NCBI RefSeq assembly: GCF_029714325.1
Contig: NZ_CP121666.1
Location: 8,914,501-8,978,500, forward strand
Length of the DNA: 64,000 nucleotides
Origin: Bradyrhizobium sp. CB1717
GTDB taxonomy: Bacteria; Pseudomonadota; Alphaproteobacteria; Rhizobiales; Xanthobacteraceae
Direction of reading: 5' to 3'
Shown here in pieces: positions 1-64,000 of the stretch (the stretch's first letter is position 1; every line of letters starts with the position of its first letter). Position numbers and translations under genes: made by a program. The notes beneath the pieces are model-generated. The model was not told the origin of the DNA, searched no databases, and saw only the letters and a program-made list of their open reading frames with translations.

Positions 1-1049
1 ACGGCCACGAAGGCGGCGGCACTGGCAATCCAGGCGATGCGCCGGGCTCGCGCGATGCGGCCCGCGCCGATCGCCATCCCGACCATCGGCACGCAGGCAA
101 TGCCGAACGAGAACGCGATCGAGGTCAACAAAAATTCCAGCCGCGCGCCGACGCCATAGCCGGCGAGGATCGCTGTGCCGAACTTCGCCAGCATGTGGGT
201 GAAGATCGAGATCGTCAGCACCGATTGCAGCGGGGAGAAGCAGGCGATGGCACCGACCTTGAGGATGTCGAAGAACATCGCCCATTGGATGCGCAGGCCG
301 CGCAGCCTCAATGCGATCCGCGCGCGGCCGGAGAACAGGTACCAGCCCATGATGCCGATGTTCATGGTGTAGGCGATCAGCGCGCCGGCCGCGACGCCGC
401 GCATGCCGAACTGCGGCACCGGGCCGAGCCCGAGGCCGAGCGTGCCGCCGAGCAGGATCTGCCAGGCCGCGGAGTTGAGGATGAGGAACGACGGCAGCTT
501 CATGTTGCCGGTGCCGCGCAAGATGCCCGCCATGGTGTTGAGCAGCCAGGGCAGCACGGCGCCGCCGAAAAACACCTGCGTGTAGGCGATCGCATGCGTC
601 AGCACATCGCCGCGGCCGCCGAGCATTTCGAGCACCCTGGGCCCGAAGATCAGCATGCCCAGCATGAAGACGAGGCCGAAGCTGATTCCGATCAGCATCG
701 CATGCACCGCGAGCGTGCCGGCCCGCTCGCGGTCGCCGGCGCCGAGCGCACGCGCGATGGCGGACGCCACCGCGCCGCCCATGGCGCCGCCCGACATGGT
801 CATGGTCAGGATCACTGTCGGAAACACCAGCGCCATTGCGGCCAGCGCCTCGACGCCGAGCCGGCCGATATAGGAGGTCTCCGCGATCACCGTACAGGTG
901 CCGGCCGACAGCGCGATCACGTTCGGCCAGGCAAGCCCCAGCAGCGTGCGCAGGATCGGCCCGTCCAGCAGCGCGCTACGCACCGGGCGCGGAGGCGGCG
1001 GCAGCGGACGCTCTTGTTCATCGACCGGAATTTCGGCGATGTCGGACAT
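1..1049 (-). CDS. MATE-family multidrug efflux protein (3' end outside window)
   Basis: About 349 residues of an integral membrane antiporter are visible; the C-terminal part runs off the left edge. The protein starts MSDIAEIPVDE, followed by a proline-rich cytosolic leader, then repeated hydrophobic helices. The first helix region reads LGLAWPNVIALSAGT, and later segments have the small-residue-rich pattern typical of MATE (NorM/DinF) transporters, which exchange cationic drugs or metabolites for protons or sodium at the inner membrane. The start was chosen because GGGGGAGG lies just upstream of the ATG. Full MATE proteins have about 450 residues and 12 helices, so roughly a quarter is missing. 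The substrate cannot be told from sequence. Confidence 0.85.
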   Translation of the reverse strand, partial: MSDIAEIPVDEQERPLPPPPRPVRSALLDGPILRTLLGLAWPNVIALSAGTCTVIAETSYIGRLGVEALAAMALVFPTVILTMTMSGGAMGGAVASAIARALGAGDRERAGTLAVHAMLIGISFGLVFMLGMLIFGPRVLEMLGGRGDVLTHAIAYTQVFFGGAVLPWLLNTMAGILRGTGNMKLPSFLILNSAAWQILLGGTLGLGLGPVPQFGMRGVAAGALIAYTMNIGIMGWYLFSGRARIALRLRGLRIQWAMFFDILKVGAIACFSPLQSVLTISIFTHMLAKFGTAILAGYGVGARLEFLLTSIAFSFGIACVPMVGMAIGAGRIARARRIAWIASAAAFVA

Positions 1050-1225
1050 GTCCTCCCCCGGACGCAGGCGCCATTTGCGGCGCGGCAATCACTTGGTGTG
1101 CCAATGCATTTGTGCGCGTGAGGCGCGCGGCGAGAGGCTTGTTAGCACGGCAATTGCCGATTCCTCCTGCGCCAGGTGCAGGCGTGCCCTGCGGCAGCGC
1201 ATTTCAAGAGGTGGAATTCGTTTTT

Positions 1226-1386
1226 CTCCCTCTCCCCGTTCTTACGGGGCCGCGACGAGCTTCGCTCGCGCTGAGAGGGTTGGGGTGAGGGGTCTATCCG
1301 CAGAGACGGTGACAGCAAGTCTCGTGGAGACTCCCCCTCACCCGCCGCGCTACGCGCGTCGACCTCTCCCGCAAGCGGGGAGAGGC
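1226..1386. repeat. Intergenic inverted repeat of the 'ctctcccc-gc-ggggagag' family
   Basis: This fills most of the gap between the MATE gene and the next gene, 1050-1409. One end reads CTCCCTCTCCCCG and the other carries CTCTCCCGC and GCGGGGAGAG. Between them are partly complementary TGAGGGG/CCCCTCA segments, so the whole unit can fold into a long hairpin. Related units occur at 31226, 41725, 55998, 58201 and 61622. No coding frame in it is convincing. Confidence 0.75.
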
Positions 1387-1409
1387 GAAATGCGCTGCGA
1401 CACCGTCGC

Positions 1410-2462
1410 TTACGTGACTGTCCACACCAGCGGCGGACGGCCGCCGGCCGTCGGAAGCAAGTGCACGCCGATGTGTCGCCCGCATCCCGCAGCGAGCCCT
1501 TCGAACAATCCCTCCAGGACCTTTGCGCAGGCGCGGTGATAGTCGGCGACGTCGTCCATCAGCTTCCAGCTCTGCTGGCGGATTTCGCACGTGCCTTCGG
1601 ATTGCGCCATCTCGGCCGCATCATCCTGCGCAGCGAACAGTGCGTTCAGGAACGATGCGAACTCGCCCGCGCCGCCGCGGGTCATCGACAGCGCCGCGGC
1701 GACCTCGTCGAAATATTGCATGCCGATCAGCTTGCCGGTGAGGTGCAGCAGATAGCCGGCGTCCTCCGGGCCGAACAGCTGCACCAGCACGGGCGCGGCG
1801 GTGCGGACATATTCCATCGCGTAGTTGCGATAGGCCTTTTCAAGCCGCGGTTTCGGCCAGCTCTCGACCGGCAATGCCGGTGCGGTCTTGGCGTCGAACA
1901 ACGGCGCCTCCAGATGCCGCGCAAAGACGAGGCGCTGATCGAGCTCGAGCGGATGGTCGTATTGATGGTAGTAACCTTCGAGCCCGTCCTGGCCGTCGAC
2001 GCTCTGCTTGGTGCAGACGAAGCCGAGGCGGAGATCGCCCAGCGCCGCGCCGTTGTTGGCGTGCCAACCACGCAGCATCGCGCGGCTGACGTCGCCCGGC
2101 ACGCCGCAGATCGCGGTGCCCTTCCAGATCCAGCGCGGCGGCGGATAGCGGATCCAGGCTTTGCGGTCGCTCTCATACATGTATTCGACGTGGACGCCGC
2201 CGATCCAGTTGGAGAGATAGTGATATTGCGCGGCAGCCACCGCCGGCGGCAGATGGCTGAGCCCGAGCTTCTGCAGGCCCGGCAGGAAGCGTTCCTGCTG
2301 CTGACGGCGGAAGACGCGGAAGACGAACTCCGCCGCATCCGCCGTGCCGCGGCGCGTGACGACGGTGAGGATGAGTCCCGTGAAGTAAGCGTGACAGAGA
2401 TCGGCGACCGCGCGCCAGCGCTTCCATTGGGCTTCGTGCGCGGTGTCCGGCGCGGTGGTCAT
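1410..2462 (-). CDS. Conserved-looking hypothetical protein, about 350 aa
   Basis: I do not recognise the family. The product is soluble, with no signal peptide or membrane helix, rich in Trp, Tyr and His, for example HYLSNWIGGVHVEYMYE and RYPPPRWIW. It keeps the local codon usage throughout and has a long uninterrupted frame. The ATG at 2462 is preferred over a GTG two codons upstream, because GGGAG sits 5 nt before the ATG. It stands alone, separated from the MATE gene by a repeat and from the accessory block by about 250 bp. The aromatic-rich central part suggests an enzyme, but nothing catalytic can be named. Confidence 0.7.
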   Translation of the reverse strand: MTTAPDTAHEAQWKRWRAVADLCHAYFTGLILTVVTRRGTADAAEFVFRVFRRQQQERFLPGLQKLGLSHLPPAVAAAQYHYLSNWIGGVHVEYMYESDRKAWIRYPPPRWIWKGTAICGVPGDVSRAMLRGWHANNGAALGDLRLGFVCTKQSVDGQDGLEGYYHQYDHPLELDQRLVFARHLEAPLFDAKTAPALPVESWPKPRLEKAYRNYAMEYVRTAAPVLVQLFGPEDAGYLLHLTGKLIGMQYFDEVAAALSMTRGGAGEFASFLNALFAAQDDAAEMAQSEGTCEIRQQSWKLMDDVADYHRACAKVLEGLFEGLAAGCGRHIGVHLLPTAGGRPPLVWTVT

Positions 2463-2722
2463 GTTCACTCCCGATCGTTGCTGCGATCGAGTGTGTCATT
2501 GCAGGGAAAAGAACGCAATTGAGAGAGGAAAGACCGCCTCAGCCGCACGCCCTGTCCGGCCGACGACGTCCTCGACGGCGATAGCGTCCCATTCCCGAAC
2601 TGACGTCAGATCAGGCGCGCCTTTCGACGCAGCCGCGAATGCATCTATTTCCTGTCACACAATTTGTGATAGCATTACCGTCTACGAAGTTGCAGGGGGC
2701 GGTTTAATTTGGAGCATTAGCC

Positions 2723-5161
2723 ATGTCACGCGAAGCCGATATTTATGAACTGCGAGATTTGATCGCCCGGCTACGGCAGGAACTGATTGCGAAGGAAACG
2801 GCGGCGAGCGACGTCGCACCAGATGCAGAGATGCTCGCTGTCGAGATATCGCAACGCAGGCGGTATCTGGACGAGCTCATGTCGGATCTGCAGGGCCTGT
2901 CGAGCGCCCCCGATGCGCCGGCGCCGGCACAGGACGATGCGCCGGCGGCGGACGCCGCGCCGCAGGGACTTGCGATCATCATCGGCCACAGCTCGGAAGG
3001 TACGGACAAGGGCGCAATCGGGCTGTCGCCTCCTTTTCCGAGCACGGCTGAGCAGGGTCGCGCCGAATACTTCTGGAACCAGGATCTCGCCGCACGAATT
3101 GAGGCCATTGCGAACACGCGCCAGATTCGCGTCAAGACATTTCGTCGCCGGGAGAATGGCGGCGTCGGCATTCGCGAGGCGTATCGTCTTGCCGCGGAGT
3201 GGAAACCACAGGCCTCGGTCGAGCTTCATTTCAACTCCGCGGGGCCCACGGCGCGCGGAAGCGAGACGCTGTTCGGACGGCAAGGTTCGCGGCCGTGGGC
3301 GCGAGCGCTACAGGACCGAATGGTCGCCCTTTATGGCCGTACCGGCACGCTCGATCGCGGACTGAAAGACGCCAACGTCGAAGGGCGCGGCGTGCTCAGC
3401 CTGACCAATGAAGTGCAACCGTCGGCCCTGATCGAGCCGTTCTTCGGCTCGAATATGGAAGATGCCTCCCTGGGGATTGCCCGCAAGGAGGGTCTCGCCG
3501 AGGCGGTCGTGAACGCCTTTGCAACCTTCGTCGGCCTGCCCGTGCCGTCGGCCGACGCCGTTACGGCGGACGCGCCCGCGGACACCGGCCTTTGGGACTC
3601 GCTGCGCGCGGCCTATGCGGCAATGAGTATCGAGCATCCGCATCTGAAAGCGATCACCTTCGCCCAATGGGCCCTCGAGTCGGGTCATGGCGCCTCCCTA
3701 CTCGCGAAGAACCATCTCAATTTCGCGGGAATGAAGTGGCGGCCGTTCATGAGCGATGTCGCAAGTAAAGTATGGTACAATGCGCATGATGGCGGCGAGT
3801 TTTATTGCGCATTCGCATCGCTTCAGAACTTTGTCGCCGGCTACTGGCTTCGATTGGATCGTCATCCGAGCTATCATGGGTGGCGGCAGCACACCGCCAC
3901 TCCCGAAGCTTTCATCAATTTCATCGGGCCGATCTGGGCGCCCCCGTCCGCAAATCCAAACTATGTGGCGAAGGTCCTCGACCTGTTCGAGGAATATCGC
4001 AACGTCTTCGACACGATGGCCGACGCGACTTACGTGGTCGCGGCTGAGCCAAGCGATGAGGATTTTTGGGTCGATCGCACGGAGGACGCGATTGCTCTTC
4101 GACGGAATGGGGAAACCGCGGACGCCGCGGCGCGCAGGGCCGATCACGAATCCGGCGTCTCCTGGGCTTCGGATGCCAGTTCATGCGACTACGCGCATCT
4201 CGGCGCCGGCCTGCCGGTCGGCATGCAGTTCTCGTTTACGGCCGCGGATCTGGAATTGCTTTGCACCCTCAACGATTTTCCGGTGCAGGATTCCGGCGGC
4301 ACGCCCGTTCTGTTCGGCTTGCGCGGTGCGGGGATCGTGCAAGGCGGATCGAGCAGCGATGGCAGCTGGCGCGATGAGGTCATTCTGAAGAACCTCAGGC
4401 CCAACCATCACGAAATCCGATGCGTGATGGGCGTTTGGGATCGGCAACTTGGCAAGATTGCGGTGTATCCGGCCTCCACTGTTCCGAACGCAGAGGCGGT
4501 CGTATCCTGGTTCCAGACGCAGGAGTCAGGCAACCTGCTCGCAACAGGCTTTTATCGGTACATTTGCGGGGAGCATAACGGCCGACCTGGCTGCTTCCTG
4601 TTGCGCAAATCCATATCCGAGAAGCGCATCGTGATCGTTCGCCGGTCCGAAGATGACCTGATTTACGAGAGCACCGATAAGGTGCACAAGACGGCTCCGG
4701 GCGACAACATCCATCCGTCGTTCTCCAGCGAGACGAGCTGGTTTTCATCGTTCGGGTGTCAGGTGGTCGTTGGCAGCGCGACCTCATCCGGAGCCCATTC
4801 TGGACCTTGGGCGAGATTCCGCCGCTCGGCGGGGTTGACCGATGGCGACGGCGATCCCGGAAAGCCCTTTATGTACGTGCTGCTGACCGGACAGGAAGCC
4901 CTGCAAGCGTCCGACGCGCGCCGGCGCAATCTTCCTCTCGCCGATCCCGAGATACGCGCAATGCGGAGGCTTCGATTCGGATCGACGAGCCCGCGAGTGG
5001 CTGCGCTGCAGGCGCAGCTTGGGCAATCCAACGACGGCGATTTGGGTCCAGCGACGGCCGAAGCCCTGCACGCGAAGCAGCGATCACTGGGCAATCGCAG
5101 TGACGGGATCTACACGCCCGCCCTTGACGCTCAGCTCGAATGGAACGTCTACGCAACCTGA
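2723..5161 (+). CDS. Multidomain peptidoglycan hydrolase: amidase_3 + glucosaminidase + unknown domain + PG-binding domain
   Basis: An 812-residue cell-wall lytic protein. Residues 5-55 look like a coiled coil. Residues 82-270 are an AmiC-type N-acetylmuramoyl-L-alanine amidase: IIIGHSS with His89, ELHFNS with His169, and the catalytic glutamate in LIEPFFG (about 238). Residues 290-430 match a FlgJ/LytG-type glucosaminidase, with Glu319 in QWALESGHG and NHLNFAGMKW. Residues 450-745 are a beta-rich domain I do not recognise. Residues 755-800 are a peptidoglycan-binding type 1 domain (PRVAALQAQLG, DGDLGPATAEAL). No N-terminal signal peptide is visible, which is odd for an enzyme with a periplasmic substrate. 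The start has GGAG about 9 nt upstream. It opens the accessory block and precedes the caspase gene by 219 bp. Confidence 0.85.
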   Translation: MSREADIYELRDLIARLRQELIAKETAASDVAPDAEMLAVEISQRRRYLDELMSDLQGLSSAPDAPAPAQDDAPAADAAPQGLAIIIGHSSEGTDKGAIGLSPPFPSTAEQGRAEYFWNQDLAARIEAIANTRQIRVKTFRRRENGGVGIREAYRLAAEWKPQASVELHFNSAGPTARGSETLFGRQGSRPWARALQDRMVALYGRTGTLDRGLKDANVEGRGVLSLTNEVQPSALIEPFFGSNMEDASLGIARKEGLAEAVVNAFATFVGLPVPSADAVTADAPADTGLWDSLRAAYAAMSIEHPHLKAITFAQWALESGHGASLLAKNHLNFAGMKWRPFMSDVASKVWYNAHDGGEFYCAFASLQNFVAGYWLRLDRHPSYHGWRQHTATPEAFINFIGPIWAPPSANPNYVAKVLDLFEEYRNVFDTMADATYVVAAEPSDEDFWVDRTEDAIALRRNGETADAAARRADHESGVSWASDASSCDYAHLGAGLPVGMQFSFTAADLELLCTLNDFPVQDSGGTPVLFGLRGAGIVQGGSSSDGSWRDEVILKNLRPNHHEIRCVMGVWDRQLGKIAVYPASTVPNAEAVVSWFQTQESGNLLATGFYRYICGEHNGRPGCFLLRKSISEKRIVIVRRSEDDLIYESTDKVHKTAPGDNIHPSFSSETSWFSSFGCQVVVGSATSSGAHSGPWARFRRSAGLTDGDGDPGKPFMYVLLTGQEALQASDARRRNLPLADPEIRAMRRLRFGSTSPRVAALQAQLGQSNDGDLGPATAEALHAKQRSLGNRSDGIYTPALDAQLEWNVYAT

Positions 5162-5380
5162 GTGCCGGTCGGTGACTCAAACGCGGGGTGGCGAGCCGAT
5201 ATCGGACCTGCCACCCCGGGCGACGATGGCCAGATCTCGATGGGTGGGGCGTCTGACCGCATCGTAGGATTGACATTCGCAGGCATAAGAACTCAACTGG
5301 CGCGGGTACTTTAAGCTCACTATTATCTTGGCGGCGGTCCGCCGACCGGCCATGACCTTTGAAATTAGAGATGATCGCGC

Positions 5381-6535
5381 ATGCCCGCTGATACGGCGCT
5401 GGTGCATCAGGTTGACTTGGGCGGACGACCGGGGACCCACGTCATCGCAATCGGCATCGGCACTTATGATTATTTGAAGGGCGGCAGCGGTCCGCTCACC
5501 AAGCACCACCTCGACCTGGAACAGCTCAGTTCGCCGCCTGTTTCGGCCAGGGCAATTGCCACCTGGTTTATCCAACATTTCGACTGCAGCGAACTGCCGC
5601 TGGCAAGCGTTTCCCTCGTCCTGTCGGAGCCTCAACCGGCATCCTTCGACAAGGGCAACCTCGGACTACGGATTGTACCGAACGGGACAATCAAGGACGT
5701 CGGCGATGCGATCGCGGCATGGATCGAGCGGGCCGACGTTGATCCGAAAAGCCGGGTCATCCTTTATTTCTGCGGTCACGGGCTCAGTGGTGGAACGCAG
5801 AATCTCTATTTGATGCGAGATTATGGGCAGGACAAGAACGACCCCATGAGCGGCGCATTGAACTATACGAATTTCGTGCTGGGGCTCGAATGCCGCATTC
5901 CGAGCACCCAGTTCCTGCTGTTCGACGCGTGCCGTTCAACCCCCGAGATCGCCGAGTGGAATCAACAGGGCGGTCAACGCATCTTCGCCGTCGATCGGGA
6001 TATCCGGCTTGGCATCAACGAGCCGATGCAGCAATGTCCAGTGTTCTCCACCGAAATCGACCGCAAGGCGCTCGGCCGGCCCGACGAGCCGAGCCTGTGC
6101 GCCAGCGCCTTCATCCTTGCCCTGAGGGGCGCAAGCGCGAAAAAGGAAGGACAGGACTGGTACGTTACGACTCATCGGATGGTTGAAGCGCTGACCGATC
6201 TCCAGAACCAGGCACTCGTCGGAGCAGGAAGTCTCCAGCAGAACGCCGACGCGAACAGAACCGCCAGGATCCGCCTTCGCAAACTGGCGAATGACCCTGA
6301 AATACCGGTCTATGTCGGGCTGGACGACGAGGCGCGTCGCGCCAACACCATGATTTCCGCCATTCGCGGTGCGCCGCCGCCACGGACGATCAGCGATCGC
6401 CTCACGATGTTGTCACCCGGCGAATACGTGTTCCGCGCAAGTCAGATCGCGGGTAACAAGCTCGCAGAAGTCACCGAAGTCGTGTGGCCCACGTTCTCCA
6501 ACGTGCTACTGAAGGTCTCGACATGGGACGCTTAG
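5381..6535 (+). CDS. Caspase-like (peptidase C14) protein
   Basis: A 384-residue protein with a caspase/metacaspase p20-like core at about residues 20-250. The catalytic histidine is in LYFCGHG (His133) and the cysteine in LLFDACRS (Cys184), with the usual spacing of about 50 residues. It also keeps the HVIAIGIGTY first strand typical of bacterial C14 proteins. Residues 250-384 form a C-terminal extension ending in a beta-rich segment. There is no signal peptide, so it should act in the cytoplasm. Bacterial caspase-like proteases are often proteolytic executioners in conflict or cell-death systems. It overlaps the next gene by 13 nt, implying translational coupling. The start ATG has only a weak GAGA upstream. 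Confidence 0.88.
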   Translation: MPADTALVHQVDLGGRPGTHVIAIGIGTYDYLKGGSGPLTKHHLDLEQLSSPPVSARAIATWFIQHFDCSELPLASVSLVLSEPQPASFDKGNLGLRIVPNGTIKDVGDAIAAWIERADVDPKSRVILYFCGHGLSGGTQNLYLMRDYGQDKNDPMSGALNYTNFVLGLECRIPSTQFLLFDACRSTPEIAEWNQQGGQRIFAVDRDIRLGINEPMQQCPVFSTEIDRKALGRPDEPSLCASAFILALRGASAKKEGQDWYVTTHRMVEALTDLQNQALVGAGSLQQNADANRTARIRLRKLANDPEIPVYVGLDDEARRANTMISAIRGAPPPRTISDRLTMLSPGEYVFRASQIAGNKLAEVTEVVWPTFSNVLLKVSTWDA

Positions 6536-7968
6536 ACATCAGGCTCGACAAGAAGCACCTTGGCACGGACCTCGAACTGGGCGTCGTCGCCGACGTGCTT
6601 CAGATAAAGGATTTTCAGGGGAAGTTTCCAGAGGCACCGTTCGAGCAGGAAGTGGTCATTCCGGCTGGCGCAACGGGTTTTCGGCGGGTGAACGTTCCGC
6701 CCGGGACTTACCGGATCGAGGCGCGACTTCCCTCCGGCGAGGTGATGTCGAAGACCCAGGAGGTCTCAGACAACACGGCGGAAGTCCCCGTCGTGTTCGA
6801 GCCCGCGGCTTCGCCCCACGAGTGGTTGAGTTGGCAGCGGCTCGCGGGGAACGTACCGTCTGAAAAGGAATACGAAGAATTCCTGAAAGATATTGCGGGG
6901 AAAATTTCAAAGGCGGCCAAGTCCAAGGATGTCAGGATCGACATCAGTCCAACGGTCATCGGATGGGCCGCCGGCCATCTCCGGCAACTCCACGTGCGGG
7001 TCAAGGCGCTGCTTGAAGGAACGTCCGCAGCGCCGACGGCCGGAGACGACCCGGCCGAAGCTGATGCCACAGCAGAGCCCACGACCGCGGATTTCGAGCT
7101 CCTGCAGGCGAACCCGTCCGATGGGACCGCGTTGTGGAGCACGCTAGGCTCCCATGCGGCATGGACCGAATGGCGGAGGTCTGCATCGCCCTATCCGGGT
7201 TGCTCATTCGTGCGCAGGGATGATCGCGCGCTAAGCCTCTGGCAGGTTACTCAGTCTGATTATCAAAAGAGCATCGTCGGGACACTCCGCGGGATGCTGC
7301 CGCTCCGTTGCCTGGCCGCGATGCGGCGCGGCGATGGCGTCGACGTCATCCTGCTTCCGATTCCATGGGCGTTCGAACCGGATCCGGACAAGACCCCCGT
7401 GACAATCGAAGTCCTGCGCGAGGCAGGCGCGTCAGCAGCCGGCCGGACGACCGTCATGGTCCAGGATCCGAGCCTCGGCGGCCTGCTGATGTATCTCAAC
7501 AGCAACAAGATCGGCAGCGCATCCACCGTACTGGCCGAGGCCAGTCAAACCGGCTTGATCAATTCTCTGCTCGCAGACAAGCGAAATCCGCTCGCAGCCT
7601 GCGCAGCAGGCTACGTTGCCATCGCCGGCCTGGCCGATAGCAATCGCGAGCAGTGGACGCAGTGGCTTGGGCTGTTGTCGCAATTTGCCTGGCTGCCGGA
7701 CGGAAACGTCATTCAGGCCGCGTACCTGCTGAAAACGGCCCGTTCAAAGTCAGAACTCGATGAGGCGCTCACCAGCCTGAAGAAGGCCTACGGAAAGGGA
7801 ATTCCGTTCTTTATCGCCGGCGTGCAGCATCTGCAGCAAGGCCTCTACTCCTTCAGCGAAAAGGATGCCGAGGCACGCCAGATGTACGAGTCGGTGACGA
7901 ACGTCGCATTGAAGGTCGACGCCAATCAGGTGTTCACGCTGCTCCGCCTTCCGTCCGAGCAGAACTAG
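6523..7968 (+). CDS. Unknown partner of the caspase-like protein (beta N-terminal domain + helical C-terminal part)
   Basis: A 481-residue protein starting MGRLDIRLDKKHLG inside the 3' end of the caspase gene (13-nt overlap); a start 13 codons upstream is possible but less likely. Residues 1-95 look like a small beta-sandwich (VNVPPGTYRIEARLPSGE resembles carboxypeptidase-regulatory or prealbumin-like folds). Residues about 105-180 are helical, and a low-complexity Ala/Asp/Glu linker lies near 190. The C-terminal half, from about 320 to 481, is Ala/Leu-rich and looks like a helical repeat or TPR-like array. No catalytic motif, signal peptide or membrane helix is visible. Its position makes it a likely regulator, sensor or substrate of the caspase; that is inference. 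Confidence 0.75.
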   Translation: MGRLDIRLDKKHLGTDLELGVVADVLQIKDFQGKFPEAPFEQEVVIPAGATGFRRVNVPPGTYRIEARLPSGEVMSKTQEVSDNTAEVPVVFEPAASPHEWLSWQRLAGNVPSEKEYEEFLKDIAGKISKAAKSKDVRIDISPTVIGWAAGHLRQLHVRVKALLEGTSAAPTAGDDPAEADATAEPTTADFELLQANPSDGTALWSTLGSHAAWTEWRRSASPYPGCSFVRRDDRALSLWQVTQSDYQKSIVGTLRGMLPLRCLAAMRRGDGVDVILLPIPWAFEPDPDKTPVTIEVLREAGASAAGRTTVMVQDPSLGGLLMYLNSNKIGSASTVLAEASQTGLINSLLADKRNPLAACAAGYVAIAGLADSNREQWTQWLGLLSQFAWLPDGNVIQAAYLLKTARSKSELDEALTSLKKAYGKGIPFFIAGVQHLQQGLYSFSEKDAEARQMYESVTNVALKVDANQVFTLLRLPSEQN

Positions 7969-8064
7969 AGCGCGATGAGATTTGGATGAATCATCATCGC
8001 ACTTTGGGTTGTTGTCTGCGCATGATCTTTCCGGAAAACCGCTTCGCACTTTTCCGGATCATAC
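7969..8064. repeat. Rhizobial intergenic palindromic element (RIME-like)
   Basis: This lies between the convergent ends of the caspase-partner gene and the astacin gene. It contains GCATGATCTTTCCGGAAAA and CACTTTTCCGGATCAT, arms that pair around a CCGCTTCG centre. The arrangement resembles the short mosaic palindromes widespread in rhizobial intergenic DNA. It may also act as a bidirectional terminator. Confidence 0.6.
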
Positions 8065-8115
8065 TTTAGCTGCTGACTGCGTCGCCGGCCGCGACATTGT
8101 CGCGGCCGCCTTGCG

Positions 8116-8895
8116 CTAGGGATACAATTCCTCGACCGCCTTGATATCTCCGGCACTCAAGCCGAGCCTCTGACCTATGTCGGGTTGACCAAAGACGGGC
8201 TCGATGGTCGCGCTTCCATCCCTGGAAAATGCGGTCTTCGGGTAGTGCATGATCGAGGCGTAGTCGTACGCCCCGAGGTCGATGCCGTCGTTCAGATGCT
8301 GGGTGAAATTGTGCTCCATGCCGGGTATCACGTTCTCCAGATGAACCCGGACGAACAGATCGCGGTCCCGCCGGCTCTGCTCGTGCCACAATCCGACGGT
8401 GTGGCCAATCTCATGGATGCAATTGCCCGTCGTGCAGTCCGGCCCGAGCGTGACAAACTGCTGCCCTTGCTGTCTGCCGACTGAGGAGGAGCACCCGCTG
8501 CCCGGCCGAAATGTCACGAAATCGTCCTGGTTGGTTCGCTGGACGAACTTGATCTTGGTCTTCTCGTGCCAATGCGCAATGGCTTCCGTCACCCGATTCT
8601 GGTTCGGCAAGTTGGGGGCGATCGTGTAGGGCACGGTCTTATCCGGCCAACGAAAGCGCAGCTCCTTGATGCCGACGCCGAACGTCTGGAAGCCGGCCAC
8701 TGTCGCCGCGGCGTTCTCGCGAATTTGGCTGGAGGTGGCCTCGACCTCCTGTGTCGGACCGAGATCGATGCAGCCCTCAGCGCGCGCCCGCCCTTCGATC
8801 TCGACATAAAGCACTGGACGGACACCGGCACCGTGAATTTTCACGAAGGCGGTCTTCACCTGAGTGCCCGAAACAAACTCCGCATTATCAGCCAC
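8116..8895 (-). CDS. Astacin-family (M12A) zinc metalloprotease
   Basis: A 259-residue protein with an astacin catalytic domain at about residues 75-259. The zinc motif is HEIGHTVGLWHE (His161, Glu162, His165, His171), followed by a Met-turn SIMHY (Met216, Tyr218). The four cysteines around CSSSVG and CTTGNC could form disulphides if the protein is exported. Astacins are endopeptidases, usually secreted with a signal and propeptide. Here the N-terminus MADNAEFVSGTQVKTAF has no signal, and the first 75 residues look like a small separate domain. It is the last of three minus-strand genes facing the caspase pair. Confidence 0.9.
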   Translation of the reverse strand: MADNAEFVSGTQVKTAFVKIHGAGVRPVLYVEIEGRARAEGCIDLGPTQEVEATSSQIRENAAATVAGFQTFGVGIKELRFRWPDKTVPYTIAPNLPNQNRVTEAIAHWHEKTKIKFVQRTNQDDFVTFRPGSGCSSSVGRQQGQQFVTLGPDCTTGNCIHEIGHTVGLWHEQSRRDRDLFVRVHLENVIPGMEHNFTQHLNDGIDLGAYDYASIMHYPKTAFSRDGSATIEPVFGQPDIGQRLGLSAGDIKAVEELYP

Positions 8896-9007
8896 GGGAC
8901 AACCTCTTTTTTCAAATTATGCTCTGCGCCCTTCAAATTTCAGCGCGCCCGACATTAGACCGATTTCGGATGAAGCGCAACCTGGGCATGCAGCCCGCCA
9001 CTTCTTC

Positions 9008-9355
9008 TCAATTAGATTGACGCGTCCAGAGCCGTGCAACAATCAGATGGTCTTGCGGAGGATCATGCGGCCGCCACGGATAGGCAACGACGGTTCCGAA
9101 CACGCATGCCCGTCCGGTTTGCAAGTGCTCTCCCTCCAAGCGCGCGCTCAAGATGTACTGCGCCCGCCGCTCGATGTCGTCGGGGACCGATATGCTGAAG
9201 CGACCTTCGTCCTCTCCGTGTTGCAACACGATCGGTCCCGTCGCGATCACCCGGGAACGCGCATCAGCAAGCGTCACATCTTCAAGCCGGACGATGCCGC
9301 GCAAAGCGCCGACTTCGCCACGATCAGTCACGCGCAGGGTTCCGGTGATTTCCAC
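9008..9355 (-). CDS. Small YbaY-like beta-domain protein
   Basis: A 115-residue beta-rich protein with no signal peptide or lipobox. It contains VRLEDVTLADARSRVIA and FSISVPDDIERRAQYILSA, which resemble the YbaY / type III secretion chaperone-like fold found in lipoproteins of the YscW group. It sits between the astacin and PGRP-amidase genes on the same strand, with gaps of about 110 and 70 bp. A binding or chaperone role for one of the neighbouring hydrolases is possible but not shown. Family assignment rests on pattern resemblance only. Confidence 0.55.
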   Translation of the reverse strand: MEITGTLRVTDRGEVGALRGIVRLEDVTLADARSRVIATGPIVLQHGEDEGRFSISVPDDIERRAQYILSARLEGEHLQTGRACVFGTVVAYPWRPHDPPQDHLIVARLWTRQSN

Positions 9356-9422
9356 AGTACATCAATGCTCCAGGGGAGCGCATCGCACGCGACGATGCGT
9401 CCCGATGTCGCAAGCGATCGTT

Positions 9423-10106
9423 CTACCGCGGCAGCGAGTTCAAGATCGCCGCCTCGTAGGCCGGATCGTGCTCAGGCAATTCTCCGGCATCCTCCGGCAT
9501 TGCATCCGCCTGCTCGGCACCGGCCCCGATCGCCTCGAAGATTTCCGCCCGACGCGTTTCCGACAGCACCGACGCCGCCGCGTCATTGCTCCCGCCAGCA
9601 TTTATGAATTCGCCGACCTTGTCGAGAATGTCCTGCTTGGATACCGCGCTTCCCGGACAGCTCTTGGTGGACATCTCGTTGTGGAATTTCAACGCCGATG
9701 CACTCAGATCGAACTTCTTCATCAGCGTCGCGATAACGAGGACGACTGTGTCGAGTTGGGCACCCGTCAACGGATCCTTGCCTTGGTCGAAATCGCCGAT
9801 CGTCTCGAACATGAAAACGCGCGAGCTGTTGTAGCCGGCTGCACTGGCGGGCGACATGTTCCAGGGGCGGCCCGTCCAGATTGTCCCGTCGGGCGCAAGC
9901 GACACGTGCTGGGCAATGTCGGACCAGTGGTTGGTGTTGACGTGATAGTCGTACATCGCCTGAATCGAGTCGACCCCGTGATACTGGCTGTGGTTCGGCC
10001 GCCAAGTATGATGCATGTGGATAAGAGTTTTCGCAGGCTGCCAGCCGAACTGCTGGACAACGTGCACGAATTCGGCCGGTTGCAGCTGCTTGAAAGGAGG
10101 TGCCAT
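9423..10106 (-). CDS. PGRP-fold N-acetylmuramoyl-L-alanine amidase (amidase_2)
   Basis: A 227-residue zinc amidase that should cleave the bond between N-acetylmuramic acid and L-alanine. The ligand set of the family is visible: the HMHHTW motif (His30-His33), His142 in LKFHNEM and Cys150 in KSCPG. The amidase domain covers about residues 5-165; the C-terminal 60 residues are acidic and Ala-rich. The start at 10106 was preferred over a site 22 codons upstream because GAGG lies about 10 nt before it. There is no signal peptide. Its start is only 27 bp from the start proposed for the divergent membrane-protein gene. Confidence 0.85.
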   Translation of the reverse strand: MAPPFKQLQPAEFVHVVQQFGWQPAKTLIHMHHTWRPNHSQYHGVDSIQAMYDYHVNTNHWSDIAQHVSLAPDGTIWTGRPWNMSPASAAGYNSSRVFMFETIGDFDQGKDPLTGAQLDTVVLVIATLMKKFDLSASALKFHNEMSTKSCPGSAVSKQDILDKVGEFINAGGSNDAAASVLSETRRAEIFEAIGAGAEQADAMPEDAGELPEHDPAYEAAILNSLPR

Positions 10107-10133
10107 CGCAGTATTACCTCGTTTGAAGGAAAT

Positions 10134-11759
10134 ATGGATTCTCACACGGCGCTCTCTTTGGTTGTGCGCCACGGCTCATTCTACTACATACTATGCCGTG
10201 GTGTCGCCATTGATGAGGGGGCTCATGGGCGGGTTCTGCCGACAGCATTGGTTGCTCTGGCGTGCGCTTGGGGCGACGCACAATATGTCGCGACAGCTTC
10301 GGATGGCACTGCCCAATTTCTGGGAGCATCACCGATCGAGATCGTCGGCGAGTCCGGCAAGCAGAGCGAAACACGGACCATCCGGTTTCAAACGACAGGC
10401 ACGCCGACCATCCAGTTTGTAACCACGGATCTGACACGCTCGGCCCCGGCAGGCCTTCCAGCGGCTTTGATCGATGGCGGGCAAGTCCGCATCACTCCGC
10501 TGGCTCCGCCGAAGACCGAAGTGACGGGCATCTCAGCCTTTGAAATCGCGATCAACGCGCTCCCGTCCCGATACGGCATCTTTTCCGGAGATATCGCGGT
10601 CCGCGTCAACGGCCAGCCGACCGAAACGATCAAGCTGAAACTTACCGTCCAATATCCCGCGGCGCAGCCGATCGCGATGCAGCCAGCCACGTTGAGCAAG
10701 GCGATGACTTCGGCGTCGACGGTCCTCCCCTGGTCTGCATTGCTTGCCCAACGTCCGGCGAAGGGGAGCTTTCCGATAACCATCCCGGGACTGCCTGAAG
10801 GCGTGGAGGTGACGGGGACGAGTGGCAGCGTGCAGTTGATGGCGGAAGGAGGCCAGGGACCGCTGACCGGGACGGCCGAGCTTCGATCCACCAGGCAAGG
10901 TGCGGTGCTTTTCGTCGATACTTCAGCTTCCGCACCGGGCAAATATACCGGCACAGGCGAGATCGCCCTGAACGGGGGGCAGCGCCGGCTGCTGCTCCCG
11001 GTGGACATTTCCGTCCGCAGCAATCCCTGGACTGTCCTGTTCCTGGTCCTGATCGGCGTTCTGCTCGGCCATCTTGCCAAGTGGTCCAATGAACGCGGCA
11101 GCAAGATCGTCTCGGCTCAGAACAGGATCTTCGAGATCGAAGCACGCGTGCAAACGGTCCGGGCGGAGTTCAGGGAATGGCTTGGACCGACCCTCAACGA
11201 CTTGAGAACGAAATTTCTGAGCGGCCAGTTCGACGCAATTCTTACGCTCGCGACCGCTGCAGACGCGCGCATCGCATTGACAGAGCGACTGGTCCGGCTC
11301 AGCGAGCGCGCCGAAACTCTCCGAAATAATGGAATCCTGGCCCGCATCTCTGCGCTGAGGGGAAGCATCTTGGGGTTGAGCGACATCGAGGACATACGTC
11401 CGACGGTGTCGTCCATCGAGACAGCCTTGCTCGCCGCTGAGACATTACCGGCGAACGACCAGGACCAGGCCGGCGACGACGTCGCAGCCCCGCGCCCGAA
11501 CGCTCAGGCGCAGCAACTGTCGCCGGGATCCCGGCTTCAGCAACGGCTAGTGGCATTCCGTGCGAAGGTTGCGCCAAAGCTTCAGGTGTTCCTGAAGTTC
11601 GCCGCCATCCTGCTCGTCGCGTTCATCGGCTTCGAGGCGATCTATCTCAACGGCTCGCAAACATTCGGCGCCAATCCAGTGACGGACTATCTGAGCGCAA
11701 TCGTCTGGGGATTGAGCGCCGATGTCGCGGCGCGTACGTTGCTGGCGCTGGGGCGATGA
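10134..11759 (+). CDS. Membrane protein with extracytoplasmic beta domains and cytoplasmic coiled coil
   Basis: A 541-residue protein of unknown family. Residues 35-50 (VLPTALVALACAWGDA) resemble a signal sequence, though it starts late, so the true start may lie downstream. Residues 55-290 are Thr/Pro/Gly-rich and look like two Ig-like or beta-sandwich domains. A membrane helix lies at about 298-315, and a helical, coiled-coil-like region at 316-435. After a Pro/Ala/Gln linker come a second helix at about 486-505 and a third hydrophobic segment at 516-540. This suggests a periplasmic sensor or adhesin anchored to an intracellular helical module. The proposed ATG has GAAGGA about 5 nt upstream. 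Confidence 0.7.
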   Translation: MDSHTALSLVVRHGSFYYILCRGVAIDEGAHGRVLPTALVALACAWGDAQYVATASDGTAQFLGASPIEIVGESGKQSETRTIRFQTTGTPTIQFVTTDLTRSAPAGLPAALIDGGQVRITPLAPPKTEVTGISAFEIAINALPSRYGIFSGDIAVRVNGQPTETIKLKLTVQYPAAQPIAMQPATLSKAMTSASTVLPWSALLAQRPAKGSFPITIPGLPEGVEVTGTSGSVQLMAEGGQGPLTGTAELRSTRQGAVLFVDTSASAPGKYTGTGEIALNGGQRRLLLPVDISVRSNPWTVLFLVLIGVLLGHLAKWSNERGSKIVSAQNRIFEIEARVQTVRAEFREWLGPTLNDLRTKFLSGQFDAILTLATAADARIALTERLVRLSERAETLRNNGILARISALRGSILGLSDIEDIRPTVSSIETALLAAETLPANDQDQAGDDVAAPRPNAQAQQLSPGSRLQQRLVAFRAKVAPKLQVFLKFAAILLVAFIGFEAIYLNGSQTFGANPVTDYLSAIVWGLSADVAARTLLALGR

Positions 11760-11853
11760 GGCGCCAGACGAGACTTCAGACGGCCGTTCGACGATTCACC
11801 TCCCGCCCAACCTGCGCTGCGTCAGCCTTCACGCAGATTCCCGGTGATGGCGG

Positions 11854-12990
11854 CTACACCCGAAAATGCTTCGATAGTTTGAGGCCCTGCGCCTGGTAGT
11901 TGGACCCGATGCGCTGGCCGTACATCGCGTCGGGGCGTGCCAGCATCTTCTCGTAGACGAGGCGGCCGACGATCTGGCCGTGCTCGAGGATGAACGGCAC
12001 TTCGCGCGAGCGCACCTCGAGCACGGCGCGCGATCCTAGCCCGCCCGCACCGGCATAGCCGAAGCCGGGATCGAAGAAGCCGGCATAGTGCACGCGGAAT
12101 TCGCCGACCAAGGGATCGAACGGCACCATTTCCGCGGCGTAATCAGGCGGTACCTGCACCGCCTCCTTCGAGGCGAGGATGTAGAACTCGCCGGGATCCA
12201 GGATCAGGCTGCCATCGGGACGGGCCGAGATCGGCTCCCAGAAATCCTCCACGGCGTAGCCGGCGCGGCGATCGACGTCGACGACACCGGTATGGCGCTT
12301 GGCGCGATAACCGACGAAGCCATTGGCTTTCTCGCCCGAGAGATCGACGGAGACGGCGACGCCGCCCGAGAGATCGGCATCGTCGATGTCGACGAGGCGC
12401 TCAGTGGCGTGCAGCGCATCGAGCTCGTCGGCGTTGAGGATCGCATCGCCGGTGCGGAAGCGCACTTGGCTGAGGCGCGAGCCCTCGCGCACCAAGACCG
12501 GGAACGTCTTCGGGCTGATCTCGGCATAGAGCGGGCCGTGATAGCCGGCGCCGATCATGTCGAAGCGGCGGGTTCCGTCGGCGATCACGCGGGTGAAAAC
12601 GTCGAGACGACCGGTCGAGCTTTTCGGATTTGCGGCTGCGACGATTTCGGGCGGCAGCGCCAGGCTCTCGAGCAGCGGCACGATGTAGACGCAGTTGGTC
12701 TCCAGCACCGCGCCGTCGGCAAGGCTGAACTCGTGCAGCTTCAATTCGTCGATGCGCTCGGCCACCGTGGCGCCGGGCCCCGGCAGGAAGCTGGCACGGA
12801 CGCGATAGGCGATGTCGCCGAGACGCAGATCGAGGCTGGCCGGCTGGATCTGGCTTTCGACGAAATCGTATGCGGGCAGGATGAGACCTGCCTCCGCCAT
12901 CGCCGCGATCATGCGGTCGGGCAGGATACCATTGGCGTCGGCGGCGATCGTGAAGCTCAACCGGGGGTCCTCGTCAGGGGTCAAACGCAT
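11854..12990 (-). CDS. dcd: Two-domain 2'-deoxycytidine 5'-triphosphate deaminase
   Basis: A 378-residue protein of the long alphaproteobacterial Dcd-like family, roughly twice the length of the about 190-residue classical enzyme. The N-terminal half has the dUTPase/Dcd trimer motif NPKSSTGRLDVFTR (about 120-133), and the C-terminal half repeats a Dcd-like fold with HYAGFFDPGFGY. Dcd converts dCTP to dUTP for thymidylate synthesis in the cytoplasm. The gene is divergent from metZ, with the SAM-II element between them. The start follows the long open frame; no strong ribosome site is visible. Family assignment is confident; whether both halves are catalytic is not clear. Confidence 0.82.
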   Translation of the reverse strand: MRLTPDEDPRLSFTIAADANGILPDRMIAAMAEAGLILPAYDFVESQIQPASLDLRLGDIAYRVRASFLPGPGATVAERIDELKLHEFSLADGAVLETNCVYIVPLLESLALPPEIVAAANPKSSTGRLDVFTRVIADGTRRFDMIGAGYHGPLYAEISPKTFPVLVREGSRLSQVRFRTGDAILNADELDALHATERLVDIDDADLSGGVAVSVDLSGEKANGFVGYRAKRHTGVVDVDRRAGYAVEDFWEPISARPDGSLILDPGEFYILASKEAVQVPPDYAAEMVPFDPLVGEFRVHYAGFFDPGFGYAGAGGLGSRAVLEVRSREVPFILEHGQIVGRLVYEKMLARPDAMYGQRIGSNYQAQGLKLSKHFRV

Positions 12991-13078
12991 CCGGACATGC
13001 AGGAAATACTAGCCTTTTACGGCTATCCGATGGACGCCTTGACGGAAAGGCCATTGCGGAATATGAGCATCACTTATC

Positions 13079-13136
13079 CCGTGGTGATTTGAGCCGGCCG
13101 GCTTGCAGCCACGTTAAATAAGTCGCTAAACAGGCC
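13079..13136 (+). promoter_or_regulatory. SAM-II riboswitch upstream of metZ
   Basis: The leader has the SAM-II signature: CGTGG (13080-13084) pairs with CCACG (13109-13113), TGATTTG follows the first strand, the segment GGCTTGCAGCCACG is conserved, and GTTAAATAAGTCGCTAAA supplies the pseudoknot strand. SAM-II binds S-adenosylmethionine and lowers expression of methionine biosynthesis genes in alphaproteobacteria. The next gene is metZ. The class is clear from consensus; end coordinates are approximate. Confidence 0.92.
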
Positions 13137-13186
13137 GGGGACCTCTGTGATCCCGGCCCGTGGTTTTGTCCAGGCCGGTTTTTTTG
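13132..13186 (+). terminator. Hairpins between SAM-II and metZ, possible expression platform
   Basis: GGCCGGG (13133-13139) can pair with CCCGGCC (about 13152-13158). A second CAGGCCGG is followed by a run of seven T residues ending at 13186. Alternative pairing among the repeated GGCCGG segments could couple ligand binding to termination. SAM-II elements more often act on translation, so this is tentative. Confidence 0.35.
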
Positions 13187-13224
13187 TGACCGTTTTCGAC
13201 GAAACGGTCATGTCGGAGGGTCCT

Positions 13225-14412
13225 ATGTCGAAGTCGCCTGCCACCTACCGTCCCGAAACCCGCCTGGTCCATTCCGGCACCCTGCGCTCGCAATATGGCG
13301 AGACGTCGGAGGCGCTGTTCTTGACGCAAGGCTATGTCTACAACAGCGCCGAGGAGTGCGAGGCGCGGTTCAAGGGCGAGGACCCCGGCTTCATCTATTC
13401 GCGCTACTCCAACCCTACCATTGCGATGTTCGAGCGCCGCATGATCGAGCTCGAGGGCGCCGAAGCCGCCCGCTCGGCGGCAACCGGCATGGCGGCGGTG
13501 ACGACCGCGATCCTGGCGCCGCTCAAGGCCGGCGATCATGTGGTCGCCTCCCGCGCGCTGTTCGGCTCGTGCCTCTACGTGATTCAGGACCTGCTCCCGC
13601 GCTACGGCATCGAGACCACGCTGGTCGACGGAGCCGATCTCGACCAGTGGCAGCGGGCCTTGAGGCCCAATACCAAGACGTTCTTCCTGGAGAGCCCGAC
13701 CAACCCGACGTTGGATGTGCTCGACATTCCCGGCATCGCCGAGATCGCGCACAGCGGCGGCGCGCGGCTCGTCGTCGACAATGTGTTCGCAACGCCGATC
13801 TGGCAGAGCCCGCTGGCGCTGGGCGCCGACGTCGTCGTCTACTCCGCAACCAAGCACATCGACGGCCAGGGCCGCTGTCTGGGCGGCATCATCCTGTCTT
13901 CGGAAGCCTTCATCGCCGAGCACCTGCATAATTTCATGCGCCAGACCGGCCCGTCGATTTCGCCGTTCAACGCCTGGGTCCTGCTCAAGGGCCTGGAGAC
14001 GCTGGGCGTGCGCGTGCGCGCGCAGACCGACACGGCCGCGCGTATCGCCGAAGTGCTGGCGAGCCACCCGAAGATTTCGCGGCTGGTCTATCCGGGCCGC
14101 GCCGATCATCCGCAGGCGGCGCTGGTGAAGAAACAGATGCGCGGCGGCTCGACGCTGGTCGGCTTCGAGGTGAAGGGTGGCAAGGCGGCGGCGTTCCGCG
14201 TGCTGAACGAGCTGAAGCTTGCGAAGATCTCGAACAATCTCGGCGACGCCAAGAGTCTCGTCACGCATCCGGCGACCACGACGCATCAGCGCCTCAAGCC
14301 GGAAGACCGCGCCGCGCTCGGCATCAGCGAGGGCTTTATCCGCTTCTCCGCAGGGCTGGAGCATGCGGATGATCTGATCGAGGATCTGACGGCGGCGCTG
14401 GAGAAGGCGTGA
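13225..14412 (+). CDS. metZ: O-succinylhomoserine sulfhydrylase
   Basis: A 395-residue PLP-dependent enzyme of the Cys/Met metabolism family, which makes homocysteine from an acylated homoserine and sulfide. Visible signatures are ETRLVHSGT near the start, YSRYSNPT (cofactor phosphate region), SATGMAAVT and the PLP lysine in YSATKHIDGQGR. The start at 13225 is chosen because GGAGGG lies 5 nt upstream; starts at 13210 or 13147 are less likely, the latter falling inside the leader hairpins. A SAM-II riboswitch immediately upstream supports a methionine-pathway role. O-acetylhomoserine as substrate cannot be excluded. Confidence 0.92.
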   Translation: MSKSPATYRPETRLVHSGTLRSQYGETSEALFLTQGYVYNSAEECEARFKGEDPGFIYSRYSNPTIAMFERRMIELEGAEAARSAATGMAAVTTAILAPLKAGDHVVASRALFGSCLYVIQDLLPRYGIETTLVDGADLDQWQRALRPNTKTFFLESPTNPTLDVLDIPGIAEIAHSGGARLVVDNVFATPIWQSPLALGADVVVYSATKHIDGQGRCLGGIILSSEAFIAEHLHNFMRQTGPSISPFNAWVLLKGLETLGVRVRAQTDTAARIAEVLASHPKISRLVYPGRADHPQAALVKKQMRGGSTLVGFEVKGGKAAAFRVLNELKLAKISNNLGDAKSLVTHPATTTHQRLKPEDRAALGISEGFIRFSAGLEHADDLIEDLTAALEKA

Positions 14413-14426
14413 GGCGACGGCGGTCT

Positions 14427-14522
14427 CGTAGGGTGGGCAAAGCGAAAGCGTGCCCACGTCTTCTTCCTTCGTATCACTGAGCGATGGTGGGCACGGCGCT
14501 TTGCGCCTTTGCCCACCCTACG
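14427..14522. repeat. Inverted repeat, 'gtagggtgggcaaagcg' family
   Basis: CGTAGGGTGGGCAAAGCG at the left is mirrored by CGCCTTTGCCCACCCTACG at the right, with nested GTGCCCAC/GTGGGCAC. It lies between convergent metZ and the SGNH gene, where it could terminate both transcripts. A close relative is at 18135. Confidence 0.85.
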
Positions 14523-14530
14523 GCACCTCG

Positions 14531-15523
14531 CTACATCGGCCGATACGTCCTCACATCCGCCGGCACGTTCACCCCGAGCTTGATCTGGCCGACGGAGCGG
14601 ATGATGTCGTCGCCGAGCAGCTGGGCGAAGCAGGCATAGCCCCAATCGTTCATGTGCAGGCCGTCGGAGATGACGAAGCTCTCGACCGGGATCGACTGGT
14701 TCTCGTGCCAGTCGCGCATCACCTCGAAGCGCGGGAAGATGCCGACCTTGCGGAGCTCGGCGACCTTGCCGAGCAGCTTGATCATCTTGCCGGCGCTCTC
14801 GGCACGCTGATTGACGGCCGGCGAATATTGCGGATCGACCAGCACGATGTCGGCGCCGCCGGCGGCCTGGATGCGGGAGATGCCGTCCTCGACCAGCTTG
14901 GCGGTATCGCCTGGATCGAGATTGCGCAGCACGGCGTTGGTGCCGACCTGCCAGATCACCATGTCCGGATGCACGTCGATCACCTGCGTCTGAAGGCGCT
15001 TCATCATCTCGGGCGCGTCCTCGCCGCCGACGCCGGCATTGACGACAGTAATGTCGGCGGTCGGATAGTGTCGGCGCAGCTGTGTGGCGAGACGGTTCGG
15101 ATAGTTGAAATCGGGCGAACTCGCGCCGTAGCCGGCGGTCGACGACGAGCCGAACGCGACGATCACGACGGGCTGGCCGGCAACGAGCTTGGCCGCGACA
15201 TGCGGCAGCGAGCCCATCGTCTTCGAGCCGCCCTTCGGCGGCAGGCAAGGCACGCGGCTGAAGATGTCACCGGCGGATTTCGCGACCTGCTTCACCTTGT
15301 CGATGGCGCGCGAGGTGATGCCGCGCTGCTCGGGGGACGTCACGGCGACCGTGGTCTGGGAACGCGAAGCGGGAGCGGGATTAGCGGTTTGCGCCGGTGC
15401 TTGCGTCGCCTGCGCGGCTTGTGCCTGCGCGCGCGACGGCGACGCCGGCGTCAGCAACAGCAGCGCTGCCGCTGCGGTCGCAGCCAGCGATGCCGTCGGG
15501 AAAAAAGGGCGGAGAGAACTCAT
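14531..15523 (-). CDS. Periplasmic SGNH/GDSL hydrolase or acyl-esterase
   Basis: A 330-residue exported protein. The N-terminus (SLAATAAAALLLLTPASPSRAQAQ) is a signal peptide, followed by an Ala/Gln/Pro/Thr linker. The SGNH blocks are present: VAFGSSSTAG (nucleophile serine), NAGVGGED (Gly), WQVGTNAVL (Asn) and ISDGLHMNDWG (Asp-x-x-His). Such enzymes transfer or remove acyl groups from glycans. It is downstream of a second SGNH-like gene and opgC on the same strand, so a role in acyl decoration of periplasmic glucans is plausible; that is inference from context. Confidence 0.82.
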   Translation of the reverse strand: MSSLRPFFPTASLAATAAAALLLLTPASPSRAQAQAAQATQAPAQTANPAPASRSQTTVAVTSPEQRGITSRAIDKVKQVAKSAGDIFSRVPCLPPKGGSKTMGSLPHVAAKLVAGQPVVIVAFGSSSTAGYGASSPDFNYPNRLATQLRRHYPTADITVVNAGVGGEDAPEMMKRLQTQVIDVHPDMVIWQVGTNAVLRNLDPGDTAKLVEDGISRIQAAGGADIVLVDPQYSPAVNQRAESAGKMIKLLGKVAELRKVGIFPRFEVMRDWHENQSIPVESFVISDGLHMNDWGYACFAQLLGDDIIRSVGQIKLGVNVPADVRTYRPM

Positions 15524-15535
15524 TAACGCTAGACC

Positions 15536-16315
15536 TCAATTTTGCTGCTGGGCCGGCCCCAGATGGGCTGCGTCAAACACGAATTGTGCCAACGCCCGGC
15601 CAAGGCAATCATGGACCTGTTTCGCCAGCTCCGGCCCGCGGGACGGGCTGAACAGGTCGAACTGACCCTGGTCATTCCACTGCCGCATGATCGCGAAACG
15701 GTCGAACAGCGGAATGTCATGCTCCTGCGCCACCACCCGCATATTGTCGAGATAGGGCGGCACCGAGATCATGGTCTCTGTGCGCGGGCTGTACTGCAAG
15801 TTCATCAACACGACGTCAGCCCCTGCATTTTGCAGCGCGGCAACCCCTTCGGTCACAGCACCGCGAAAATCGTCGGGATCAATGGCTCGGATAGCATCCA
15901 CGGTCCCGGTCTGCCAGATGACCAAAGTAGGCCTTTTTGCTTCCATCAGCTTAACGAAGGTGGTGGCCGCCTCCTCTGCCGTTTTCTTGCTCTGTATTTC
16001 TACGGAGACGTGCACGGCCTCCGACGGTGGCAGCTTGTCCTTCAGGATGGCCTGCATGCGCGCCGGATAGGAGGCGTCCTCGGAGGCCGGAATCGTGGTC
16101 GAGCGGCTGCCGATGACCAGGATTTCCAGCGGCTTGCCCGATTTGACGGCCTCGGCGACCTTGGGAAGCTGGCTTTCACTGCTGAGCAGATAGGACGGCA
16201 ATTCGCAGGCTGGGGGTACGGCCGGCGCGGCAGGCGCAGCATCGTCCGCACGCGCCTGGGGCGCGGCGAGGTAACCGCATAGCAGGATCAGGCTCAGGAG
16301 AACCTTCGCCTTCAT
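15536..16315 (-). CDS. Degenerate SGNH-like periplasmic protein
   Basis: A 259-residue protein with signal peptide MKAKVLLSLILLCGYLAAPQARA. It aligns by eye with the neighbouring SGNH protein: LEILVIGSRSTT at the nucleophile block, LVIWQTGTVDAI at the Asn block and VVLMNLQYSP later. The Asn is replaced (GTV instead of GTN), and the terminal DGLH-type Asp/His block is missing (FDLFSPSRGPELAKQ). It may therefore be inactive or have another function. Its ATG overlaps the opgC stop (TGATG), so the two are translationally coupled. Confidence 0.75.
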   Translation of the reverse strand: MKAKVLLSLILLCGYLAAPQARADDAAPAAPAVPPACELPSYLLSSESQLPKVAEAVKSGKPLEILVIGSRSTTIPASEDASYPARMQAILKDKLPPSEAVHVSVEIQSKKTAEEAATTFVKLMEAKRPTLVIWQTGTVDAIRAIDPDDFRGAVTEGVAALQNAGADVVLMNLQYSPRTETMISVPPYLDNMRVVAQEHDIPLFDRFAIMRQWNDQGQFDLFSPSRGPELAKQVHDCLGRALAQFVFDAAHLGPAQQQN

Positions 16316-17553
16316 CAGCCCCCTCCCGCCAGATCGGCGTTGCCGACGGCGTTTTTGGTTTTCGCACCGCTCTTGTCAGCCACGCGTTTGTACCACGAAA
16401 TCACCCATGCAACGCCCCACATGATCAGGATTCCGGAGAGACTAATCAGCGCATGCATGGCTGCGCCGCCGGAGACCTCGGCCAGGATGAAATGACCGGC
16501 GAAGGCGAGGAAGACGCCGAGGCAGAAGATCTCGAGCGAATGCTGGCCGCACAGGATCAGCGGCCGCAGCCACTGCGATTTCAGACCCGGCCAGTCCCGC
16601 GGCAGGAAGCGCACGGTGAGCGCGGCCAGCGCCAGGAAATGCGTGAAACGCAAAACGTCGAGATCGGTCTTGTCGATCGGATACATCCACTGCTCGAGCC
16701 GCTTCGGCATCAGATGGGACAGCTGCGGCAGATACCAGGTCAGCGTCACGTAGAACGCCGCCACGATATAGGCGATCGAGATCCACATCGTTACCGGCGA
16801 CGCTAAAATACGCGACATGCGCCGCGCACCTCCGAGCGCACACCATGCACCGAAGACGAAGAGCAATTGCCAGGCCAGCGGATTGAAGGCCCAGAAGCCG
16901 TTCGGATAAGCGGAGAAGTAGAGATCGTATTCCCAGGTCACCGCGTAGAGCAGGACGGAAAGGCCCAGCGTGACGTCGGGCTTCCACCGCATCGACCACA
17001 GGATCACGGGCAGCGCCAGCATCAGGACGATATACAGCGGCAGCACGTCCATGTTGACGGGACGGAAACGCAGCAGCAGCGCCTGCACGATGGTGACGTC
17101 GGGCTGCTTGAGGAAGTCCATGATCCCCATCTCTTCGGTGTAGAGCGGGTTCTCGAAACGGGTCGCCACATAGGAGATCTCGGCGAGGAAGATCGTGAAC
17201 AGGAAGACGTGCGCGACATAGATCTGCCAGACCCGCCGCAGGATGCGCGCGGTGGCGATGACGACGCCGCCCTCCAGCATCGCGCGGCCATAGACGAAGG
17301 CGGCGGTGTAGCCGGAGATGAAGATGAAGATCTCGGTGGCGTCGCTGAAGCCGTAATTGCGGATCGTGAACCAGGTCAGCAGGCTCGTCGGCAGATGGTC
17401 GATGAAGATCAGCCACAGCGCCAGCCCGCGGAACAGGTCAAGGCGGAGCTCGCGCTCGCCGATGGCGGGCAGCGAGATGGCGGCCGCACGCGGCTCCGCA
17501 GGTTTGGCGGTTCCCGCGATGGTCGATCCCGTCACTTGGTCAGCAATGGTCAT
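16315..17553 (-). CDS. opgC: OpgC-family membrane acyltransferase
   Basis: A 412-residue integral membrane protein with about ten helices. It starts after a short cytosolic leader with RELRLDLFRGLALWLIFIDH, then FSDATEIFIFISGYTAAFVYG, both characteristic of OpgC. OpgC adds succinyl groups to osmoregulated periplasmic glucans at the inner membrane. The last gene of the set of three is an intact SGNH protein, which suggests a split acyltransferase/esterase arrangement. The gene is divergent from apaG, with a 180-bp intergenic region where no other feature was seen. Confidence 0.85.
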   Translation of the reverse strand: MTIADQVTGSTIAGTAKPAEPRAAAISLPAIGERELRLDLFRGLALWLIFIDHLPTSLLTWFTIRNYGFSDATEIFIFISGYTAAFVYGRAMLEGGVVIATARILRRVWQIYVAHVFLFTIFLAEISYVATRFENPLYTEEMGIMDFLKQPDVTIVQALLLRFRPVNMDVLPLYIVLMLALPVILWSMRWKPDVTLGLSVLLYAVTWEYDLYFSAYPNGFWAFNPLAWQLLFVFGAWCALGGARRMSRILASPVTMWISIAYIVAAFYVTLTWYLPQLSHLMPKRLEQWMYPIDKTDLDVLRFTHFLALAALTVRFLPRDWPGLKSQWLRPLILCGQHSLEIFCLGVFLAFAGHFILAEVSGGAAMHALISLSGILIMWGVAWVISWYKRVADKSGAKTKNAVGNADLAGGG

Positions 17554-17733
17554 CGGGGCCTAAAAACCCTCACCCAAATCGCGACGTTGAAGGAGTGTAC
17601 CGGTCCGGCCGTCATCTCGCAAAGCGGCCGGATCACATGGGGGTGTACTTCCTCGCCAATTCTGGCGGCACGATGTCGCCAAAACTGCCGCCGGGGTTTG
17701 GTTCCGGCGCCGGATTTCGGTATGATGGCAGCC

Positions 17734-18126
17734 ATGTACCGCGCCGTGACCCGCCAGATCGAAGTGACCGTCGAGCCGAACTTTGTTCCGGAGCAGTCGT
17801 CGGCCGACCGCTCCCGCTATTTCTGGTCGTACACCATCGTCATCACCAATTCCGGCGATGAGACCGTGCAGCTCAAGACGCGGCACTGGATCATCACCGA
17901 CGCCACCGGCCGCCAGCAGGAGGTCAAGGGCGAGGGCGTGGTCGGCGAGCAGCCGACGCTCGCCCCCGGCGAGCGGTTCGAATACACCTCCGGCGTGCCA
18001 CTCACGACCGCCTCCGGCTTCATGACCGGCCGCTACCAGATGGTCAGCGAAACCGGCGAGCGCTTCGAGATCGACGTGCCGACGTTCTCGCTGGACAGCC
18101 CGGACAATAAGCGGGTGTTGAACTAG
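17734..18126 (+). CDS. apaG: ApaG domain protein
   Basis: A 130-residue small cytoplasmic protein with the ApaG/F-box-associated beta fold: YFWSYTIVITNSGDETVQL, RHWIITDATG, VVGEQPTLAPGE and MTGRYQMVSETGE. ApaG is widely conserved; its biochemical role is not settled. The start at MYRAVTRQIEVTVEP is the one normal for the family; two further ATGs 9 and 12 nt upstream are in frame. The gene is followed by two inverted repeats before the hslO gene on the opposite strand. Confidence 0.92.
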   Translation: MYRAVTRQIEVTVEPNFVPEQSSADRSRYFWSYTIVITNSGDETVQLKTRHWIITDATGRQQEVKGEGVVGEQPTLAPGERFEYTSGVPLTTASGFMTGRYQMVSETGERFEIDVPTFSLDSPDNKRVLN

Positions 18127-18134
18127 CGCGGTGC

Positions 18135-18229
18135 CGTAGGGTGGGCAAAGCGAAGCGTGCCCACCAATCACCATTGCAATTGCGCAGGGGGTGGTGGGCA
18201 CGGCGCGTTGCGCCTTTGCCCACCCCACG
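18135..18229. repeat. Inverted repeat, 'gtagggtgggcaaagcg' family
   Basis: CGTAGGGTGGGCAAAGCG at the left and GCGCCTTTGCCCACCCCACG at the right form a long imperfect hairpin downstream of apaG. It is almost the same unit as at 14427. Confidence 0.85.
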
Positions 18230-18262
18230 ATGTCCGAGCGCTCGGCAAGCTGCCTCCCCATG

Positions 18263-18340
18263 GTCATCGCGAGCGGAGCGAAGCAATCCAGGGTCTTTCC
18301 GCCGAGGGTTTCTGGATTGCTTCGCTGCGCCCGCAATGAC
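18263..18340. repeat. Inverted repeat, 'gtcattgcgagcg-aagcaatcca' family
   Basis: GTCATCGCGAGCGGAGCGAA with AAGCAATCCAG is mirrored by CTGGATTGCTTCGCTGCG and GCAATGAC. It lies next to the previous repeat. Relatives occur at 47919 and 52332. Confidence 0.85.
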
Positions 18341-18351
18341 GGAGGATGGAC

Positions 18352-19359
18352 TTACGCGTCCTCCACGCCCGCCTCGTGCGGCGTGAACTGATACACCGAG
18401 CTGCAGAACTCGCAGGTGACGACGACCTTGTCGTCCTTGACCATCGCGGCGCGGTCGTCGTGCGAGAAGCTCTTCAGCATGGACGCGACTGCGTCGCGCG
18501 AGCAGGAGCATTGCGCCTTCAGGGACAGCGGATTGAACACGCGCACGCCGCGCTCGTGAAAGAGGCGATAGAGCAGCCGCTCGCCGGAGAGTTCGGGATC
18601 GATCAGTTCGACGTCCTCGACGGTTTCGATCAGCGAGCGCGCCTCGACCCAGGCGTCGTCTTCCGCGACGCTGTGCACCTCGGCGCCGTCGGGTGCATCG
18701 CCGGGATGCAGATCCGCCTGCCGCGCGCGCTCCGGCGCCTTCGGCAAAAACTGCATCAGCATGCCGCCGGCGCGCCAGCGATGCTTGCCGCCGTCGCTAC
18801 TGCGCCACTCCTCGCCGACCGCAAGCCGCACCTTGGTCGGAATCTGCTCGGAGCGGAGGAAATATTCGTGGGCGGCGTCTTCCAGGCTGCCGCCGTCGAG
18901 TGCGACCAGGCCCTGGTAGCGGCTCATGTCGGGGCCCTGGTCGATGGTCATGGCGAGATGGCCGCGGCCGAGCAGCGTGCCGGAATCCTTCGCCGCACCG
19001 AGGCGCGAGGCGTCGTAGCGCGCATAGGCGCGCAGATGATCCGGTGCCTTGTAGTCGACGACCAGGAACGACACCGGACCATCGGTCTGGGCCTGCAGGA
19101 TGAAGCGGCCCTCGAATTTCAGCGCCGAGCCGAGCAGCGTCGCCAGCACGATGGCCTCGCCGAGCAGCTTGCCGACGGGCGCGGGATAATCGTGCTTGGT
19201 CAGGATGTCGTCGAGCGCAGGGCCAAGCCGCACCAGGCGACCGCGCACATCGAGCGCGTCGACCTCGTAGGGCAGCACGGCGTCGTCGACCGGAACGGCG
19301 GATGGCGCGCGAACCGGGCCTTCAGGCCCGGTTTTCATGTCAGGGGATTGAAAAACCAT
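18352..19359 (-). CDS. hslO: Redox-regulated chaperone Hsp33
   Basis: A 335-residue cytoplasmic holdase that is activated by oxidation. The C-terminal zinc site is visible as CSCS (about residues 285-288) and CEFC (about 318-321). The N-terminal domain has LLGEAIVLATLLGSALKFEGRF-type sequence (written here in part) and GPVSFLVVDY. Length and motif order match alphaproteobacterial Hsp33. The start at MVFQSPDMKTG lacks a strong ribosome site; an internal ATG seven codons later is possible. It lies on the same strand as argD-argF but is separated from them by a 230-bp gap containing an inverted repeat. Confidence 0.93.
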   Translation of the reverse strand: MVFQSPDMKTGPEGPVRAPSAVPVDDAVLPYEVDALDVRGRLVRLGPALDDILTKHDYPAPVGKLLGEAIVLATLLGSALKFEGRFILQAQTDGPVSFLVVDYKAPDHLRAYARYDASRLGAAKDSGTLLGRGHLAMTIDQGPDMSRYQGLVALDGGSLEDAAHEYFLRSEQIPTKVRLAVGEEWRSSDGGKHRWRAGGMLMQFLPKAPERARQADLHPGDAPDGAEVHSVAEDDAWVEARSLIETVEDVELIDPELSGERLLYRLFHERGVRVFNPLSLKAQCSCSRDAVASMLKSFSHDDRAAMVKDDKVVVTCEFCSSVYQFTPHEAGVEDA

Positions 19360-19447
19360 GGCGCTTTATCTGGGGTCGGAGAGCGGGGAATGGAAGGGGG
19401 TGTGTTCCGGCGATGGGATGGCATGCAAGCGAGTACAAACTCAGTGT

Positions 19448-19565
19448 CGTCCTGGCGAAAGCCAGGACCCATTACCCCAAGCGGGAGTTGGGGCGCGAGA
19501 TGACAATTGCCAACCTTCGCCAAACCACGGCCGGTGGTAATGGGTCCTGGCTTTCGCCAGGACGA
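19448..19565. repeat. Inverted repeat, 'cctggcgaaagccagga' family
   Basis: TCGTCCTGGCGAAAGCCAGG and ATTACC at the left are mirrored by GGTAATGGGTCCTGGC and TTTCGCCAGGACGA at the right. Each arm also folds into its own small GAAA-loop hairpin. It occupies most of the argF-hslO gap. Confidence 0.85.
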
Positions 19566-19591
19566 GGATCCAATTTTACGCGACTGCGCCG

Positions 19592-20515
19592 CTACTTCAC
19601 CGCGTCGAAGCACCAGGCCAAAATGCCCTTCTGCGCGTGCAGGCGGTTTTCGGCCTCGTCGAACACGACCGATTGCGGGCCGTCGATCACCTCGTCGGTG
19701 ACCTCCTCGCCGCGATGGGCCGGCAGGCAGTGCATGAACAGCGCGTCGGGCTTCGCCAGCGACATCAGCTTCGAATTGACCTGGTAGGGCTTGAGCACGT
19801 TGTGGCGGCGCTCACCCTCCTTGTCGCCCATCGACACCCAGGTATCCGTGACGACGCAATCGGCGCCCTTCACGGCGGCTTCGGGATCGGTGCCGAGCAC
19901 GATCGGAGCGCCTGTTGCCTTGATCCAGTCGCGCATCGCCTTCTTCGGCGCGAGTTCCGGGGGCGTTGCGACATTGAGCTGAAATTTGAAGCGCTCGGCG
20001 GCGTGGGCCCAGGACGCCAGCACGTTGTTGTCATCGCCGGTCCAGGCCACCGTCCGGCCCTCGATCGGGCCGCGATGCTCCTGATAGGTGAGGAGGTCCG
20101 CCATCACCTGGCAGGGATGCGAGCGCCGCGTCAGGCCGTTGATGACGGGCACGGTCGCATTCGCGGCAAGCTCCAGCAGCGCATCATGGTTGAGGATGCG
20201 GATCATGATGGCGTCGACATAGCGCGACAGCACGCGCGCGGTGTCGGCGATGGTCTCGCCGCGGCCGAGCTGCATCTCGGCGCCGGTGAGCATGATGGGC
20301 TCGCCGCCAAGCTGACGCATGGCGACGTCGAACGAGACGCGGGTGCGCGTCGAGGGACGCTCGAAGATCATCGCCAGCGTCTTGCCTTCGAGCGGCTTCA
20401 CCGGCTGATGCGCCTTCTGCTTCGCCTTCATGGCGGAGGAGGCGTCGAGCATGCTCTTGAGCTCCGACAACGGCAGCTCGTTGATATCCAGGAAGTGCTT
20501 CGGCGACCTGCTCAT
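19592..20515 (-). CDS. argF: Ornithine carbamoyltransferase
   Basis: A 307-residue enzyme of arginine biosynthesis that makes citrulline from ornithine and carbamoyl phosphate. Carbamoyl-phosphate motif STRT (in [12 protein letters not shown]), HPCQ, and the ornithine-loop HCLPAHRG are all present. Its ATG overlaps the argD stop codon (TGATG), so argD and argF form a translationally coupled operon. Length is normal for the family. Confidence 0.96.
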
Positions 20516-21723
20516 CAGCTTGCCGCCCGCTTGGTCTGGCTGGACGAGATCGCAGCGCAGGCGCGCTCTAACCGCGTGACGCTGTCCTCGATCTCGGCTT
20601 CGGTGACGATCAAGGGCGGCAGGAAGCGCACGACATTGTCGCCGGCGCCGACCGTCAGCAGTTTTTCATTGCGCAAGGCCGCAACGAGATCGCCCGAGGG
20701 CACCACAGCCTTGATGCCGATCAAGAGGCCCTCGCCACGCACTTCGCTGACGACGTCAGGGTGACGGTCGATCACGGAGGCGAGCTTCTGCTTGAGCAGC
20801 AGCGACATCTTTTGGACGTGGTCGAAGAAGCCGGGCTTGAGCATGACGTCGAGCACGGCATTGGCAGCCGAGATCGCCAGCGGATTGCCGCCGAAGGTCG
20901 AGCCGTGCGAGCCGGGGCCCATGCCGGCTGCCGCCTCCGCGGTGGCCAGCACCGCGCCGATCGGGAAGCCGCCGCCGAGCGCCTTGGCGAGCGACATCAC
21001 ATCAGGTGTAACGCCGGTGCGCCGATGGGCGAAGAGATCGCCGGTGCGGCCCATGCCGGTCTGCACCTCGTCGAAGGCGAGCAGCAGTCCCTTCTCGTCG
21101 CAGAGCTGACGCAACGCCTTGAGGAAAGCGGGCGTCGACGAACGTACGCCGCCCTCACCCTGGATCGGCTCGACCAGGATGCCGGCGGTCTGCGGACCGA
21201 TCGCCTTCTTCACGGCTTCGATGTCACCGTGCGGGACCTGGTCGAAACCGTCCATCGGCGGACCGAACCCTTCGAGATATTTTGCAGATCCCGTCGCAGC
21301 CAGCGTCGCCAACGTGCGGCCATGGAAGGCGCCCTCGAAGGTGATGATGCGGTAGCGCTCCGGATGACCCTTGGAGAAGTGATGATGGCGGACCAGCTTG
21401 ATCACGCCTTCCAGCGCCTCGGCGCCGGAATTGCAGAAGAACACGAAGTCCGCGAAGCTTTCCTGGCACAGACGTGCGGCGAGTTTCTCGCCGTCCGGGC
21501 TCTGGAACAGGTTCGACATGTGCCAGAGCTTGGTCGCCTGCTCCTGCAGCGCCTTGACCAGCGCGGGATGGGCGTGGCCAAGCGCGTTCACCGCGACGCC
21601 CGAGGTGAAATCGAGATAGCGCTCGCCATTGGTCGCGATCAGCCAGCAGCCTTCGCCGCGCTCGAAACCGAGGTCGGCCCTGGCGAAAACGGGGAGCAAA
21701 TGCGGCGCGGCGCTGTTAGTCAT
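20515..21723 (-). CDS. argD: Acetylornithine aminotransferase
   Basis: A 402-residue class III PLP aminotransferase that converts N-acetylglutamate semialdehyde to N-acetylornithine. It has [14 protein letters not shown], the FEGAFHGRT segment, [12 protein letters not shown] and the PLP lysine in [15 protein letters not shown]. The start at [16 protein letters not shown] is used; a GTG three codons earlier also opens the frame, but neither has a clear ribosome site. It is first in an argD-argF operon, and its leader contains a 9-bp perfect hairpin. Confidence 0.95.
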
Positions 21724-21796
21724 GACGATCACTTGATGTTGCGGACGGCCTCAACGCGCTCACGCAGCGCACCATTGACCGGCCCGGAAAACGAAA

Positions 21797-21821
21797 CGTG
21801 CCGCCTTTTAAGGGCGGCACG
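21797..21821. promoter_or_regulatory. Perfect hairpin in the argD leader
   Basis: CGTGCCGCC and GGCGGCACG form a perfect 9-bp stem around a seven-base TTTTAAG loop, about 75 bp upstream of argD. It could be a leader attenuator, a regulator site or a terminator reading from another promoter. No function can be assigned. Confidence 0.4.
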
Positions 21822-21883
21822 TGACACTATCTTATGCCGGGTAGAACGGGTGTCAATGCCGCCCGAAAGCCCCGCGAAACGCT

Positions 21884-22097
21884 GAATCCGTAGTCTTGCG
21901 GTGCCGGATTTGCGGGGTTTTTGCCACGGAACATGTGGAAGCGAGTCGGCTGACTCTTGCGCGTGAGTCACGCCATATTGTAGCGTTTGGCTTGTCAGAT
22001 ACGACATCTCGTGCAGCAGTTCTGATCCTCTAAGTCCTCATGTACCGGCGTAAACGTTCGGGCGTTCTGGTTACGCCCGGCGAGCCTTAAGGGATTC
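21884..22097. promoter_or_regulatory. Cluster of five GANTC (CcrM) sites between argD and gcrA
   Basis: GANTC occurs at 21884 (GAATC), 21943 (GAGTC), 21952 (GACTC), 21965 (GAGTC) and 22093 (GATTC), five sites in 214 bp where fewer than one is expected at random. CcrM methylates GANTC, and GcrA acts at methylated GANTC promoters, so this fits cell-cycle or self control of gcrA. Confidence 0.6.
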
Positions 22098-22177
22098 TGG
22101 CGGCACGGGTTTTTCGAGGCTTAGGCATTCGCCGCAAGGCGCCAGGACGGCAGCCGCACGGCGAGGGAAAGGGTGCA

Positions 22178-22690
22178 ATGACGGTTTTGACCTGGTCCGA
22201 CGATCGCGTCGAGCAGCTGAAAAAGCTCTGGGAGGCCGGATTGTCGGCCAGCCAGATCGCAGCCGAGCTCGGCAACGTGACCCGTAATGCCGTGATCGGC
22301 AAGGTGCACAGGCTCGGCCTGTCCGGCCGCGCCAAGAGCCCCTCATCGGCAGCTCCCCGGCCGCGCAAGGCGCGTCCGGCTCAGCACATGATGCGGGTCA
22401 GCCGCCCCATCGCACGCGGCAACACCGCGCTGGCACAGGCCTTCGAGGTCGAAGTCGAGGCGGAGCCTGTGACCTACGACAACGTGGTGCCGATGAGCCA
22501 GCGGCTGTCGCTGCTCGAATTGAACGAGGCGACCTGCCACTGGCCGGTCGGCGATCCCTCGAGCCCGGATTTCTTCTTTTGCGGCGGCAAGGCGCTGTCG
22601 GGCCTGCCCTACTGCGCCCAGCACTCGCGCGTGGCGTATCAGCCGGCGGCGGACCGCCGTCGCGCGCCGGCCAAGCCGGGCACGCGGTGA
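22178..22690 (+). CDS. gcrA: Cell-cycle regulator GcrA
   Basis: A 170-residue alphaproteobacterial transcription factor. The N-terminal helical DNA-binding domain has TVLTWSDDRVEQLKKLWEAG and SASQIAAELG with VTRNAVIGKVHRLGL. After a variable basic linker, the C-terminal sigma-70-binding part has CHWPVGDP, FFFCGG and YCAQHSRVAYQP. GcrA recruits RNA polymerase to promoters with methylated GANTC. A good GAGGGAAAGG lies before the ATG. Five GANTC sites lie in the upstream 300 bp. Confidence 0.95.
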   Translation: MTVLTWSDDRVEQLKKLWEAGLSASQIAAELGNVTRNAVIGKVHRLGLSGRAKSPSSAAPRPRKARPAQHMMRVSRPIARGNTALAQAFEVEVEAEPVTYDNVVPMSQRLSLLELNEATCHWPVGDPSSPDFFFCGGKALSGLPYCAQHSRVAYQPAADRRRAPAKPGTR

Positions 22691-22747
22691 GCTTGTTCTG
22701 AGATCAAGAAGCAGCCGTCACACGATGACGGCTCAACACACTCCGCT

Positions 22748-22906
22748 GTCGTCCCGGCGAAGGCCGGGACCCATAACCACCGAATGCGGTTTGGCGAAGA
22801 CTCTCTGTGACGCGGCTGCGCCGCGCAACTTGCACCGCGCTTCATCGATAGATCACGCGGTATGGGTCCCGGCCCCCGTGCGCAATTGCGCACTCGGCCG
22901 GGACGA
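22748..22906. repeat. Inverted repeat, 'gtcccggcgaaggccgggaccca' family
   Basis: GTCGTCCCGGCGAAGGCCGG and GACCCATA at the left face TATGGGTCCCGGCC and GGCCGGGACGAC at the right. A nested perfect 16-bp palindrome GTGCGCAATTGCGCAC occupies 22878-22893. It separates convergent gcrA and phoB. A related unit is at 44515. Confidence 0.85.
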
Positions 22907-22939
22907 CACCCATGCTGCGGCAATAGCCCCCAAACCAGC

Positions 22940-23647
22940 TTACGTCTGCTCGGCCTTCGCAAAGCGATCGTCGAGCGCATAGCCGGCGCCGCGGACGGTG
23001 CGGATCGGGTCCTGCTCGCGACCGAGATTGAGCAGCTTGCGCAGGCGGCCGATATGGACGTCGACGGTGCGCTCGTCGATGTAGATGTCGCGGCCCCAGA
23101 CGCTGTCGAGCAACTGCTCACGCGAGAACACGCGGCCGGGATGCTCCAGGAAGAACTCCAGCAGGCGATATTCGGTCGGGCCGAGATCGATCGGCCGGCC
23201 CGAGCGCGCGACGCGGCGCTTGTCGCGATCAAGCTCGATGTCGCCATAGGCGAGCACGGTGGCGAGCCGCTCAGGGCTCGCGCGCCGCAGGAGGCCCTTC
23301 ACGCGCGCCAGCAGCTCCGGCACCGAGAACGGCTTGACGATGTAGTCGTCGGCGCCGGTCGCAAGCCCGCGCACCCGCTCGCTCTCCTCGCCGCGCGCGG
23401 TGAGCATGATGATGGGAAGCTGCTTGGTCTCGGGACGGGTCCGCAGCCGCCGGCACAGCTCGATGCCCGAGAGGCCCGGCAGCATCCAGTCGAGCACGAT
23501 CAGGTCGGGGATGTGCTCCTTGAGGCGGGTGTCGGCATCGTCGCCGCGCATCACCGTCTCGACGTCATAGCCGTCGCCTTCGAGGTTGTAGCGGAGAAGC
23601 TCGGTGAGAGCTTCCTCGTCCTCAACCACCATAATGCGTGCGCCCAT
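22940..23647 (-). CDS. phoB: Phosphate response regulator PhoB
   Basis: A 235-residue OmpR-family regulator. The receiver domain (2-120) has the acidic pocket EDEE and the phospho-acceptor Asp in VLDWMLPG, with Thr and Lys in ITAR and VKPFS. The winged-helix domain (about 130-228) ends VRTVRGAGYALD. Phosphorylated PhoB activates genes with PHO boxes; one lies before pstS. It is the last gene of the phoR-pst block, with GGAGC upstream of the start. Confidence 0.95.
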   Translation of the reverse strand: MGARIMVVEDEEALTELLRYNLEGDGYDVETVMRGDDADTRLKEHIPDLIVLDWMLPGLSGIELCRRLRTRPETKQLPIIMLTARGEESERVRGLATGADDYIVKPFSVPELLARVKGLLRRASPERLATVLAYGDIELDRDKRRVARSGRPIDLGPTEYRLLEFFLEHPGRVFSREQLLDSVWGRDIYIDERTVDVHIGRLRKLLNLGREQDPIRTVRGAGYALDDRFAKAEQT

Positions 23648-23669
23648 GGTGTCGTCGCTCCTTAAGTCT

Positions 23670-24386
23670 TCAGGTATTCGGGACCGTCGTGGCGAAGGTC
23701 GTCATGTCGCCCTTCGGCCGCTTGTCGGTGATGGCCTGGCCCTCGATCATGTAGAACACGGTCTCGGCGATGTTGGTGGCGTGATCGCCGATCCGCTCGA
23801 TGTTCTTGGCGCAGAACATCAGATGGATGCAGAACGAGATGTTGCGCGGATCCTCCATCATGTAGGTGAGGAGCTCGCGGAACAGCGAGGTGCAGATGGC
23901 GTCGACTTCCTCGTCGCCCTTCCACACCGCCATCGCAGCCGGCAGATCGTGCGCGGCATAGGCGTCCAGCACCGACTTGACCTGCTGCTGCACGAGGTCG
24001 GTCATGTGCTCCAGGCCGCGGAACAGTTTGAGCGGATGGAAGTCGGCATCGAGCGCGGCGACGCGCTTTCCCATGTTCTTGGCGAGGTCGCCGATGCGCT
24101 CGAGATCGGTCGCAACGCGCATGGCGCCGACGATCTCGCGCAGATCCACCGCCATCGGCTGGCGGCGGGCGATGGTGAGCACGGCGCGCTCCTCGATCTT
24201 CTTCTGCAGCGCGTCGAGCTCGGCGTCGATGGTGACGACGCGCTGGCCGAGCGCGACGTCGCGGCGGATCAGCGCATCGACGGAATCGACGATCATGCGC
24301 TCGGCGATGCCGCCCATCTCGGCGACCAGGCGGGTGAGCTCCTGGAGGTCGGTGTCGAAAGCCTTTGCGGTATGTTCAGAACCCAT
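23670..24386 (-). CDS. phoU: Phosphate signalling protein PhoU
   Basis: A 238-residue cytoplasmic protein formed by two three-helix PhoU repeats (about 15-100 and 120-210), each with the acidic metal-binding pattern seen in LERIGDLAKNMGKR and IERIGDHATNIAE. PhoU relays the state of the PstSCAB transporter to PhoR. GAGGAGA lies before the ATG. Position between pstB and phoB is standard. Confidence 0.95.
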   Translation of the reverse strand: MGSEHTAKAFDTDLQELTRLVAEMGGIAERMIVDSVDALIRRDVALGQRVVTIDAELDALQKKIEERAVLTIARRQPMAVDLREIVGAMRVATDLERIGDLAKNMGKRVAALDADFHPLKLFRGLEHMTDLVQQQVKSVLDAYAAHDLPAAMAVWKGDEEVDAICTSLFRELLTYMMEDPRNISFCIHLMFCAKNIERIGDHATNIAETVFYMIEGQAITDKRPKGDMTTFATTVPNT

Positions 24387-24397
24387 GTCCCGTCTCC

Positions 24398-25216
24398 TCA
24401 GCCGAACCGGCCGGTGATGTAATCCTGCGTGCGCCGATCGGTCGGCGACGTGAAGATCTTGCTGGTGTCGTCGAACTCGATCAGCTCGCCGAGATACATG
24501 AAAGCGGTCTTGTCGGAGACGCGCGCCGCCTGCTGCATGTTGTGGGTGACGATCGCGATCGTGTAGTTCTCGGACAGTTCCTGGATCAGCTCCTCGACCT
24601 TGGCGGTCGAGATCGGATCGAGCGCCGAGCAGGGCTCGTCGAACAAAATCACTTCAGGCCGCACCGCGACGGTGCGGGCGATGCAGAGGCGCTGCTGCTG
24701 GCCGCCGGAGAGCGACAGGCCCGAGGCGTTGAGCTTGTCCTTGACCTCGTTCCACAGCGCGCCGCCGCGCAGCGCCTTCTCGACCCGGTCGTCCATCTCG
24801 GACTTCGAGATCTTCTCATAGAGGCGGATGCCGAAGGCGATGTTCTCGTAGATCGTCATCGGGAACGGCGTCGGCTTCTGGAACACCATGCCGACGCGGG
24901 CGCGCAGCAGGTTCAGGTCCAGCTTCGGGTCGAGGATGTTGGTCTGGTCGAGCATCAGCTGACCGGTGACGCGCTGGCCCGGATAGAGGTCGTACATCCG
25001 GTTGAAGATGCGCAGCAGGGTCGACTTGCCGCAGCCCGACGGGCCGATGAACGCCGTGACGCGGTTGCTGCCGAGCGTCAGGTTGATGTTCTTCAGCGCG
25101 TGGTGCTCGCCGTAATAGAAGTTGAGGTTGCGCACCGTCACCTTGGCGGGCGCTTCCGGCAACGGCTGCGAGGCCAGATGGGCGTTGGAACTCACGGATA
25201 CGGAAAGATCGGTCAT
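24398..25216 (-). CDS. pstB: Phosphate ABC transporter ATPase PstB
   Basis: A 272-residue ABC ATPase with Walker [11 protein letters not shown]-loop, signature [16 protein letters not shown], Walker [14 protein letters not shown] and the His switch in IVTHNMQQA. It powers high-affinity phosphate uptake with PstA and PstC. The ATG overlaps the pstA stop by four bases. Length and the PstB-type [11 protein letters not shown] segment fit the family. Confidence 0.96.
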
Positions 25217-26058
25217 TTTGCAGTCCTCTCGGCGCCGAGGATGCGCGCGCCAATGTTCAGGGCAAGCACGGTGATCGTGATCAGCAGCGCGCCGCTCCAG
25301 GCGAGCTGCTTCCAGTAGGCGTAGGGGCTCTGCACGAAGTTGTTGATGGTAACCGGCAGGTTCGCCATCGTCTTGTTCAGGCCGAGGCTGAAGAACTGGT
25401 TCGACAGCGCGGTGAAGAGCAGCGGCGCGGTCTCGCCGGCGACGCGGGCGGTGGCGAGCAGCACGCCGGTGATGAGACCCGATCGGGCCGCACGATAGGC
25501 GATGCGCTTGATCACCAGCGAGCGCGGCAGGCCGAGCGCGGAGGCGGCCTCGCGCAGCGCGTTCGGCACCAGCAGCAGCATGTCCTCGGTCGTGCGCAGC
25601 ACCACCGGGATGACGATCACGGCTAGCGCAAGCGCGCCCGCAATCGCCGAGAAGCCGCGCATCGGCACCACCACCGCGCCGTAGATGAACAGGCCGATGA
25701 TGATCGAGGGCGCCGAGAGCAGGATGTCGTTGATGAAGCGGATCACCGAGGTCAGCTTGTCGTTGCGACCGTATTCGGCGAGGTAGGTGCCGGCGAACAG
25801 GCCGAGCGGCGCGCCGATGCCGACGCCGATCACGGTCATGATGATCGAGCCGACGATGGCGTTGCGCAGGCCGCCTTCGGTCGAGCCCGGAGGCGGCGTG
25901 TCCGCGACGAAGATCTCGAGGTTCAGGCCGGCGAGGCCGTTATAGAGCAGCGTCATCAGGATCAGCGCGAGCCAGGTCACGCCGAAGGCGGCGGCACCGA
26001 TACAGAGCCCGCGGACGATGATGTCCTTGCGGCGGCGGCGTACGTAGATCGGGTTCAT
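25213..26058 (-). CDS. pstA: Phosphate ABC transporter permease PstA
   Basis: A 281-residue permease with six predicted helices and the EAA-like loop [19 protein letters not shown] near residues 165-185. It begins [12 protein letters not shown], a basic cytosolic end. It follows pstC after one base and overlaps pstB by four, so the whole block is tightly coupled. Confidence 0.95.
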
Positions 26059-26059
26059 G

Positions 26060-27058
26060 TTACTTCCCCGCCTTCTTTTCGAGACGCAGCAGCATCAGCC
26101 GCGCGGCCGCGAGCACGAAGAACGTCAGCACGAACAGCAAGAGGCCGAGCAGGATCAGGCCGGACTGGTGCAGGCCATCGCTCTCGGCGAACTCGGATGC
26201 GATCGCCGCCGAGATCGTGGTGCCGGGCGCGAAGATCGACGACGAGATCCGGAAGGAGTTGCCGATGATGAAGGTCACCGCCATGGTCTCGCCGAGCGCG
26301 CGGCCCAGCGCCAGCATGACGCCGCCGATGATGCCGACGCGGGTGTAGGGGATCACCACACTGCGGACGACTTCCCAAGTGGTGCAGCCGACGCCGTAGG
26401 CGGCTTCCTTCAGCACCGGCGGCACGGTCTTGAACACGTCGACCGAGATCGAGGTGATGAAGGGCAGCACCATGATGGCGAGGATCAGCGCCGCATTGAA
26501 CAGGCTGAGATAGGACGGGGGACCTGCGAAGATCGCGCCGAGCACAGGAACGCCGTCGAAGATCTTGATCATGAAGGGCTGGAACGTGTTGGCCAGGAAC
26601 GGGCCGAGCACGAAGAAGCCCCACATGCCGTAGATGATCGAGGGGATGCCGGCGAGCAGCTCGACCGCCATGCCGATCGGGCGGCGCAGCCATTGCGGGC
26701 ACAGCTCGGTGAGGAAGATCGCAATGCCCAGACCAACCGGGATGGCGATCAGCATGGCGATGAAGGAGGTGACGAGCGTGCCATACATCGGCCCGAGCGC
26801 ACCGAGCACGGGCGGATCGGCCGACGGCGCCCAGCGCTGCGTCCACAGGAAGGAGATGCCGTACTCCTTCATCGCCGGGAAGGCGCCGACGATCAGCGAG
26901 ATGATGATGCCGCCGAGAATGAGCAGCACCGAAATCGCGGACAGCCGCGTGATCCAGTAGAAGGTGAGATCGCCGAGCTTGAACGCGCTCAAGGCCTTGG
27001 CGCGATCATACGGTCCGGCAGCATCAATTACGTTGCTCTCGACAGCCATCTCAGCCAC
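26060..27058 (-). CDS. pstC: Phosphate ABC transporter permease PstC
   Basis: A 332-residue permease, longer at the N-terminus than PstA, with the PstC hallmark of a large loop after the first helix and the EAA loop in [19 protein letters not shown]. The GTG at 27058 is preferred because AGGGG lies about 6 nt before it; an ATG three codons later is also possible. It works with PstA, PstB and PstS at the inner membrane. Confidence 0.94.
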
Positions 27059-27185
27059 GCCGATCCCCTGTACCCGTTATTCATATACGCTTGTTGTTGG
27101 TGGCGCGCTCCGGATGCGGCACCAGGCCGATCCGGAGCGGAGATCTTGGAGATCATTCCGGCACCATGTCCGGGACAGGAGCGCC

Positions 27186-28199
27186 TTAGCTCTTGATCTC
27201 GGCAGCCCAGGTCTTCTCGATCAGGGTCACGACGCCTTCGGGCATCGGGATGTAGTCGAGCTCTTCAGCCGCCTTGCCGCCGTTCTTGAAGGCCCAGCGG
27301 AAGAACTTGATGGCTTCCTGCGAGGCCGCCTTGTCGGTGGCTTCCTTGTGCATGAGGATGAAGGTCGCCGCGGTGATCGGCCAGGACTTGTCGCCGGGCT
27401 GGTCGGTCAGGATGACGTAGTAGCCGGGCGCCTTGGCCCAGTCGGCGTTGGAGGCGGCCGCCTGGAAGGCCTCGACGGTCGGCTGCACCGGCTTGCCGGC
27501 CTTGTTGACGAGACCGGTGTAGGTCAGCTTGTTCTGCTTGGCATAGGCGTACTCGACGTAGCCGATCGAGTTCTTGGTCTGGCTGATGTTGCCCGACACG
27601 CCTTCGTTGCCCTTGGCGCCGACGCCGACCGGCCACTCGACCGCGGTTCCCTCGCCGACCTTGCTCTTCCAGTCCGCGCTGGCCTTGGCGAGGTAGTTGG
27701 TGAAGTTGAAGGTGGTGCCCGAACCGTCCGAGCGGCGAACCACGGTGATGGCTTCCGACGGCAGCTTCACGTTCGGATTCAGCTTCTTGATCGCGGCGTC
27801 GTCCCACTTGGTGATCTTGCCGAGATAGATGCTGGCCAGCGTCTCGCCGTCGAACACCATCTCGCCGGGCTTCACGCCTTCGATGTTGACGACGGGAACG
27901 ATGGCGCCCATCACCATCGGCCACTGGACGAGGCCGTCCTTCTCGAGCTGCTCAGCCTTGAGGGGCGCATCGCTGGCGCCGAAGGTCACGGTCTTGGCCT
28001 GGATCTGCTTGATGCCGCCGCCCGAGCCGATCGACTGGTAGTTCAGACCGTTGCCGGTCTCCTTCTTGTAGGCGTCAGCCCACTTGGAATAGATCGGGAA
28101 CGGGAAGGTCGCACCGGCACCCGTGATATCGGCGGCAAAGGCCGCCGTCGTCGTTGCGGCGACCAAGCCGGCAGCGACGATCGTTTTGATGAAATTCAT
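27186..28199 (-). CDS. pstS: Phosphate-binding protein PstS
   Basis: A 337-residue periplasmic protein with signal peptide [20 protein letters not shown] and mature start [18 protein letters not shown], the usual PstS opening. It also has [16 protein letters not shown], the phosphate-binding loop. The start at 28199 was chosen for GGAGA upstream; ATG at 28211 is in frame. A PHO box lies 100 bp upstream, so this is the main phosphate-starvation promoter of the operon. Confidence 0.96.
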
Positions 28200-28298
28200 G
28201 CTGGTCTCCATACAGGGGAGCGAAGCGCCATCCGCGCCCGATCGCGCTCCCCGCGCCGCCCCTTTAAGAGCAGTCGGCTGTGCTTTTACGAAGGTTTC

Positions 28299-28316
28299 GT
28301 GACAGTCGGATGACAC
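28299..28316 (-). promoter_or_regulatory. PHO box upstream of pstS
   Basis: Read on the minus strand the site is GTGTCATCCGACTGTCAC, two TGTCA-type half sites spaced 11 bp apart, close to the PhoB consensus CTGTCAT-N4-CTGTCAC. It is about 100 bp upstream of the pstS start, between phoR and pstS. Confidence 0.8.
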
Positions 28317-28343
28317 CACCAAGCGATTGAAATCGCTTGAGTT

Positions 28344-29642
28344 TCAGAGCTGAACCGGGGGCTTCGCCTGGGGAAAACAGGCGGTAAAGGTAGCCCCCTG
28401 CCGGGGCACGCTTTCGATCAAAAGCCGGCCGCGATGACGGTTAAGAATATGTTTCACCAGCGATAATCCGAGCCCGGTGCCGCCCTGCGAGCGGCTGTCG
28501 CCGACGTCGACCCGATAGAACCGCTCGGTCAGCCGCGGCAGGTGCTCGGGCGCGATCCCGGGGCCGAAATCGCGGACCATGACCCGGATTTCCTGAGTTC
28601 CATCAGCGGCTGCGCTGGGGGTCAGCGACACGATGACGCGTCCGCCCGAGGCGCCGTATTTGAGCGCATTTTCGATCAGGTTCTCGAACAGGCGGAGCAG
28701 CTCCTCGCGGTCACCCGCGATCATCACCGGCGGCTCCGGCAGATGGATCTCGACCTCGACCTGGCGCTCGCGCGCCAGCGGCTCCAACCCGTCGGCGACC
28801 TGGCGGATGATCGGCAGCAGGTCGACCAGGGTGTCGGGCCGGACATGGGCCGACAGCTCGACCCGCGACAACGAGAGCAGATCGTCGATCAGGCGCGCCA
28901 TGCGGGTGGCCTGGTTGTGCATGATGCCGAGGAAGCGTTCCCGCGCCTTGGGATCGTCCTTGGCCTGGCCCTGCAGCGTGTCGATGAAGCCCGACAGCGC
29001 GGCGAGCGGCGTACGCAGCTCGTGGCTGGCATTGGCGACGAAGTCGGCGCGCATCTCCTCGACCCGGCGCAGCGGCGTCTGGTCGTGGAACGTCATCAGC
29101 ATGCACTTGTCGGCGCCGCCGAACGAGGTCGGCACCGGCACCGGCGTGATGATCAGCTCCATCCAGCGATCGACCGGGACGTGGTCTAGATAGGTCGCGC
29201 GCCGCGGCTCCGTGGTCGCGATCGACTCGCGCAGCGCCGTGATGATCTCCGGCGAGCGCAGCGCGAACTGGGCAAGCTCGTTCCGCCGCAGCGCCGGCGC
29301 GAGCTGGGCGGCCGCGGCATTGAGATGGATGACGCGGCCGGCGCGGTCGAGCAGCACGGCCGGATCCGGCATGCCGGCGACGACCGCGGCCACCGCGGCG
29401 CTCTCGACCGGGTTGATGCGCCTGACATCGTCGCGCGAGGCGGCCGTATCGTGCAGTCGCCAGGGAATCAGCGCCGCGGCGGCGATGCAGAGGAACACGG
29501 CAATGGCGTGCAGCGCCGACAATTCCCCGAGCGAGACCACCACCGACAGCGCCAGCGCCGCGGCGATCAGGATGATGGTCGAGTGCCGCAGCCGGTCGGA
29601 CCAGGGCTGGGCAGCGGGAGAAGAAGGGGCGTCAATCGCCAT
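28344..29642 (-). CDS. phoR: Phosphate sensor histidine kinase PhoR
   Basis: A 432-residue kinase with two N-terminal membrane helices (about 25-70), a PAS domain (about 90-190), the HisKA phospho-acceptor in NASHELRTPLAALSG and the ATPase domain with NLIENALKYG, VRDFGPGI and GTGLGLSLVKH. It phosphorylates PhoB when phosphate is scarce. It lies just upstream of pstS on the same strand, in the order phoR-pstSCAB-phoU-phoB. Confidence 0.94.
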   Translation of the reverse strand: MAIDAPSSPAAQPWSDRLRHSTIILIAAALALSVVVSLGELSALHAIAVFLCIAAAALIPWRLHDTAASRDDVRRINPVESAAVAAVVAGMPDPAVLLDRAGRVIHLNAAAAQLAPALRRNELAQFALRSPEIITALRESIATTEPRRATYLDHVPVDRWMELIITPVPVPTSFGGADKCMLMTFHDQTPLRRVEEMRADFVANASHELRTPLAALSGFIDTLQGQAKDDPKARERFLGIMHNQATRMARLIDDLLSLSRVELSAHVRPDTLVDLLPIIRQVADGLEPLARERQVEVEIHLPEPPVMIAGDREELLRLFENLIENALKYGASGGRVIVSLTPSAAADGTQEIRVMVRDFGPGIAPEHLPRLTERFYRVDVGDSRSQGGTGLGLSLVKHILNRHRGRLLIESVPRQGATFTACFPQAKPPVQL

Positions 29643-29716
29643 CGGGCGGGCTTCTCCTGGAGGACGTGTCCTAACGGCCTTGTCTTAAGGGCCTTATCTC
29701 AAGGGCTTTGCGCCGG

Positions 29717-30772
29717 TCAGACGCCGCCGTCGCTGCGCTCTCTCACATATGCGGCTTCAGGCGCCGGGCCGGGGTCGAGCTTGAGCGCCGCCTGTTGCAA
29801 GCGCTTCGATCGGGCACCGATTATAACTTCGCGAAACGTCAGCAAGATTACAGATATGACGAAGGGGGACAGATAATAGAGCACGCGGAACAGGAGCATG
29901 CCGCCTAGGAGTTCCTCCCGGTCCATTTGCCAGAGGCCGACCAGCATGGCGGCGTCGAACACGCCGAGCCCGCCGGGCGAGTGGCTGGCAAAGCCGAGCA
30001 GGGTCGCTGAAACGAAGATCACCGCGACCACGACGAAGCCGAGATTGGGCTCGTCCGGGACCAGCACGTACATCGCCAGCGCACAGAAGCCGAGGTCGAT
30101 GATGCCGATCGCGATTTGGAGCAGCGTCAGCGGTCCGCCCGGCAGCACCACGGTCCAGGGCCCGCGGCCGACCACGCGCGGCTGGGTCCAGACCCAGACC
30201 ACATAGGCGACCAGCGCCATGATGATCATCAGCGCCAGCGTGCGGTTCAGCCAGGGCGGAAGCTGGTCGATCGAGGCGGCCGCCTCCGGATGGTAGGAGA
30301 TTCCGAGGCCGAGCACGGCGGCATTGCCGAGCCAGAAGGTCAGGCCGGCGAGAAAACAGATCTTCGCGACATCGATCGCGTTCAGCCCGTAGGCCGAATA
30401 GATGCGATACCGCACCGCGCCGCCGGTGAAGACGCTGGCGCCGACATTGTGGCCGATCGAATAGCTGGTGAAGGCGGCAAGCGCGTTGATGCGGTAGGGC
30501 ACGTGGGCGTGGCCGATCGCGCGCGTGGCGAACAGGTCGTAGAAGGTCAGGGTGAAATAGCCGGCAGCGACGAACAGCGCGGCCATCGCAATCTGGCTCG
30601 GCTCGGTGCTCTTGATCGCCTCGAGGACCTCGTTGACATCGATGCCGCGCAGCATGTGGTAGAGCACATAGCAAGCGATGCCGATGACCGCGACGCTGAC
30701 CACAACGCCAAGCTTATGCAGGATTTGCTTCTGGCGCAGAAACGTCATCGCCCTGCGTATGGCTTCCAGCAT
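29717..30772 (-). CDS. YbhN/MprF-type flippase-like membrane protein
   Basis: A 351-residue integral membrane protein of the lysylphosphatidylglycerol-synthase transmembrane (UPF0104) family, with about eight helices and no synthetase domain. It has SYSIGHNVGASVFTGGAVRYR and ASHSPGGLGVFDAAM, the conserved segments of that family. Such proteins are thought to move lipids across the inner membrane. It ends 75 bp from the phoR start, but linkage to the phosphate regulon is not evident. Confidence 0.8.
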   Translation of the reverse strand: MLEAIRRAMTFLRQKQILHKLGVVVSVAVIGIACYVLYHMLRGIDVNEVLEAIKSTEPSQIAMAALFVAAGYFTLTFYDLFATRAIGHAHVPYRINALAAFTSYSIGHNVGASVFTGGAVRYRIYSAYGLNAIDVAKICFLAGLTFWLGNAAVLGLGISYHPEAAASIDQLPPWLNRTLALMIIMALVAYVVWVWTQPRVVGRGPWTVVLPGGPLTLLQIAIGIIDLGFCALAMYVLVPDEPNLGFVVVAVIFVSATLLGFASHSPGGLGVFDAAMLVGLWQMDREELLGGMLLFRVLYYLSPFVISVILLTFREVIIGARSKRLQQAALKLDPGPAPEAAYVRERSDGGV

Positions 30773-31378
30773 CTAGACCTCGAACAACACATCAGCGGCC
30801 AGGACGGCCGGCGAACAGGCGAACGACGCACAGGCGCTCGACGGCCCCTCACCGACGGCTCCGGCATCGCGCACGCCCCCCGCCTCTCCACTAGCGCGTT
30901 TCGGCGCGGAGTGGAATTCGGCAATTCGAACAAAAACGCGTGCCTTCAATGTTTTAGGCAGGTTGCGAGCTCCCGGTGCAGGGTTTGGCGCTTTCGGCGG
31001 CAAGGCTTGACGCGAATCTCCCTGGCAATCCTGCGCAGCCGCCATGAAGTTTTGATGATTTCAGCCGCACAATGTTCCGTCACGCCTTAAGCCGAAATCA
31101 ATCTATGGGCCGCGCCGGCCTGTTGAAAGAGGGGCGAAGGGCCGCGTTGTGCGCGGGGCTTGCCGGGTACACTGCAGCGCAGCATTCCGATTCCGGAAAT
31201 TAGCCCACGCCGCGGCGGAGGTGCACTCCCTCTCCCGCTTGCGGGAGAGGGTTGAGGGTGCCTCCGCAATCGAGAATCCCCAAGAGGAGAGACCTCGGCT
31301 TGTTCCAGAACGGCGGCCAAATGGCCGCCGAATGCCGACCTCTCCGGCAAGCGGGAGAGGTTCAGAAGGTCGTTTCCG
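30773..31378. other. 606-bp intergenic stretch without a gene
   Basis: No coding frame with a plausible start, codon bias or family pattern was seen. The right half holds the inverted repeat at 31226-31360. The left part should contain the promoter of the flippase-like gene, but no site is clear. Confidence 0.6.
31226..31360. repeat. Inverted repeat, 'ctctcccgc-gcgggagag' family
   Basis: CTCCCTCTCCCGCTTGCGGG and AGAGG at the left and CTCTCCGGCAAGCGGGAGAG at the right flank a nested hairpin, CGGCGGCC (31311-31318) with GGCCGCCG (31323-31330). It lies downstream of the dehalogenase gene. Confidence 0.75.
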
Positions 31379-32311
31379 TCACGCCGCAAGCTGCGGACGC
31401 GCCGCCTCGATGCCGGCAATCCAGCCGGCGACAGAATGGCCGATCGCCTCGGGGTGATCCTCCTGGAGGAAGTGCAGCCCGGCTCCGAGATGAACATGCG
31501 CGCAATGCTTCAGCGAGCGAGCGAACCGCTCGGCGAATTCCGGAGCGACGAGTGCACCGGGCGTGCCCGAGAACAGCAGTTTTGGATAGGACGATGCGGC
31601 GAGCGCGGCATGCGCGGATTGCAGCGTCGCGTAGACGTCGGCAGGCTCGCCTGCAATCGGCAGCTCGCGGGGAAAGGCGAGAACGGGACGGCGACTCTCC
31701 GGCGTCGGGAATGGCGCGCGATAGGGCCCCATCTCATCGCCGCTGAGCTTGCGCACGATGCCACCGGGCAGCACGCGTTCAACGAATGCGTTGGCCTCGA
31801 GGATCATGGCCTCGCCCTCGCCCGGCGTCCTGAATTTACGGAACGCGGCCCTCGCCGCCTCGGCGTGGTCCTGCTCCTCCGCGACCTCGGTGTGGTGAAA
31901 GTCCTGCCAGGTCGGCATCGGCCGGATGAACTCCATGAAGGCAAGGCCGCGCACGAAGTCCGGCCGGCGCGCGGCGAGATGAAAGGCGAGCGCCGTGCCC
32001 CAGTCCTGCGCGACGAGATAGGCCGAGGAGATGCCGAGCCCGTCGATCAGCGCATCGAGATAGCGGACGTGATCGAAGAAGCGATAGGCGATGTCGGGCT
32101 TGCCCGATTGACCGAAGCCGATCAGGTCGGGCGCGACGCAATGCGCGATCGGCGCCACCAGCGGCAGGATGTTGCGCCAGATATGCGAGGACGTCGGATT
32201 GCCGTGCAGGAATAGCGCGATCGGCGCATCCTTCGCGCCCGTCTCGCGATAGGCCATGCTGCTTCCCAGGACTGATGCGTTGCGGATTGCGATCTCGGCC
32301 GGCTTGCTCAT
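31379..32311 (-). CDS. dbjA: Haloalkane dehalogenase (DbjA type)
   Basis: A 310-residue alpha/beta hydrolase that replaces halogen by hydroxyl in haloalkanes. The catalytic set of DbjA is present at the expected numbers: Asp103 in AQDWG, Glu127 in AFMEF, His280 in GAGLHF, with the halide-binding Asn38 in HGNPT and Trp104. The DbjA-type loop HHTEVAEEQDH at 139-149 is also present. Its ATG overlaps the tetR stop by four bases, so tetR and dbjA form an operon. The natural substrate is unknown from sequence. Confidence 0.95.
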   Translation of the reverse strand: MSKPAEIAIRNASVLGSSMAYRETGAKDAPIALFLHGNPTSSHIWRNILPLVAPIAHCVAPDLIGFGQSGKPDIAYRFFDHVRYLDALIDGLGISSAYLVAQDWGTALAFHLAARRPDFVRGLAFMEFIRPMPTWQDFHHTEVAEEQDHAEAARAAFRKFRTPGEGEAMILEANAFVERVLPGGIVRKLSGDEMGPYRAPFPTPESRRPVLAFPRELPIAGEPADVYATLQSAHAALAASSYPKLLFSGTPGALVAPEFAERFARSLKHCAHVHLGAGLHFLQEDHPEAIGHSVAGWIAGIEAARPQLAA

Positions 32312-32898
32312 GTCATCTCCTTGAACACGGTTTTGAAGGCGATGGTCTTGAAGCGTTCGAGCGCGTTGGGATTGCGGTCGACCTTCATGCGCAGGATCGC
32401 GCCCTGCCAGGACGCGAGCAGGAAGTCGGCGAGCTCCTCGGGCTCGAAATCGGATGCGATCTCGCCGCGTGTCTGTGCGTCGGCGATGCAGGCGGCGAAG
32501 GGCGCGCGCCACTCCGCAAAGATCTCGGCGAGACGCGCGCGCAGCAACTCGCTGCTGCCCGATGCCTCCAGGCTGAGATCGCCGATCAGGCAGCCGCGGC
32601 CATAGCCATCGGCCTCCAGACGGCCGGTGATGATGTCGAGGTAGCGCCGCAACCGCGCGCGCGGCGTCAGCGAGGCGTCCTCGAGCGCTTCGGCGACCAG
32701 CCCTCTTGTGACGTCGAAATAGCGGTCGAGCACCTCCGAGGCGAACGCCTCCTTGGAGCGGAAATGGTTGGTGAAGGACCCCTGCGGCGCGCCCGCGGCA
32801 GCGGTGACGTCGCGCACGCTGGTGCCGTGATAGCCGGTGCGGAACATGACCTTGAGGCCGGCGTCGAGGATGGCGTCTTTGAGCGAGGGCTTGGGCAT
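32308..32898 (-). CDS. TetR-family regulator of dbjA
   Basis: A 196-residue repressor-type protein. The N-terminal helix-turn-helix reads VRDVTAAAGAPQGSFTNHF (about 27-45), and the rest is the helical ligand-binding domain. It is cotranscribed with dbjA through a four-base overlap, and a 22-bp perfect palindrome lies 7 bp before its start, so autoregulation and control of dbjA by a ligand are likely. The ligand is unknown; a halogenated compound is one possibility. Confidence 0.88.
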   Translation of the reverse strand: MPKPSLKDAILDAGLKVMFRTGYHGTSVRDVTAAAGAPQGSFTNHFRSKEAFASEVLDRYFDVTRGLVAEALEDASLTPRARLRRYLDIITGRLEADGYGRGCLIGDLSLEASGSSELLRARLAEIFAEWRAPFAACIADAQTRGEIASDFEPEELADFLLASWQGAILRMKVDRNPNALERFKTIAFKTVFKEMT

Positions 32899-32904
32899 AG
32901 GTTT

Positions 32905-32926
32905 ATAATACGTACGTACGTATTAT
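32905..32926. promoter_or_regulatory. 22-bp perfect palindromic operator before tetR-dbjA
   Basis: Each half site reads ATAATACGTAC; the two halves are exact reverse complements with no spacer. It lies 7 bp before the tetR start, so a bound dimer would block transcription or translation of the operon. It contains CGTACGTACG and is much more AT-rich than its surroundings. Confidence 0.88.
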
Positions 32927-33015
32927 TGTCAAGCATAGCATCGCGCTTCGACGATTGTCGTGCCAGCCGGGCGATTTACGCGATGTCGAGGGGGCTGTCC
33001 GGGCGAACCGACGTC

Positions 33016-33312
33016 TCAGGCCGGCGGCGCGGTCCGCGCGACCACCCGGTCGCGCAGCCAGGCGCCGATGGTGCAGCCGACGAGGTAGCAGGCGAACATG
33101 GTCAGGCCGAGGTCGAGCCAGTAGCCGAAGCGGCCGGGAACGACATGGGCAAACGAGGCCGCGACCAGGCCCGCGGCGAGCAAGGCGAGCCAGCGCGCGG
33201 TGACCTTCGAGGTGCCGTTGCCGCGCTGGACCACCGAAATCCAGCCCATGCAGAAGCCCAGCAGCACCGAACCGATCAGCCAGCCCATATGGAACGAGAC
33301 GAGATAGGGCAT
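33016..33312 (-). CDS. Small membrane protein, about 98 aa
   Basis: An unrecognised protein with three predicted helices: VSFHMGWLIGSVLLGFCMGW, a second at WLALLAAGLVAASFAHVV and a third at LDLGLTMFACYLVGCTIGAW. The ATG at 33312 is chosen because GAGG lies 5 nt upstream; a GTG two codons earlier overlaps the stop of the OmpA-like gene. The two are probably cotranscribed, suggesting a cell-envelope role. Confidence 0.7.
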   Translation of the reverse strand: MPYLVSFHMGWLIGSVLLGFCMGWISVVQRGNGTSKVTARWLALLAAGLVAASFAHVVPGRFGYWLDLGLTMFACYLVGCTIGAWLRDRVVARTAPPA

Positions 33313-33314
33313 CG

Positions 33315-34709
33315 TCACCTCACCAGAAATTCGATGCGGCGGTTCTGGGCCTTGCCGTCATCGGTGTCGTTGCCGGCGACGGGCTGCGTCGCGCCATAGC
33401 CGACCGCGCTGAAGCGGCTTGCGGGCAGGCCGGCCTTGACCAGGTAGTCGATCACCGCCTGCGCCCGCTTCTCGGAGAGCGCCTGGTTGAAGGAATCCTC
33501 GCCGTCGGCATCGGTGTGACCTGCAACCTCGATATTGGCGTTAGGACACCGCAGTGCCGTCTCGATGAGATGATCGAGGATGCCGGCGGAGTCCGGATCG
33601 ATGTCGGCGCGCTTGGCCGCGAAGCGGATCTTGCCCTTGCCCAGAAGCTCGGAGAACAGTTGCTGGCAGACCGTACCGTCGACCGGGCCCGGCGCCGGCT
33701 TCACCGTGATCTCCGGCTTGTACTGCCAGGTCTTTGGAAAATCCTTGCCGAGGCCGGCGCGGATGTCGTTGGCGGCCCCTTCATAGAGCGCATCGCCCGA
33801 CAGCTTCACCTCGCGATCGGACACCACGAGCGTGCCGGTCGACAGCCGCGACAGCGCCCCGAGCGCTGCGACCACGGCGGGGTTGAACGAGGCGGGCGCT
33901 CCGATGCTGGCCTTGAGATTGTCGACGACCTTCTCGCCGAAGAACTTCCGCGACGCGCTGGTGGCGATCGCGGCGTGGACATTGTTGTCGGGGACGTAGC
34001 CGGTCAGGGTCACGGTCGCGGCAACCGGATCCTTGTAGGCCTGGAAGATGTAGGGCGGCGCCTTGATCTCGTTGGCGGCGATCGAGAACCCCTCCGGCAG
34101 ATTCTTCAGCGCGGCGGCAATCGCCTCGCGACCGCCGAGCTCGCGCGCCATGCCCGACAGATTGACCTTGGTATCTGATATCGTGATCTTGCCGTCCTTG
34201 AGCTTGCCGATCTGGTCGAGCAACAGCATCGCGGCCGCCTCGAAGCGCGGCGGCGCGCCGCGCGCAAGACCCATCTGATCGGCCACCTCGACGCCGCCGA
34301 CCTCCTTGCGCGCCGCCTCGGTCAGGCGGGCCTTGATCGACGGCAGCGGGGCGGAACCCGACAGCGTCACCCGCACCACGTCGCGCTCGGCATTCCAGAC
34401 GAAGGGTTTTGCCTCGGGAACGAGGCGGGTCCGGTCGTCGACCAGGCGCACGCCCGGGACGAGCTCGACCGCCATCACCGCGTCGCGGCGACCCTCCTCG
34501 GAAAAGGCGTCCGCGGCCAGGCTGACGTCGCGGCCGTCCACCGCGATCCGGGTCTTGTCCAGAACGGTATCCTTTAGCGCCGCCGAGCTGCGGGCGGACA
34601 AATCCGCCTCGACCGGCAAGGTATTATTCCAGGCCGCAAATCCCCACATGACGGCCAGGGGAATCAACCCCGGCCACCATTTGCTGGCCCACCTGAAAAG
34701 CTTCTGCAT
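33315..34709 (-). CDS. OmpA-family protein with BON-like repeats
   Basis: A 464-residue envelope protein. One N-terminal hydrophobic helix (WWPGLIPLAVMWGFAAW) probably anchors it. The middle holds BON-like repeats, for example VRVTLSGSAPLPSIKARL and ATVTLTGYVPDNNVHAAI. The C-terminal 110 residues are an OmpA/peptidoglycan-binding domain with IEVAGHTDADG, NQALSEKRAQAVIDYL and VGYGATQPVAGNDTD. It should link the inner membrane to peptidoglycan. The ATG at 34709 gives a normal N-terminus. Confidence 0.88.
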   Translation of the reverse strand: MQKLFRWASKWWPGLIPLAVMWGFAAWNNTLPVEADLSARSSAALKDTVLDKTRIAVDGRDVSLAADAFSEEGRRDAVMAVELVPGVRLVDDRTRLVPEAKPFVWNAERDVVRVTLSGSAPLPSIKARLTEAARKEVGGVEVADQMGLARGAPPRFEAAAMLLLDQIGKLKDGKITISDTKVNLSGMARELGGREAIAAALKNLPEGFSIAANEIKAPPYIFQAYKDPVAATVTLTGYVPDNNVHAAIATSASRKFFGEKVVDNLKASIGAPASFNPAVVAALGALSRLSTGTLVVSDREVKLSGDALYEGAANDIRAGLGKDFPKTWQYKPEITVKPAPGPVDGTVCQQLFSELLGKGKIRFAAKRADIDPDSAGILDHLIETALRCPNANIEVAGHTDADGEDSFNQALSEKRAQAVIDYLVKAGLPASRFSAVGYGATQPVAGNDTDDGKAQNRRIEFLVR

Positions 34710-34875
34710 TCGACGACCCGAACTCTGGAACCGGAGACAAAACAAACCCTTGGCGGGCTGTCAAACCGGAAATCGTGCCCTTCCGAGGGCCCCGCGTGGA
34801 CAATTGGAATAACTTTTTCTTCAAGGGTCCGCCCCTAAGTTGAGGGCGGAATGCCCGGGGGTCGGCCAGCCTGCA

Positions 34876-35934
34876 ATGAAACAACTCCGCAACAACGTGA
34901 TCCGCGCCGGGCTGGGGGCGCTCTACTTCAGTGGTGCGCACCATCTGCTGCGTCCGCTGCTCTCGGGCGTCGGCGCCATTTTCATGCTGCATCACGTGAG
35001 GCCGGCCCGCGAGGACGCGTTCCAGCCGAACCGGCATCTCGAAGTCACCCCTGAGTTCCTGCGCGCCACGCTGAGCCATCTGCGCACGCGCGACATCGAC
35101 ATCGTCAGCATGGACGAGCTGCATGAGCGGCTGGTGCAGGGCCGGTTCGACCGCCGCTTCGCCGCCTTCACGCTCGACGATGGCTATCGCGACAATCTGG
35201 ACTATGCGCTGCCGGTGCTGCGCGAATTTGACGCGCCTCTGGCGGTCTATGTCGCCAGCGATTTTGCGGAAGGGACCGGGCGGCTGTGGTGGACCGCGCT
35301 GGAGGCCGTGATCGCCAGGGCCGAGCAGATCGAGGTCAAGATCGGCCATTCCGCGCTGCGGCTCGATGCGACGACGCCGGCGGCGAAGCAGACGACGTTC
35401 GACCGCCTGCACGACTGGCTGCGCGCGCTGCCCGGCGAGCATGATCTGGCCCGCGAGATCGCGGCGCTCTGCACCAGACACGGTGTCGACATGGAAGCGC
35501 TGTGCCGCAGCCTCTGCCTGTCCTGGGACGAGATGAAGAGGTTCGCCGCCGATCCGCTGGTCACGATCGGCGCGCACACCATCAGCCATTGCAATCTCGC
35601 CAAGCAGGCGGAAGAGATCGCCGCGCAGGAGATGACAGTGAGCCGCATGCGGATCGAGCGCGCGCTGGAGCGTCCCGTGCTGCATTTCGCCTATCCCTAT
35701 GGCGACCGCGACGCCGCGGGCGATCGTGAATTCGCATTGGCCGCCTCCGCCGGCTTCAAGACCGCGGTGACGACGCGGCCCGGCATGCTGTTCGCCGAGA
35801 ACGCCGGCCACATGACCGCGCTGCCGCGCGTCTCGCTCAACGGCAACTACCAGGACACGCGGATCCTGCCGGTGCTGACCTCGGGCGCGGCGACGGCGAT
35901 GTGGAACGGCTTTCGCCGGATCGCGGCGGCGTAA
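34876..35934 (+). CDS. Polysaccharide deacetylase (NodB fold)
   Basis: A 352-residue carbohydrate esterase family 4 protein that removes acetyl groups from N-acetylated polysaccharides. The catalytic Asp is in FTLDDGYRDN, the metal-binding histidines in GAHTISHCNL, and FAYPYGDRDA follows. The start MKQLRNNVIRAG is preferred to a TTG 12 codons upstream. The N-terminal 30 residues include a weakly hydrophobic stretch, but no clear signal cleavage site. The gene is divergent from the OmpA-like gene. Confidence 0.85.
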   Translation: MKQLRNNVIRAGLGALYFSGAHHLLRPLLSGVGAIFMLHHVRPAREDAFQPNRHLEVTPEFLRATLSHLRTRDIDIVSMDELHERLVQGRFDRRFAAFTLDDGYRDNLDYALPVLREFDAPLAVYVASDFAEGTGRLWWTALEAVIARAEQIEVKIGHSALRLDATTPAAKQTTFDRLHDWLRALPGEHDLAREIAALCTRHGVDMEALCRSLCLSWDEMKRFAADPLVTIGAHTISHCNLAKQAEEIAAQEMTVSRMRIERALERPVLHFAYPYGDRDAAGDREFALAASAGFKTAVTTRPGMLFAENAGHMTALPRVSLNGNYQDTRILPVLTSGAATAMWNGFRRIAAA

Positions 35935-35962
35935 TCGTCTTCGCTATCGCCACACCCTCAGC

Positions 35963-35990
35963 CGTCGTCCTGGCGAAAGCCAGGACGACG
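35963..35990. terminator. Perfect GAAA-loop hairpin after the deacetylase gene
   Basis: CGTCGTCCTGGC and GCCAGGACGACG form a perfect 12-bp stem around GAAA. It is a single arm of the 'cctggcgaaagccagga' repeat family and could act as a terminator, although no T-run follows. Confidence 0.6.
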
Positions 35991-36057
35991 ATGGAGGAGC
36001 CTTCCTTGACTCCCCTCCCCGCCCCGCCCACAACGGGCGCCAACCAAGGGAGGCATC

Positions 36058-36858
36058 ATGTTCAACGATCTGTTCTCGCTCAAAGGCCGCGTCGCGCTCG
36101 TGACCGGAGGCTCGCGCGGCATCGGCAAGATGATCGCGGCGGGATACCTCAGCGCCGGAGCTGCGAAGGTCTACATCACTGCGCGCAAGGCAGGACCGTG
36201 CGAGGCAACCGCGCAAGAGCTCACCGCGCAATATGACGGCGAATGCATCGCGCTGCCGATCGACATCTCCACCGTCGAAGGCTGCAACAGGCTCGCCGGC
36301 GAAATCGTCAAGCTGGAGCCGAAGCTCGACATCCTCGTCAACAATGCGGGCGCTGCCTGGGGCGCGGAGTTCGACGAATTCCCGGAAAGCGGCTGGGACA
36401 AGGTGATGGACCTCAACGTCAAGTCGCTGTTCTTCCTGACCAAGGCGCTGGCAAAGCCGCTCCGCGCCGCAGCCAGTGCAGAACGTCCGGCGAAGGTGAT
36501 CAACATCGCCTCGGTCGACGGCATCTTCGTCAATCCGAGCGAGACCTATTCCTACGCCGCCAGTAAGGCCGCCGTGATTCATCTGACGCGGCGCATGGCG
36601 ACGAAGCTGATCAAGGACAACATCAACGTCACCGCGATCGCGCCGGGCGCGTTCAAGTCCGACATGAACCGCGCCGCACGCGATCATGCGGACGAAGTCG
36701 CCACGCGCATTCCGGCGCGGCGGATCGGTGCCGACGAAGATATGGCGGGCGTCGCAATCTATCTCGCCTCGCGCGCGGGCGATTACGTGGTCGGCAACAC
36801 CATCGCCGTCGACGGCGGCGTGGTGTATGCGAATGCGGGGCTGGAGATTGCGGGGTAG
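36058..36858 (+). CDS. Short-chain dehydrogenase/reductase
   Basis: A 266-residue classical SDR with cofactor motif TGGSRGIG (about 17-24), NNAGAAWG, the catalytic Ser in NIASVDG and the Tyr-x3-Lys in YSYAASKAA. Substrate is unknown. GGGAGG lies just upstream of the ATG. It lies between an envelope gene and the box cluster on the opposite strand; a role in acyl-CoA catabolism is possible but unsupported. Confidence 0.9.
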   Translation: MFNDLFSLKGRVALVTGGSRGIGKMIAAGYLSAGAAKVYITARKAGPCEATAQELTAQYDGECIALPIDISTVEGCNRLAGEIVKLEPKLDILVNNAGAAWGAEFDEFPESGWDKVMDLNVKSLFFLTKALAKPLRAAASAERPAKVINIASVDGIFVNPSETYSYAASKAAVIHLTRRMATKLIKDNINVTAIAPGAFKSDMNRAARDHADEVATRIPARRIGADEDMAGVAIYLASRAGDYVVGNTIAVDGGVVYANAGLEIAG

Positions 36859-36876
36859 GTCCCGCTTCAAACCCCG

Positions 36877-36983
36877 CTGTCATGCCCCGGCTTGACCGGG
36901 GCATCCAGTACGCTGCGGCCTCACGGCTCTATCACGACAGTCTCTGGAATACTGGATCGCCCGGTCAAGCCGGGCGATGACAG
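36877..36983. repeat. Inverted repeat, 'gtcatgccccggcttgaccgg' family
   Basis: CTGTCATGCCCCGGCTTGAC with CATCCAGTA is mirrored by TACTGGATCGCCCGGTCAAG and CGATGACAG. It separates the convergent SDR and boxB genes. Confidence 0.85.
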
Positions 36984-37022
36984 TGAGTGTGTGGCGCGTT
37001 CATCGCGCCTCACGAGCAGCCG

Positions 37023-38474
37023 TTACGACTCGATCTTCACGTACTCGAAATCGCCCGGCTTGTTGTCGATGCCGACCTTCGGCGGCGAGATCCAGGAAGC
37101 GAACTTGCCGGTTTCGGTGACGGGCTGCATCAGCGAGGTGATGAAGTCGCCGTCGGCAGTCGAGGGCAGCCACTCGTCCTTGCGCTTCGCCCAGGTCGCA
37201 TCGTCGATCAAAATGCCGTCGGGCGTGGCGTGGACGTCCTTGAACTCGCCGATGTGGCGGTGGAAGGCGACGTTGGGCAAGGTCAGCTTGAAGTCGTAGC
37301 CCGCGGTCGAGATCACCTTGTTCCAGCGCAGCATGCCCTTGACGCAGTCCTGGCTGTAGTCGTCGCGCAGGCGCATGTTGAGCGCGGTCAGCGCCGGCTC
37401 GTCGACCAGCTTGATCTCGCCGTTGATGAACTTGAGCACCGGATAGGTGGCGTTCTTGAGCTGGTGATCGTCCTCGATCTGGGTCTCGTGGTAGCGTCCC
37501 TTGATGCCGGCGTTGAAGGCGTTCGCCGCATTGGTCGAGACCTCCGAGCCGAACAGGTCGAGCGACAGCGTGTAGTGCAGGTTCAGCTTCTTCTGGATGG
37601 TCGGCAGGTCGATCACCCCGAGCGCACGAACCTTCGCGATGTCGGTGGGATCGGTGATGCCGGCTTCCCGCATCGCATCGCAGGTGCGCTGCACGACGCG
37701 GGTGATGCCGGTCTCGCCGACGAACATGTGGTGCGCTTCTTCCGTGAGCATGAAGCGGCAGGTGCGCGACAACGGATCGAAGCCCGACTGCGCCAGCGAG
37801 TGCAGCTGCATCTTGCCGTCGCGGTCGGTGAAGTAGGTGAACATGAAGAAGGACAGCCAGTCTGGCGTCGCCTCGTTGAAGGCGCCCAGCATACGCGGCG
37901 CGTCGGCATCGCCGGAGCGGCGACGCAGCAAATCGTCCGCTTCTTCACGTCCGTCGCGGCCGAAATATTTCTGCAGCAGGTAGACCATCGCCCAGAGATG
38001 CCGGCCTTCCTCGACATTGACCTGGAACAGATTGCGCATGTCGTAGAGCGACGGCGCGGTCTTGCCGAGATGGCGCTGCTGCTCGACAGATGCGGGCTCG
38101 GTGTCGCCCTGGATCACGATGAGGCGGCGCAGCATGGCGCGATGCTCGCCCGGGACTTCCTGCCAGGCAGGCTCGCCGTAATGCTCGCCGAAGGGAACGA
38201 CGCGATTTTCTTCCTGGGGAGCAAGGAGAATGCCCCAGCGATATTCGGGCATGCGGACATAGTCGAACTTGGCCCAGCCGCGCGGATCGACGGAGTAAGC
38301 GGTGCGCAGATAGACCAGCGATTCCTGGAAACCTTCCGGTCCCATGTCGCTCCACCAGTCCATGTAGCCGGGATGCCAGCCCTCCAGGGCTTTGAGCACC
38401 TGGCGGTCTTCGGCGAGATTCACGTTGTTGGGAATCTTGGTCGAGTAGTCGACGTTCATGATGTTCATGTTCAT
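37023..38474 (-). CDS. boxB: Benzoyl-CoA 2,3-epoxidase oxygenase subunit BoxB
   Basis: A 483-residue di-iron oxygenase that epoxidises benzoyl-CoA in the aerobic CoA-dependent benzoate pathway. The carboxylate-bridged iron ligands are visible in EEGRH (155-159) and EEAHH (245-249). Overall length matches BoxB (about 470-480). It normally takes electrons from the reductase BoxA, which is not in this window. AAGGAGAG precedes the start. boxB follows boxC by 13 bp on the same strand. Confidence 0.95.
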   Translation of the reverse strand: MNMNIMNVDYSTKIPNNVNLAEDRQVLKALEGWHPGYMDWWSDMGPEGFQESLVYLRTAYSVDPRGWAKFDYVRMPEYRWGILLAPQEENRVVPFGEHYGEPAWQEVPGEHRAMLRRLIVIQGDTEPASVEQQRHLGKTAPSLYDMRNLFQVNVEEGRHLWAMVYLLQKYFGRDGREEADDLLRRRSGDADAPRMLGAFNEATPDWLSFFMFTYFTDRDGKMQLHSLAQSGFDPLSRTCRFMLTEEAHHMFVGETGITRVVQRTCDAMREAGITDPTDIAKVRALGVIDLPTIQKKLNLHYTLSLDLFGSEVSTNAANAFNAGIKGRYHETQIEDDHQLKNATYPVLKFINGEIKLVDEPALTALNMRLRDDYSQDCVKGMLRWNKVISTAGYDFKLTLPNVAFHRHIGEFKDVHATPDGILIDDATWAKRKDEWLPSTADGDFITSLMQPVTETGKFASWISPPKVGIDNKPGDFEYVKIES

Positions 38475-38487
38475 GGCCGTGCTCTCC

Positions 38488-40176
38488 TTAAACTCGCGTC
38501 ATATCGAATTTCGGCTTCTGGCCGCTGCCATAGCGGCGCAGTGCGCCTTCCTCGCCGACCGCGTTGGGGCGCTGGAAGATCCAGTTCTGCCAGGCGGTGA
38601 GGCGCGCGAAGATCTTTGATTCCATCGTCTCGGGACCGACGAAGCGCAGGCTTGCTTCCATGCCGGTGAGACTGTCGGGCGAGAAGCTGGCGCGCTCCTC
38701 CAGGAACACGCGGACCTCGTCGTCCCAGTCGATGTCGTCGAGCGCGAAGGTGACGAGGCCGAGTTCTTCCGCCTGCTCGGCATCCAGCGCGGTGCCGAGC
38801 GTGGCTTCGGCGCGCTCCACATCGGAGGGATCGGCCTGGAAGCGCGATTCCAGCCGCGTCAGCCCGTGGCTCATCGGGTACGGGCCGAAGTTCATGGCGG
38901 AGAGCTCGATCGACGGCGGCGGACGGTTGTCGCCCTGGCGCGTGCCGATCAGCATGTAGGAGCGATCGGCGGCAAAGACGAGCTCGGCCAGCGTGCCGGC
39001 AAAGCAGGAGCCGGGCTCGACCAGCGTCACCAGCGTGCGCGAGGTGACGTCGATGCGCTTGAGCACGCGCTTCCAGTAATGCCTGATCTCGTTGACCAGC
39101 CAGTGCGCCTTGTTGGCTTCGAGGAAGGCGTCGTGCGCGAGCACATGGGCGCGGTCGCCATGGCTCTTGAACACCAGCATCGCGATCTCGAGCTCGTTGA
39201 TGCGCAAGTGAAGGATGGCGTCGTCGAGCTCGCGCGCCACTTGCAACGGCCAGAACGAAGCGCCCTTCGCCATCATGCCGTCGATGTCGGCGGGCGGCGC
39301 GCCCTCGGGGGCCTTGATCGAGATGGTGGCGATACGCGCGGCGCGGTCGATGTCGACGCTGACGAAGCCGTAACGGATGCTGGTGTCGTCGATGATGCGC
39401 TTGAGCGGGGAAAGCGCAATGCCCTTGCCGCTGCCCTTGCGCTTCGAGGCCGCCGCAAACTCCTTGGCGCGCTCGGCGATCTTGCCTTCGAGCTTCGAGT
39501 TGGGCGCGATCTCGTCGACGAGACGCCACTGCACGGCGCGCTTGCCCTTCACGCCTTCCTCGATGGTGCAGAAGAAGTCGGCGTGGTCGCGGCGCACCTT
39601 GCGCTTGTCGACGACGCGGGTGAGGCCGCCGGTGCCCGGCAGCACCGCGAGCAGCGGCACTTCAGGCAAGGCGACAGCAGACGCGCCATCGTCGGCGAGG
39701 ATGATGTGGTCGGTGGCGAGCGCAAGCTCATAGCCGCCGCCGGCGGCCGAGCCGTTCACGACCGTGATGAAGCGCTGGCCGGAATTCTCGGACGAATCCT
39801 CCATGCCGTTGCGGGTCTCGTTGGTGAACTTGCAGAAGTTGACCTTGTGGGCATGGGTCGAGCCCGCGAGCATGCGGATGTTGGCGCCGGCGCAGAACAC
39901 GCGGTTCTTGGCCGAGCGCATCACCACGACCTTCACCTCGGGATGCTCGAAGCGCAGCCGCTGGACCACGTCGGCGAGTTCGATGTCGACGCCGAGGTCG
40001 TAGGAATTGAGCTTGAGCAAGTAGCCTTCAAACAAGCCGCCATTCTCGTCGACATCCATGGTCAGCGTCGCGACATCGCCGTCGACCGCGAGCTTCCAGT
40101 GCTTGTAGCGGGACGGTTCGGTCTGGAAATCGATGAATGTCGCGCCGCCTGCGAGGCGCCGATCTTCCCCGGCCAT
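38488..40176 (-). CDS. boxC: 2,3-epoxybenzoyl-CoA dihydrolase BoxC
   Basis: A 562-residue crotonase-superfamily enzyme that hydrolyses and opens the ring of 2,3-epoxybenzoyl-CoA. It has VVMRSAKNRVFCAGANIRML and a GSAAGGGYELAL oxyanion-type segment in the N-terminal half, and a second crotonase-like half after about residue 300. The ATG at 40176 follows AAGGGTGG; the longer frame from 40227 would start inside the TGCA palindrome and is rejected. It is probably the first gene of a boxC-boxB transcript. Confidence 0.94.
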   Translation of the reverse strand: MAGEDRRLAGGATFIDFQTEPSRYKHWKLAVDGDVATLTMDVDENGGLFEGYLLKLNSYDLGVDIELADVVQRLRFEHPEVKVVVMRSAKNRVFCAGANIRMLAGSTHAHKVNFCKFTNETRNGMEDSSENSGQRFITVVNGSAAGGGYELALATDHIILADDGASAVALPEVPLLAVLPGTGGLTRVVDKRKVRRDHADFFCTIEEGVKGKRAVQWRLVDEIAPNSKLEGKIAERAKEFAAASKRKGSGKGIALSPLKRIIDDTSIRYGFVSVDIDRAARIATISIKAPEGAPPADIDGMMAKGASFWPLQVARELDDAILHLRINELEIAMLVFKSHGDRAHVLAHDAFLEANKAHWLVNEIRHYWKRVLKRIDVTSRTLVTLVEPGSCFAGTLAELVFAADRSYMLIGTRQGDNRPPPSIELSAMNFGPYPMSHGLTRLESRFQADPSDVERAEATLGTALDAEQAEELGLVTFALDDIDWDDEVRVFLEERASFSPDSLTGMEASLRFVGPETMESKIFARLTAWQNWIFQRPNAVGEEGALRRYGSGQKPKFDMTRV

Positions 40177-40220
40177 GGGCCACCCTTGTGCTTGATTATG
40201 CGTTCTGGCGTTTACCTTTA

Positions 40221-40238
40221 GATGCACAATAGTGCATC
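40221..40238. promoter_or_regulatory. BoxR-type operator upstream of boxC
   Basis: GATGCAC and GTGCATC form an exact inverted repeat around AATA, giving TGCA-N6-TGCA, the pattern recognised by BzdR/BoxR regulators. It is 45 bp before the boxC start. Confidence 0.75.
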
Positions 40239-40273
40239 TTTTGGAGGGCGTCTAGCCCTCAACCGCCAGTGCA

Positions 40274-40287
40274 TGCACTTTGTTTCA
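40274..40287. promoter_or_regulatory. Second BoxR-like half-degenerate site near boxC
   Basis: TGCACTTTGTTTCA differs at one base from TGCACTTTGTTGCA at 55898. It lies 36 bp upstream of the first boxC site, in the gap between boxC and the DUF309 gene. Confidence 0.5.
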
Positions 40288-40296
40288 TGCGGATGG

Positions 40297-40821
40297 CTAG
40301 GACCGCACGATAGCGCCAAGCGCAATCCAGTCGGCCTTGGAGAGCTCTGGACGGCCGAGCTTGGCCTGGAGCAGCGCGGTCAGCGCCGGAATCGGAAAGC
40401 TCTCGACAAAGCCGTCGCCGCCGGCCGCCGCCTTGCGCGTGCTCAGCGCCCGAAGCTCGGCCTGCGCGTCACCGAACAGCCGCGCGGCCGAATGCAGCCT
40501 CTGCATCCGCAGCCGCAAATTCGCGTTGGCGATGTGGATGCAGGCGCGCAGCAGGATGCGCTCGCGGCCGCCTTGCGGCGCTGCGGCCCACACGGCCTCC
40601 AGCACCTCCTGCGATTCCCAGAAATAGCCGCGGTCGTTGAGCGCGAGCCCGTAGCGCAGCGCCGGATGCCGCGCGGGCACATAGCCGCGGAAGGCCGAGG
40701 GCACCAGCGCCTTGGCCCTGTCGAGCGTCTCATAATCGGCGTCAACGCCGCCTGTCTCGCCCGGCACATAAGCCCATCGCGGCCACGGCAACGGGCTGAT
40801 CGGATGTGAAGGCACATTCAC
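40297..40821 (-). CDS. DUF309-family protein
   Basis: A 174-residue soluble protein with the DUF309 core RYGLALNDRGYFWESQEVLE and VWAAAPQGGRERILLRA, where the helix pair and aromatic Trp-Glu are typical. Function is unknown. It is inside the box cluster, upstream of boxC and downstream of the hydrolase gene, so it is probably coexpressed. The start codon is GTG with no strong ribosome site. Confidence 0.75.
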   Translation of the reverse strand: MNVPSHPISPLPWPRWAYVPGETGGVDADYETLDRAKALVPSAFRGYVPARHPALRYGLALNDRGYFWESQEVLEAVWAAAPQGGRERILLRACIHIANANLRLRMQRLHSAARLFGDAQAELRALSTRKAAAGGDGFVESFPIPALTALLQAKLGRPELSKADWIALGAIVRS

Positions 40822-40839
40822 AGATGTGCCCCCGCAGGA

Positions 40840-41658
40840 TCATGCGGCGCGTCCCTGAAGTCCCTGATCGTCGCGCAGGGCCGCTTTTGCAAATTGCTCA
40901 ATCGCGTCAAGCGTCGCCCCCGGCGCTTCACGATGCGGGGAATGGCCCGCGTCTGAAATGACTTTAAAATCGACCGGACAATAGCACTCTTCCCGCGCAA
41001 TTTCGACCTGGCGCAGTGTCCCATACTGGTCGTCGACACCCTGCAGGACCAGGACGGGAACGCGGATGTAAGCGAGATATTCCGAGATGTCCCAGTCGCG
41101 GAATTTTGGATCGAGCCAGGCGCCATTCCAGCCATGGAAGGCGTTGTCGACATCCTTGTGCCAGCGCGCGAGCTTTGCCTTGAGGTCGGTCGTCTCGTAA
41201 GCCGTCTTGATCGCGGCGATGGATTTCACCGAGATGTCCTCGACGATGAAATGCGGTGCGACCAGCACAAGGCCGCTCAGGCGGTGATCCTGATGCGCGC
41301 CGGCATAGATCGTCGCGATCGAGGCACCGTCGGAATGGCCGAGCAGCAGGCCGCGCTTGAACTGAATCGCATCGAGCAGCTTCGGCAGCACGTCGAGCGC
41401 CTCGCGCTGCATGTAATCGAGCGGCCGCGGCAGCGTGACCGGGCTCGACTGGCCGTAGCCCGCACGCGAATAGACGAAGATGCCGGCGCCGGTCGCCTGC
41501 TGGAGTTTTTCCGGGAAGTCGCCCCAGAGGCCGACCGAGCCGAGGCCTTCATGCAGCATGACGATGGTGGGTGCGTCGGCAGCCGGCGGCGCCAGCCATT
41601 TGTATTCGAGGCTGGCGCCATCGATGCTGAGGAAGCCGGTGGGGGTGAGGTTGGTCAT
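40840..41658 (-). CDS. Alpha/beta hydrolase of the box cluster
   Basis: A 272-residue hydrolase with oxyanion HEGLGSVG, nucleophile elbow GLLLGHSDGAS, Asp in VLQGVDDQYG and His in DAGHSPHRE. It is likely an esterase or thioesterase. Its place between bclA and boxC suggests hydrolysis of an aromatic ester or a CoA ester to feed or protect the benzoate pathway; that is inference. The internal ATG at 41658 fits family length; a start 14 codons earlier is possible. Confidence 0.82.
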   Translation of the reverse strand: MTNLTPTGFLSIDGASLEYKWLAPPAADAPTIVMLHEGLGSVGLWGDFPEKLQQATGAGIFVYSRAGYGQSSPVTLPRPLDYMQREALDVLPKLLDAIQFKRGLLLGHSDGASIATIYAGAHQDHRLSGLVLVAPHFIVEDISVKSIAAIKTAYETTDLKAKLARWHKDVDNAFHGWNGAWLDPKFRDWDISEYLAYIRVPVLVLQGVDDQYGTLRQVEIAREECYCPVDFKVISDAGHSPHREAPGATLDAIEQFAKAALRDDQGLQGRAA

Positions 41659-41724
41659 GCTGTGTCGCTCATCTTCGGTCGTATGCAACATGGGACGCAA
41701 TCACGCGCCACTCGCTCAGTCGTT

Positions 41725-41866
41725 CCCTCCCCCCTTGCGGGGGAGGGCTAGGGAGAGGGGTGCCACACCGGGACTTCCAGTGTGACGAAGAAATTCTCGC
41801 GCGCGACGATGAGACCGTTTGCTGGGCTACCCCTCTCCCCCGCCCTCCCCCGCAAGGGGGGAGGGA
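41725..41866. repeat. Inverted repeat, 'ccctccccc-gggggaggg' family
   Basis: CCCTCCCCCCTTGCGGGGGA with GGGAGAGGGGT is mirrored by ACCCCTCTCCC and CCCTCCCCCGCAAGGGGGGA. It lies between bclA and the hydrolase gene on the same strand, so it interrupts what would otherwise be a tight operon. Confidence 0.8.
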
Positions 41867-41917
41867 GCGCAACGGAGTTCGCGGTGATAGCGCGAGTCAT
41901 ACGCCGCACGGTCGCGC

Positions 41918-43465
41918 TCAATTCGTCCCTTCCCGCAGCTTGAACCGCTGGATCTTGCCCGTCGCCGTCTTCGGCAAGGACTCCACCACGTCGATCCAGC
42001 GCGGATATTTCCACGGGCCGATCTTCTGCTTGACGTGCTCCTTCAGCGTCTCCTGCAGCTCCGCCGTCTTGGCACCGGGGCGCAGCACGACGAAGGCCTT
42101 CGGCTTCAACAGGCCTTCCGGATCGGCCTCGGGCACGACGGCGGCTTCCAGCACCGCCGGATGCGTGATCAGCGCGCTCTCGACCTCGAACGGCGAGACC
42201 CAGATGCCGGAGACCTTGAACATGTCGTCGGCGCGGCCGCAGAAGGTGTAGCGGCCCTCCGCGTCGCGGATGTATTTGTCGCCGGTGCGGGTCCACGGTC
42301 CCTCGAAAGTGCGGCGGCTCTTGTGGCGCTGGTTCCAGTAGCCCTCGCCGGCGGAGGGTGCATCGACCAGCAGCTCGCCGACCTCGCCGTCGGCGACGTC
42401 CTGACCGGCCTCGTTGACGAGCCGCACTGCGTAGCCGGGCACCGGCTTGCCGGACGAGCCGTATTTGATGTCGCCGGGCGCGTTCGACAGGAAGATGTGC
42501 AACAGCTCGGTCGAGCCGACCCCGTCGAGAATGTCGACGCCGAAGCGCGCCTTCCAGTTGTTCCCGACGGATTCCGGTAGCGCTTCGCCGGCCGAGGTGC
42601 AGATGCGCAAGACGCCGCCGCCGCGCTCGGCCTTCATGGTCTCGTCGTTGAGCATGGCCGCGAACAGCGTCGGCACGCCGTAGAAGATCGAGGGGTTGTA
42701 GCGGTTCATCAGGTCGAACATGCGCGCCGGCGTCGGCCGCTCGCTGTTGAGGATCACGGTGGCGCCGACCGACATCGGGAAGGTCAGCGCATTGCCGAGA
42801 CCATAGGCGAAGAACAGTTTTGCGGCGGAGAGGCAGACGTCGCTCTCGCGGATGCCGAGCACCTGCTTGGCGTAGGTGTCGGCGGTGGCCTGCAGATTCG
42901 AATGCAGATGGCGCACGCCCTTGGGCATGCCGGTCGAGCCTGATGAGTAGAGCCAGAACGCGGGCTCATCGGGGTGAGTCGCGGCGGTGGTGAACTGGTC
43001 GCTCTCGCCGACGATCTCCTCCGCAAGCTGCTTGTGACCGTTCTGCTTGGCGCCGGACACGACGACATGCTCGAGATCCGGCATGCGGCCGACGACGTCC
43101 TTGATGACGGGATAAAGCGCTTCGGAGACGAACAGCACGCGGGCGCGGCAGTCGGCGAGGATGTAGGCGTACTGGTCCGCGGTGAGCAGCGTGTTGAGCG
43201 GCACCGGCACGATGCCGGCGCGGATCGCGCCGAGGAACACGATCGGGAAATCGATCGTATCCAGCATGATCATCGCCACGCGCTCCTCGCGGCGGACGCC
43301 GAGCCGGCGCAGCATGTTGGCGGCGCGGCGGGTCTGTTGCTGGAGCTCGCCATAGCTGAGCCGCGAAACGGTGTCGTCGAAGACGAGCTTGTTGCCACGC
43401 CCCTCCTCGACGTTACGGTCGAGCAGCCAGGTCACCGCGTTATAGGATCCCTCGCTCACGGACAT
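41918..43465 (-). CDS. bclA: Benzoate-CoA ligase
   Basis: A 515-residue AMP-forming acyl-CoA ligase. It has the AMP motif YSSGSTGMPKG (173-183), a DGVGSTELLHIFLSN specificity segment typical of benzoate-CoA ligases, TGDKYIRD and the C-terminal catalytic lysine in PKTATGKIQR. It activates benzoate to benzoyl-CoA in the cytoplasm. GGGAGAG lies before the start. It is divergent from boxR, with the regulatory site between them. Confidence 0.93.
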   Translation of the reverse strand: MSVSEGSYNAVTWLLDRNVEEGRGNKLVFDDTVSRLSYGELQQQTRRAANMLRRLGVRREERVAMIMLDTIDFPIVFLGAIRAGIVPVPLNTLLTADQYAYILADCRARVLFVSEALYPVIKDVVGRMPDLEHVVVSGAKQNGHKQLAEEIVGESDQFTTAATHPDEPAFWLYSSGSTGMPKGVRHLHSNLQATADTYAKQVLGIRESDVCLSAAKLFFAYGLGNALTFPMSVGATVILNSERPTPARMFDLMNRYNPSIFYGVPTLFAAMLNDETMKAERGGGVLRICTSAGEALPESVGNNWKARFGVDILDGVGSTELLHIFLSNAPGDIKYGSSGKPVPGYAVRLVNEAGQDVADGEVGELLVDAPSAGEGYWNQRHKSRRTFEGPWTRTGDKYIRDAEGRYTFCGRADDMFKVSGIWVSPFEVESALITHPAVLEAAVVPEADPEGLLKPKAFVVLRPGAKTAELQETLKEHVKQKIGPWKYPRWIDVVESLPKTATGKIQRFKLREGTN

Positions 43466-43530
43466 CTCTCCCGAATTTAGAATTATAATTCATAGAAAGA
43501 CACTCCGACGGCTTGCTGTCAATGCCAGCA

Positions 43531-43544
43531 GGCACTATGTTTCA
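43531..43544. promoter_or_regulatory. Possible BoxR site between bclA and boxR
   Basis: GGCACTATGTTTCA matches TGCACTTTGTTTCA at 12 of 14 positions. It is the only similar site in the 131-bp divergent promoter. A separate 12-bp palindrome GAATTATAATTC also lies in this gap near the bclA start. Confidence 0.4.
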
Positions 43545-43596
43545 TTAAAACACGCCGCAGGAGCTTCTCTAAAGGAGGCATCCGTAAAGAAGGCAC

Positions 43597-44505
43597 ATGA
43601 CCGACAGTCCCGACGCCGAATCCCGCTTCCTCGAACAGCTCGGCCAGCGTGTGCGCACCATGCGCGCGCTGCGCGGCATGTCGCGAAAAGTGCTCGCCAA
43701 GGTATCGGGGATTTCGGAGCGCTACATCGCGCAGCTCGAGAGCGGCAAGGGCAACGTCTCCATCGTGCTGCTGCGCCGCGTCTCCGGCGCGATGGGCGCG
43801 CATCTCGAAGACCTGCTTCCCTCAACCGATCCGACGCCGGACTGGCAGATGTTTCGCGACCTCTTGCGCAAGGCGACGCCGGCGCAGATCGCGCAGGCAA
43901 AAGATCTGCTCACTGGGGGCAGCGCCTCCGCACCGCGACGCGCCCCGTTCTGCGGCATCGCGCTGATCGGCCTGCGCGGCGCCGGCAAGTCCACGCTTGG
44001 GCGGATGCTGGCGAAGAAGATCGGCTGGAGCTTTGTCGAGCTCAACAAGGAGGTCGAGCAGCAGAACGGGCTCTCCGTCGCCGAGATCATTGCGCTGTAC
44101 GGCCAGGAAGGCTTTCGCCGCATGGAGCAGGCGGCGCTGCAACAGCTGCTCGCGCGCAACGAGCTGATGGTGCTGGCGACCGGCGGCGGCATCGTCTCCG
44201 AGCCGCTGACCTTCGACCAGATCCTGACCTCGTTCTACACGATCTGGCTGAAGGCCGAGCCGGAAGAGCACATGGCCCGCGTGCGCCGCCAGGGCGACCT
44301 GCGCCCGATGGCGGATGATCGCTCGGCAATGACGGAGCTGCGCAACATCCTGCTCAGCCGCGAGCCGCTGTATTCGCGCGCCACCGCAGTGGTGGATACG
44401 GCGGGACTGTCGGTCGATGCCGCCGCTGCACGGCTGATCGATGCGGTGCGGCCGGTGCTGCAGAACGAAGCCCGCAGCTTCGGGCTGCGCAGCGTGGCGC
44501 TGTAG
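43597..44505 (+). CDS. boxR: BoxR: XRE-type HTH fused to shikimate-kinase-like domain
   Basis: A 302-residue regulator. Residues about 15-75 are an XRE helix-turn-helix (RKVLAKVSGISERYIAQLES). Residues 117-290 are a shikimate-kinase-like domain with P-loop GLRGAGKST (125-133) and ATGGGIV. In BoxR/BzdR proteins this domain binds benzoyl-CoA as effector rather than acting as a kinase. It is divergent from bclA and next to the box genes. TGCA-type sites near boxC and near a transporter operon suggest its regulon. Confidence 0.92.
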   Translation: MTDSPDAESRFLEQLGQRVRTMRALRGMSRKVLAKVSGISERYIAQLESGKGNVSIVLLRRVSGAMGAHLEDLLPSTDPTPDWQMFRDLLRKATPAQIAQAKDLLTGGSASAPRRAPFCGIALIGLRGAGKSTLGRMLAKKIGWSFVELNKEVEQQNGLSVAEIIALYGQEGFRRMEQAALQQLLARNELMVLATGGGIVSEPLTFDQILTSFYTIWLKAEPEEHMARVRRQGDLRPMADDRSAMTELRNILLSREPLYSRATAVVDTAGLSVDAAAARLIDAVRPVLQNEARSFGLRSVAL

Positions 44506-44514
44506 CTCTCCGCT

Positions 44515-44623
44515 GTCGACCCGGCGAACGCCGGGACCCATACCGCGTGATCCATCGATTGTGCGCGCTGCCTTCGCAAAACTTCTCCCTGTGGTTATGG
44601 GTCCCGGCCTTCGCCGGGACGAC
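44515..44623. repeat. Inverted repeat, 'cccggcgaacgccgggaccca' family
   Basis: GTCGACCCGGCGAACGCCGG and GACCCATA face TATGGGTCCCGGCC and TCGCCGGGACGAC. It lies after boxR and closely resembles the unit at 22748. Confidence 0.85.
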
Positions 44624-44690
44624 GGCGGAGTTTGTAGGCGCGCCGCGATGCCGCTATATCCAGCCCCAACAGAAATCCTTGGGATCCATG

Positions 44691-45083
44691 ATGACCGATA
44701 GCGACGTCGCAATCTCCATGTTCGAGCGGATCGGCGGCGGTGCCACGATCGATCGTCTCGTTGATCGCTTCTACGACCGCATGGACTCGCTACCGGATGC
44801 GAAAATCATCCGCGCCATGCATGCGGACGATCTCGGCCTGATCAGGGACGTGCTGAAGCGCTATCTCACCGAATGGACCGGCGGCCCGCGGCTCTATACC
44901 CCCGAGAAGGGACATCCGCGGCTGCGACAGCGCCACATTGGTTTTGCCATCGGCGATGCCGAGCGCGATGCGTGGATGACTTGCATGCGCGGCGCACTTG
45001 AGGAGACGGTGACCGATGCTGCTGCGCGTCAGGACCTCGATAAGGCGATATCAGGCCTCGCCGACTGGATGCGCAACCGCTAA
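44691..45083 (+). CDS. Truncated haemoglobin, group II type
   Basis: A 130-residue globin with a short two-over-two fold. It has MFERIGGGATIDRLVDRFYD, PRLYTPEKGHPRLRQRHIGF (proximal region with the His in RQRH) and a terminal RDAWMTCMRGAL, all typical of GlbO-like proteins. Such globins bind oxygen or nitric oxide and protect against oxidative stress or help supply oxygen to oxygenases. ATGs at 44688 and 44691 are both possible. No operon partner is visible. Confidence 0.85.
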   Translation: MTDSDVAISMFERIGGGATIDRLVDRFYDRMDSLPDAKIIRAMHADDLGLIRDVLKRYLTEWTGGPRLYTPEKGHPRLRQRHIGFAIGDAERDAWMTCMRGALEETVTDAAARQDLDKAISGLADWMRNR

Positions 45084-45090
45084 TGGCCCG

Positions 45091-45173
45091 TAGCCCGGAT
45101 GGAGCGAAGCGCAATCCGGGGAGGTCTCACCTGCCGTGAGATCCCGGATTTCGCTGCGCTCCATCCGGGCTAC
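45091..45173. repeat. Inverted repeat, 'gtagcccggatggagcgaagcg' family
   Basis: GTAGCCCGGATGGAGCGAAG and CGCAATCCGG are mirrored by CCGGATTTCGCTGCGCTCCA and TCCGGGCTAC, with a nested AGGTCTCAC/GTGAGAT hairpin. It lies between convergent genes and may terminate both. Confidence 0.87.
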
Positions 45174-45187
45174 AAACTGCCGCACCG

Positions 45188-45520
45188 CTAGATCGACCAG
45201 TAATTCGGATGCTGGTAGGGCCGCGAGCGGTCACCCCAATCGAACTCCTCGCCATCGAACTCGCAGGGGCCGCTGCTCAATTGCTCCGGCGTCAGCTCGA
45301 CCTGGAAGGCCTGACGGGCCGGATCATATTTCAGCGCGCTCCACTGCACCGGATAATGGTGATGAGTGCCGAGCAGGCCGCCGGTCTTGATCACGGCGTA
45401 GGCGACCGTTCCGCTCACCTTGTCGAGCATCAACCGCTCGATCGTGCCGAGCTTCGTGCCGTCACAACCATAGACGGCGACGTGCTGCACGCGATCACTG
45501 GGAACCATGGTGTGTTGCAT
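45188..45520 (-). CDS. PRC-barrel domain protein
   Basis: A 110-residue soluble protein with a PRC-barrel core: VAVYGCDGTKLGTIERLMLD and GTVAYAVIKTGGLLG with HHHYPVQWSALKYD. PRC barrels occur in RimM and photosynthetic reaction centres and in many stress-linked stand-alone proteins. GGGAGC lies before the start. Function here is not known. Confidence 0.85.
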   Translation of the reverse strand: MQHTMVPSDRVQHVAVYGCDGTKLGTIERLMLDKVSGTVAYAVIKTGGLLGTHHHYPVQWSALKYDPARQAFQVELTPEQLSSGPCEFDGEEFDWGDRSRPYQHPNYWSI

Positions 45521-45560
45521 GGCGTGCTCCCTGGTCTTGTGTGGAGCGGATTATAGCTGA

Positions 45561-45648
45561 GTAGGGTGGGTTAGCGAAGCGTAACCCACCTCTTTAGTCT
45601 CCGCGTAGACGGAAGTGGTGGGTTACACCTTCGGCTAACCCACCCTAC
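45561..45648. repeat. Inverted repeat, 'gtagggtgggttagcgaagcgtaaccc' family
   Basis: GTAGGGTGGGTTAGCGAAGC and GTAACCCACC are mirrored by GGTGGGTTACACC and GGCTAACCCACCCTAC, with a nested CTCCGCGTAGACGGAA loop. It lies between the PRC-barrel and IclR genes. Confidence 0.87.
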
Positions 45649-45650
45649 GC

Positions 45651-46436
45651 TTACAACAATTGCGAGCGCACCGCCTCCGCGCCCTCCCGCAGCAACGGCA
45701 GGAAGCGGTCGATCAATTCCTGCGCCGGCACGCGATCGACATGGGCGCCCATGTTGATGGCGGCGACGATCACGTCGTCGTAGCGGCGGACGGGGACCGA
45801 GATCGAGCGGAAATGCGGTTCGGCCTCGCGGTCGACCAGCGCATAGCCTTGGGCACGGTCGGCAGCGATGCGCGCGAGCAGCGCCTTCGGGTCGGTCACC
45901 GTCTGCGGCGTCAGCGCCTCCCGCTTCATCGCCGTCAGGCGCGCGGCGAGATCGGCATCGTCGAGCCGGCCGAGCATGGCACGGCCGACCGAGGTGCAGA
46001 AGGCCGGCAGGCGGTAGCCGATTTCCAGTCCGCCCGAGAACATGCGCGCCGGACTGCTGCGGGCGACGAACACGACCTCGTCGCCGTCGAGCACCGCGAG
46101 CGAGGAGATTTCATTCGCCGCCGTCGCGACGCGATCGAGCACCGGTTGCAGCACCGTGACGAGCTGATTGGATCGCAAATAGGACGCCGCCAGGGTCAGC
46201 ACATGCGGCGTCAGCGAGAACAGTTTTCCGTCGCCACTGACAAAACCACCACGCTGGAGCGTGAACAACATGCGCCGTGCGGTCGCGCGCGGCAGGTCGG
46301 CAGCGCGGGCAAGATCGCTCAGCGTCATCGGGCCCGTATTGGTGCCGAAGCACTGAAGCAGGCGCAGGCCGCGGTCGAGGGCCTCGACGAAATCCGTCGC
46401 CCGTTCGTCAGTCTCGCTCCGCTTCAGCTTGGGCAT
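45651..46436 (-). CDS. IclR-family transcriptional regulator
   Basis: A 261-residue regulator of the PcaR/PobR group. The N-terminal winged helix has MTLSDLARAADLPRATARRM and the C-terminal GAF-like domain has SSLAVLDGDEVVFVAR and FRSISVPVRRYDDVIVAAINMG. The ATG at 46436 is preferred to a more upstream start. It is divergent from the Rieske oxygenase gene, and the intervening 113 bp hold an inverted repeat TTCGCC/GGCGAA. It therefore probably controls the oxygenase/GS-like pair in response to an aromatic or amine ligand. Confidence 0.88.
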   Translation of the reverse strand: MPKLKRSETDERATDFVEALDRGLRLLQCFGTNTGPMTLSDLARAADLPRATARRMLFTLQRGGFVSGDGKLFSLTPHVLTLAASYLRSNQLVTVLQPVLDRVATAANEISSLAVLDGDEVVFVARSSPARMFSGGLEIGYRLPAFCTSVGRAMLGRLDDADLAARLTAMKREALTPQTVTDPKALLARIAADRAQGYALVDREAEPHFRSISVPVRRYDDVIVAAINMGAHVDRVPAQELIDRFLPLLREGAEAVRSQLL

Positions 46437-46493
46437 GGTCTCAGGGACAATCCTGCAAAATAGTGCTTGCTGCCTTTCCAAGGCATGTCATAA

Positions 46494-46518
46494 TTCGCCC
46501 ATTCGTTCAATAGGCGAA
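46494..46518. promoter_or_regulatory. Inverted repeat in the IclR/oxygenase divergent promoter
   Basis: TTCGCC (46494-46499) and GGCGAA (46513-46518) are exact reverse complements separated by 13 bp. The site lies 32 bp before the oxygenase start, a likely IclR operator. Confidence 0.55.
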
Positions 46519-46549
46519 CAAACGCCACTCCATAAAGGATGCCCTCGTC

Positions 46550-47908
46550 ATGATGAGCCAGGAGCAGAACGACCTGATCACCCGCACCGGGCCGAAGGAT
46601 CCGTGCGGAAAGCTGATGCGGAGCTACTGGCAGCCGGCGGCGCTGGTTGACGAGCTCGCGAGCGCGCGGCCGATCCGTCCCGTCAAACTGCTCGGCGAGA
46701 ACCTGGTGCTGTTCCGCGACGAGACCGGGCGCTACGGCCTGATCGATCGCCACTGCGCGCATCGCGGCGCCGACCTCGCCTTCGGACGGCTCGAGCATGG
46801 CGGCCTGCGCTGTGCCTTCCACGGCTGGCTGTTCGACGCCACCGGCCAATGCATCGAGACGCCGGCCGAGCCGAAGGATTCAAAGCTCTGCCAGAACATC
46901 CGTCAGCGCTCCTATCCCGTGGTGGAGAAGAGCGGCATCCTCTGGGCTTATCTCGGCGAAGGCGAGCCGCCCGCCTTCCCGGAGATCGATTGCTTCGTCG
47001 CGCCCGGCACGCACACTTTTGCCTTCAAGGGGCACATGGCCTGCAACTGGCTGCAGGCGCTGGAGGTCGGCATCGATCCCGCGCACGCCTCCTACCTGCA
47101 CCGCTTCTTCGAGGACGAGGACACCTCCACCGCCTACGGCAAGCAGTTCCGCGGCGCCTCGGCCGGCAGCGACCTGCCGATGACGAAGATCCTGCGCGAA
47201 TACGACCGCCCGATCATCAATGTCGAGCACACCGAATATGGCCTGCGGTTGATCGCGCTGCGCGAGATCGACGAGGAGCGCACCCATGTGCGCGTCACCA
47301 ACCAGCTATTCCCGCACGGCTTCGTCATTCCCATGAGCACGGAGATGACGATCACGCAGTGGCACGTCCCCGTCGATGACGAGAACTGCTACTGGTACGC
47401 GATCTTCACGAGCTATACGAACGCGGTCGACAAGCAGAAGATGCGCGACCAGCGGCTCGAGCTCTATGAGCTGCCCGACTACGTCTCGCGCAAGAACCGC
47501 AGCAACGATTACGGTTTCGATCCGCACGAGCAGCAGACCGCGACCTATACCGGCATGGGCACCGACATCAACGTCCACGACCAGTGGGCGGTGGAATCGA
47601 TGGGCGCGATCCAGGACCGCACCAAGGAGCATCTCGGACAATCCGACAAGGCGATCGTGCAGTACCGCCGTCTGCTGCGGCAGGAGATCGAGAAGGTCCA
47701 GGGCGGCGAGAAGCCGATGCTGCATCTCGACGAGAGCAACGCACGCAGCATCCAGGGCCCCGCGACCATGGACGGCATCGGGCCGACGCGGGGCTGGGAA
47801 ACCTACTGGATGGAGGTCGACGTCAAGCGCCGCCGCGGCGCGCCGTGGACGGCGCCTGTGCCGAAGGAGATCGCGGACAACGTGCATCGGCTGACGGCGG
47901 CGGAGTGA
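46550..47908 (+). CDS. Rieske non-haem iron oxygenase, alpha subunit
   Basis: A 452-residue ring-hydroxylating oxygenase of the phthalate-dioxygenase-like group. The [2Fe-2S] site is Cys69, His71, Cys88 and His91 (CAHRG and CAFHGW). The mononuclear iron site fits Asp176, His179 and His184 in NWLQALEVGIDPAH and YLHRF. Such enzymes need a separate reductase, which is not adjacent. It is followed 145 bp later by a glutamine-synthetase-like gene and is divergent from an IclR regulator. Substrate is unknown; an N-glutamylated aromatic amine is one hypothesis. Confidence 0.9.
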   Translation: MMSQEQNDLITRTGPKDPCGKLMRSYWQPAALVDELASARPIRPVKLLGENLVLFRDETGRYGLIDRHCAHRGADLAFGRLEHGGLRCAFHGWLFDATGQCIETPAEPKDSKLCQNIRQRSYPVVEKSGILWAYLGEGEPPAFPEIDCFVAPGTHTFAFKGHMACNWLQALEVGIDPAHASYLHRFFEDEDTSTAYGKQFRGASAGSDLPMTKILREYDRPIINVEHTEYGLRLIALREIDEERTHVRVTNQLFPHGFVIPMSTEMTITQWHVPVDDENCYWYAIFTSYTNAVDKQKMRDQRLELYELPDYVSRKNRSNDYGFDPHEQQTATYTGMGTDINVHDQWAVESMGAIQDRTKEHLGQSDKAIVQYRRLLRQEIEKVQGGEKPMLHLDESNARSIQGPATMDGIGPTRGWETYWMEVDVKRRRGAPWTAPVPKEIADNVHRLTAAE

Positions 47909-47918
47909 CGTCTATCCT

Positions 47919-48007
47919 CGTCATTGCGAGCGAAGCGAAGCAATCCAGTCTGTCACCGCAGACGCATGTCTGGATTGCTTCGTCGCAAGGGCTCCTCGCA
48001 ATGACGG
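47919..48007. repeat. Inverted repeat, 'gtcattgcgagcgaagcgaagcaatcca' family
   Basis: CGTCATTGCGAGCGAAGCGA with AGCAATCCAGTCTG is mirrored by TGTCTGGATTGCTTCGTC and CTCGCAATGACGG. It lies between two same-strand genes (oxygenase and GS-like), where it could attenuate or process the message. Confidence 0.87.
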
Positions 48008-48053
48008 AGAATGTGGCGCATTCTTCGCGCCTCACGACTGGAGGAGTAGCAAA

Positions 48054-49490
48054 GTGACTTTCGTCGCGCGCCATGCGCTGTGGTCGGATGAGCAGAAGGA
48101 CGCAGCTGCGCGCATGCGCCGCATCGTCGAGGACAAGAACCTCGAGGTCATCCGCCTCGCCTTCCCAGATCAGCACGGCATTTTGCGCGGCAAGACCATC
48201 GTCGCCACTGAAGCGATCGCCTCGCTGGAGAGCGGCTGCTCGATCACCACGACCATGCTCGCCAAGGACACCTCGCACCGCACGGTGTTTCCGGTGTTCA
48301 CATCGGGCGGCGGGTTCGGCATGAAGGAGATGGAAGGCGCGGCCGATGTGCTGATGGTCGCCGATCCCACCACCTTTCGCGTGCTGCCCTGGGCGCCAAC
48401 CACCGGCTGGGTGCTCTGCGACCTCTATTTCAACGACGGCCGTCCGGTGCCGTTCGCGACCCGCGGGCTCTACAAGCGCGTGCTCGATGAGCTCGGCGCG
48501 CGCGGCTACGATTTCGTCGCGGGGCTCGAGGTCGAATTCCACATCTTCCGGCTCGACGATCCGCACATGCGCGCGGAAGACGCGGGCCAGCCCGGCACGC
48601 CGCCGTCCGTGAGCCTGCTGAGCCACGGCTATCAATATCTCACCGAGCAGCGCTTCGATCAGATGGAGCCGGTGCTGGAGATTCTTCGACGCGATGTCGT
48701 CGCGCTGGGGTTGCCGCTACGCTCGGTCGAGGTCGAGTTCGGGCCGAGCCAGTGCGAATTCACCTTTCAGCCGCGGAAGGGCCTGGAGCCCGCCGACAAC
48801 ATGGTGCTGTTCCGCTCTGCCGTGAAGCAGATCGCCCGCCGCCACGGCTATCACGCCACCTTCATGTGCCGGCCGAAACTGCCGAACGTGTTCGCGAGCG
48901 GCTGGCATCTGCACCAGTCGATCGTCTCGCGCGCGACGGCTGAGAACCAGTTCATGGCGAAAGCCGGCGGCGAGCCGCTCAGCACGTTCGGCAAGTCCTA
49001 CCTCGCGGGCTTGCTCGACCACGCCCGCGCCTCCACCGTATTCACCACGCCGACCATCAACGGCTACAAGCGCTACCGCTCCTATTCGCTGGCGCCCGAC
49101 CGCGCGATCTGGGGCCGCGACAATCGCGGCGTGATGATCCGCGTGCTCGGCGGCGCCAATGATGCCGCGACGCGCCTTGAGAACCGGATCGGCGAGCCCG
49201 CCGCCAATCCCTATCTCTACATGGCCTCGCAGATTCTCTCAGGCCTCGACGGCGTCGACCGCAAGCTCGATCCCGGCCCCTCGGCCGACACGCCCTACGA
49301 GACCAAGGCGCCGTTGCTGCCGAAGAGCTTGCGCGATGCTGTCGCCGCACTGAAGGACGACCCGTTCTTCCGCGAAAAGTTCGGTGCTGAGTTCGTCGAC
49401 TACTACACCCACATCAAGAACGCCGAGATCGACCGCTTCCTGGCCGAGGTCACCGACTGGGAACATCGCGAATATTTCGAGATGTTCTGA
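48054..49490 (+). CDS. Glutamine-synthetase-like ligase
   Basis: A 478-residue enzyme with the GS catalytic fold: GLEVEFHIF and VEFGPSQCEF (metal glutamates), SGWHLHQS (the HxH region), NGYKRYR and RIGEPAANPYLYMAS. It starts with GTG after GGAGGAG. It is not a housekeeping GlnA; it belongs with the gamma-glutamyl-ligase group that uses amines other than ammonia. Adjacent to a Rieske oxygenase, it recalls aniline catabolism, where a GS-like enzyme makes gamma-glutamylanilide before oxidation. The amine substrate here is unknown. Confidence 0.85.
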   Translation: MTFVARHALWSDEQKDAAARMRRIVEDKNLEVIRLAFPDQHGILRGKTIVATEAIASLESGCSITTTMLAKDTSHRTVFPVFTSGGGFGMKEMEGAADVLMVADPTTFRVLPWAPTTGWVLCDLYFNDGRPVPFATRGLYKRVLDELGARGYDFVAGLEVEFHIFRLDDPHMRAEDAGQPGTPPSVSLLSHGYQYLTEQRFDQMEPVLEILRRDVVALGLPLRSVEVEFGPSQCEFTFQPRKGLEPADNMVLFRSAVKQIARRHGYHATFMCRPKLPNVFASGWHLHQSIVSRATAENQFMAKAGGEPLSTFGKSYLAGLLDHARASTVFTTPTINGYKRYRSYSLAPDRAIWGRDNRGVMIRVLGGANDAATRLENRIGEPAANPYLYMASQILSGLDGVDRKLDPGPSADTPYETKAPLLPKSLRDAVAALKDDPFFREKFGAEFVDYYTHIKNAEIDRFLAEVTDWEHREYFEMF

Positions 49491-49508
49491 GTCAGCCATC
49501 AGCTCCCG

Positions 49509-50840
49509 TCATTCTGCACGAGACAGCGGCGTGAAGCTGGGTACGCCTCCGGCCGCAAGGGCGAACGCATTGGCGGCCGGGCCGGACCCCATGCGGGTCC
49601 CCGGCTCACCATTCGGCTGGCGGAAGCCGGCCCGTGTCACGCCAGCGCGCAGCGCTGGATTGGCCTGATTCGTAGCGACGAGCCGGCCGGCACTTCGCGC
49701 GTAAACGCGTCGCAACCCGACTTCTCGCTGGTTGCCGCCGCGCGCGATCAACTGCTCGTCCGTATCGGGACGATAGATGACGTCGCAGCCACCAACCAGC
49801 GTGACCGGCGCGCGGTACCCCAACGAATTGCCTTCGTTGTAGGTGAGGTCCGCAAGGTTGGTCGCGAGCAGCTCGATTCCATGCAGTCCGATGGACGAAC
49901 CACGTGCAGCCTTGACCTCGACCGTTCGCACCTGCGGATTGCAGCGTGACCTTGCCTGCGGATATTCCTGAACGGCGGCGCGGGCATATGACAGGACTTC
50001 TCCGGTCTCATAGACGCGGTCGATGACGAGGCCCTGGACGTTTTCGGTCAGGAGCGCCTTGTTGACGAGGTGCGCGCCGGTCACCGGGGATGGATCGAAC
50101 GCGAGCACCTTGGCGATCCGAGGACCGCCGGACCTGGTCGCAAGCGCGACGAACTGCGCGAGGCCTGCACCAAGCGAGTGTCCCGTCGAAACGATCTGCG
50201 GCTTCCTGGCAGCCCGCTTGTAGCAGTCCAGATTCTGGATCTGCTTCATGATCGTGTCCACGTTGCGCTGGAGCTGCTTATAATAGTCGTCGTAGGGCGA
50301 ACCGAACCGGCTGAGATTGGAGTACCAGTCGCCTCCGGAAAGCCCGACGGTGCCGCGGAACGCAATGCTAACCTCGCTGCAGGAGCTGCGCGCAGCCGCA
50401 CGCGTCCGAGCCCATACCTGGTATGTCGGGCCGCTGCCAAAATCCCAGCCGCGCCTAGCGTAAGCTGCCTTGCAGGCTTCGTCAGCCGGATCGAGGCAAG
50501 TGAGGTAGGATTCGCTGCCGAACTGATAGCGCCACGGCTTGAATATCCTCCGCGCGTATCCCCTGAGATCATCCTGCGTGGCGGGAATCGCATTCTGGAC
50601 CGCGTAATCGACTTCCTCGCCGAGGCCGGCATCACGCATCGTGTTCAGTGTGCCGACCGGCTTGTAGGCCGTGGACGACTGGATGGCATAAGGCAGGTAA
50701 TAGTCCGCATATCTGTAGGCATAGGCTGCCAGAATGTCGGGATCGTTGGACTGAGCCGCGGCGGTCTGAACCGACGAAAGCCAGATGGCGGCACCCGCGC
50801 TGGCAAAAATGACCCGAAATGCTGCGAAACGAAACCGCAT
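49509..50840 (-). CDS. Secreted lipase-like (class 3) protein
   Basis: A 443-residue protein with signal peptide FRVIFASAGAAIWLSSVQTAAAQ. The lipase elbow is STGHSLGAGLAQF with the serine in GHSLG, and FDPSPVTGAHLV may supply the Asp. Eight or more cysteines suggest disulphides in the periplasm or outside. GGAGA precedes the start. It sits apart from the GS-like gene and upstream of a four-helix membrane protein; no functional link is clear. Confidence 0.8.
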   Translation of the reverse strand: MRFRFAAFRVIFASAGAAIWLSSVQTAAAQSNDPDILAAYAYRYADYYLPYAIQSSTAYKPVGTLNTMRDAGLGEEVDYAVQNAIPATQDDLRGYARRIFKPWRYQFGSESYLTCLDPADEACKAAYARRGWDFGSGPTYQVWARTRAAARSSCSEVSIAFRGTVGLSGGDWYSNLSRFGSPYDDYYKQLQRNVDTIMKQIQNLDCYKRAARKPQIVSTGHSLGAGLAQFVALATRSGGPRIAKVLAFDPSPVTGAHLVNKALLTENVQGLVIDRVYETGEVLSYARAAVQEYPQARSRCNPQVRTVEVKAARGSSIGLHGIELLATNLADLTYNEGNSLGYRAPVTLVGGCDVIYRPDTDEQLIARGGNQREVGLRRVYARSAGRLVATNQANPALRAGVTRAGFRQPNGEPGTRMGSGPAANAFALAAGGVPSFTPLSRAE

Positions 50841-50951
50841 GGCAACGTCTCCAAATACATAAACGACAATCTATGGCTGCATGAGACCATAGCGTCCCTT
50901 TTTTGGCAATATCGCGTGAAGACCGGCTAAGCGGGAGACCGGTCAAGAGAA

Positions 50952-51548
50952 TCAGCCTAGGGACCGGAGAGCCTGCCTCCTCGCACGCAGATCGGTGACC
51001 ACCGCGACGACGGCATAGATAACGAATATCCCGATCGCGATCGGAGCACCCTCGAGAATCCTCCAGCCCAGGCCGACCACTTGGTGCGCCACGCCGCCGA
51101 CGTCGCCGCCATAGACGATGCAGTCACCCACGCCTCCCTCGTTGGGTGAGCATTTGGGATTGACGAGATGGCTGATCGAAAGCATCGGGCCGAAATAGGG
51201 GACGAATGCGCAGACGAGACTGACCGCAAACGCCAGCAGCAATCGGGACCATAACCGGGTCCACCCCAGCGTGATCAGCCAGCAGCAGGCCGCGAGCCAC
51301 AACACGGCGAGGCCGTCGCCAAAGCGGGAGCCCACCACAAAACCGGCATCCAGCGCATGACGGATGATCTCCGCCGCAGAAGTGCCGATCGGACAGCCAG
51401 CATCGCTGGCGGGCCGGCATCCCGACAGACCGGCGAAGAGAGAGGTGAGCAATATCACCAATTCCGGGAGGAAAGGCAGGACGACGAGCAGCAACAGGCC
51501 GGCTCTCCAGCGCAGACGATGAGAATTCCCGTCAGGTTGCGATGTCAT
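50952..51548 (-). CDS. Four-helix membrane protein, unknown
   Basis: A 198-residue protein with hydrophobic segments at about 15-40 (AGLLLLVVLPFLPELVILLT), 80-100, 105-125 and 170-190, and two cysteine pairs in the loops (CRPASDAGC and CSPNEGGVGDC) that would lie outside. The ATG at 51548 is preferred to a TTG eight codons earlier. The family was not recognised. Confidence 0.7.
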   Translation of the reverse strand: MTSQPDGNSHRLRWRAGLLLLVVLPFLPELVILLTSLFAGLSGCRPASDAGCPIGTSAAEIIRHALDAGFVVGSRFGDGLAVLWLAACCWLITLGWTRLWSRLLLAFAVSLVCAFVPYFGPMLSISHLVNPKCSPNEGGVGDCIVYGGDVGGVAHQVVGLGWRILEGAPIAIGIFVIYAVVAVVTDLRARRQALRSLG

Positions 51549-51812
51549 GCTGGCGCGGCGACATTTTCCCAAATGATCTTCCGCGAAGACCCCCGGCCCT
51601 TACTACCTCTGATATGGGTTGATCGCAACGGACATCGTCTGGTTCGCTCGATACGGCCTGCGCCCGCCTCACGCACGCGTGAGGCGACTTCGTCCCATCT
51701 GCTCCGACGACATGCCGCGGCCGTCCGACGAAGCCATTTTCGTCGCCCGGCGAAAACCGCCGGAAAGACGACGGGGCTAGAGTCCCGTCGTGATCAACAA
51801 CGGAGTTCGGTC

Positions 51813-51899
51813 ATGTGGGGTCAATTGGTGAGCCTGATCTATCGCCTGTCCTGCCGGGCCACCCTGATCGAGATCGGGATGCATCGCCTCGCGCGCTAG
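51813..51899 (+). CDS. Possible 28-aa micro-protein
   Basis: The frame MWGQLVSLIYRLSCRATLIE continues to GMHRLAR. It is preceded by AACGGAGTT, the same short leader found before the secreted protein gene at 51955. It would encode an amphipathic or membrane-associated peptide with a basic end. It could also be chance; no family is recognised. Confidence 0.35.
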   Translation: MWGQLVSLIYRLSCRATLIEIGMHRLAR

Positions 51900-51954
51900 C
51901 CACAGGTTGCTCGCGAATTGGGTAAGACGGATTGACCAGATAACGGAGTTTGCC

Positions 51955-52311
51955 ATGCGCAAGCTGATCCTGATCGCAGCGATCTCGCTGCTCGCAACAG
52001 AGGCCTATGCCGGCGGTTCGCGCAGCCTGAGCCTGGCAGCCAGCAATGCGAACCCGCAGGCGGAGCAGCCGGCCACCGCGACGGCGACGCCACCGACCAC
52101 CCAGGTCCCACCGGCACCGCAAACGACGAATGTACAGACGGCGACGACCGCTCCTGCGACATCGACGGCAACTCCAGCCGCCACACCGACCGCCCGGCCC
52201 GCCGCGACACCGGCGGCGACCACGATGGAAACCACCAAGCCGAAGCGCCGGCAGCCGTCCACAGAGGCACGGGTGATCCGAGAGCTGCATCGGCATGGTA
52301 TTTATTGGTGA
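51955..52311 (+). CDS. Small secreted Ala/Thr/Pro-rich protein
   Basis: A 118-residue protein with signal peptide MRKLILIAAISLLATEAYAG. The mature part is low complexity (Ala, Thr, Pro repeats, about residues 33-90), then basic (KPKRRQPSTEARVIRELHRHG). It resembles small periplasmic proteins of Bradyrhizobium, but function is unknown. AACGGAGTT precedes the ATG. Confidence 0.75.
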   Translation: MRKLILIAAISLLATEAYAGGSRSLSLAASNANPQAEQPATATATPPTTQVPPAPQTTNVQTATTAPATSTATPAATPTARPAATPAATTMETTKPKRRQPSTEARVIRELHRHGIYW

Positions 52312-52331
52312 GAGATCTCGTCTATCTCTTC

Positions 52332-52412
52332 CGTCATTGCGAGCGCAGCGAAGCAATCCAGAATCCCTCTGCGGAAAGACTCTGGATTGCTTCGCTGCGC
52401 TCGCAATGACGA
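52332..52412. repeat. Inverted repeat, 'gtcattgcgagcgcagcgaagcaatccag' family
   Basis: CGTCATTGCGAGCGCAGCGA and AGCAATCCAGA face TCTGGATTGCTTCGCTGC and CTCGCAATGACG. It lies between the secreted protein and livF, which converge on it. Confidence 0.88.
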
Positions 52413-52429
52413 CGCTGCGGGAGTGGGGC

Positions 52430-53143
52430 TCAAATACCCAAATACTTGTGCTGCAGATCCGGCTCGGCCATCAGCTCGCTGGACGTGCCGCTCCACACCG
52501 TCTTGCCGCGCTCGATGATGTAGTGGCGGTCGCAGATGCGGGCGAGATGGTCGACGTTCTTGTCGACGACCAGGATCGACTGTCCACGGCTCTTGAGCAG
52601 CGACAGGCAGTTCCAGATCTCCTCGCGGATCAGCGGCGCGAGGCCTTCGGTCGCCTCATCCAGGATCAGCAGCTTCGGATTGGTCATCAGTGCGCGGCCG
52701 ATCGCGAGCATCTGCTGCTCGCCGCCGGAGAGCTGGTTGCCCATGTTGGCGGCGCGCTCGGCGAGCCGCGGAAACAGGGAATAGATCGCGGCCAGCGTCC
52801 ATGGATTGGGGCTGCCGAAACGGTCAGCGGCGGCGGCGACAAGATTTTCACGTACGGTGAGGTTCGGGAAGATCTGGCGACCCTCGGGGACCAGGCCGAC
52901 GCCGAGTTTTGCAATTCGGTAGGAGGGAAGCTGCCGCACCTCGGCGCCCGCGAAACGGATCGCGCCTGATCGCGCCGGGGTCAGGCCCATGATGGAGCGG
53001 ATGGTCGTGGTCTTGCCCATGCCGTTGCGGCCCATCAGTGAGACCATCTCGCCCGGGCTGATCGACAGCGACAGGCCGAACAGCACCTGGGAAAGGCCGT
53101 AGCAGGTCTCGATGCCGTCGACCTCGAGCAGCGTGTCAGCCAT
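52430..53143 (-). CDS. livF: Branched-chain-type ABC transporter ATPase (LivF)
   Basis: A 237-residue ATPase with Walker A GRNGMGKTT, signature LSGGEQQMLAIGRALM and Walker B LLILDEATEGLAP. LivF-type proteins lack the long C-terminal extension of LivG. The start overlaps livG by 8 bp. It is the last gene of livH-livM-livG-livF, whose upstream region has a BoxR-like site, so the transporter may import benzoate-type acids. Confidence 0.92.
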   Translation of the reverse strand: MADTLLEVDGIETCYGLSQVLFGLSLSISPGEMVSLMGRNGMGKTTTIRSIMGLTPARSGAIRFAGAEVRQLPSYRIAKLGVGLVPEGRQIFPNLTVRENLVAAAADRFGSPNPWTLAAIYSLFPRLAERAANMGNQLSGGEQQMLAIGRALMTNPKLLILDEATEGLAPLIREEIWNCLSLLKSRGQSILVVDKNVDHLARICDRHYIIERGKTVWSGTSSELMAEPDLQHKYLGI

Positions 53144-53903
53144 GGTGCGTCACCACATGCTGGTCGCCGAGATAGGCGCGCTTCACCTCTTCATTGGCGC
53201 GGATCGCGGCCGGATCGCCGGAGGCGATGACGCGGCCGTAGACCAGCACCGAGATGCGGTCGGCCAGCGCGAACACCGCGGGCATGTCGTGCTCGACCAG
53301 CACGATCGAGACCTCTTTGCGCAGCTCCTGAAGCAGTTTCACCATGCGCTGCGATTCGGTCACACCAAGGCCGGCCATGGGCTCGTCGAGCAGCAGCAGC
53401 TTCGGTTTGCTCGCGAGCGCGACCGCAAGCTCGAGCTCGCGCCGCTCGCCATGGCTGAGCCGGTTCACCACGACATCGGCACGATGGCCGAGGCCGACGC
53501 GATCGAGCGCGGCGTGCGCGGCATCGCGGAGACCCTTCTCCTTGCGCGCATTGGCGAAGAAGCGGAACGAGGTGCCGGCATGCGCCTGCGCGGCGAGCGC
53601 GACATTGTCGGCGGCGGTGAAGTCGAGCAGCAGCGAGGTGATCTGGAACGAGCGCGCGAGCCCCAGCGCGCAGCGGCGATAGGCCGGCAAATAGGTGATG
53701 TCGCGCCCCGCCAGCGAGACGCTGCCGGAATGCGGCTCGAGATGCCCGGTGAGCTGGCTGATCAGCGTAGTCTTGCCGGCGCCGTTCGGGCCGATGATGG
53801 CATGCAGTTCGCCGGCCGCGACGTCGAGCGAGACGTTGTCGGTCGCGACGATGCCGCCGAAGCGGCGCACCAGCTTTTCGACGCGGAGCAAGGGTTCAGC
53901 CAC
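53136..53903 (-). CDS. livG: Branched-chain-type ABC transporter ATPase (LivG)
   Basis: A 255-residue ATPase with Walker A GPNGAGKTT, LSHGERRELELAVALAS and LLLDEPMAGLG, then VLVEHDMPAVF. LivG-type length and the helical middle segment fit. The GTG at 53903 is chosen because GGGAGGG lies about 8 nt upstream; the frame is open further, but that extension overlaps livM. Confidence 0.92.
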   Translation of the reverse strand: MAEPLLRVEKLVRRFGGIVATDNVSLDVAAGELHAIIGPNGAGKTTLISQLTGHLEPHSGSVSLAGRDITYLPAYRRCALGLARSFQITSLLLDFTAADNVALAAQAHAGTSFRFFANARKEKGLRDAAHAALDRVGLGHRADVVVNRLSHGERRELELAVALASKPKLLLLDEPMAGLGVTESQRMVKLLQELRKEVSIVLVEHDMPAVFALADRISVLVYGRVIASGDPAAIRANEEVKRAYLGDQHVVTHHG

Positions 53904-54840
53904 GGCCAGCCCTCCCGAGCATGCCCATGATGCCGCCACGGCCGAACAGCACGATCAGCAGCAGCAGCGGGCCCATGATCAGCGCCCAATATTCGGTGAT
54001 CTGCGACAGGAACTCTTCCAGCAGCAGGAACACCACCGCGCCCATGATCGGGCCGAACAGCGTGCCCATGCCGCCCAGGATCACCATCACCATGAGATCG
54101 CCGGAACGCGTCCAGTACATCACGGCCGGGCTGACGAAATCGGTGTTGTTGGCGAGCAGCGCGCCGGCGAGGCCGCACATCGTGCCTGATATGACGAAGC
54201 AGACCAGCTGGTAGCGTTTTGCGGGAAAGCCGATCGCCTGCATGCGCTGCTCGTTGGAGCGCAGGCCCTGCACGACGAGGCCGAAGCGCGAATTGACGAT
54301 GCGCCAGATCAGGAAGATCACGCCAAAGAGGCAGGCGAGGCAGAGATAATAGAACTGCGTGCGATCCGACAGGTTGATCAGCCCGGAGAAATCGCTGCGC
54401 TTGTAGACGGTGAGGCCGTCATCGCCGCCATAGCGCGCCAGACCCGAGGCGACGTAGTAGGCCATTTGCGCGAAGGCCAGCGTGATCATGATGAAATAGA
54501 CGCCGCGGGTGCGCAAGGAGAGCGCGCCGATTACGAGCGCGTAGATCGCGGACGCCGCGAGCGCGACCGGGAACTGGATGAAGCCGGAACCGACGCCTTC
54601 CTGCGCCAGCATGCCGACGGCGTAGCCGCCGATGCCGAGATAGGCAGCGTGACCAAAGCTCATCATGCCGCCAAAGCCCATGATGAGGTTGAGGCTCGCC
54701 GCCGCCAGCGCCAGAATGACGATGCGGGTGAACAGCGTCAGGATGAAGACGTTGCCGGACAACGACGAATAGAGCGGCAGCAGCACGAGGCCCGCCAGCA
54801 TCAGGGCCGTGACGGCCTTGCTCACGCTCAAGCTCTTCAT
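53896..54840 (-). CDS. livM: Branched-chain-type ABC permease (LivM)
   Basis: A 314-residue permease with about eight helices and the typical GYAVGMLAQEG, NLIMGFGGMMSFGHAAYLG and LGGMGTLFGPIMGAVVF segments. It overlaps livH by four bases and livG by eight. It forms the channel with LivH. Confidence 0.93.
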   Translation of the reverse strand: MKSLSVSKAVTALMLAGLVLLPLYSSLSGNVFILTLFTRIVILALAAASLNLIMGFGGMMSFGHAAYLGIGGYAVGMLAQEGVGSGFIQFPVALAASAIYALVIGALSLRTRGVYFIMITLAFAQMAYYVASGLARYGGDDGLTVYKRSDFSGLINLSDRTQFYYLCLACLFGVIFLIWRIVNSRFGLVVQGLRSNEQRMQAIGFPAKRYQLVCFVISGTMCGLAGALLANNTDFVSPAVMYWTRSGDLMVMVILGGMGTLFGPIMGAVVFLLLEEFLSQITEYWALIMGPLLLLIVLFGRGGIMGMLGRAGRG

Positions 54841-55754
54841 CGACGGTTGGCCGGAAACAGCCCCTCCGGCCGCACCACCAGCACGATCGCCATCAGGAGA
54901 TAGATCAGCATGGAGGACAGCGCGGGCGCGGCGGTGGAGGCAGCGGCGCCGCTCAGCACCTGCCGCAGCAGGTTCGGCAGGAAGGCGCGGCCGAGCGTGT
55001 CGATCATGCCGACGAAGATCGCGGCCAGGAACGCGCCGCGGATCGAGCCGATGCCGCCGATCACGATGATGACGAAGGCGAGGATCAGGATGTTCTCGCC
55101 CATGCCGATCTGCACGGTGAGGATCGGCGCCTGCATCAGGCCGGCAAGGCCGGCGAGCGCGGCCCCCAAGCCGAACACCAGCGTGTAGAGCAGCTTGATG
55201 TTGATGCCGAGCGCGCCGATCATCTCGCGGTTGGAGGCGCCGGCGCGGATCAGCATGCCGATGCGGGTGCGCATCACGCCGAGATAGAGCAAGAGCGCGA
55301 CCAGCAGCGCAACGGCGATGATGGCAAGCCGATAGGCGGGATAGTGAATGCCGGGCAGGATCGGCACCGGCACGGTGAGCCAGGCCGGCAGCGGCAGCGC
55401 AAGGCCCGCCGGGCCCCAGATCAGCCGCACGGCTTCATTGAAGAACAGGATCAGACCGAAGGTCGCCAGCACGTGGTCGAGATGGTCTCGCCCGTAGAGA
55501 TGCCGCAGCGCCGTCACCTCGAGCACGATGCCGAGCACGAGGGTGGCACCGAGAGCCATCAGTGCACCCAGCAGGAAGCTGCCGGTCCACGCCGCGAAGG
55601 TCGCGGCGAAATAGGCGCCCATCATGTAGAGCGAGCCGTGCGCGAGGTTGACGAGATCCATGATCCCGAACACCAGCGTCAGGCCGGCGGCGAGCAGGAA
55701 CAGCAGCAGGCCGAACTGCAGTCCGTTCAAAAACTGTTCGACGACGAGCAGCAT
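54837..55754 (-). CDS. livH: Branched-chain-type ABC permease (LivH)
   Basis: A 305-residue permease with about eight helices, including FGIMDLVNLAHGSLYMMGAY and VIGGIGSIRGAFLAAI. It is the first gene of the livHMGF set. An ATG at 55754 is preferred to a TTG one codon upstream. A TGCA-N6-TGCA site lies about 145 bp upstream. No substrate-binding protein is adjacent, so one must be encoded elsewhere. Confidence 0.93.
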   Translation of the reverse strand: MLLVVEQFLNGLQFGLLLFLLAAGLTLVFGIMDLVNLAHGSLYMMGAYFAATFAAWTGSFLLGALMALGATLVLGIVLEVTALRHLYGRDHLDHVLATFGLILFFNEAVRLIWGPAGLALPLPAWLTVPVPILPGIHYPAYRLAIIAVALLVALLLYLGVMRTRIGMLIRAGASNREMIGALGINIKLLYTLVFGLGAALAGLAGLMQAPILTVQIGMGENILILAFVIIVIGGIGSIRGAFLAAIFVGMIDTLGRAFLPNLLRQVLSGAAASTAAPALSSMLIYLLMAIVLVVRPEGLFPANRR

Positions 55755-55897
55755 CAAAACTCTTTCAGGCGCATACGGACGCGCGCCGATGTTCGAACAC
55801 AGTCGCCATCAGTGAAAGAGCTCCCCCTGCCTCATCAAGGCGGAAAAATGGGTAATGGCAGTATCGTTCCGAGGCAAGAGCGATTCGCCACCAAACA

Positions 55898-55911
55898 TGC
55901 ACTTTGTTGCA
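55898..55911. promoter_or_regulatory. BoxR-type operator upstream of livHMGF
   Basis: TGCACTTTGTTGCA fits TGCA-N6-TGCA and differs by one base from the site at 40274. It lies in the only upstream region of the livHMGF operon, about 145 bp before the livH start. This links transport to the box genes. Confidence 0.65.
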
Positions 55912-55997
55912 TCCCGGCACATGAGGCCGAGGGCGCGCCTCGCAATGCAAAAAGGCTGCCGCGCAGGATGGGGCAACCTGCCGCACCCAAATGACAT

Positions 55998-56025
55998 CAC
56001 CCTCCCCCCGACCGGGGAGAGGGTG
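55998..56025. repeat. Short hairpin, 'ccctccccc-ggggagagggtg' type
   Basis: CACCCTCCCCCCG and CGGGGAGAGGGTG can pair, forming a single-arm relative of the larger repeats. It lies between livH and the small gene downstream of bjaI. Confidence 0.6.
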
Positions 56026-56055
56026 CGAGCATCGTTGAATGAAGCAAGGATGCGT

Positions 56056-56274
56056 CTAGTGCGACGTCATCTGCTGAGGAAAATCCTCCGGCTCGGCGAG
56101 CACGCTGTTGACGGTCGAAGCCTCCAGCGCCGCCATCCTGAACAGATAGGCGAGCGTCGTCAGTCCGGAGTCTTCCGCCATCTGCGCCAGCTCGAGCGCC
56201 ATGTCGGACATGTAGCCGAGGTTCTCATCCTGGGTTTGCGCCATGATCTGGCTGTCCCGCATCATGTTCGACAT
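56056..56274 (-). CDS. Small protein downstream of bjaI, 72 aa
   Basis: The frame starts SNMMRDSQIMAQTQDENLG and ends PEDFPQQMTSH. It is acidic and helical (SDMALELAQMAEDSGLTTL), with no signal or membrane helix. It begins immediately after the bjaI stop with a one-base gap, so it is cotranscribed with the quorum-sensing genes. The longer open frame upstream overlaps bjaI and is rejected. Function unknown. Confidence 0.65.
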   Translation of the reverse strand: MSNMMRDSQIMAQTQDENLGYMSDMALELAQMAEDSGLTTLAYLFRMAALEASTVNSVLAEPEDFPQQMTSH

Positions 56275-56275
56275 C

Positions 56276-56935
56276 TCAGGCGCTCTTTCGTTGCGCGGCA
56301 GCAAGACCGCAGAGGTTGGCACGGGCGACGGCGTCCAGACGCGGGCCGTCCTGCTGCACGACGGAAGCCATGCCGATGCGATCATGCAGGGCATCGAGCG
56401 TCTGCCGACGAATGTCGATGGTGGCCGCCATGGTCCACGCATTCTCCACCAGGGCCGGCAGGCCGAGCGGCGTCACGACGAAGCCGGCTTCGTGGAAGCG
56501 CGGCAACCACCAGGTTTCCATGATCGCGCTGACCTGCGCGATTCCCTGATTGAGGCAGAACTCCTGCACCGCCGCCATCAGTTGCAGGTTGAGCGCGCCG
56601 TCGCGGCGGTCGCGGACGACGAAGTAGCGAGACCACTCCCAGATCAAGGGATCTGCGGGACAACCGCGCACCGCGGCCAGATGAGGGAAGACCTCGCTCA
56701 TCATCGAAGGCTTGGTCGTCGGGTAGAGCCGGTGGCCGCCGACGACGCGCCGGCCCTCCAGCGCAAGCAGATAGACGGTATCTTCGTCGTCATAGGAATC
56801 GATCTCGCGGCCATCGGGCCGGCGCAGTGTCTCCCAGCGCCGCTCCTCGACGAAGATGTCGTGGCGCAGCCTGAAATGTTGTTCGAGCACGTCCTCGTAA
56901 AGGTGGCGATTGACTGCGGAAATTGCGTGAATCAT
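56276..56935 (-). CDS. bjaI: LuxI-type acyl-homoserine lactone synthase (BjaI-like)
   Basis: A 219-residue autoinducer synthase. It has RLRHDIFVEERRWE (conserved Arg and Phe/Trp of LuxI), DDEDTVYLLALEGRRVVGG, RLYPTTKPSMMSEVF and EWSRYFVV. BjaI in Bradyrhizobium makes isovaleryl-homoserine lactone; the substrate here is inferred from relatedness. The ATG at 56935 is used; an ATG four codons earlier is inside a stem-loop. It is downstream of bjaR, separated by a palindrome. Confidence 0.85.
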   Translation of the reverse strand: MIHAISAVNRHLYEDVLEQHFRLRHDIFVEERRWETLRRPDGREIDSYDDEDTVYLLALEGRRVVGGHRLYPTTKPSMMSEVFPHLAAVRGCPADPLIWEWSRYFVVRDRRDGALNLQLMAAVQEFCLNQGIAQVSAIMETWWLPRFHEAGFVVTPLGLPALVENAWTMAATIDIRRQTLDALHDRIGMASVVQQDGPRLDAVARANLCGLAAAQRKSA

Positions 56936-56940
56936 GAAAA

Positions 56941-56963
56941 CCCCCATTCAGCCTCAATGGGGG
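56941..56963 (-). promoter_or_regulatory. Hairpin overlapping the bjaI start region
   Basis: On the minus strand CCCCCATT, loop GAGGCTG, AATGGGGG forms an 8-bp stem, and TTTTC and the ATG follow directly. The stem covers the G-run that would serve as ribosome site, while the loop carries GAGG and the upstream ATG lies within the stem. It could tune translation of bjaI. Confidence 0.55.
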
Positions 56964-56995
56964 AAAGAATCTGCCAAAAGACGCAGGTTCGATAT

Positions 56996-57009
56996 TGGGA
57001 AATTTCCCA
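56996..57009. promoter_or_regulatory. Lux-box-like palindrome before bjaI
   Basis: TGGGAAATTTCCCA is a perfect 14-bp palindrome about 60 bp upstream of bjaI, where a LuxR-type regulator would bind. It lies between the bjaR stop and bjaI. Confidence 0.6.
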
Positions 57010-57018
57010 GTACGTCGC

Positions 57019-57747
57019 TTACGGATTGATGATTTTGCCGCGAATCGCCAGCGCCACTGCATGCGTGCGGTTGACCGCGCCGAGCTTGCGCGCGGCGGTT
57101 GCAAGATGCTCCTCGGCCGTGCGCTGCGTGATGTGCAGGATCTCGCCGATCTCCCAGGCCGACTTGCCCTGCGAGGCCCACGAGATCACCTCGCGCTCGC
57201 GCGGAGTGAGCCGCGTCGAGGGATATGGCGCGGGCTCGAGCAGACGGCGGATGTGGTCGAAGCCATACATCGCCATCAGGTGCAGCGCCGGCTTGCTGCG
57301 GGGATTGAGGTCGAGATGAACGCCGCCGAGCGACACCGCGGCTTCATAGCCGGTGAGCCCGTGGATCGGCACGATGAAGCCGCGCGACATGCGAAAATCG
57401 CCGGCGCGGTTCATCACCTCGGCCGCGTCAGGCTCGAGTTCGGCATCATAGGGGGCTTCCGACCACTCGAACGGGTTGACCGATTGCCGGCACAGCCGCA
57501 CCACCGGGTCGACGCGATCGTAATTTTTCTGGGTGTACAGGCTGAACCAGCCCGCGGGCCAGCGCTTGGCGAGCACCATCTGCGCAAAGCGCTGATCGGG
57601 ATTCGGCAGCCCCGTCACGATGATGGTTTCGAAGCCGAAGCGACCGAAGGCGACTTCAAGCGCATTCATGGCGTCTGGGACCTTGCGATAAGCCCCAAGG
57701 CCTTCAATGAAGTCGAGCGCCTCCCGGCCATAGTCTACGGCGGACAT
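57019..57747 (-). CDS. bjaR: LuxR-type quorum-sensing regulator (BjaR-like)
   Basis: A 242-residue regulator with an N-terminal autoinducer-binding domain (WPAGWFSLYTQKNYDRVDP; W, Y and D of the family pocket) and a C-terminal LuxR helix-turn-helix (LTPREREVISWASQGKSAWE, then RTAEEHLATAARKL). It should bind the lactone made by BjaI and activate bjaI. The ATG at 57747 is preferred; a start 19 codons upstream is in frame. Confidence 0.9.
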   Translation of the reverse strand: MSAVDYGREALDFIEGLGAYRKVPDAMNALEVAFGRFGFETIIVTGLPNPDQRFAQMVLAKRWPAGWFSLYTQKNYDRVDPVVRLCRQSVNPFEWSEAPYDAELEPDAAEVMNRAGDFRMSRGFIVPIHGLTGYEAAVSLGGVHLDLNPRSKPALHLMAMYGFDHIRRLLEPAPYPSTRLTPREREVISWASQGKSAWEIGEILHITQRTAEEHLATAARKLGAVNRTHAVALAIRGKIINP

Positions 57748-57914
57748 CGGTGCATTCCCTGACCCACATTGTCCGGTATAGCACGTATTCGAGGGCTGCC
57801 TCAATTCGCTGGTCCCGTAGTTTACCGGTAGCGACCTGCTCCAAGGCTTTAATCTACTTGTGGAAGAAGTGACGTCAAGTTACACCTAAAGGCGTACAAA
57901 GCGGGAAAATCACG

Positions 57915-58091
57915 ATGGACGACGAGAACATCGCCCTCAACAGCGTGCTCGGCCTGGAATTGAACCGCGTGTTTTTCGCCGTGCGCGAAACGGCAAACAA
58001 GCAGAAGATCATCGAGTTCGCGCGCGAGGTGCTGCAGAGCGAGCGCGCGAAGTTGGCGGGCAACATTTTGCCCGAGGGCCCTGCGAGCTAA
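57915..58091 (+). CDS. Small 58-aa helical protein
   Basis: The frame MDDENIALNSVLGLELNRVF ends LPEGPAS. It is acidic, then helical and amphipathic (RETANKQKIIEFAREVLQSE). Codon third positions are largely G or C, as in real genes here. It is divergent from bjaR and ends at an inverted repeat. No family recognised. Confidence 0.5.
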   Translation: MDDENIALNSVLGLELNRVFFAVRETANKQKIIEFAREVLQSERAKLAGNILPEGPAS

Positions 58092-58200
58092 AACGCAGTT
58101 GCAGCAAGCGACGCCGATGCAACAGATCGTCGCGACGACGCCGTCCTTCCATTTGAACGCGCAGATTTTAATCGAAACACGCTGACCGGGAAATTGGGCT

Positions 58201-58356
58201 TCCCTTCCCCCTTGTGGGAGAAGGTGGCGCGAAGCGCCGGATGAGGGGTCTCTCTCCGCGAATCCAACTTCCATTTGAAGTCGCGGACAGAGACCCCTCA
58301 CCCGTCTCGCCGCTACGCGGCGAGCCACCCTCTCCCACAACAAGGGGAGAGGGAAG
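58201..58356. repeat. Inverted repeat, 'cccttccccc-tgtgggag' family
   Basis: TCCCTTCCCCCTTGTGGGAG and GATGAGGGGTCTC face AGACCCCTCACCCG and CTCTCCCACAACAAGGGGAG. It fills most of the gap between the 58-aa gene and the LysR gene, where nothing else was seen. Confidence 0.78.
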
Positions 58357-58456
58357 GAGGCTGCCGCCTCCGCTCACATCGATACACTTGCCGCTGGATG
58401 ACAGCGCAGCTCTCGTGAGATGATTGCCTCCACGATCGTTTTCGGATGCCCAGGAC

Positions 58457-59395
58457 ATGATGACGCTGCGCCAGGTTGAAGTGATCCGTGCCGTGATGGT
58501 GACGGGCACCATTGGCGGCGCGGCGAAGCTGCTCAACGTCTCGGCGCCGGGGATCAGCCGCCTCGTCAAATACACCGAGCGCTCGCTCGGCATCCGTTTC
58601 TTCCAGCGCCAGAACGGCCGCTACTTCCCGACGCCGGAAGCCGAGAACATTTTCGAGCAGATCAACGGCGTCTACAAGAAGGTCGACGATCTCTCCGAGA
58701 TCATCTCCAAGATCGGCCGCGGCGGCCTCTCGGAATTGCGCATCGGCTCGGTGCCGAGCATCTCGCAGGTGATGGTGCCGCGCGCGATCGAGCGCGTCCG
58801 TCGCCGCTATCCCGATCTCGGCATCGACATCAACATCCTCAAGCTCGAGGAGGCCATCGACTATCTCCTGCTCGGCCGCGGCGAGTGCGTGGCGATGAGC
58901 TACCGGCTGGAGCATTCCGGGCTCGACTTCCTGCCGCTCGCCTCGGGCGAACTCTATTGCATCGTGCCGCCGGGCCACGAGCTTGCCGGCCGCAAGCAGG
59001 TCTCAGCCGCCGAGATCACCCGCTATCCGCTGATCGGCATCGATCCAAACGATCCCTACGGCCGGATCATGGCCGGGATCTTTGCGCGCAACCGGCTCGA
59101 CTACAACATCACCATCCGCGCCCGCTTCGGCACCACGGTCTGCGCGCTGGTGAAGGCGGGCCTCGGCATCGCCATCATCGACCAGTTCACCGTGGCCCAT
59201 GGCGGCTATCCCGGCATCGAGCTGTTGAAGATCACCGAGCCGACGCGGTTCGACACCTATATCGCGGTGAAGCGCGGCGCGCCGCTGTCGCTTCACGTCG
59301 AGTACTTCATCGAATCCCTCCGCGCCGAGATGCGCGCGGTCGAGCCGTCCCGCGGTAACGGCAAGGCGGCCGCCGGGCGCGCGCGGAAGAAATAA
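58457..59395 (+). CDS. LysR-family transcriptional regulator
   Basis: A 312-residue regulator with N-terminal winged helix (MTLRQVEVIRAVMVTGTIGG and LNVSAPGISRLVKY) and a two-lobed effector domain. It is encoded just upstream of an AroE-like dehydrogenase and the liv-type transporter, all on the same strand. It is a candidate regulator of these genes, with the dehydrogenase substrate as likely effector. ATGs at 58457 and 58460 are both possible. Confidence 0.88.
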   Translation: MMTLRQVEVIRAVMVTGTIGGAAKLLNVSAPGISRLVKYTERSLGIRFFQRQNGRYFPTPEAENIFEQINGVYKKVDDLSEIISKIGRGGLSELRIGSVPSISQVMVPRAIERVRRRYPDLGIDINILKLEEAIDYLLLGRGECVAMSYRLEHSGLDFLPLASGELYCIVPPGHELAGRKQVSAAEITRYPLIGIDPNDPYGRIMAGIFARNRLDYNITIRARFGTTVCALVKAGLGIAIIDQFTVAHGGYPGIELLKITEPTRFDTYIAVKRGAPLSLHVEYFIESLRAEMRAVEPSRGNGKAAAGRARKK

Positions 59396-59437
59396 CATGA
59401 TGTTAGGTTTGCAGGACAAAAGGGTAATTGTGTTAGG

Positions 59438-59460
59438 CGGGGGAAAGTCTATCGTCCCCC
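59438..59460 (+). terminator. Small hairpin between LysR and AroE-like genes
   Basis: GGGGGA and TCCCCC pair around a ten-base AAGTCTATCG loop, downstream of the LysR gene. No long T-run follows, so terminator activity is uncertain. Confidence 0.35.
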
Positions 59461-59538
59461 TCGGAGGCCCCTTGGAATTGTGCGGATTTCCCCGCTAATG
59501 GCCGGGACCGAACGCTCCCAACGAGACGATAGCGAACC

Positions 59539-60417
59539 ATGTCGAAGCGCGGATATGCCGCCAGCAAGAAGCTCCTCACCGGCCTGATCGGGGCGCCGAT
59601 CGCGCATTCCGCCTCCCCTGCCATGCATGAGCGCGCCGCCGAGGCGCTCGGCCTGCGCGGCCACTATCAGCTCATTGAGGTGGCCGGCGCCGATGCGGCC
59701 GGCCTCGCCATGATGCTCGAGGGCGTGCGGCGGCTCGGCTTTGCCGGCGTCAACGTCACCTTTCCCTACAAGGAGGCCGTGGTGCCGCTGCTCGACGAGC
59801 TGGCGCCGACTGCTGCGACCATGGCGGCGGTCAACACCGTCGTCGTGAGAGACGGCCGGCTGATCGGCCACAACACCGACACGACCGGCTTTGCCCGCGC
59901 CGTCGCGCCGCTGCTGGCGTCTTCCGGAAATGCGGTGGCCGTGATCGGCACCGGCGGCGTCGGCAAGGCGATCGCCTTTGCGCTGGCGAGCCTTGAGGTG
60001 ACTGACCTCCGGATCTTCGACAGCGAGCCGGCGCGCGCCGAAAAACTCGCCGCGCTGCTGGCCAGGCATGGCGGCGCGCGGGTGGCTACGAGCGTGGAAG
60101 ACGCGCTTGCCGGCGCAACCGGCCTCGTCAACGGCACGCCGGTCGGCATGCTGCCGAACCGCGACACCCCGGTCCCGGCCTCGCTGCTGCGCGAAAATCT
60201 GTGGGTCGCCGACGCCGTGTACTCGCCGCTGATCACGCCGCTGCTAGCCGCGGCGCGGGCCAAGGGCGCGCGGATCATGACCGGGCGGGAGCTTGCGATC
60301 TACCAGGCCGCCGATGCGTTCGAACTGTTCACCGGCCTTGCCCCATCGACCGAAGTCATGGGAGAGGCATTCGATGAGGTGATGGCGGCAAGAAGCTCAG
60401 CCTATCACGCAGCGTAA
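59539..60417 (+). CDS. Shikimate/quinate dehydrogenase family protein
   Basis: A 292-residue AroE-like enzyme. The substrate-binding region has GAPIAHSASPAMH and NVTFPYKEAV (catalytic Lys), and GHNTDTTGF (Asp); the nucleotide-binding loop is IGTGGVGKA. The terminal ELAIYQAADAFELFTG is typical. The gene is next to a LysR regulator and a transporter rather than an aro operon, so it may be a catabolic quinate/shikimate dehydrogenase paralogue. The substrate is inferred. Confidence 0.85.
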   Translation: MSKRGYAASKKLLTGLIGAPIAHSASPAMHERAAEALGLRGHYQLIEVAGADAAGLAMMLEGVRRLGFAGVNVTFPYKEAVVPLLDELAPTAATMAAVNTVVVRDGRLIGHNTDTTGFARAVAPLLASSGNAVAVIGTGGVGKAIAFALASLEVTDLRIFDSEPARAEKLAALLARHGGARVATSVEDALAGATGLVNGTPVGMLPNRDTPVPASLLRENLWVADAVYSPLITPLLAAARAKGARIMTGRELAIYQAADAFELFTGLAPSTEVMGEAFDEVMAARSSAYHAA

Positions 60418-60474
60418 CGGAAGCGGCCGGACACAAGGCCGCGGACAACATCAGAGAAAATGGGAGGAGAGACC

Positions 60475-61605
60475 ATGAAATCGACTTTGCTGGCAGGCGC
60501 CCTGCTTGCCTTCGCGACTGCAACCAGCGTCCACGCCCAGGCGATCAAACTCGCCGACGTCGCCGAGCTCTCGGGCGGCGGCGCCACCGTCGGCACCAAC
60601 TGGAAGAACGGCATCGACCTCGCGATCGAGGAGATCAACGCCAAGGGCGGCGTGCTCGGCCGCAAGCTCGAAGTCACCCACGCCGACTCGCAATCCAACC
60701 CCGGCGTGGCGCGCGCCCAGGTGCAGAAGGCGCTCGACGCCGAGCCCTATGTGCTGCTCGGGCCCGGCTATTCCGGCTCGGTGAAGGTCACCGCGCCGCT
60801 CGCGGCCGAAGCCGGCATCGCGCAGATCATGGGCGGCGAAGCCGCCGAGCTGACGCAGGCCGGCAACAAGTTCCTGTTCCGCACCTCGTTCGGCCAGCAG
60901 TCCTCGATGCCGAAGGTCGCAAAGTACATCCACGACGAGATGAAGGCGAAGACGGTCGCGGTGGTCTGGGTCAACAACGATTTCGGCCGCGGCGGCCGCG
61001 ACGTCGTGGTCAAGGAGCTTGATCGCCTCGGCTCCAAGGTGGTCGCCGATCTCTCGACCGAAGCAGGCCAGGCCGACTTCGCCGCCGACGTCGGCAAGAT
61101 CAAGGCCGCCAATCCCGACGCGGTGTTCGTCTACCTCAACGAGGAAGAGAGCGCGCGCATCCTGAAGGAGCTGAAGCGCCAGGGCGTCACAGCACCGCTG
61201 ATGGGCGAGACCACGCTGATCGGCCAGAAGGTGATCGAGCTCGCCGGCGATGCCGCCAACGGCGCGCGCGGCCATGTCGGTCTCACCACCGACGCGCCGG
61301 TCGATCTGATCAAGGCGTTCCGCGAGAAATTTTCCAAGAAGTACAATTACGTCCCTGACCATAACGGCCTGAAGGGCTACCTCGCCGTCTACATGGTGAA
61401 GGCCACCACCGAGAAGATGGGCAAGGTCGACCCGAAGAAGTTCGCCGACACGCTGCACGGCCTGACCATCAAGGCCGCGGATGAGCCGGGCATTTTGATG
61501 GACGTCACCTTCAGCGACACCGGCGACATCGACCGCCAGAGCTTCCTGGTCGAGGTGGTCGAAGGCAAGCAGGTGGTGAAGCAGGTGCTGCCCAAGGTGA
61601 AGTGA
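60475..61605 (+). CDS. Branched-chain-type ABC substrate-binding protein
   Basis: A 376-residue periplasmic binding protein with signal peptide STLLAGALLAFATATSVHAQ. It has the LivJ-type fold: DLAIEEINAKGGVLGRKLEV, GVARAQVQKAL, and KLEVTHADSQSNP. GGAGGAG precedes the ATG. It is the first transporter gene after the AroE-like gene and is followed by livH, livM and livG. Aromatic-acid binding proteins share this family, so the ligand may be shikimate, quinate or an aromatic acid. Confidence 0.9.
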   Translation: MKSTLLAGALLAFATATSVHAQAIKLADVAELSGGGATVGTNWKNGIDLAIEEINAKGGVLGRKLEVTHADSQSNPGVARAQVQKALDAEPYVLLGPGYSGSVKVTAPLAAEAGIAQIMGGEAAELTQAGNKFLFRTSFGQQSSMPKVAKYIHDEMKAKTVAVVWVNNDFGRGGRDVVVKELDRLGSKVVADLSTEAGQADFAADVGKIKAANPDAVFVYLNEEESARILKELKRQGVTAPLMGETTLIGQKVIELAGDAANGARGHVGLTTDAPVDLIKAFREKFSKKYNYVPDHNGLKGYLAVYMVKATTEKMGKVDPKKFADTLHGLTIKAADEPGILMDVTFSDTGDIDRQSFLVEVVEGKQVVKQVLPKVK

Positions 61606-61621
61606 GGCGCTTCGTCTTTCT

Positions 61622-61750
61622 TCTCCCTCTCCCCGTTCTTACGGGGAGAGGGTTGGGGTGAGGGGCTGCTTCCGCAACGGCAGTGGCAGTTGAATTCGCG
61701 GAGATAGCCCCTCACCCCGCCCTCTCCCCGCAAGTGCGGGGCGAGGGAGA
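61622..61750. repeat. Inverted repeat, 'ctccctctccccg-cggggagagg' family
   Basis: CTCCCTCTCCCCGTTCTTAC and TTGGGGTGAGGGGC face GCCCCTCACCCC and CTCTCCCCGCAAGTGCGGGG. It separates the binding-protein gene from livH within the same operon, and nearly repeats the unit at 1226. Confidence 0.88.
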
Positions 61751-61782
61751 CGAGAGAGTGGGGCTTGGGACACGAGGGGAAC

Positions 61783-62658
61783 ATGTCCAACCTGTTCGAT
61801 CTACTGGTCGCGGGACTTGCCACCGGCGCGATCTATGCGCTGGTCGCAGTCGGCTTCACGCTGCTGTGGCAGACCTCGCAGACCATCAATTTCGCGCAAG
61901 GCGAGTTCGTGATGCTGCCGGCGTTCCTGATGCTAGCCGCGATGCATGCGGGCGCGCCGTTCTGGCTCGCGATCATCCTCGGCATCCTCTTGTCAATGAT
62001 CTTGCTGGGCCTTGCCTTCAAGATGCTGCTGGTCGACCCGATGATGCGTCATGGCGTGCTTCCGCTGGCGATCGCGACGATGGCGCTCGCCATCGGCATC
62101 AAGGAAGCCGTCAAACAGTTCTTCAGCGCCGAGGCTTCACCCTTCCCCTCGATCGTGCCGACCGGTGACATCTCCATCCTCGGCCACGCGGTGTCGCTGC
62201 AAAGCATCGGCGTCCTCGTCGTTGCCATCCTCGCCGTTCTCGGACTGACGACGCTGCTCAACCGTACCTCGCTCGGCCACCAGATGCAGGCCGCGGCGCA
62301 GAACCCGACGGTGGCGCGCATCATCGGCGTCCCGGTCGAACGCATGATCCTCCTGACCTTCCTGATCAACGCCTTCCTGGTCGCGCTGGCCTCGCTGCTG
62401 ATCACGCCGATCTACCTGGCAAAATTCTCCTCCGGCGAGGTGCTGGGCCAGGCCGCCTTCATCGCGGCGATCGTCGGCGGCTTCAACCAGGTGCGCGGCG
62501 CGATCGCCGGCGGCCTGTTGATCGGCGTGCTCGACAATCTCGCGGCCGCCTATGTCTCGACGCAGTACCGCGCCGCCGTGCCGATGATCTTCCTGATTGC
62601 CGTCATCCTGTTCCGGCCGCAGGGCTTGCTCGGCCGAGCCGAGGAGCGCACCGTATGA
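61783..62658 (+). CDS. livH: Branched-chain-type ABC permease (LivH)
   Basis: A 291-residue permease with helices throughout: LFDLLVAGLATGAIYALVAV, TINFAQGEFVMLPAFL and IVGGFNQVRGAIAGG. GAGGGG lies before the ATG at 61783. It follows the binding-protein gene after the repeat, then overlaps livM by four bases. Confidence 0.93.
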   Translation: MSNLFDLLVAGLATGAIYALVAVGFTLLWQTSQTINFAQGEFVMLPAFLMLAAMHAGAPFWLAIILGILLSMILLGLAFKMLLVDPMMRHGVLPLAIATMALAIGIKEAVKQFFSAEASPFPSIVPTGDISILGHAVSLQSIGVLVVAILAVLGLTTLLNRTSLGHQMQAAAQNPTVARIIGVPVERMILLTFLINAFLVALASLLITPIYLAKFSSGEVLGQAAFIAAIVGGFNQVRGAIAGGLLIGVLDNLAAAYVSTQYRAAVPMIFLIAVILFRPQGLLGRAEERTV

Positions 62659-63653
62659 GCGGCTTCGCCAGACCGTTGAAGATCGCGCTCGGCCTTGCGG
62701 TCATCGCCGCGCTGATCGTCGTCCCCATGAACTTCAACCGCTACGGCCTGTTCATCCTGAGCCAATGGGCGGTGATGAGCATCGCCGCGATGGGGCTGAA
62801 CCTCACGCTCGGCTATGCCGGCCAGGTCTCGCTGGCGCAGGGTGCCTTCGTCGGCATCGGTGCCTATGCCGCCGCGATCATGACCACCCATGGCTGGCCG
62901 CTGCCGGCGGCGATGCTGGTCGCGATTGCGTTGAGCTTCGCGGTCGGCTGGGTGCTCGGCTACCCCGCGCTGCGCGTGCAGCACCACTACCTCGCCTTCG
63001 TCACGCTCGCTTTCTCCACCCTCGCCTTCCTCGTGTTCCGCAACGAGAGCTGGCTGACCGGCGGCATCTACGGCATCTCCAACATTCCGCGCCCGCATTT
63101 CTTCGGCATTGCCACCAACAAACCGCTGCCGTTCTACTACGTCTGCCTCGGCTCGCTGGCGATCGTGTCGCTGGCGGTGTGGTGGCTGATCCGCTCGCCC
63201 TGGGGCCGCGCCTTCATGGCGCTGCGCGAGAATCCCTTGCGCGCCCAGTCACTCGGCATCGACACGCGGCGCTACACGCTGATGGCCTTCGCGATCGGCT
63301 CGGCGCTCGGCGGCGTCGCTGGCGCGCTCTATGCGCCGCTGACGCAATATATCGACCCTGTTCCCTTCAACCTGTCGCTCTCGCTCGATCTCTTGATGAT
63401 GGTGATCGTCGGCGGCGCCGGCTTCTATTTCGGCCCCTTCCTCGGCGCGATGATCGCGGTGCTGCTGCCGGAATGGCTGCGCTTCACCGAAGGCTATTAC
63501 CTGATGCTCTACGCGGTGGCCGTGATGCTGCTGCTGATCTGGTCGCCGACCGGTATTCTGGGAATCCTCGATCGCGCCATGGCGGCGCGGCGCACCAAGG
63601 CGGCCTCTGCGCTGCGCGCCGTCGCCAAGTCGCGCCTGGAGACGGTGCAATGA
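62655..63653 (+). CDS. livM: Branched-chain-type ABC permease (LivM)
   Basis: A 332-residue permease with about nine helices, including LNLTLGYAGQVSLAQGAFVG, GYPALRVQHHYLAFVTLAF and VGGAGFYFGPFLGAMIAVL. It is joined to livH and livG by four-base overlaps. It forms the channel for the substrate captured by the upstream binding protein. Confidence 0.93.
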   Translation: MSGFARPLKIALGLAVIAALIVVPMNFNRYGLFILSQWAVMSIAAMGLNLTLGYAGQVSLAQGAFVGIGAYAAAIMTTHGWPLPAAMLVAIALSFAVGWVLGYPALRVQHHYLAFVTLAFSTLAFLVFRNESWLTGGIYGISNIPRPHFFGIATNKPLPFYYVCLGSLAIVSLAVWWLIRSPWGRAFMALRENPLRAQSLGIDTRRYTLMAFAIGSALGGVAGALYAPLTQYIDPVPFNLSLSLDLLMMVIVGGAGFYFGPFLGAMIAVLLPEWLRFTEGYYLMLYAVAVMLLLIWSPTGILGILDRAMAARRTKAASALRAVAKSRLETVQ

Positions 63654-64000
63654 GCGCGGTCCTCGAAGTCACCGACATCAAGAAAAGCTTTGGCGGCATC
63701 CACGCGGTCAACGGCGTCAGCTTCGACGTGCGCGAAGGCGAGATCCTCGGCCTGATCGGCCCGAACGGCTGCGGCAAGTCCACGCTGTTCAACTGTATCC
63801 TCGGCCAGCTCACGCCGTCAGGCGGCGAGGTGAAGCTCGACGGCCAGGTCGTCACCGGCCTGCGTCCCTCCGAGCTCAACAAGCTCGGCGTCAGCCGCAC
63901 CTTCCAGCTGTTGCAGGTATTCCCAAAACTATCGGTGCGCGAGAACCTGATCCTTGCCGGGCAGGAGCACCAGGGCAACATGGCCTCGCGCCTGGTCGGC
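63650..64000 (+). CDS. livG: Branched-chain-type ABC ATPase (LivG), 3' end outside window
   Basis: The first 117 residues are visible. They include Walker A GPNGCGKST, the start MSAVLEVTDIKKSFGGIH and VSRTFQLLQVFPKLSVRENL, a LivG-type Q-loop region. The remaining signature and Walker B lie beyond the window edge. It overlaps livM by four bases. Confidence 0.92.
   Translation, partial: MSAVLEVTDIKKSFGGIHAVNGVSFDVREGEILGLIGPNGCGKSTLFNCILGQLTPSGGEVKLDGQVVTGLRPSELNKLGVSRTFQLLQVFPKLSVRENLILAGQEHQGNMASRLVG

Follow-up and report, generated by a model that had tools for sequence, protein, structure and literature searches.

Canu (CanABC; caspase-nuclease) combines a caspase, CanB, and an MBL pro-nuclease, and was shown to be antiphage in 2025 (PMC12799240). 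CanAB turns the MBL pro-nuclease CanC into an active nuclease (DNase), and the system protects against T4 (PMC12799240, section 8). Defining features of Canu also include a caspase with a C-terminal Ig-like domain and antiphage activity that depends on both enzymes. Here we analyze an island of 9.4 kb, acquired by a Bradyrhizobium chromosome and located within a 64-kb stretch of DNA (the window, meaning that whole stretch). Its caspase and partner genes are apparently kin to CanA and CanB of Canu. The original prediction knew of no described system with this gene set; this no longer holds for the core, which has the CanA and CanB layout given in PMC12799240. The block appears to work like Canu and to be near it by descent, yet it is not classed as Canu because the CanC MBL gene is absent beside the pair and was not detected elsewhere in the genome.

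Gene content of the acquired island

All the genes named in the original prediction are present in the block, as identified with Pfam, NCBIfam, and PADLOC models (Table 1). The amidase, caspase, and partner genes lie on the + strand. The PGRP-fold amidase, YbaY-like, and astacin genes were also correctly named and form a convergent set on the − strand, with the membrane gene divergent from the PGRP gene. The start proposed for the membrane gene, 9153, was wrong: the gene begins at about 10134 or slightly later, and the stretch from 9153 is antisense to the PGRP gene and part of the YbaY-like gene.

The block is horizontally acquired. The two flanking genes are direct neighbours, with no island between them, in four of six relatives examined. 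GC content at third positions is 0.71–0.77 in the main block genes and 0.68 in the over-long membrane open reading frame; beyond the block it is mostly 0.83–0.93, with some lower exceptions. Around the window block, the neighbouring genes look metabolic or house-keeping, with none recognized as a defence gene. A prophage or phage lysis cassette was considered and rejected: viral contigs matching the search patterns held no relatives of the partner or amidase-family alignments, and there is no tRNA in the 64-kb window.

Table 1. Features of the block and its flanks, with positions in the window.
Feature	Positions	Strand	Basis
Left flanking chromosomal gene, outside the module	1410..2468	−	Adjoins dCTP deaminase gene in L130, L131, L132, L134
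Amidase_3 and Glucosaminidase, without signal peptide, with uncharacterized C-terminal domain (~residues 470–735) and weak PG_binding_1 tail	2723..5161	+	Pfam, homologue alignment
Caspase, CanA-like, His133/Cys184 intact	5381..6535	+	Peptidase_C14, PADLOC 'caspase' model, alignment
Partner protein, Pfam PF27295, CanB-like	6520..7968	+	Precomputed Pfam on homologues, predicted structure
Astacin metalloprotease, LegP-like, HExxHxxGxxH intact, without signal peptide	8116..8895	−	Astacin, 166 bits
YscW/YbaY-type small domain protein	9008..9355	−	Domain, 25.3 bits
PGRP-fold Amidase_2, without signal peptide	9423..10106 (end ~10106)	−	Amidase_2/PGRP domain
Membrane protein: extracytoplasmic domain, TM ~292–310, helical cytoplasmic part, TM ~485–503	10134..11759	+	Sequence-based topology
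Right flanking chromosomal gene, dCTP deaminase, outside the module	11854..12990	−	Domain/family models and gene order in relatives

A conserved pair of caspase and PF27295 partner

The window caspase scores low against Peptidase_C14 (PF00656), at 20.5 bits versus a cut-off of 21.4, and exceeds the cut-off only when counted with in-frame neighbours; the PADLOC 'caspase' model matches it with an E-value of 3.3e-10. As originally noted, His133 and Cys184 are both in place in the alignment, and this dyad is kept in 32/32 aligned sequences. One feature of Canu membership, a CanA-type caspase with a His/Cys dyad, is therefore present in the block. Sequence searches of the PDB with the caspase and with the partner profile each returned one match (E 2.3 and 0.43, respectively), both taken as noise.

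The reading frame of the partner overlaps the end of the caspase gene, in agreement with the original prediction. The partner was then of unknown fold. It now belongs to a family, PF27295, with a predicted structure made up of a transthyretin/CnaB-like beta-sandwich N-domain followed by TPR-like C-terminal helices. The window protein itself has no match in the Pfam copy scanned, and the assignment comes from precomputed Pfam, which places PF27295 on 72 of 73 partner homologues.

Caspase and partner are a conserved pair. Of 40 partner loci, all except L069 have a caspase gene next to the partner gene or fused with it (39/40), a count that, like the others over these 40 loci, uses profiles built partly from the same loci. 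Several loci are not independent: L009 is a near twin of the window locus, L010 and L056 are the same strain (60/72 sampled 60-mers shared, L056 being shorter), L061 and L150 are the same plasmid (65/65 sampled 60-mers), and L075 and L112 are near duplicates. In the weak matches L062–L064, L070, and L072, the caspase and a partner stretch share or adjoin one frame. At L060/L061, the partner carries fused trypsin and PLD domains. The pair is distributed across proteobacteria, actinobacteria, and one Lokiarchaeota MAG, and is present in only 16 of 265 Bradyrhizobium genomes, weak matches included.

MBL-bearing relatives and the change of effector

An MBL-fold hydrolase is encoded directly downstream of the pair in 24/40 loci, and at these loci the gene 3′ of the caspase belongs to the same family as the overlapping partner in the window. 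Two of these MBL proteins were scanned and matched LmuA (E 5.7e-67 and 7.1e-66), Avs1a (6.6e-41 and 1.4e-41), and RTasMBL (4.1e-38 and 3.9e-39). No MBL gene lies beside the pair in the window or at its twin locus, and no CanC MBL was detected in the genomes of the window (G000), its sister, or G640. Gene order and predicted folds are the grounds for the putative equivalence of CanB and PF27295. Four enterobacterial records (L145–L148), read for a Canu system in which to compare CanB, have the MBL gene, with no caspase or partner in reach.

The original prediction suggested a search for defence-island neighbours. These were found near the MBL-type relatives, and none was seen at the window block. 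The tally covered 18 of the 24 MBL loci and open reading frames of 200–1300 aa within 6 kb (113/122 taken; nine dropped for size, namely all seven of L077 and one each of L013 and L015), which matched 86 models. Among the matches listed, the best 25 of the 86, are IetA/IetS, E1-E2/JAB, LmuB, SspB, and HEC-05. A control set of 71 proteins (38 window genes and 33 from other loci, four of them flanking partner loci), which was not species-matched, matched 9 models. Ten neighbour proteins scanned singly gave eight positives and two negatives. Furthermore, MBL-bearing relatives are on conjugative plasmids in four of the five plasmid regions read first.

In the tree, the window pair and L010 group among MBL-bearing rhizobial systems with starred support; five branches are long, some joins are of long branches, and the placement of the window is itself starred. 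Across the tree, there are at least three changes of effector class. The classes other than MBL are wall hydrolases with a shared C-terminal domain, a metalloprotease with a trypsin-PLD fusion, and PLD with astacin. Among the papers listed in searches of openly available journal articles, we found no precedent for caspase-partner modules in which wall hydrolases, a metalloprotease, or other hydrolases take the place of the CanC nuclease. These changes suggest that bacteria swap the weapon triggered by the caspase.

A C-terminal domain shared by different enzymes

The first gene of the block was described as a fused amidase, glucosaminidase, and peptidoglycan-binding protein; Amidase_3 and Glucosaminidase were both found, with PG_binding_1 below threshold. 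Its C-terminal domain has 129 homologues and is joined to different N-terminal enzymes in different proteins, including at least nuclease, lysozyme, amidase, M23, papain-like, and S8 enzymes (among 25 of 31 families). It occurs in 9/265 Bradyrhizobium genomes. In three of these it adjoins the pair, and in four more a different caspase, a subtilase, or a trypsin is encoded close by. The six without a nearby caspase-partner pair are G603, G551, G660, G632, G033, and G001. In G660 a caspase-DUF4384 protein adjoins the C-terminal-domain protein, in G001 the domain is on a different contig from the genome's own pair, and no protease was visible close to the gene in either G001 or G632. By eye, the C-terminal-domain protein of L104 looks secreted.

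Foldseek gave no match to this domain at E ≤0.001, the best being an L,D-transpeptidase (E 0.19). The VIA-align list for the amidase protein was filled by N-terminal helices, and so a new fold is not claimed. In a 42-row alignment, His664 and Cys679 are invariant and are accompanied by Ser676/Gly678, a pattern that we take to resemble the YkuD signature. This reading was set aside, as it had no Pfam support among 25 of 31 families.

Astacin, YbaY-like, PGRP, and membrane genes

The astacin scores 292.2 bits against the NCBIfam LegP equivalog, below its cut-off of 300, and is thus a close LegP relative that falls outside the curated family. The 265 Bradyrhizobium genomes contain nine LegP-type astacins, of which seven have a partner gene within 2 kb and two have none nearby. 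YbaY-like relatives are convergent to the partner gene at five other Bradyrhizobium loci (L065–L068 and L071), and astacin, YbaY-like, and PLD genes are tied to the pair at five other loci of two placements. Both the caspase-partner pair and the astacin-caspase-partner-YbaY set thus recur elsewhere, as the original prediction asked, and chance assembly of the block was rejected because of this recurrence.

The remaining two genes are more restricted. Among 23 genomes searched, only the two from the species of the window had the PGRP amidase. The membrane protein is in three of the 265 Bradyrhizobium genomes (the two of this species and one weak match) and has six metagenomic homologues. In L009 the signal-peptide start and the body of this protein share one frame; in the window copy they are in different frames, and the window gene may be broken. 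The lack of conservation of the PGRP and membrane genes alongside the module counts against the reading preferred below. With both genes so restricted, the suggested triggering by the membrane protein is unsupported as a general feature.

Proposed mechanism and alternatives

The block is probably an antiphage module of Canu type, gained by horizontal transfer, whose effectors have changed and in which the caspase triggers other hydrolases. The partner would hold the caspase and may sense infection, upon which the pair would become an active, specific protease. The outputs in place of CanC would be stored hydrolases, namely the signal-less amidase-glucosaminidase with the shared C-terminal domain and the astacin, with the PGRP amidase and membrane protein as possible extra outputs in the window species. 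Most likely, caspase cleavage would free or activate these hydrolases, and the infected cell would lyse or stop growing; membrane damage or a transporter might give the wall enzymes access. Gene recurrence, conservation of the caspase dyad, nesting among MBL-bearing relatives, and the failure to detect CanC are observations made here; the antiphage role, the cleavage of effectors, lysis as the output, and the access route are inferred. Weighing against this reading are the lack of visible defence neighbours at the window block, the low Peptidase_C14 score of its caspase, the C-terminal domain in genomes with no pair close to it, the two astacins away from any partner gene, the lack of a recognized cleavage site, and the possibly broken membrane gene. 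The lytic or cell-death and phage-defence idea of the original prediction is the best-fitting reading, without the membrane protein as a general trigger.

The same hydrolases could serve a lysis module linked to stress or development, which took over the Canu pair, lost its phage response, and now acts in programmed cell death or against neighbouring cells. Signal-less wall hydrolases do resemble stored lysis enzymes, the window has no visible defence neighbours, and caspase homologues are discussed in connection with cyanobacterial cell death. This is nevertheless unlikely, as the MBL-bearing relatives sit on conjugative plasmids and beside known defence genes, and the sparse occurrence of the pair within the genus looks more like that of a defence system than of a developmental one.

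It is less probable still that the hydrolases are exported or injected effectors against other bacteria, which the caspase processes or releases. One constant domain fused to varied enzymes, as in the C-terminal-domain proteins, is a pattern also found in polymorphic toxins, and the astacin is closest to the model of a secreted effector, LegP, just below its cut-off. However, secretion, spike, and immunity genes were not noticed in an unsystematic look beside the partner loci, so the injected function once proposed gained no positive support, and PMC7159879 treats comparable sets of protease, nuclease, and wall-attacking domains as conflict systems that work through proteolytic cascades. An equally improbable reading is that the pair is a defence module acting alone or on a cellular target, and that the hydrolases are independent genes sharing a hotspot. 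The near confinement of the PGRP and membrane genes to one species fits this, as do the C-terminal-domain enzymes often found without the pair; against it are the ties of astacin, YbaY-like, and PLD genes to the pair, and the partner fused to trypsin and PLD domains.

Beyond the preferred reading of a Canu-type module with changed effectors, we tentatively raise a wider possibility. The caspase-partner switch shared with Canu may have exchanged its pro-nuclease at least three times, with bacterial caspases serving broadly to set off stored hydrolases of the cell wall, membrane, and proteins (a lytic antiphage arm resembling pyroptosis) and the constant C-terminal domain of ~265 residues as an adaptor joining lysozymes, amidases, nucleases, and proteases to proteolytic switches. 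The loci are specific candidates for one switch coupled to several weapons (peptidoglycan hydrolases, metalloproteases, and trypsin-PLD fusions). Through them, the exchange of effectors by a bacterial caspase can be put to a direct test, and they draw attention to an unnamed domain that recurs on wall hydrolases.

Comparison with known systems

The NucA-peptidase conflict systems ('System 3') likewise occur in alphaproteobacteria, as clusters that combine trypsin, subtilisin, nuclease, and wall-attacking domains in a putative proteolytic cascade, and L079, L098, and L150 resemble them. The window core of caspase and PF27295 is, however, not described for 'System 3' in the available part of PMC7159879, and membership was rejected, with no NucA-type endonuclease or trypsin in the nine window proteins scanned. 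The two-gene caspase-EACC1 system (PMC7159879) likewise has a caspase with variable effectors. Membership was rejected here as well: the window caspase scores 26.8 bits against the EACC1-associated caspase model (cut-off 140), and an EACC1-like small TM gene was not noticed. The MBL nuclease-protease pairs of Avs1, Lamassu, and DRT contain MBL proteins related to those following the pair in most loci, but have other sensors and trypsin-like proteases, and the window has no MBL gene.

Canu is closest. It shares with these loci a caspase gene followed by a partner gene, TPR and Ig-like folds, the MBL hydrolase that follows in most relatives of the window pair, and a setting of defence islands and mobile elements. 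The window differs in having no CanC near the pair, and none detected in its genome, with wall hydrolases and an astacin instead.

An acquired island around a caspase-partner pair

The window lies in a 9.23-Mb genome held in a single contig. Its gene block, as originally predicted, was recovered by domain search, with a conserved caspase dyad and two corrections to the membrane gene. The start of that ORF had been placed at 9153, and the true start is near 10134; the start that encodes a signal peptide lies in a different frame from the rest of the gene here, but in the same frame in the near-identical locus L009 of the close relative B. huanghuaihaiense, where the partner protein has 98% identity to that of the window. 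In the window this gene may be broken. Caspase domains occur at 17 places genome-wide, and the window's caspase is the weakest match.

The block, about 9.4 kb in length, is an acquired island, because its flanking genes adjoin without it in four of six relatives fetched (L130, L131, L132, and L134; at most one small ORF between) and because its third-position GC is lower. Values are 0.71-0.77 in the main block genes and 0.68 in the over-long membrane ORF, and mostly 0.83-0.93 beyond the block, with some lower exceptions. In the other two relatives (L129 and L133) the left flanking gene was not found beside the dCTP deaminase gene, which forms the right flank.

The recurrence of these genes in other genomes, which the original prediction left to be searched for, was borne out for the astacin. 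Of 265 Bradyrhizobium genomes, 9 carry a LegP-type astacin (E below 1e-40), and seven of the nine lie less than 2 kb from a partner gene; around the remaining two (L081 and L082), profiles detected neither a caspase nor a partner over about 9 kb. The seven represent three apparent placements: the window's island (two genomes), L065-L068, with common flanks, and L071, which has none of those flanking genes. Searches recovered PGRP from 2 of 23 genomes and the membrane protein from 3 of 265, with one of these three matches weak.

A C-terminal domain shared by diverse enzymes

The C-terminal domain of the amidase-glucosaminidase has 129 homologues, is common to lysozymes, amidases, endonucleases, M23, S8, and papain-like enzymes, and has invariant His664 and Cys679. 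Among the families listed when 42 members were scanned with Pfam at a loose limit (E 1), the N-terminal enzymes were Phage_lysozyme (12), Amidase_3 (5), Glucosaminidase (4), and Endonuclease_NS (3), with C70 papain-like, S8, and M23 once each. The domain could fit an adaptor to proteolytic switches, since by raw count it lies near a caspase, subtilase or trypsin in seven of the nine genomes that carry it (from 265 Bradyrhizobium). No protease was noticed nearby in G001 (L097) or G632 (L104); G001 has the domain and a caspase-partner pair on different contigs. Three pairs of partner and C-terminal-domain proteins in the protein database have longest contigs of identical length, which suggests, short of proof, that the members of each pair share a contig.

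A short [YDW]-R-E-x motif occurs within the first 70 residues of 63 of 120 homologues, which are related proteins and not independent, compared with 0 of 120 at residues 201-270 and 1 of 120 close to the C-terminus; shuffled sequences give an expectation of 3.2. Cleavage after positively charged residues is attributed to prokaryotic homologues of caspases (PMC6426788). As a lead only, this arginine-bearing motif could be a candidate docking or cleavage site.

Features and loci compared
Locus or genome	Coordinates	Feature	Observation
Window	1410-2468	Left flanking gene
Window	2723-11759	Gene block
Window	4133-5161	C-terminal domain	Residues about 470-735; pLDDT mostly above 90; no Pfam model
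Window	10134-11759	Membrane gene
G000, G058, G640 (3/9)		C-terminal domain	Adjoins caspase-partner pair
G603 (L098)		C-terminal domain	Fused to Endonuclease_NS; near another caspase, metalloprotease, trypsin
G660 (L101)	11527-16124	C-terminal domain	Adjoins caspase-DUF4384 protein with likely signal peptide
G551 (L100)		C-terminal domain	Adjoins S8-trypsin fusion
G033 (L099)		C-terminal domain	Adjoins subtilase
Window/L009		Non-MBL effectors	Amidase-glucosaminidase with C-terminal domain, astacin, YbaY-like, PGRP
L010/L056		Non-MBL effectors	Protein with C-terminal domain of window amidase; subtilase
L060 and L061/L150		Non-MBL effectors	M10/M12-type metalloprotease; partner fused to trypsin and PLD domains
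L065-L068, L071		Non-MBL effectors	PLD, astacin, convergent YbaY-like gene
L150	2382-24903	Conjugative plasmid region
L019	8805-12404	Caspase-partner-MBL set
L149	5485-14206	Canu-like locus
L012		Neighbours	IetA; IetS (weak)
L057		Neighbour	IetS
L058, L059		Neighbours	E1-E2/JAB
L058	12947-15190	E2-E1-JAB fusion
L059	16254-18482	E2-E1-JAB fusion
L075		Neighbour	LmuB
L076		Neighbour	SspB
L078		Neighbour	HEC-05

Relationship to Canu and defence setting

Canu, described in 2025, comprises the caspase CanA, CanB, and the MBL pro-nuclease CanC, which the CanAB complex converts into an active nuclease; it protects E. coli against T4 (PMC12799240). The three-gene form of caspase, PF27295 partner, and MBL is taken to be Canu. 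We infer that CanB is PF27295 from gene order and folds rather than sequence comparison, and the window's pair is very probably CanAB-related. Two MBL proteins scanned match the PADLOC models LmuA, Avs1a, and RTasMBL, and plasmid-borne MBL relatives are annotated Avs1a or adjoin HamA or ABC-three-component genes. The full set also occurs on a contig of a Lokiarchaeota MAG (L019; host as assigned by the MAG). On a Bosea plasmid (L149), a Canu-like locus has its caspase and partner in a single frame, together with a separate MBL gene and a second caspase gene; genes annotated lysozyme, amidase, and M23 come after.

Defence neighbours, also proposed for checking, were not seen in the island's own flanks and are present around its MBL-type relatives. 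There, 86 PADLOC models were hit at E 1e-10 or better by 113 neighbour ORFs, drawn from 18 loci with L077 left out; 71 control proteins hit 9. Eight of ten chosen neighbours matched when scanned singly; one protein of L078 and one of L016 did not. Fusions of the bacterial ubiquitin-like conjugation type lie close to the Canu-type loci L058 and L059.

Exchanged effectors and a proposed mechanism

No MBL gene is present after the window's pair. When 13 genomes were searched with one MBL protein, none was found in G000 (the window's genome), its sister G058, G640, G623, G001, G006, or G542; weaker matches lay away from the pair in G588 and G024 (E 1e-4 to 6e-4) and G608 (E 1e-9), and strong matches, as expected, in G036, G070, and G589. 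Other effectors accompany the non-MBL pairs, and a profile search found an astacin or M10 gene in none of 24 MBL loci. The C-terminal-domain protein of L010/L056 has an N-terminal half named lysozyme in relatives; the L010 protein itself gave nothing from Pfam at E 0.1. The Bradyrhizobium barranii plasmid (L150) carries, within 23 kb, a caspase, a partner-trypsin-PLD fusion, two M12 proteases, a DNA/RNA endonuclease, and S8 and serine proteases. A caspase and partner tree (36 rows) groups the window and L010 with the MBL-bearing rhizobial L075/L112 with starred support and needs at least three changes of effector class; five long branches leave its deeper placements unsure.

In the proposed mechanism, the caspase would free or activate the window's hydrolases, leading to lysis or arrest. 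A simple hydropathy check found no hydrophobic signal in the amidase, PGRP, astacin, YbaY-like, caspase, or partner proteins, so the wall enzymes would have to stay cytoplasmic until membrane failure or a transporter gave them a way out, a role that might fall to the membrane protein or, in other loci, to PLD. Several points count against this reading: no cleavage site was found, several effectors are also present without the pair, the membrane gene may be broken in the window, and no defence genes were seen in the island's flanks. That the hydrolases are cleaved effectors of the pair is somewhat doubtful. Defence against phage by the pair is reasonably probable. No CanC was detected in the window's genome; for Canu, a relative, others have shown that the caspase is needed to activate a pro-enzyme and that the system defends against phage (PMC12799240).
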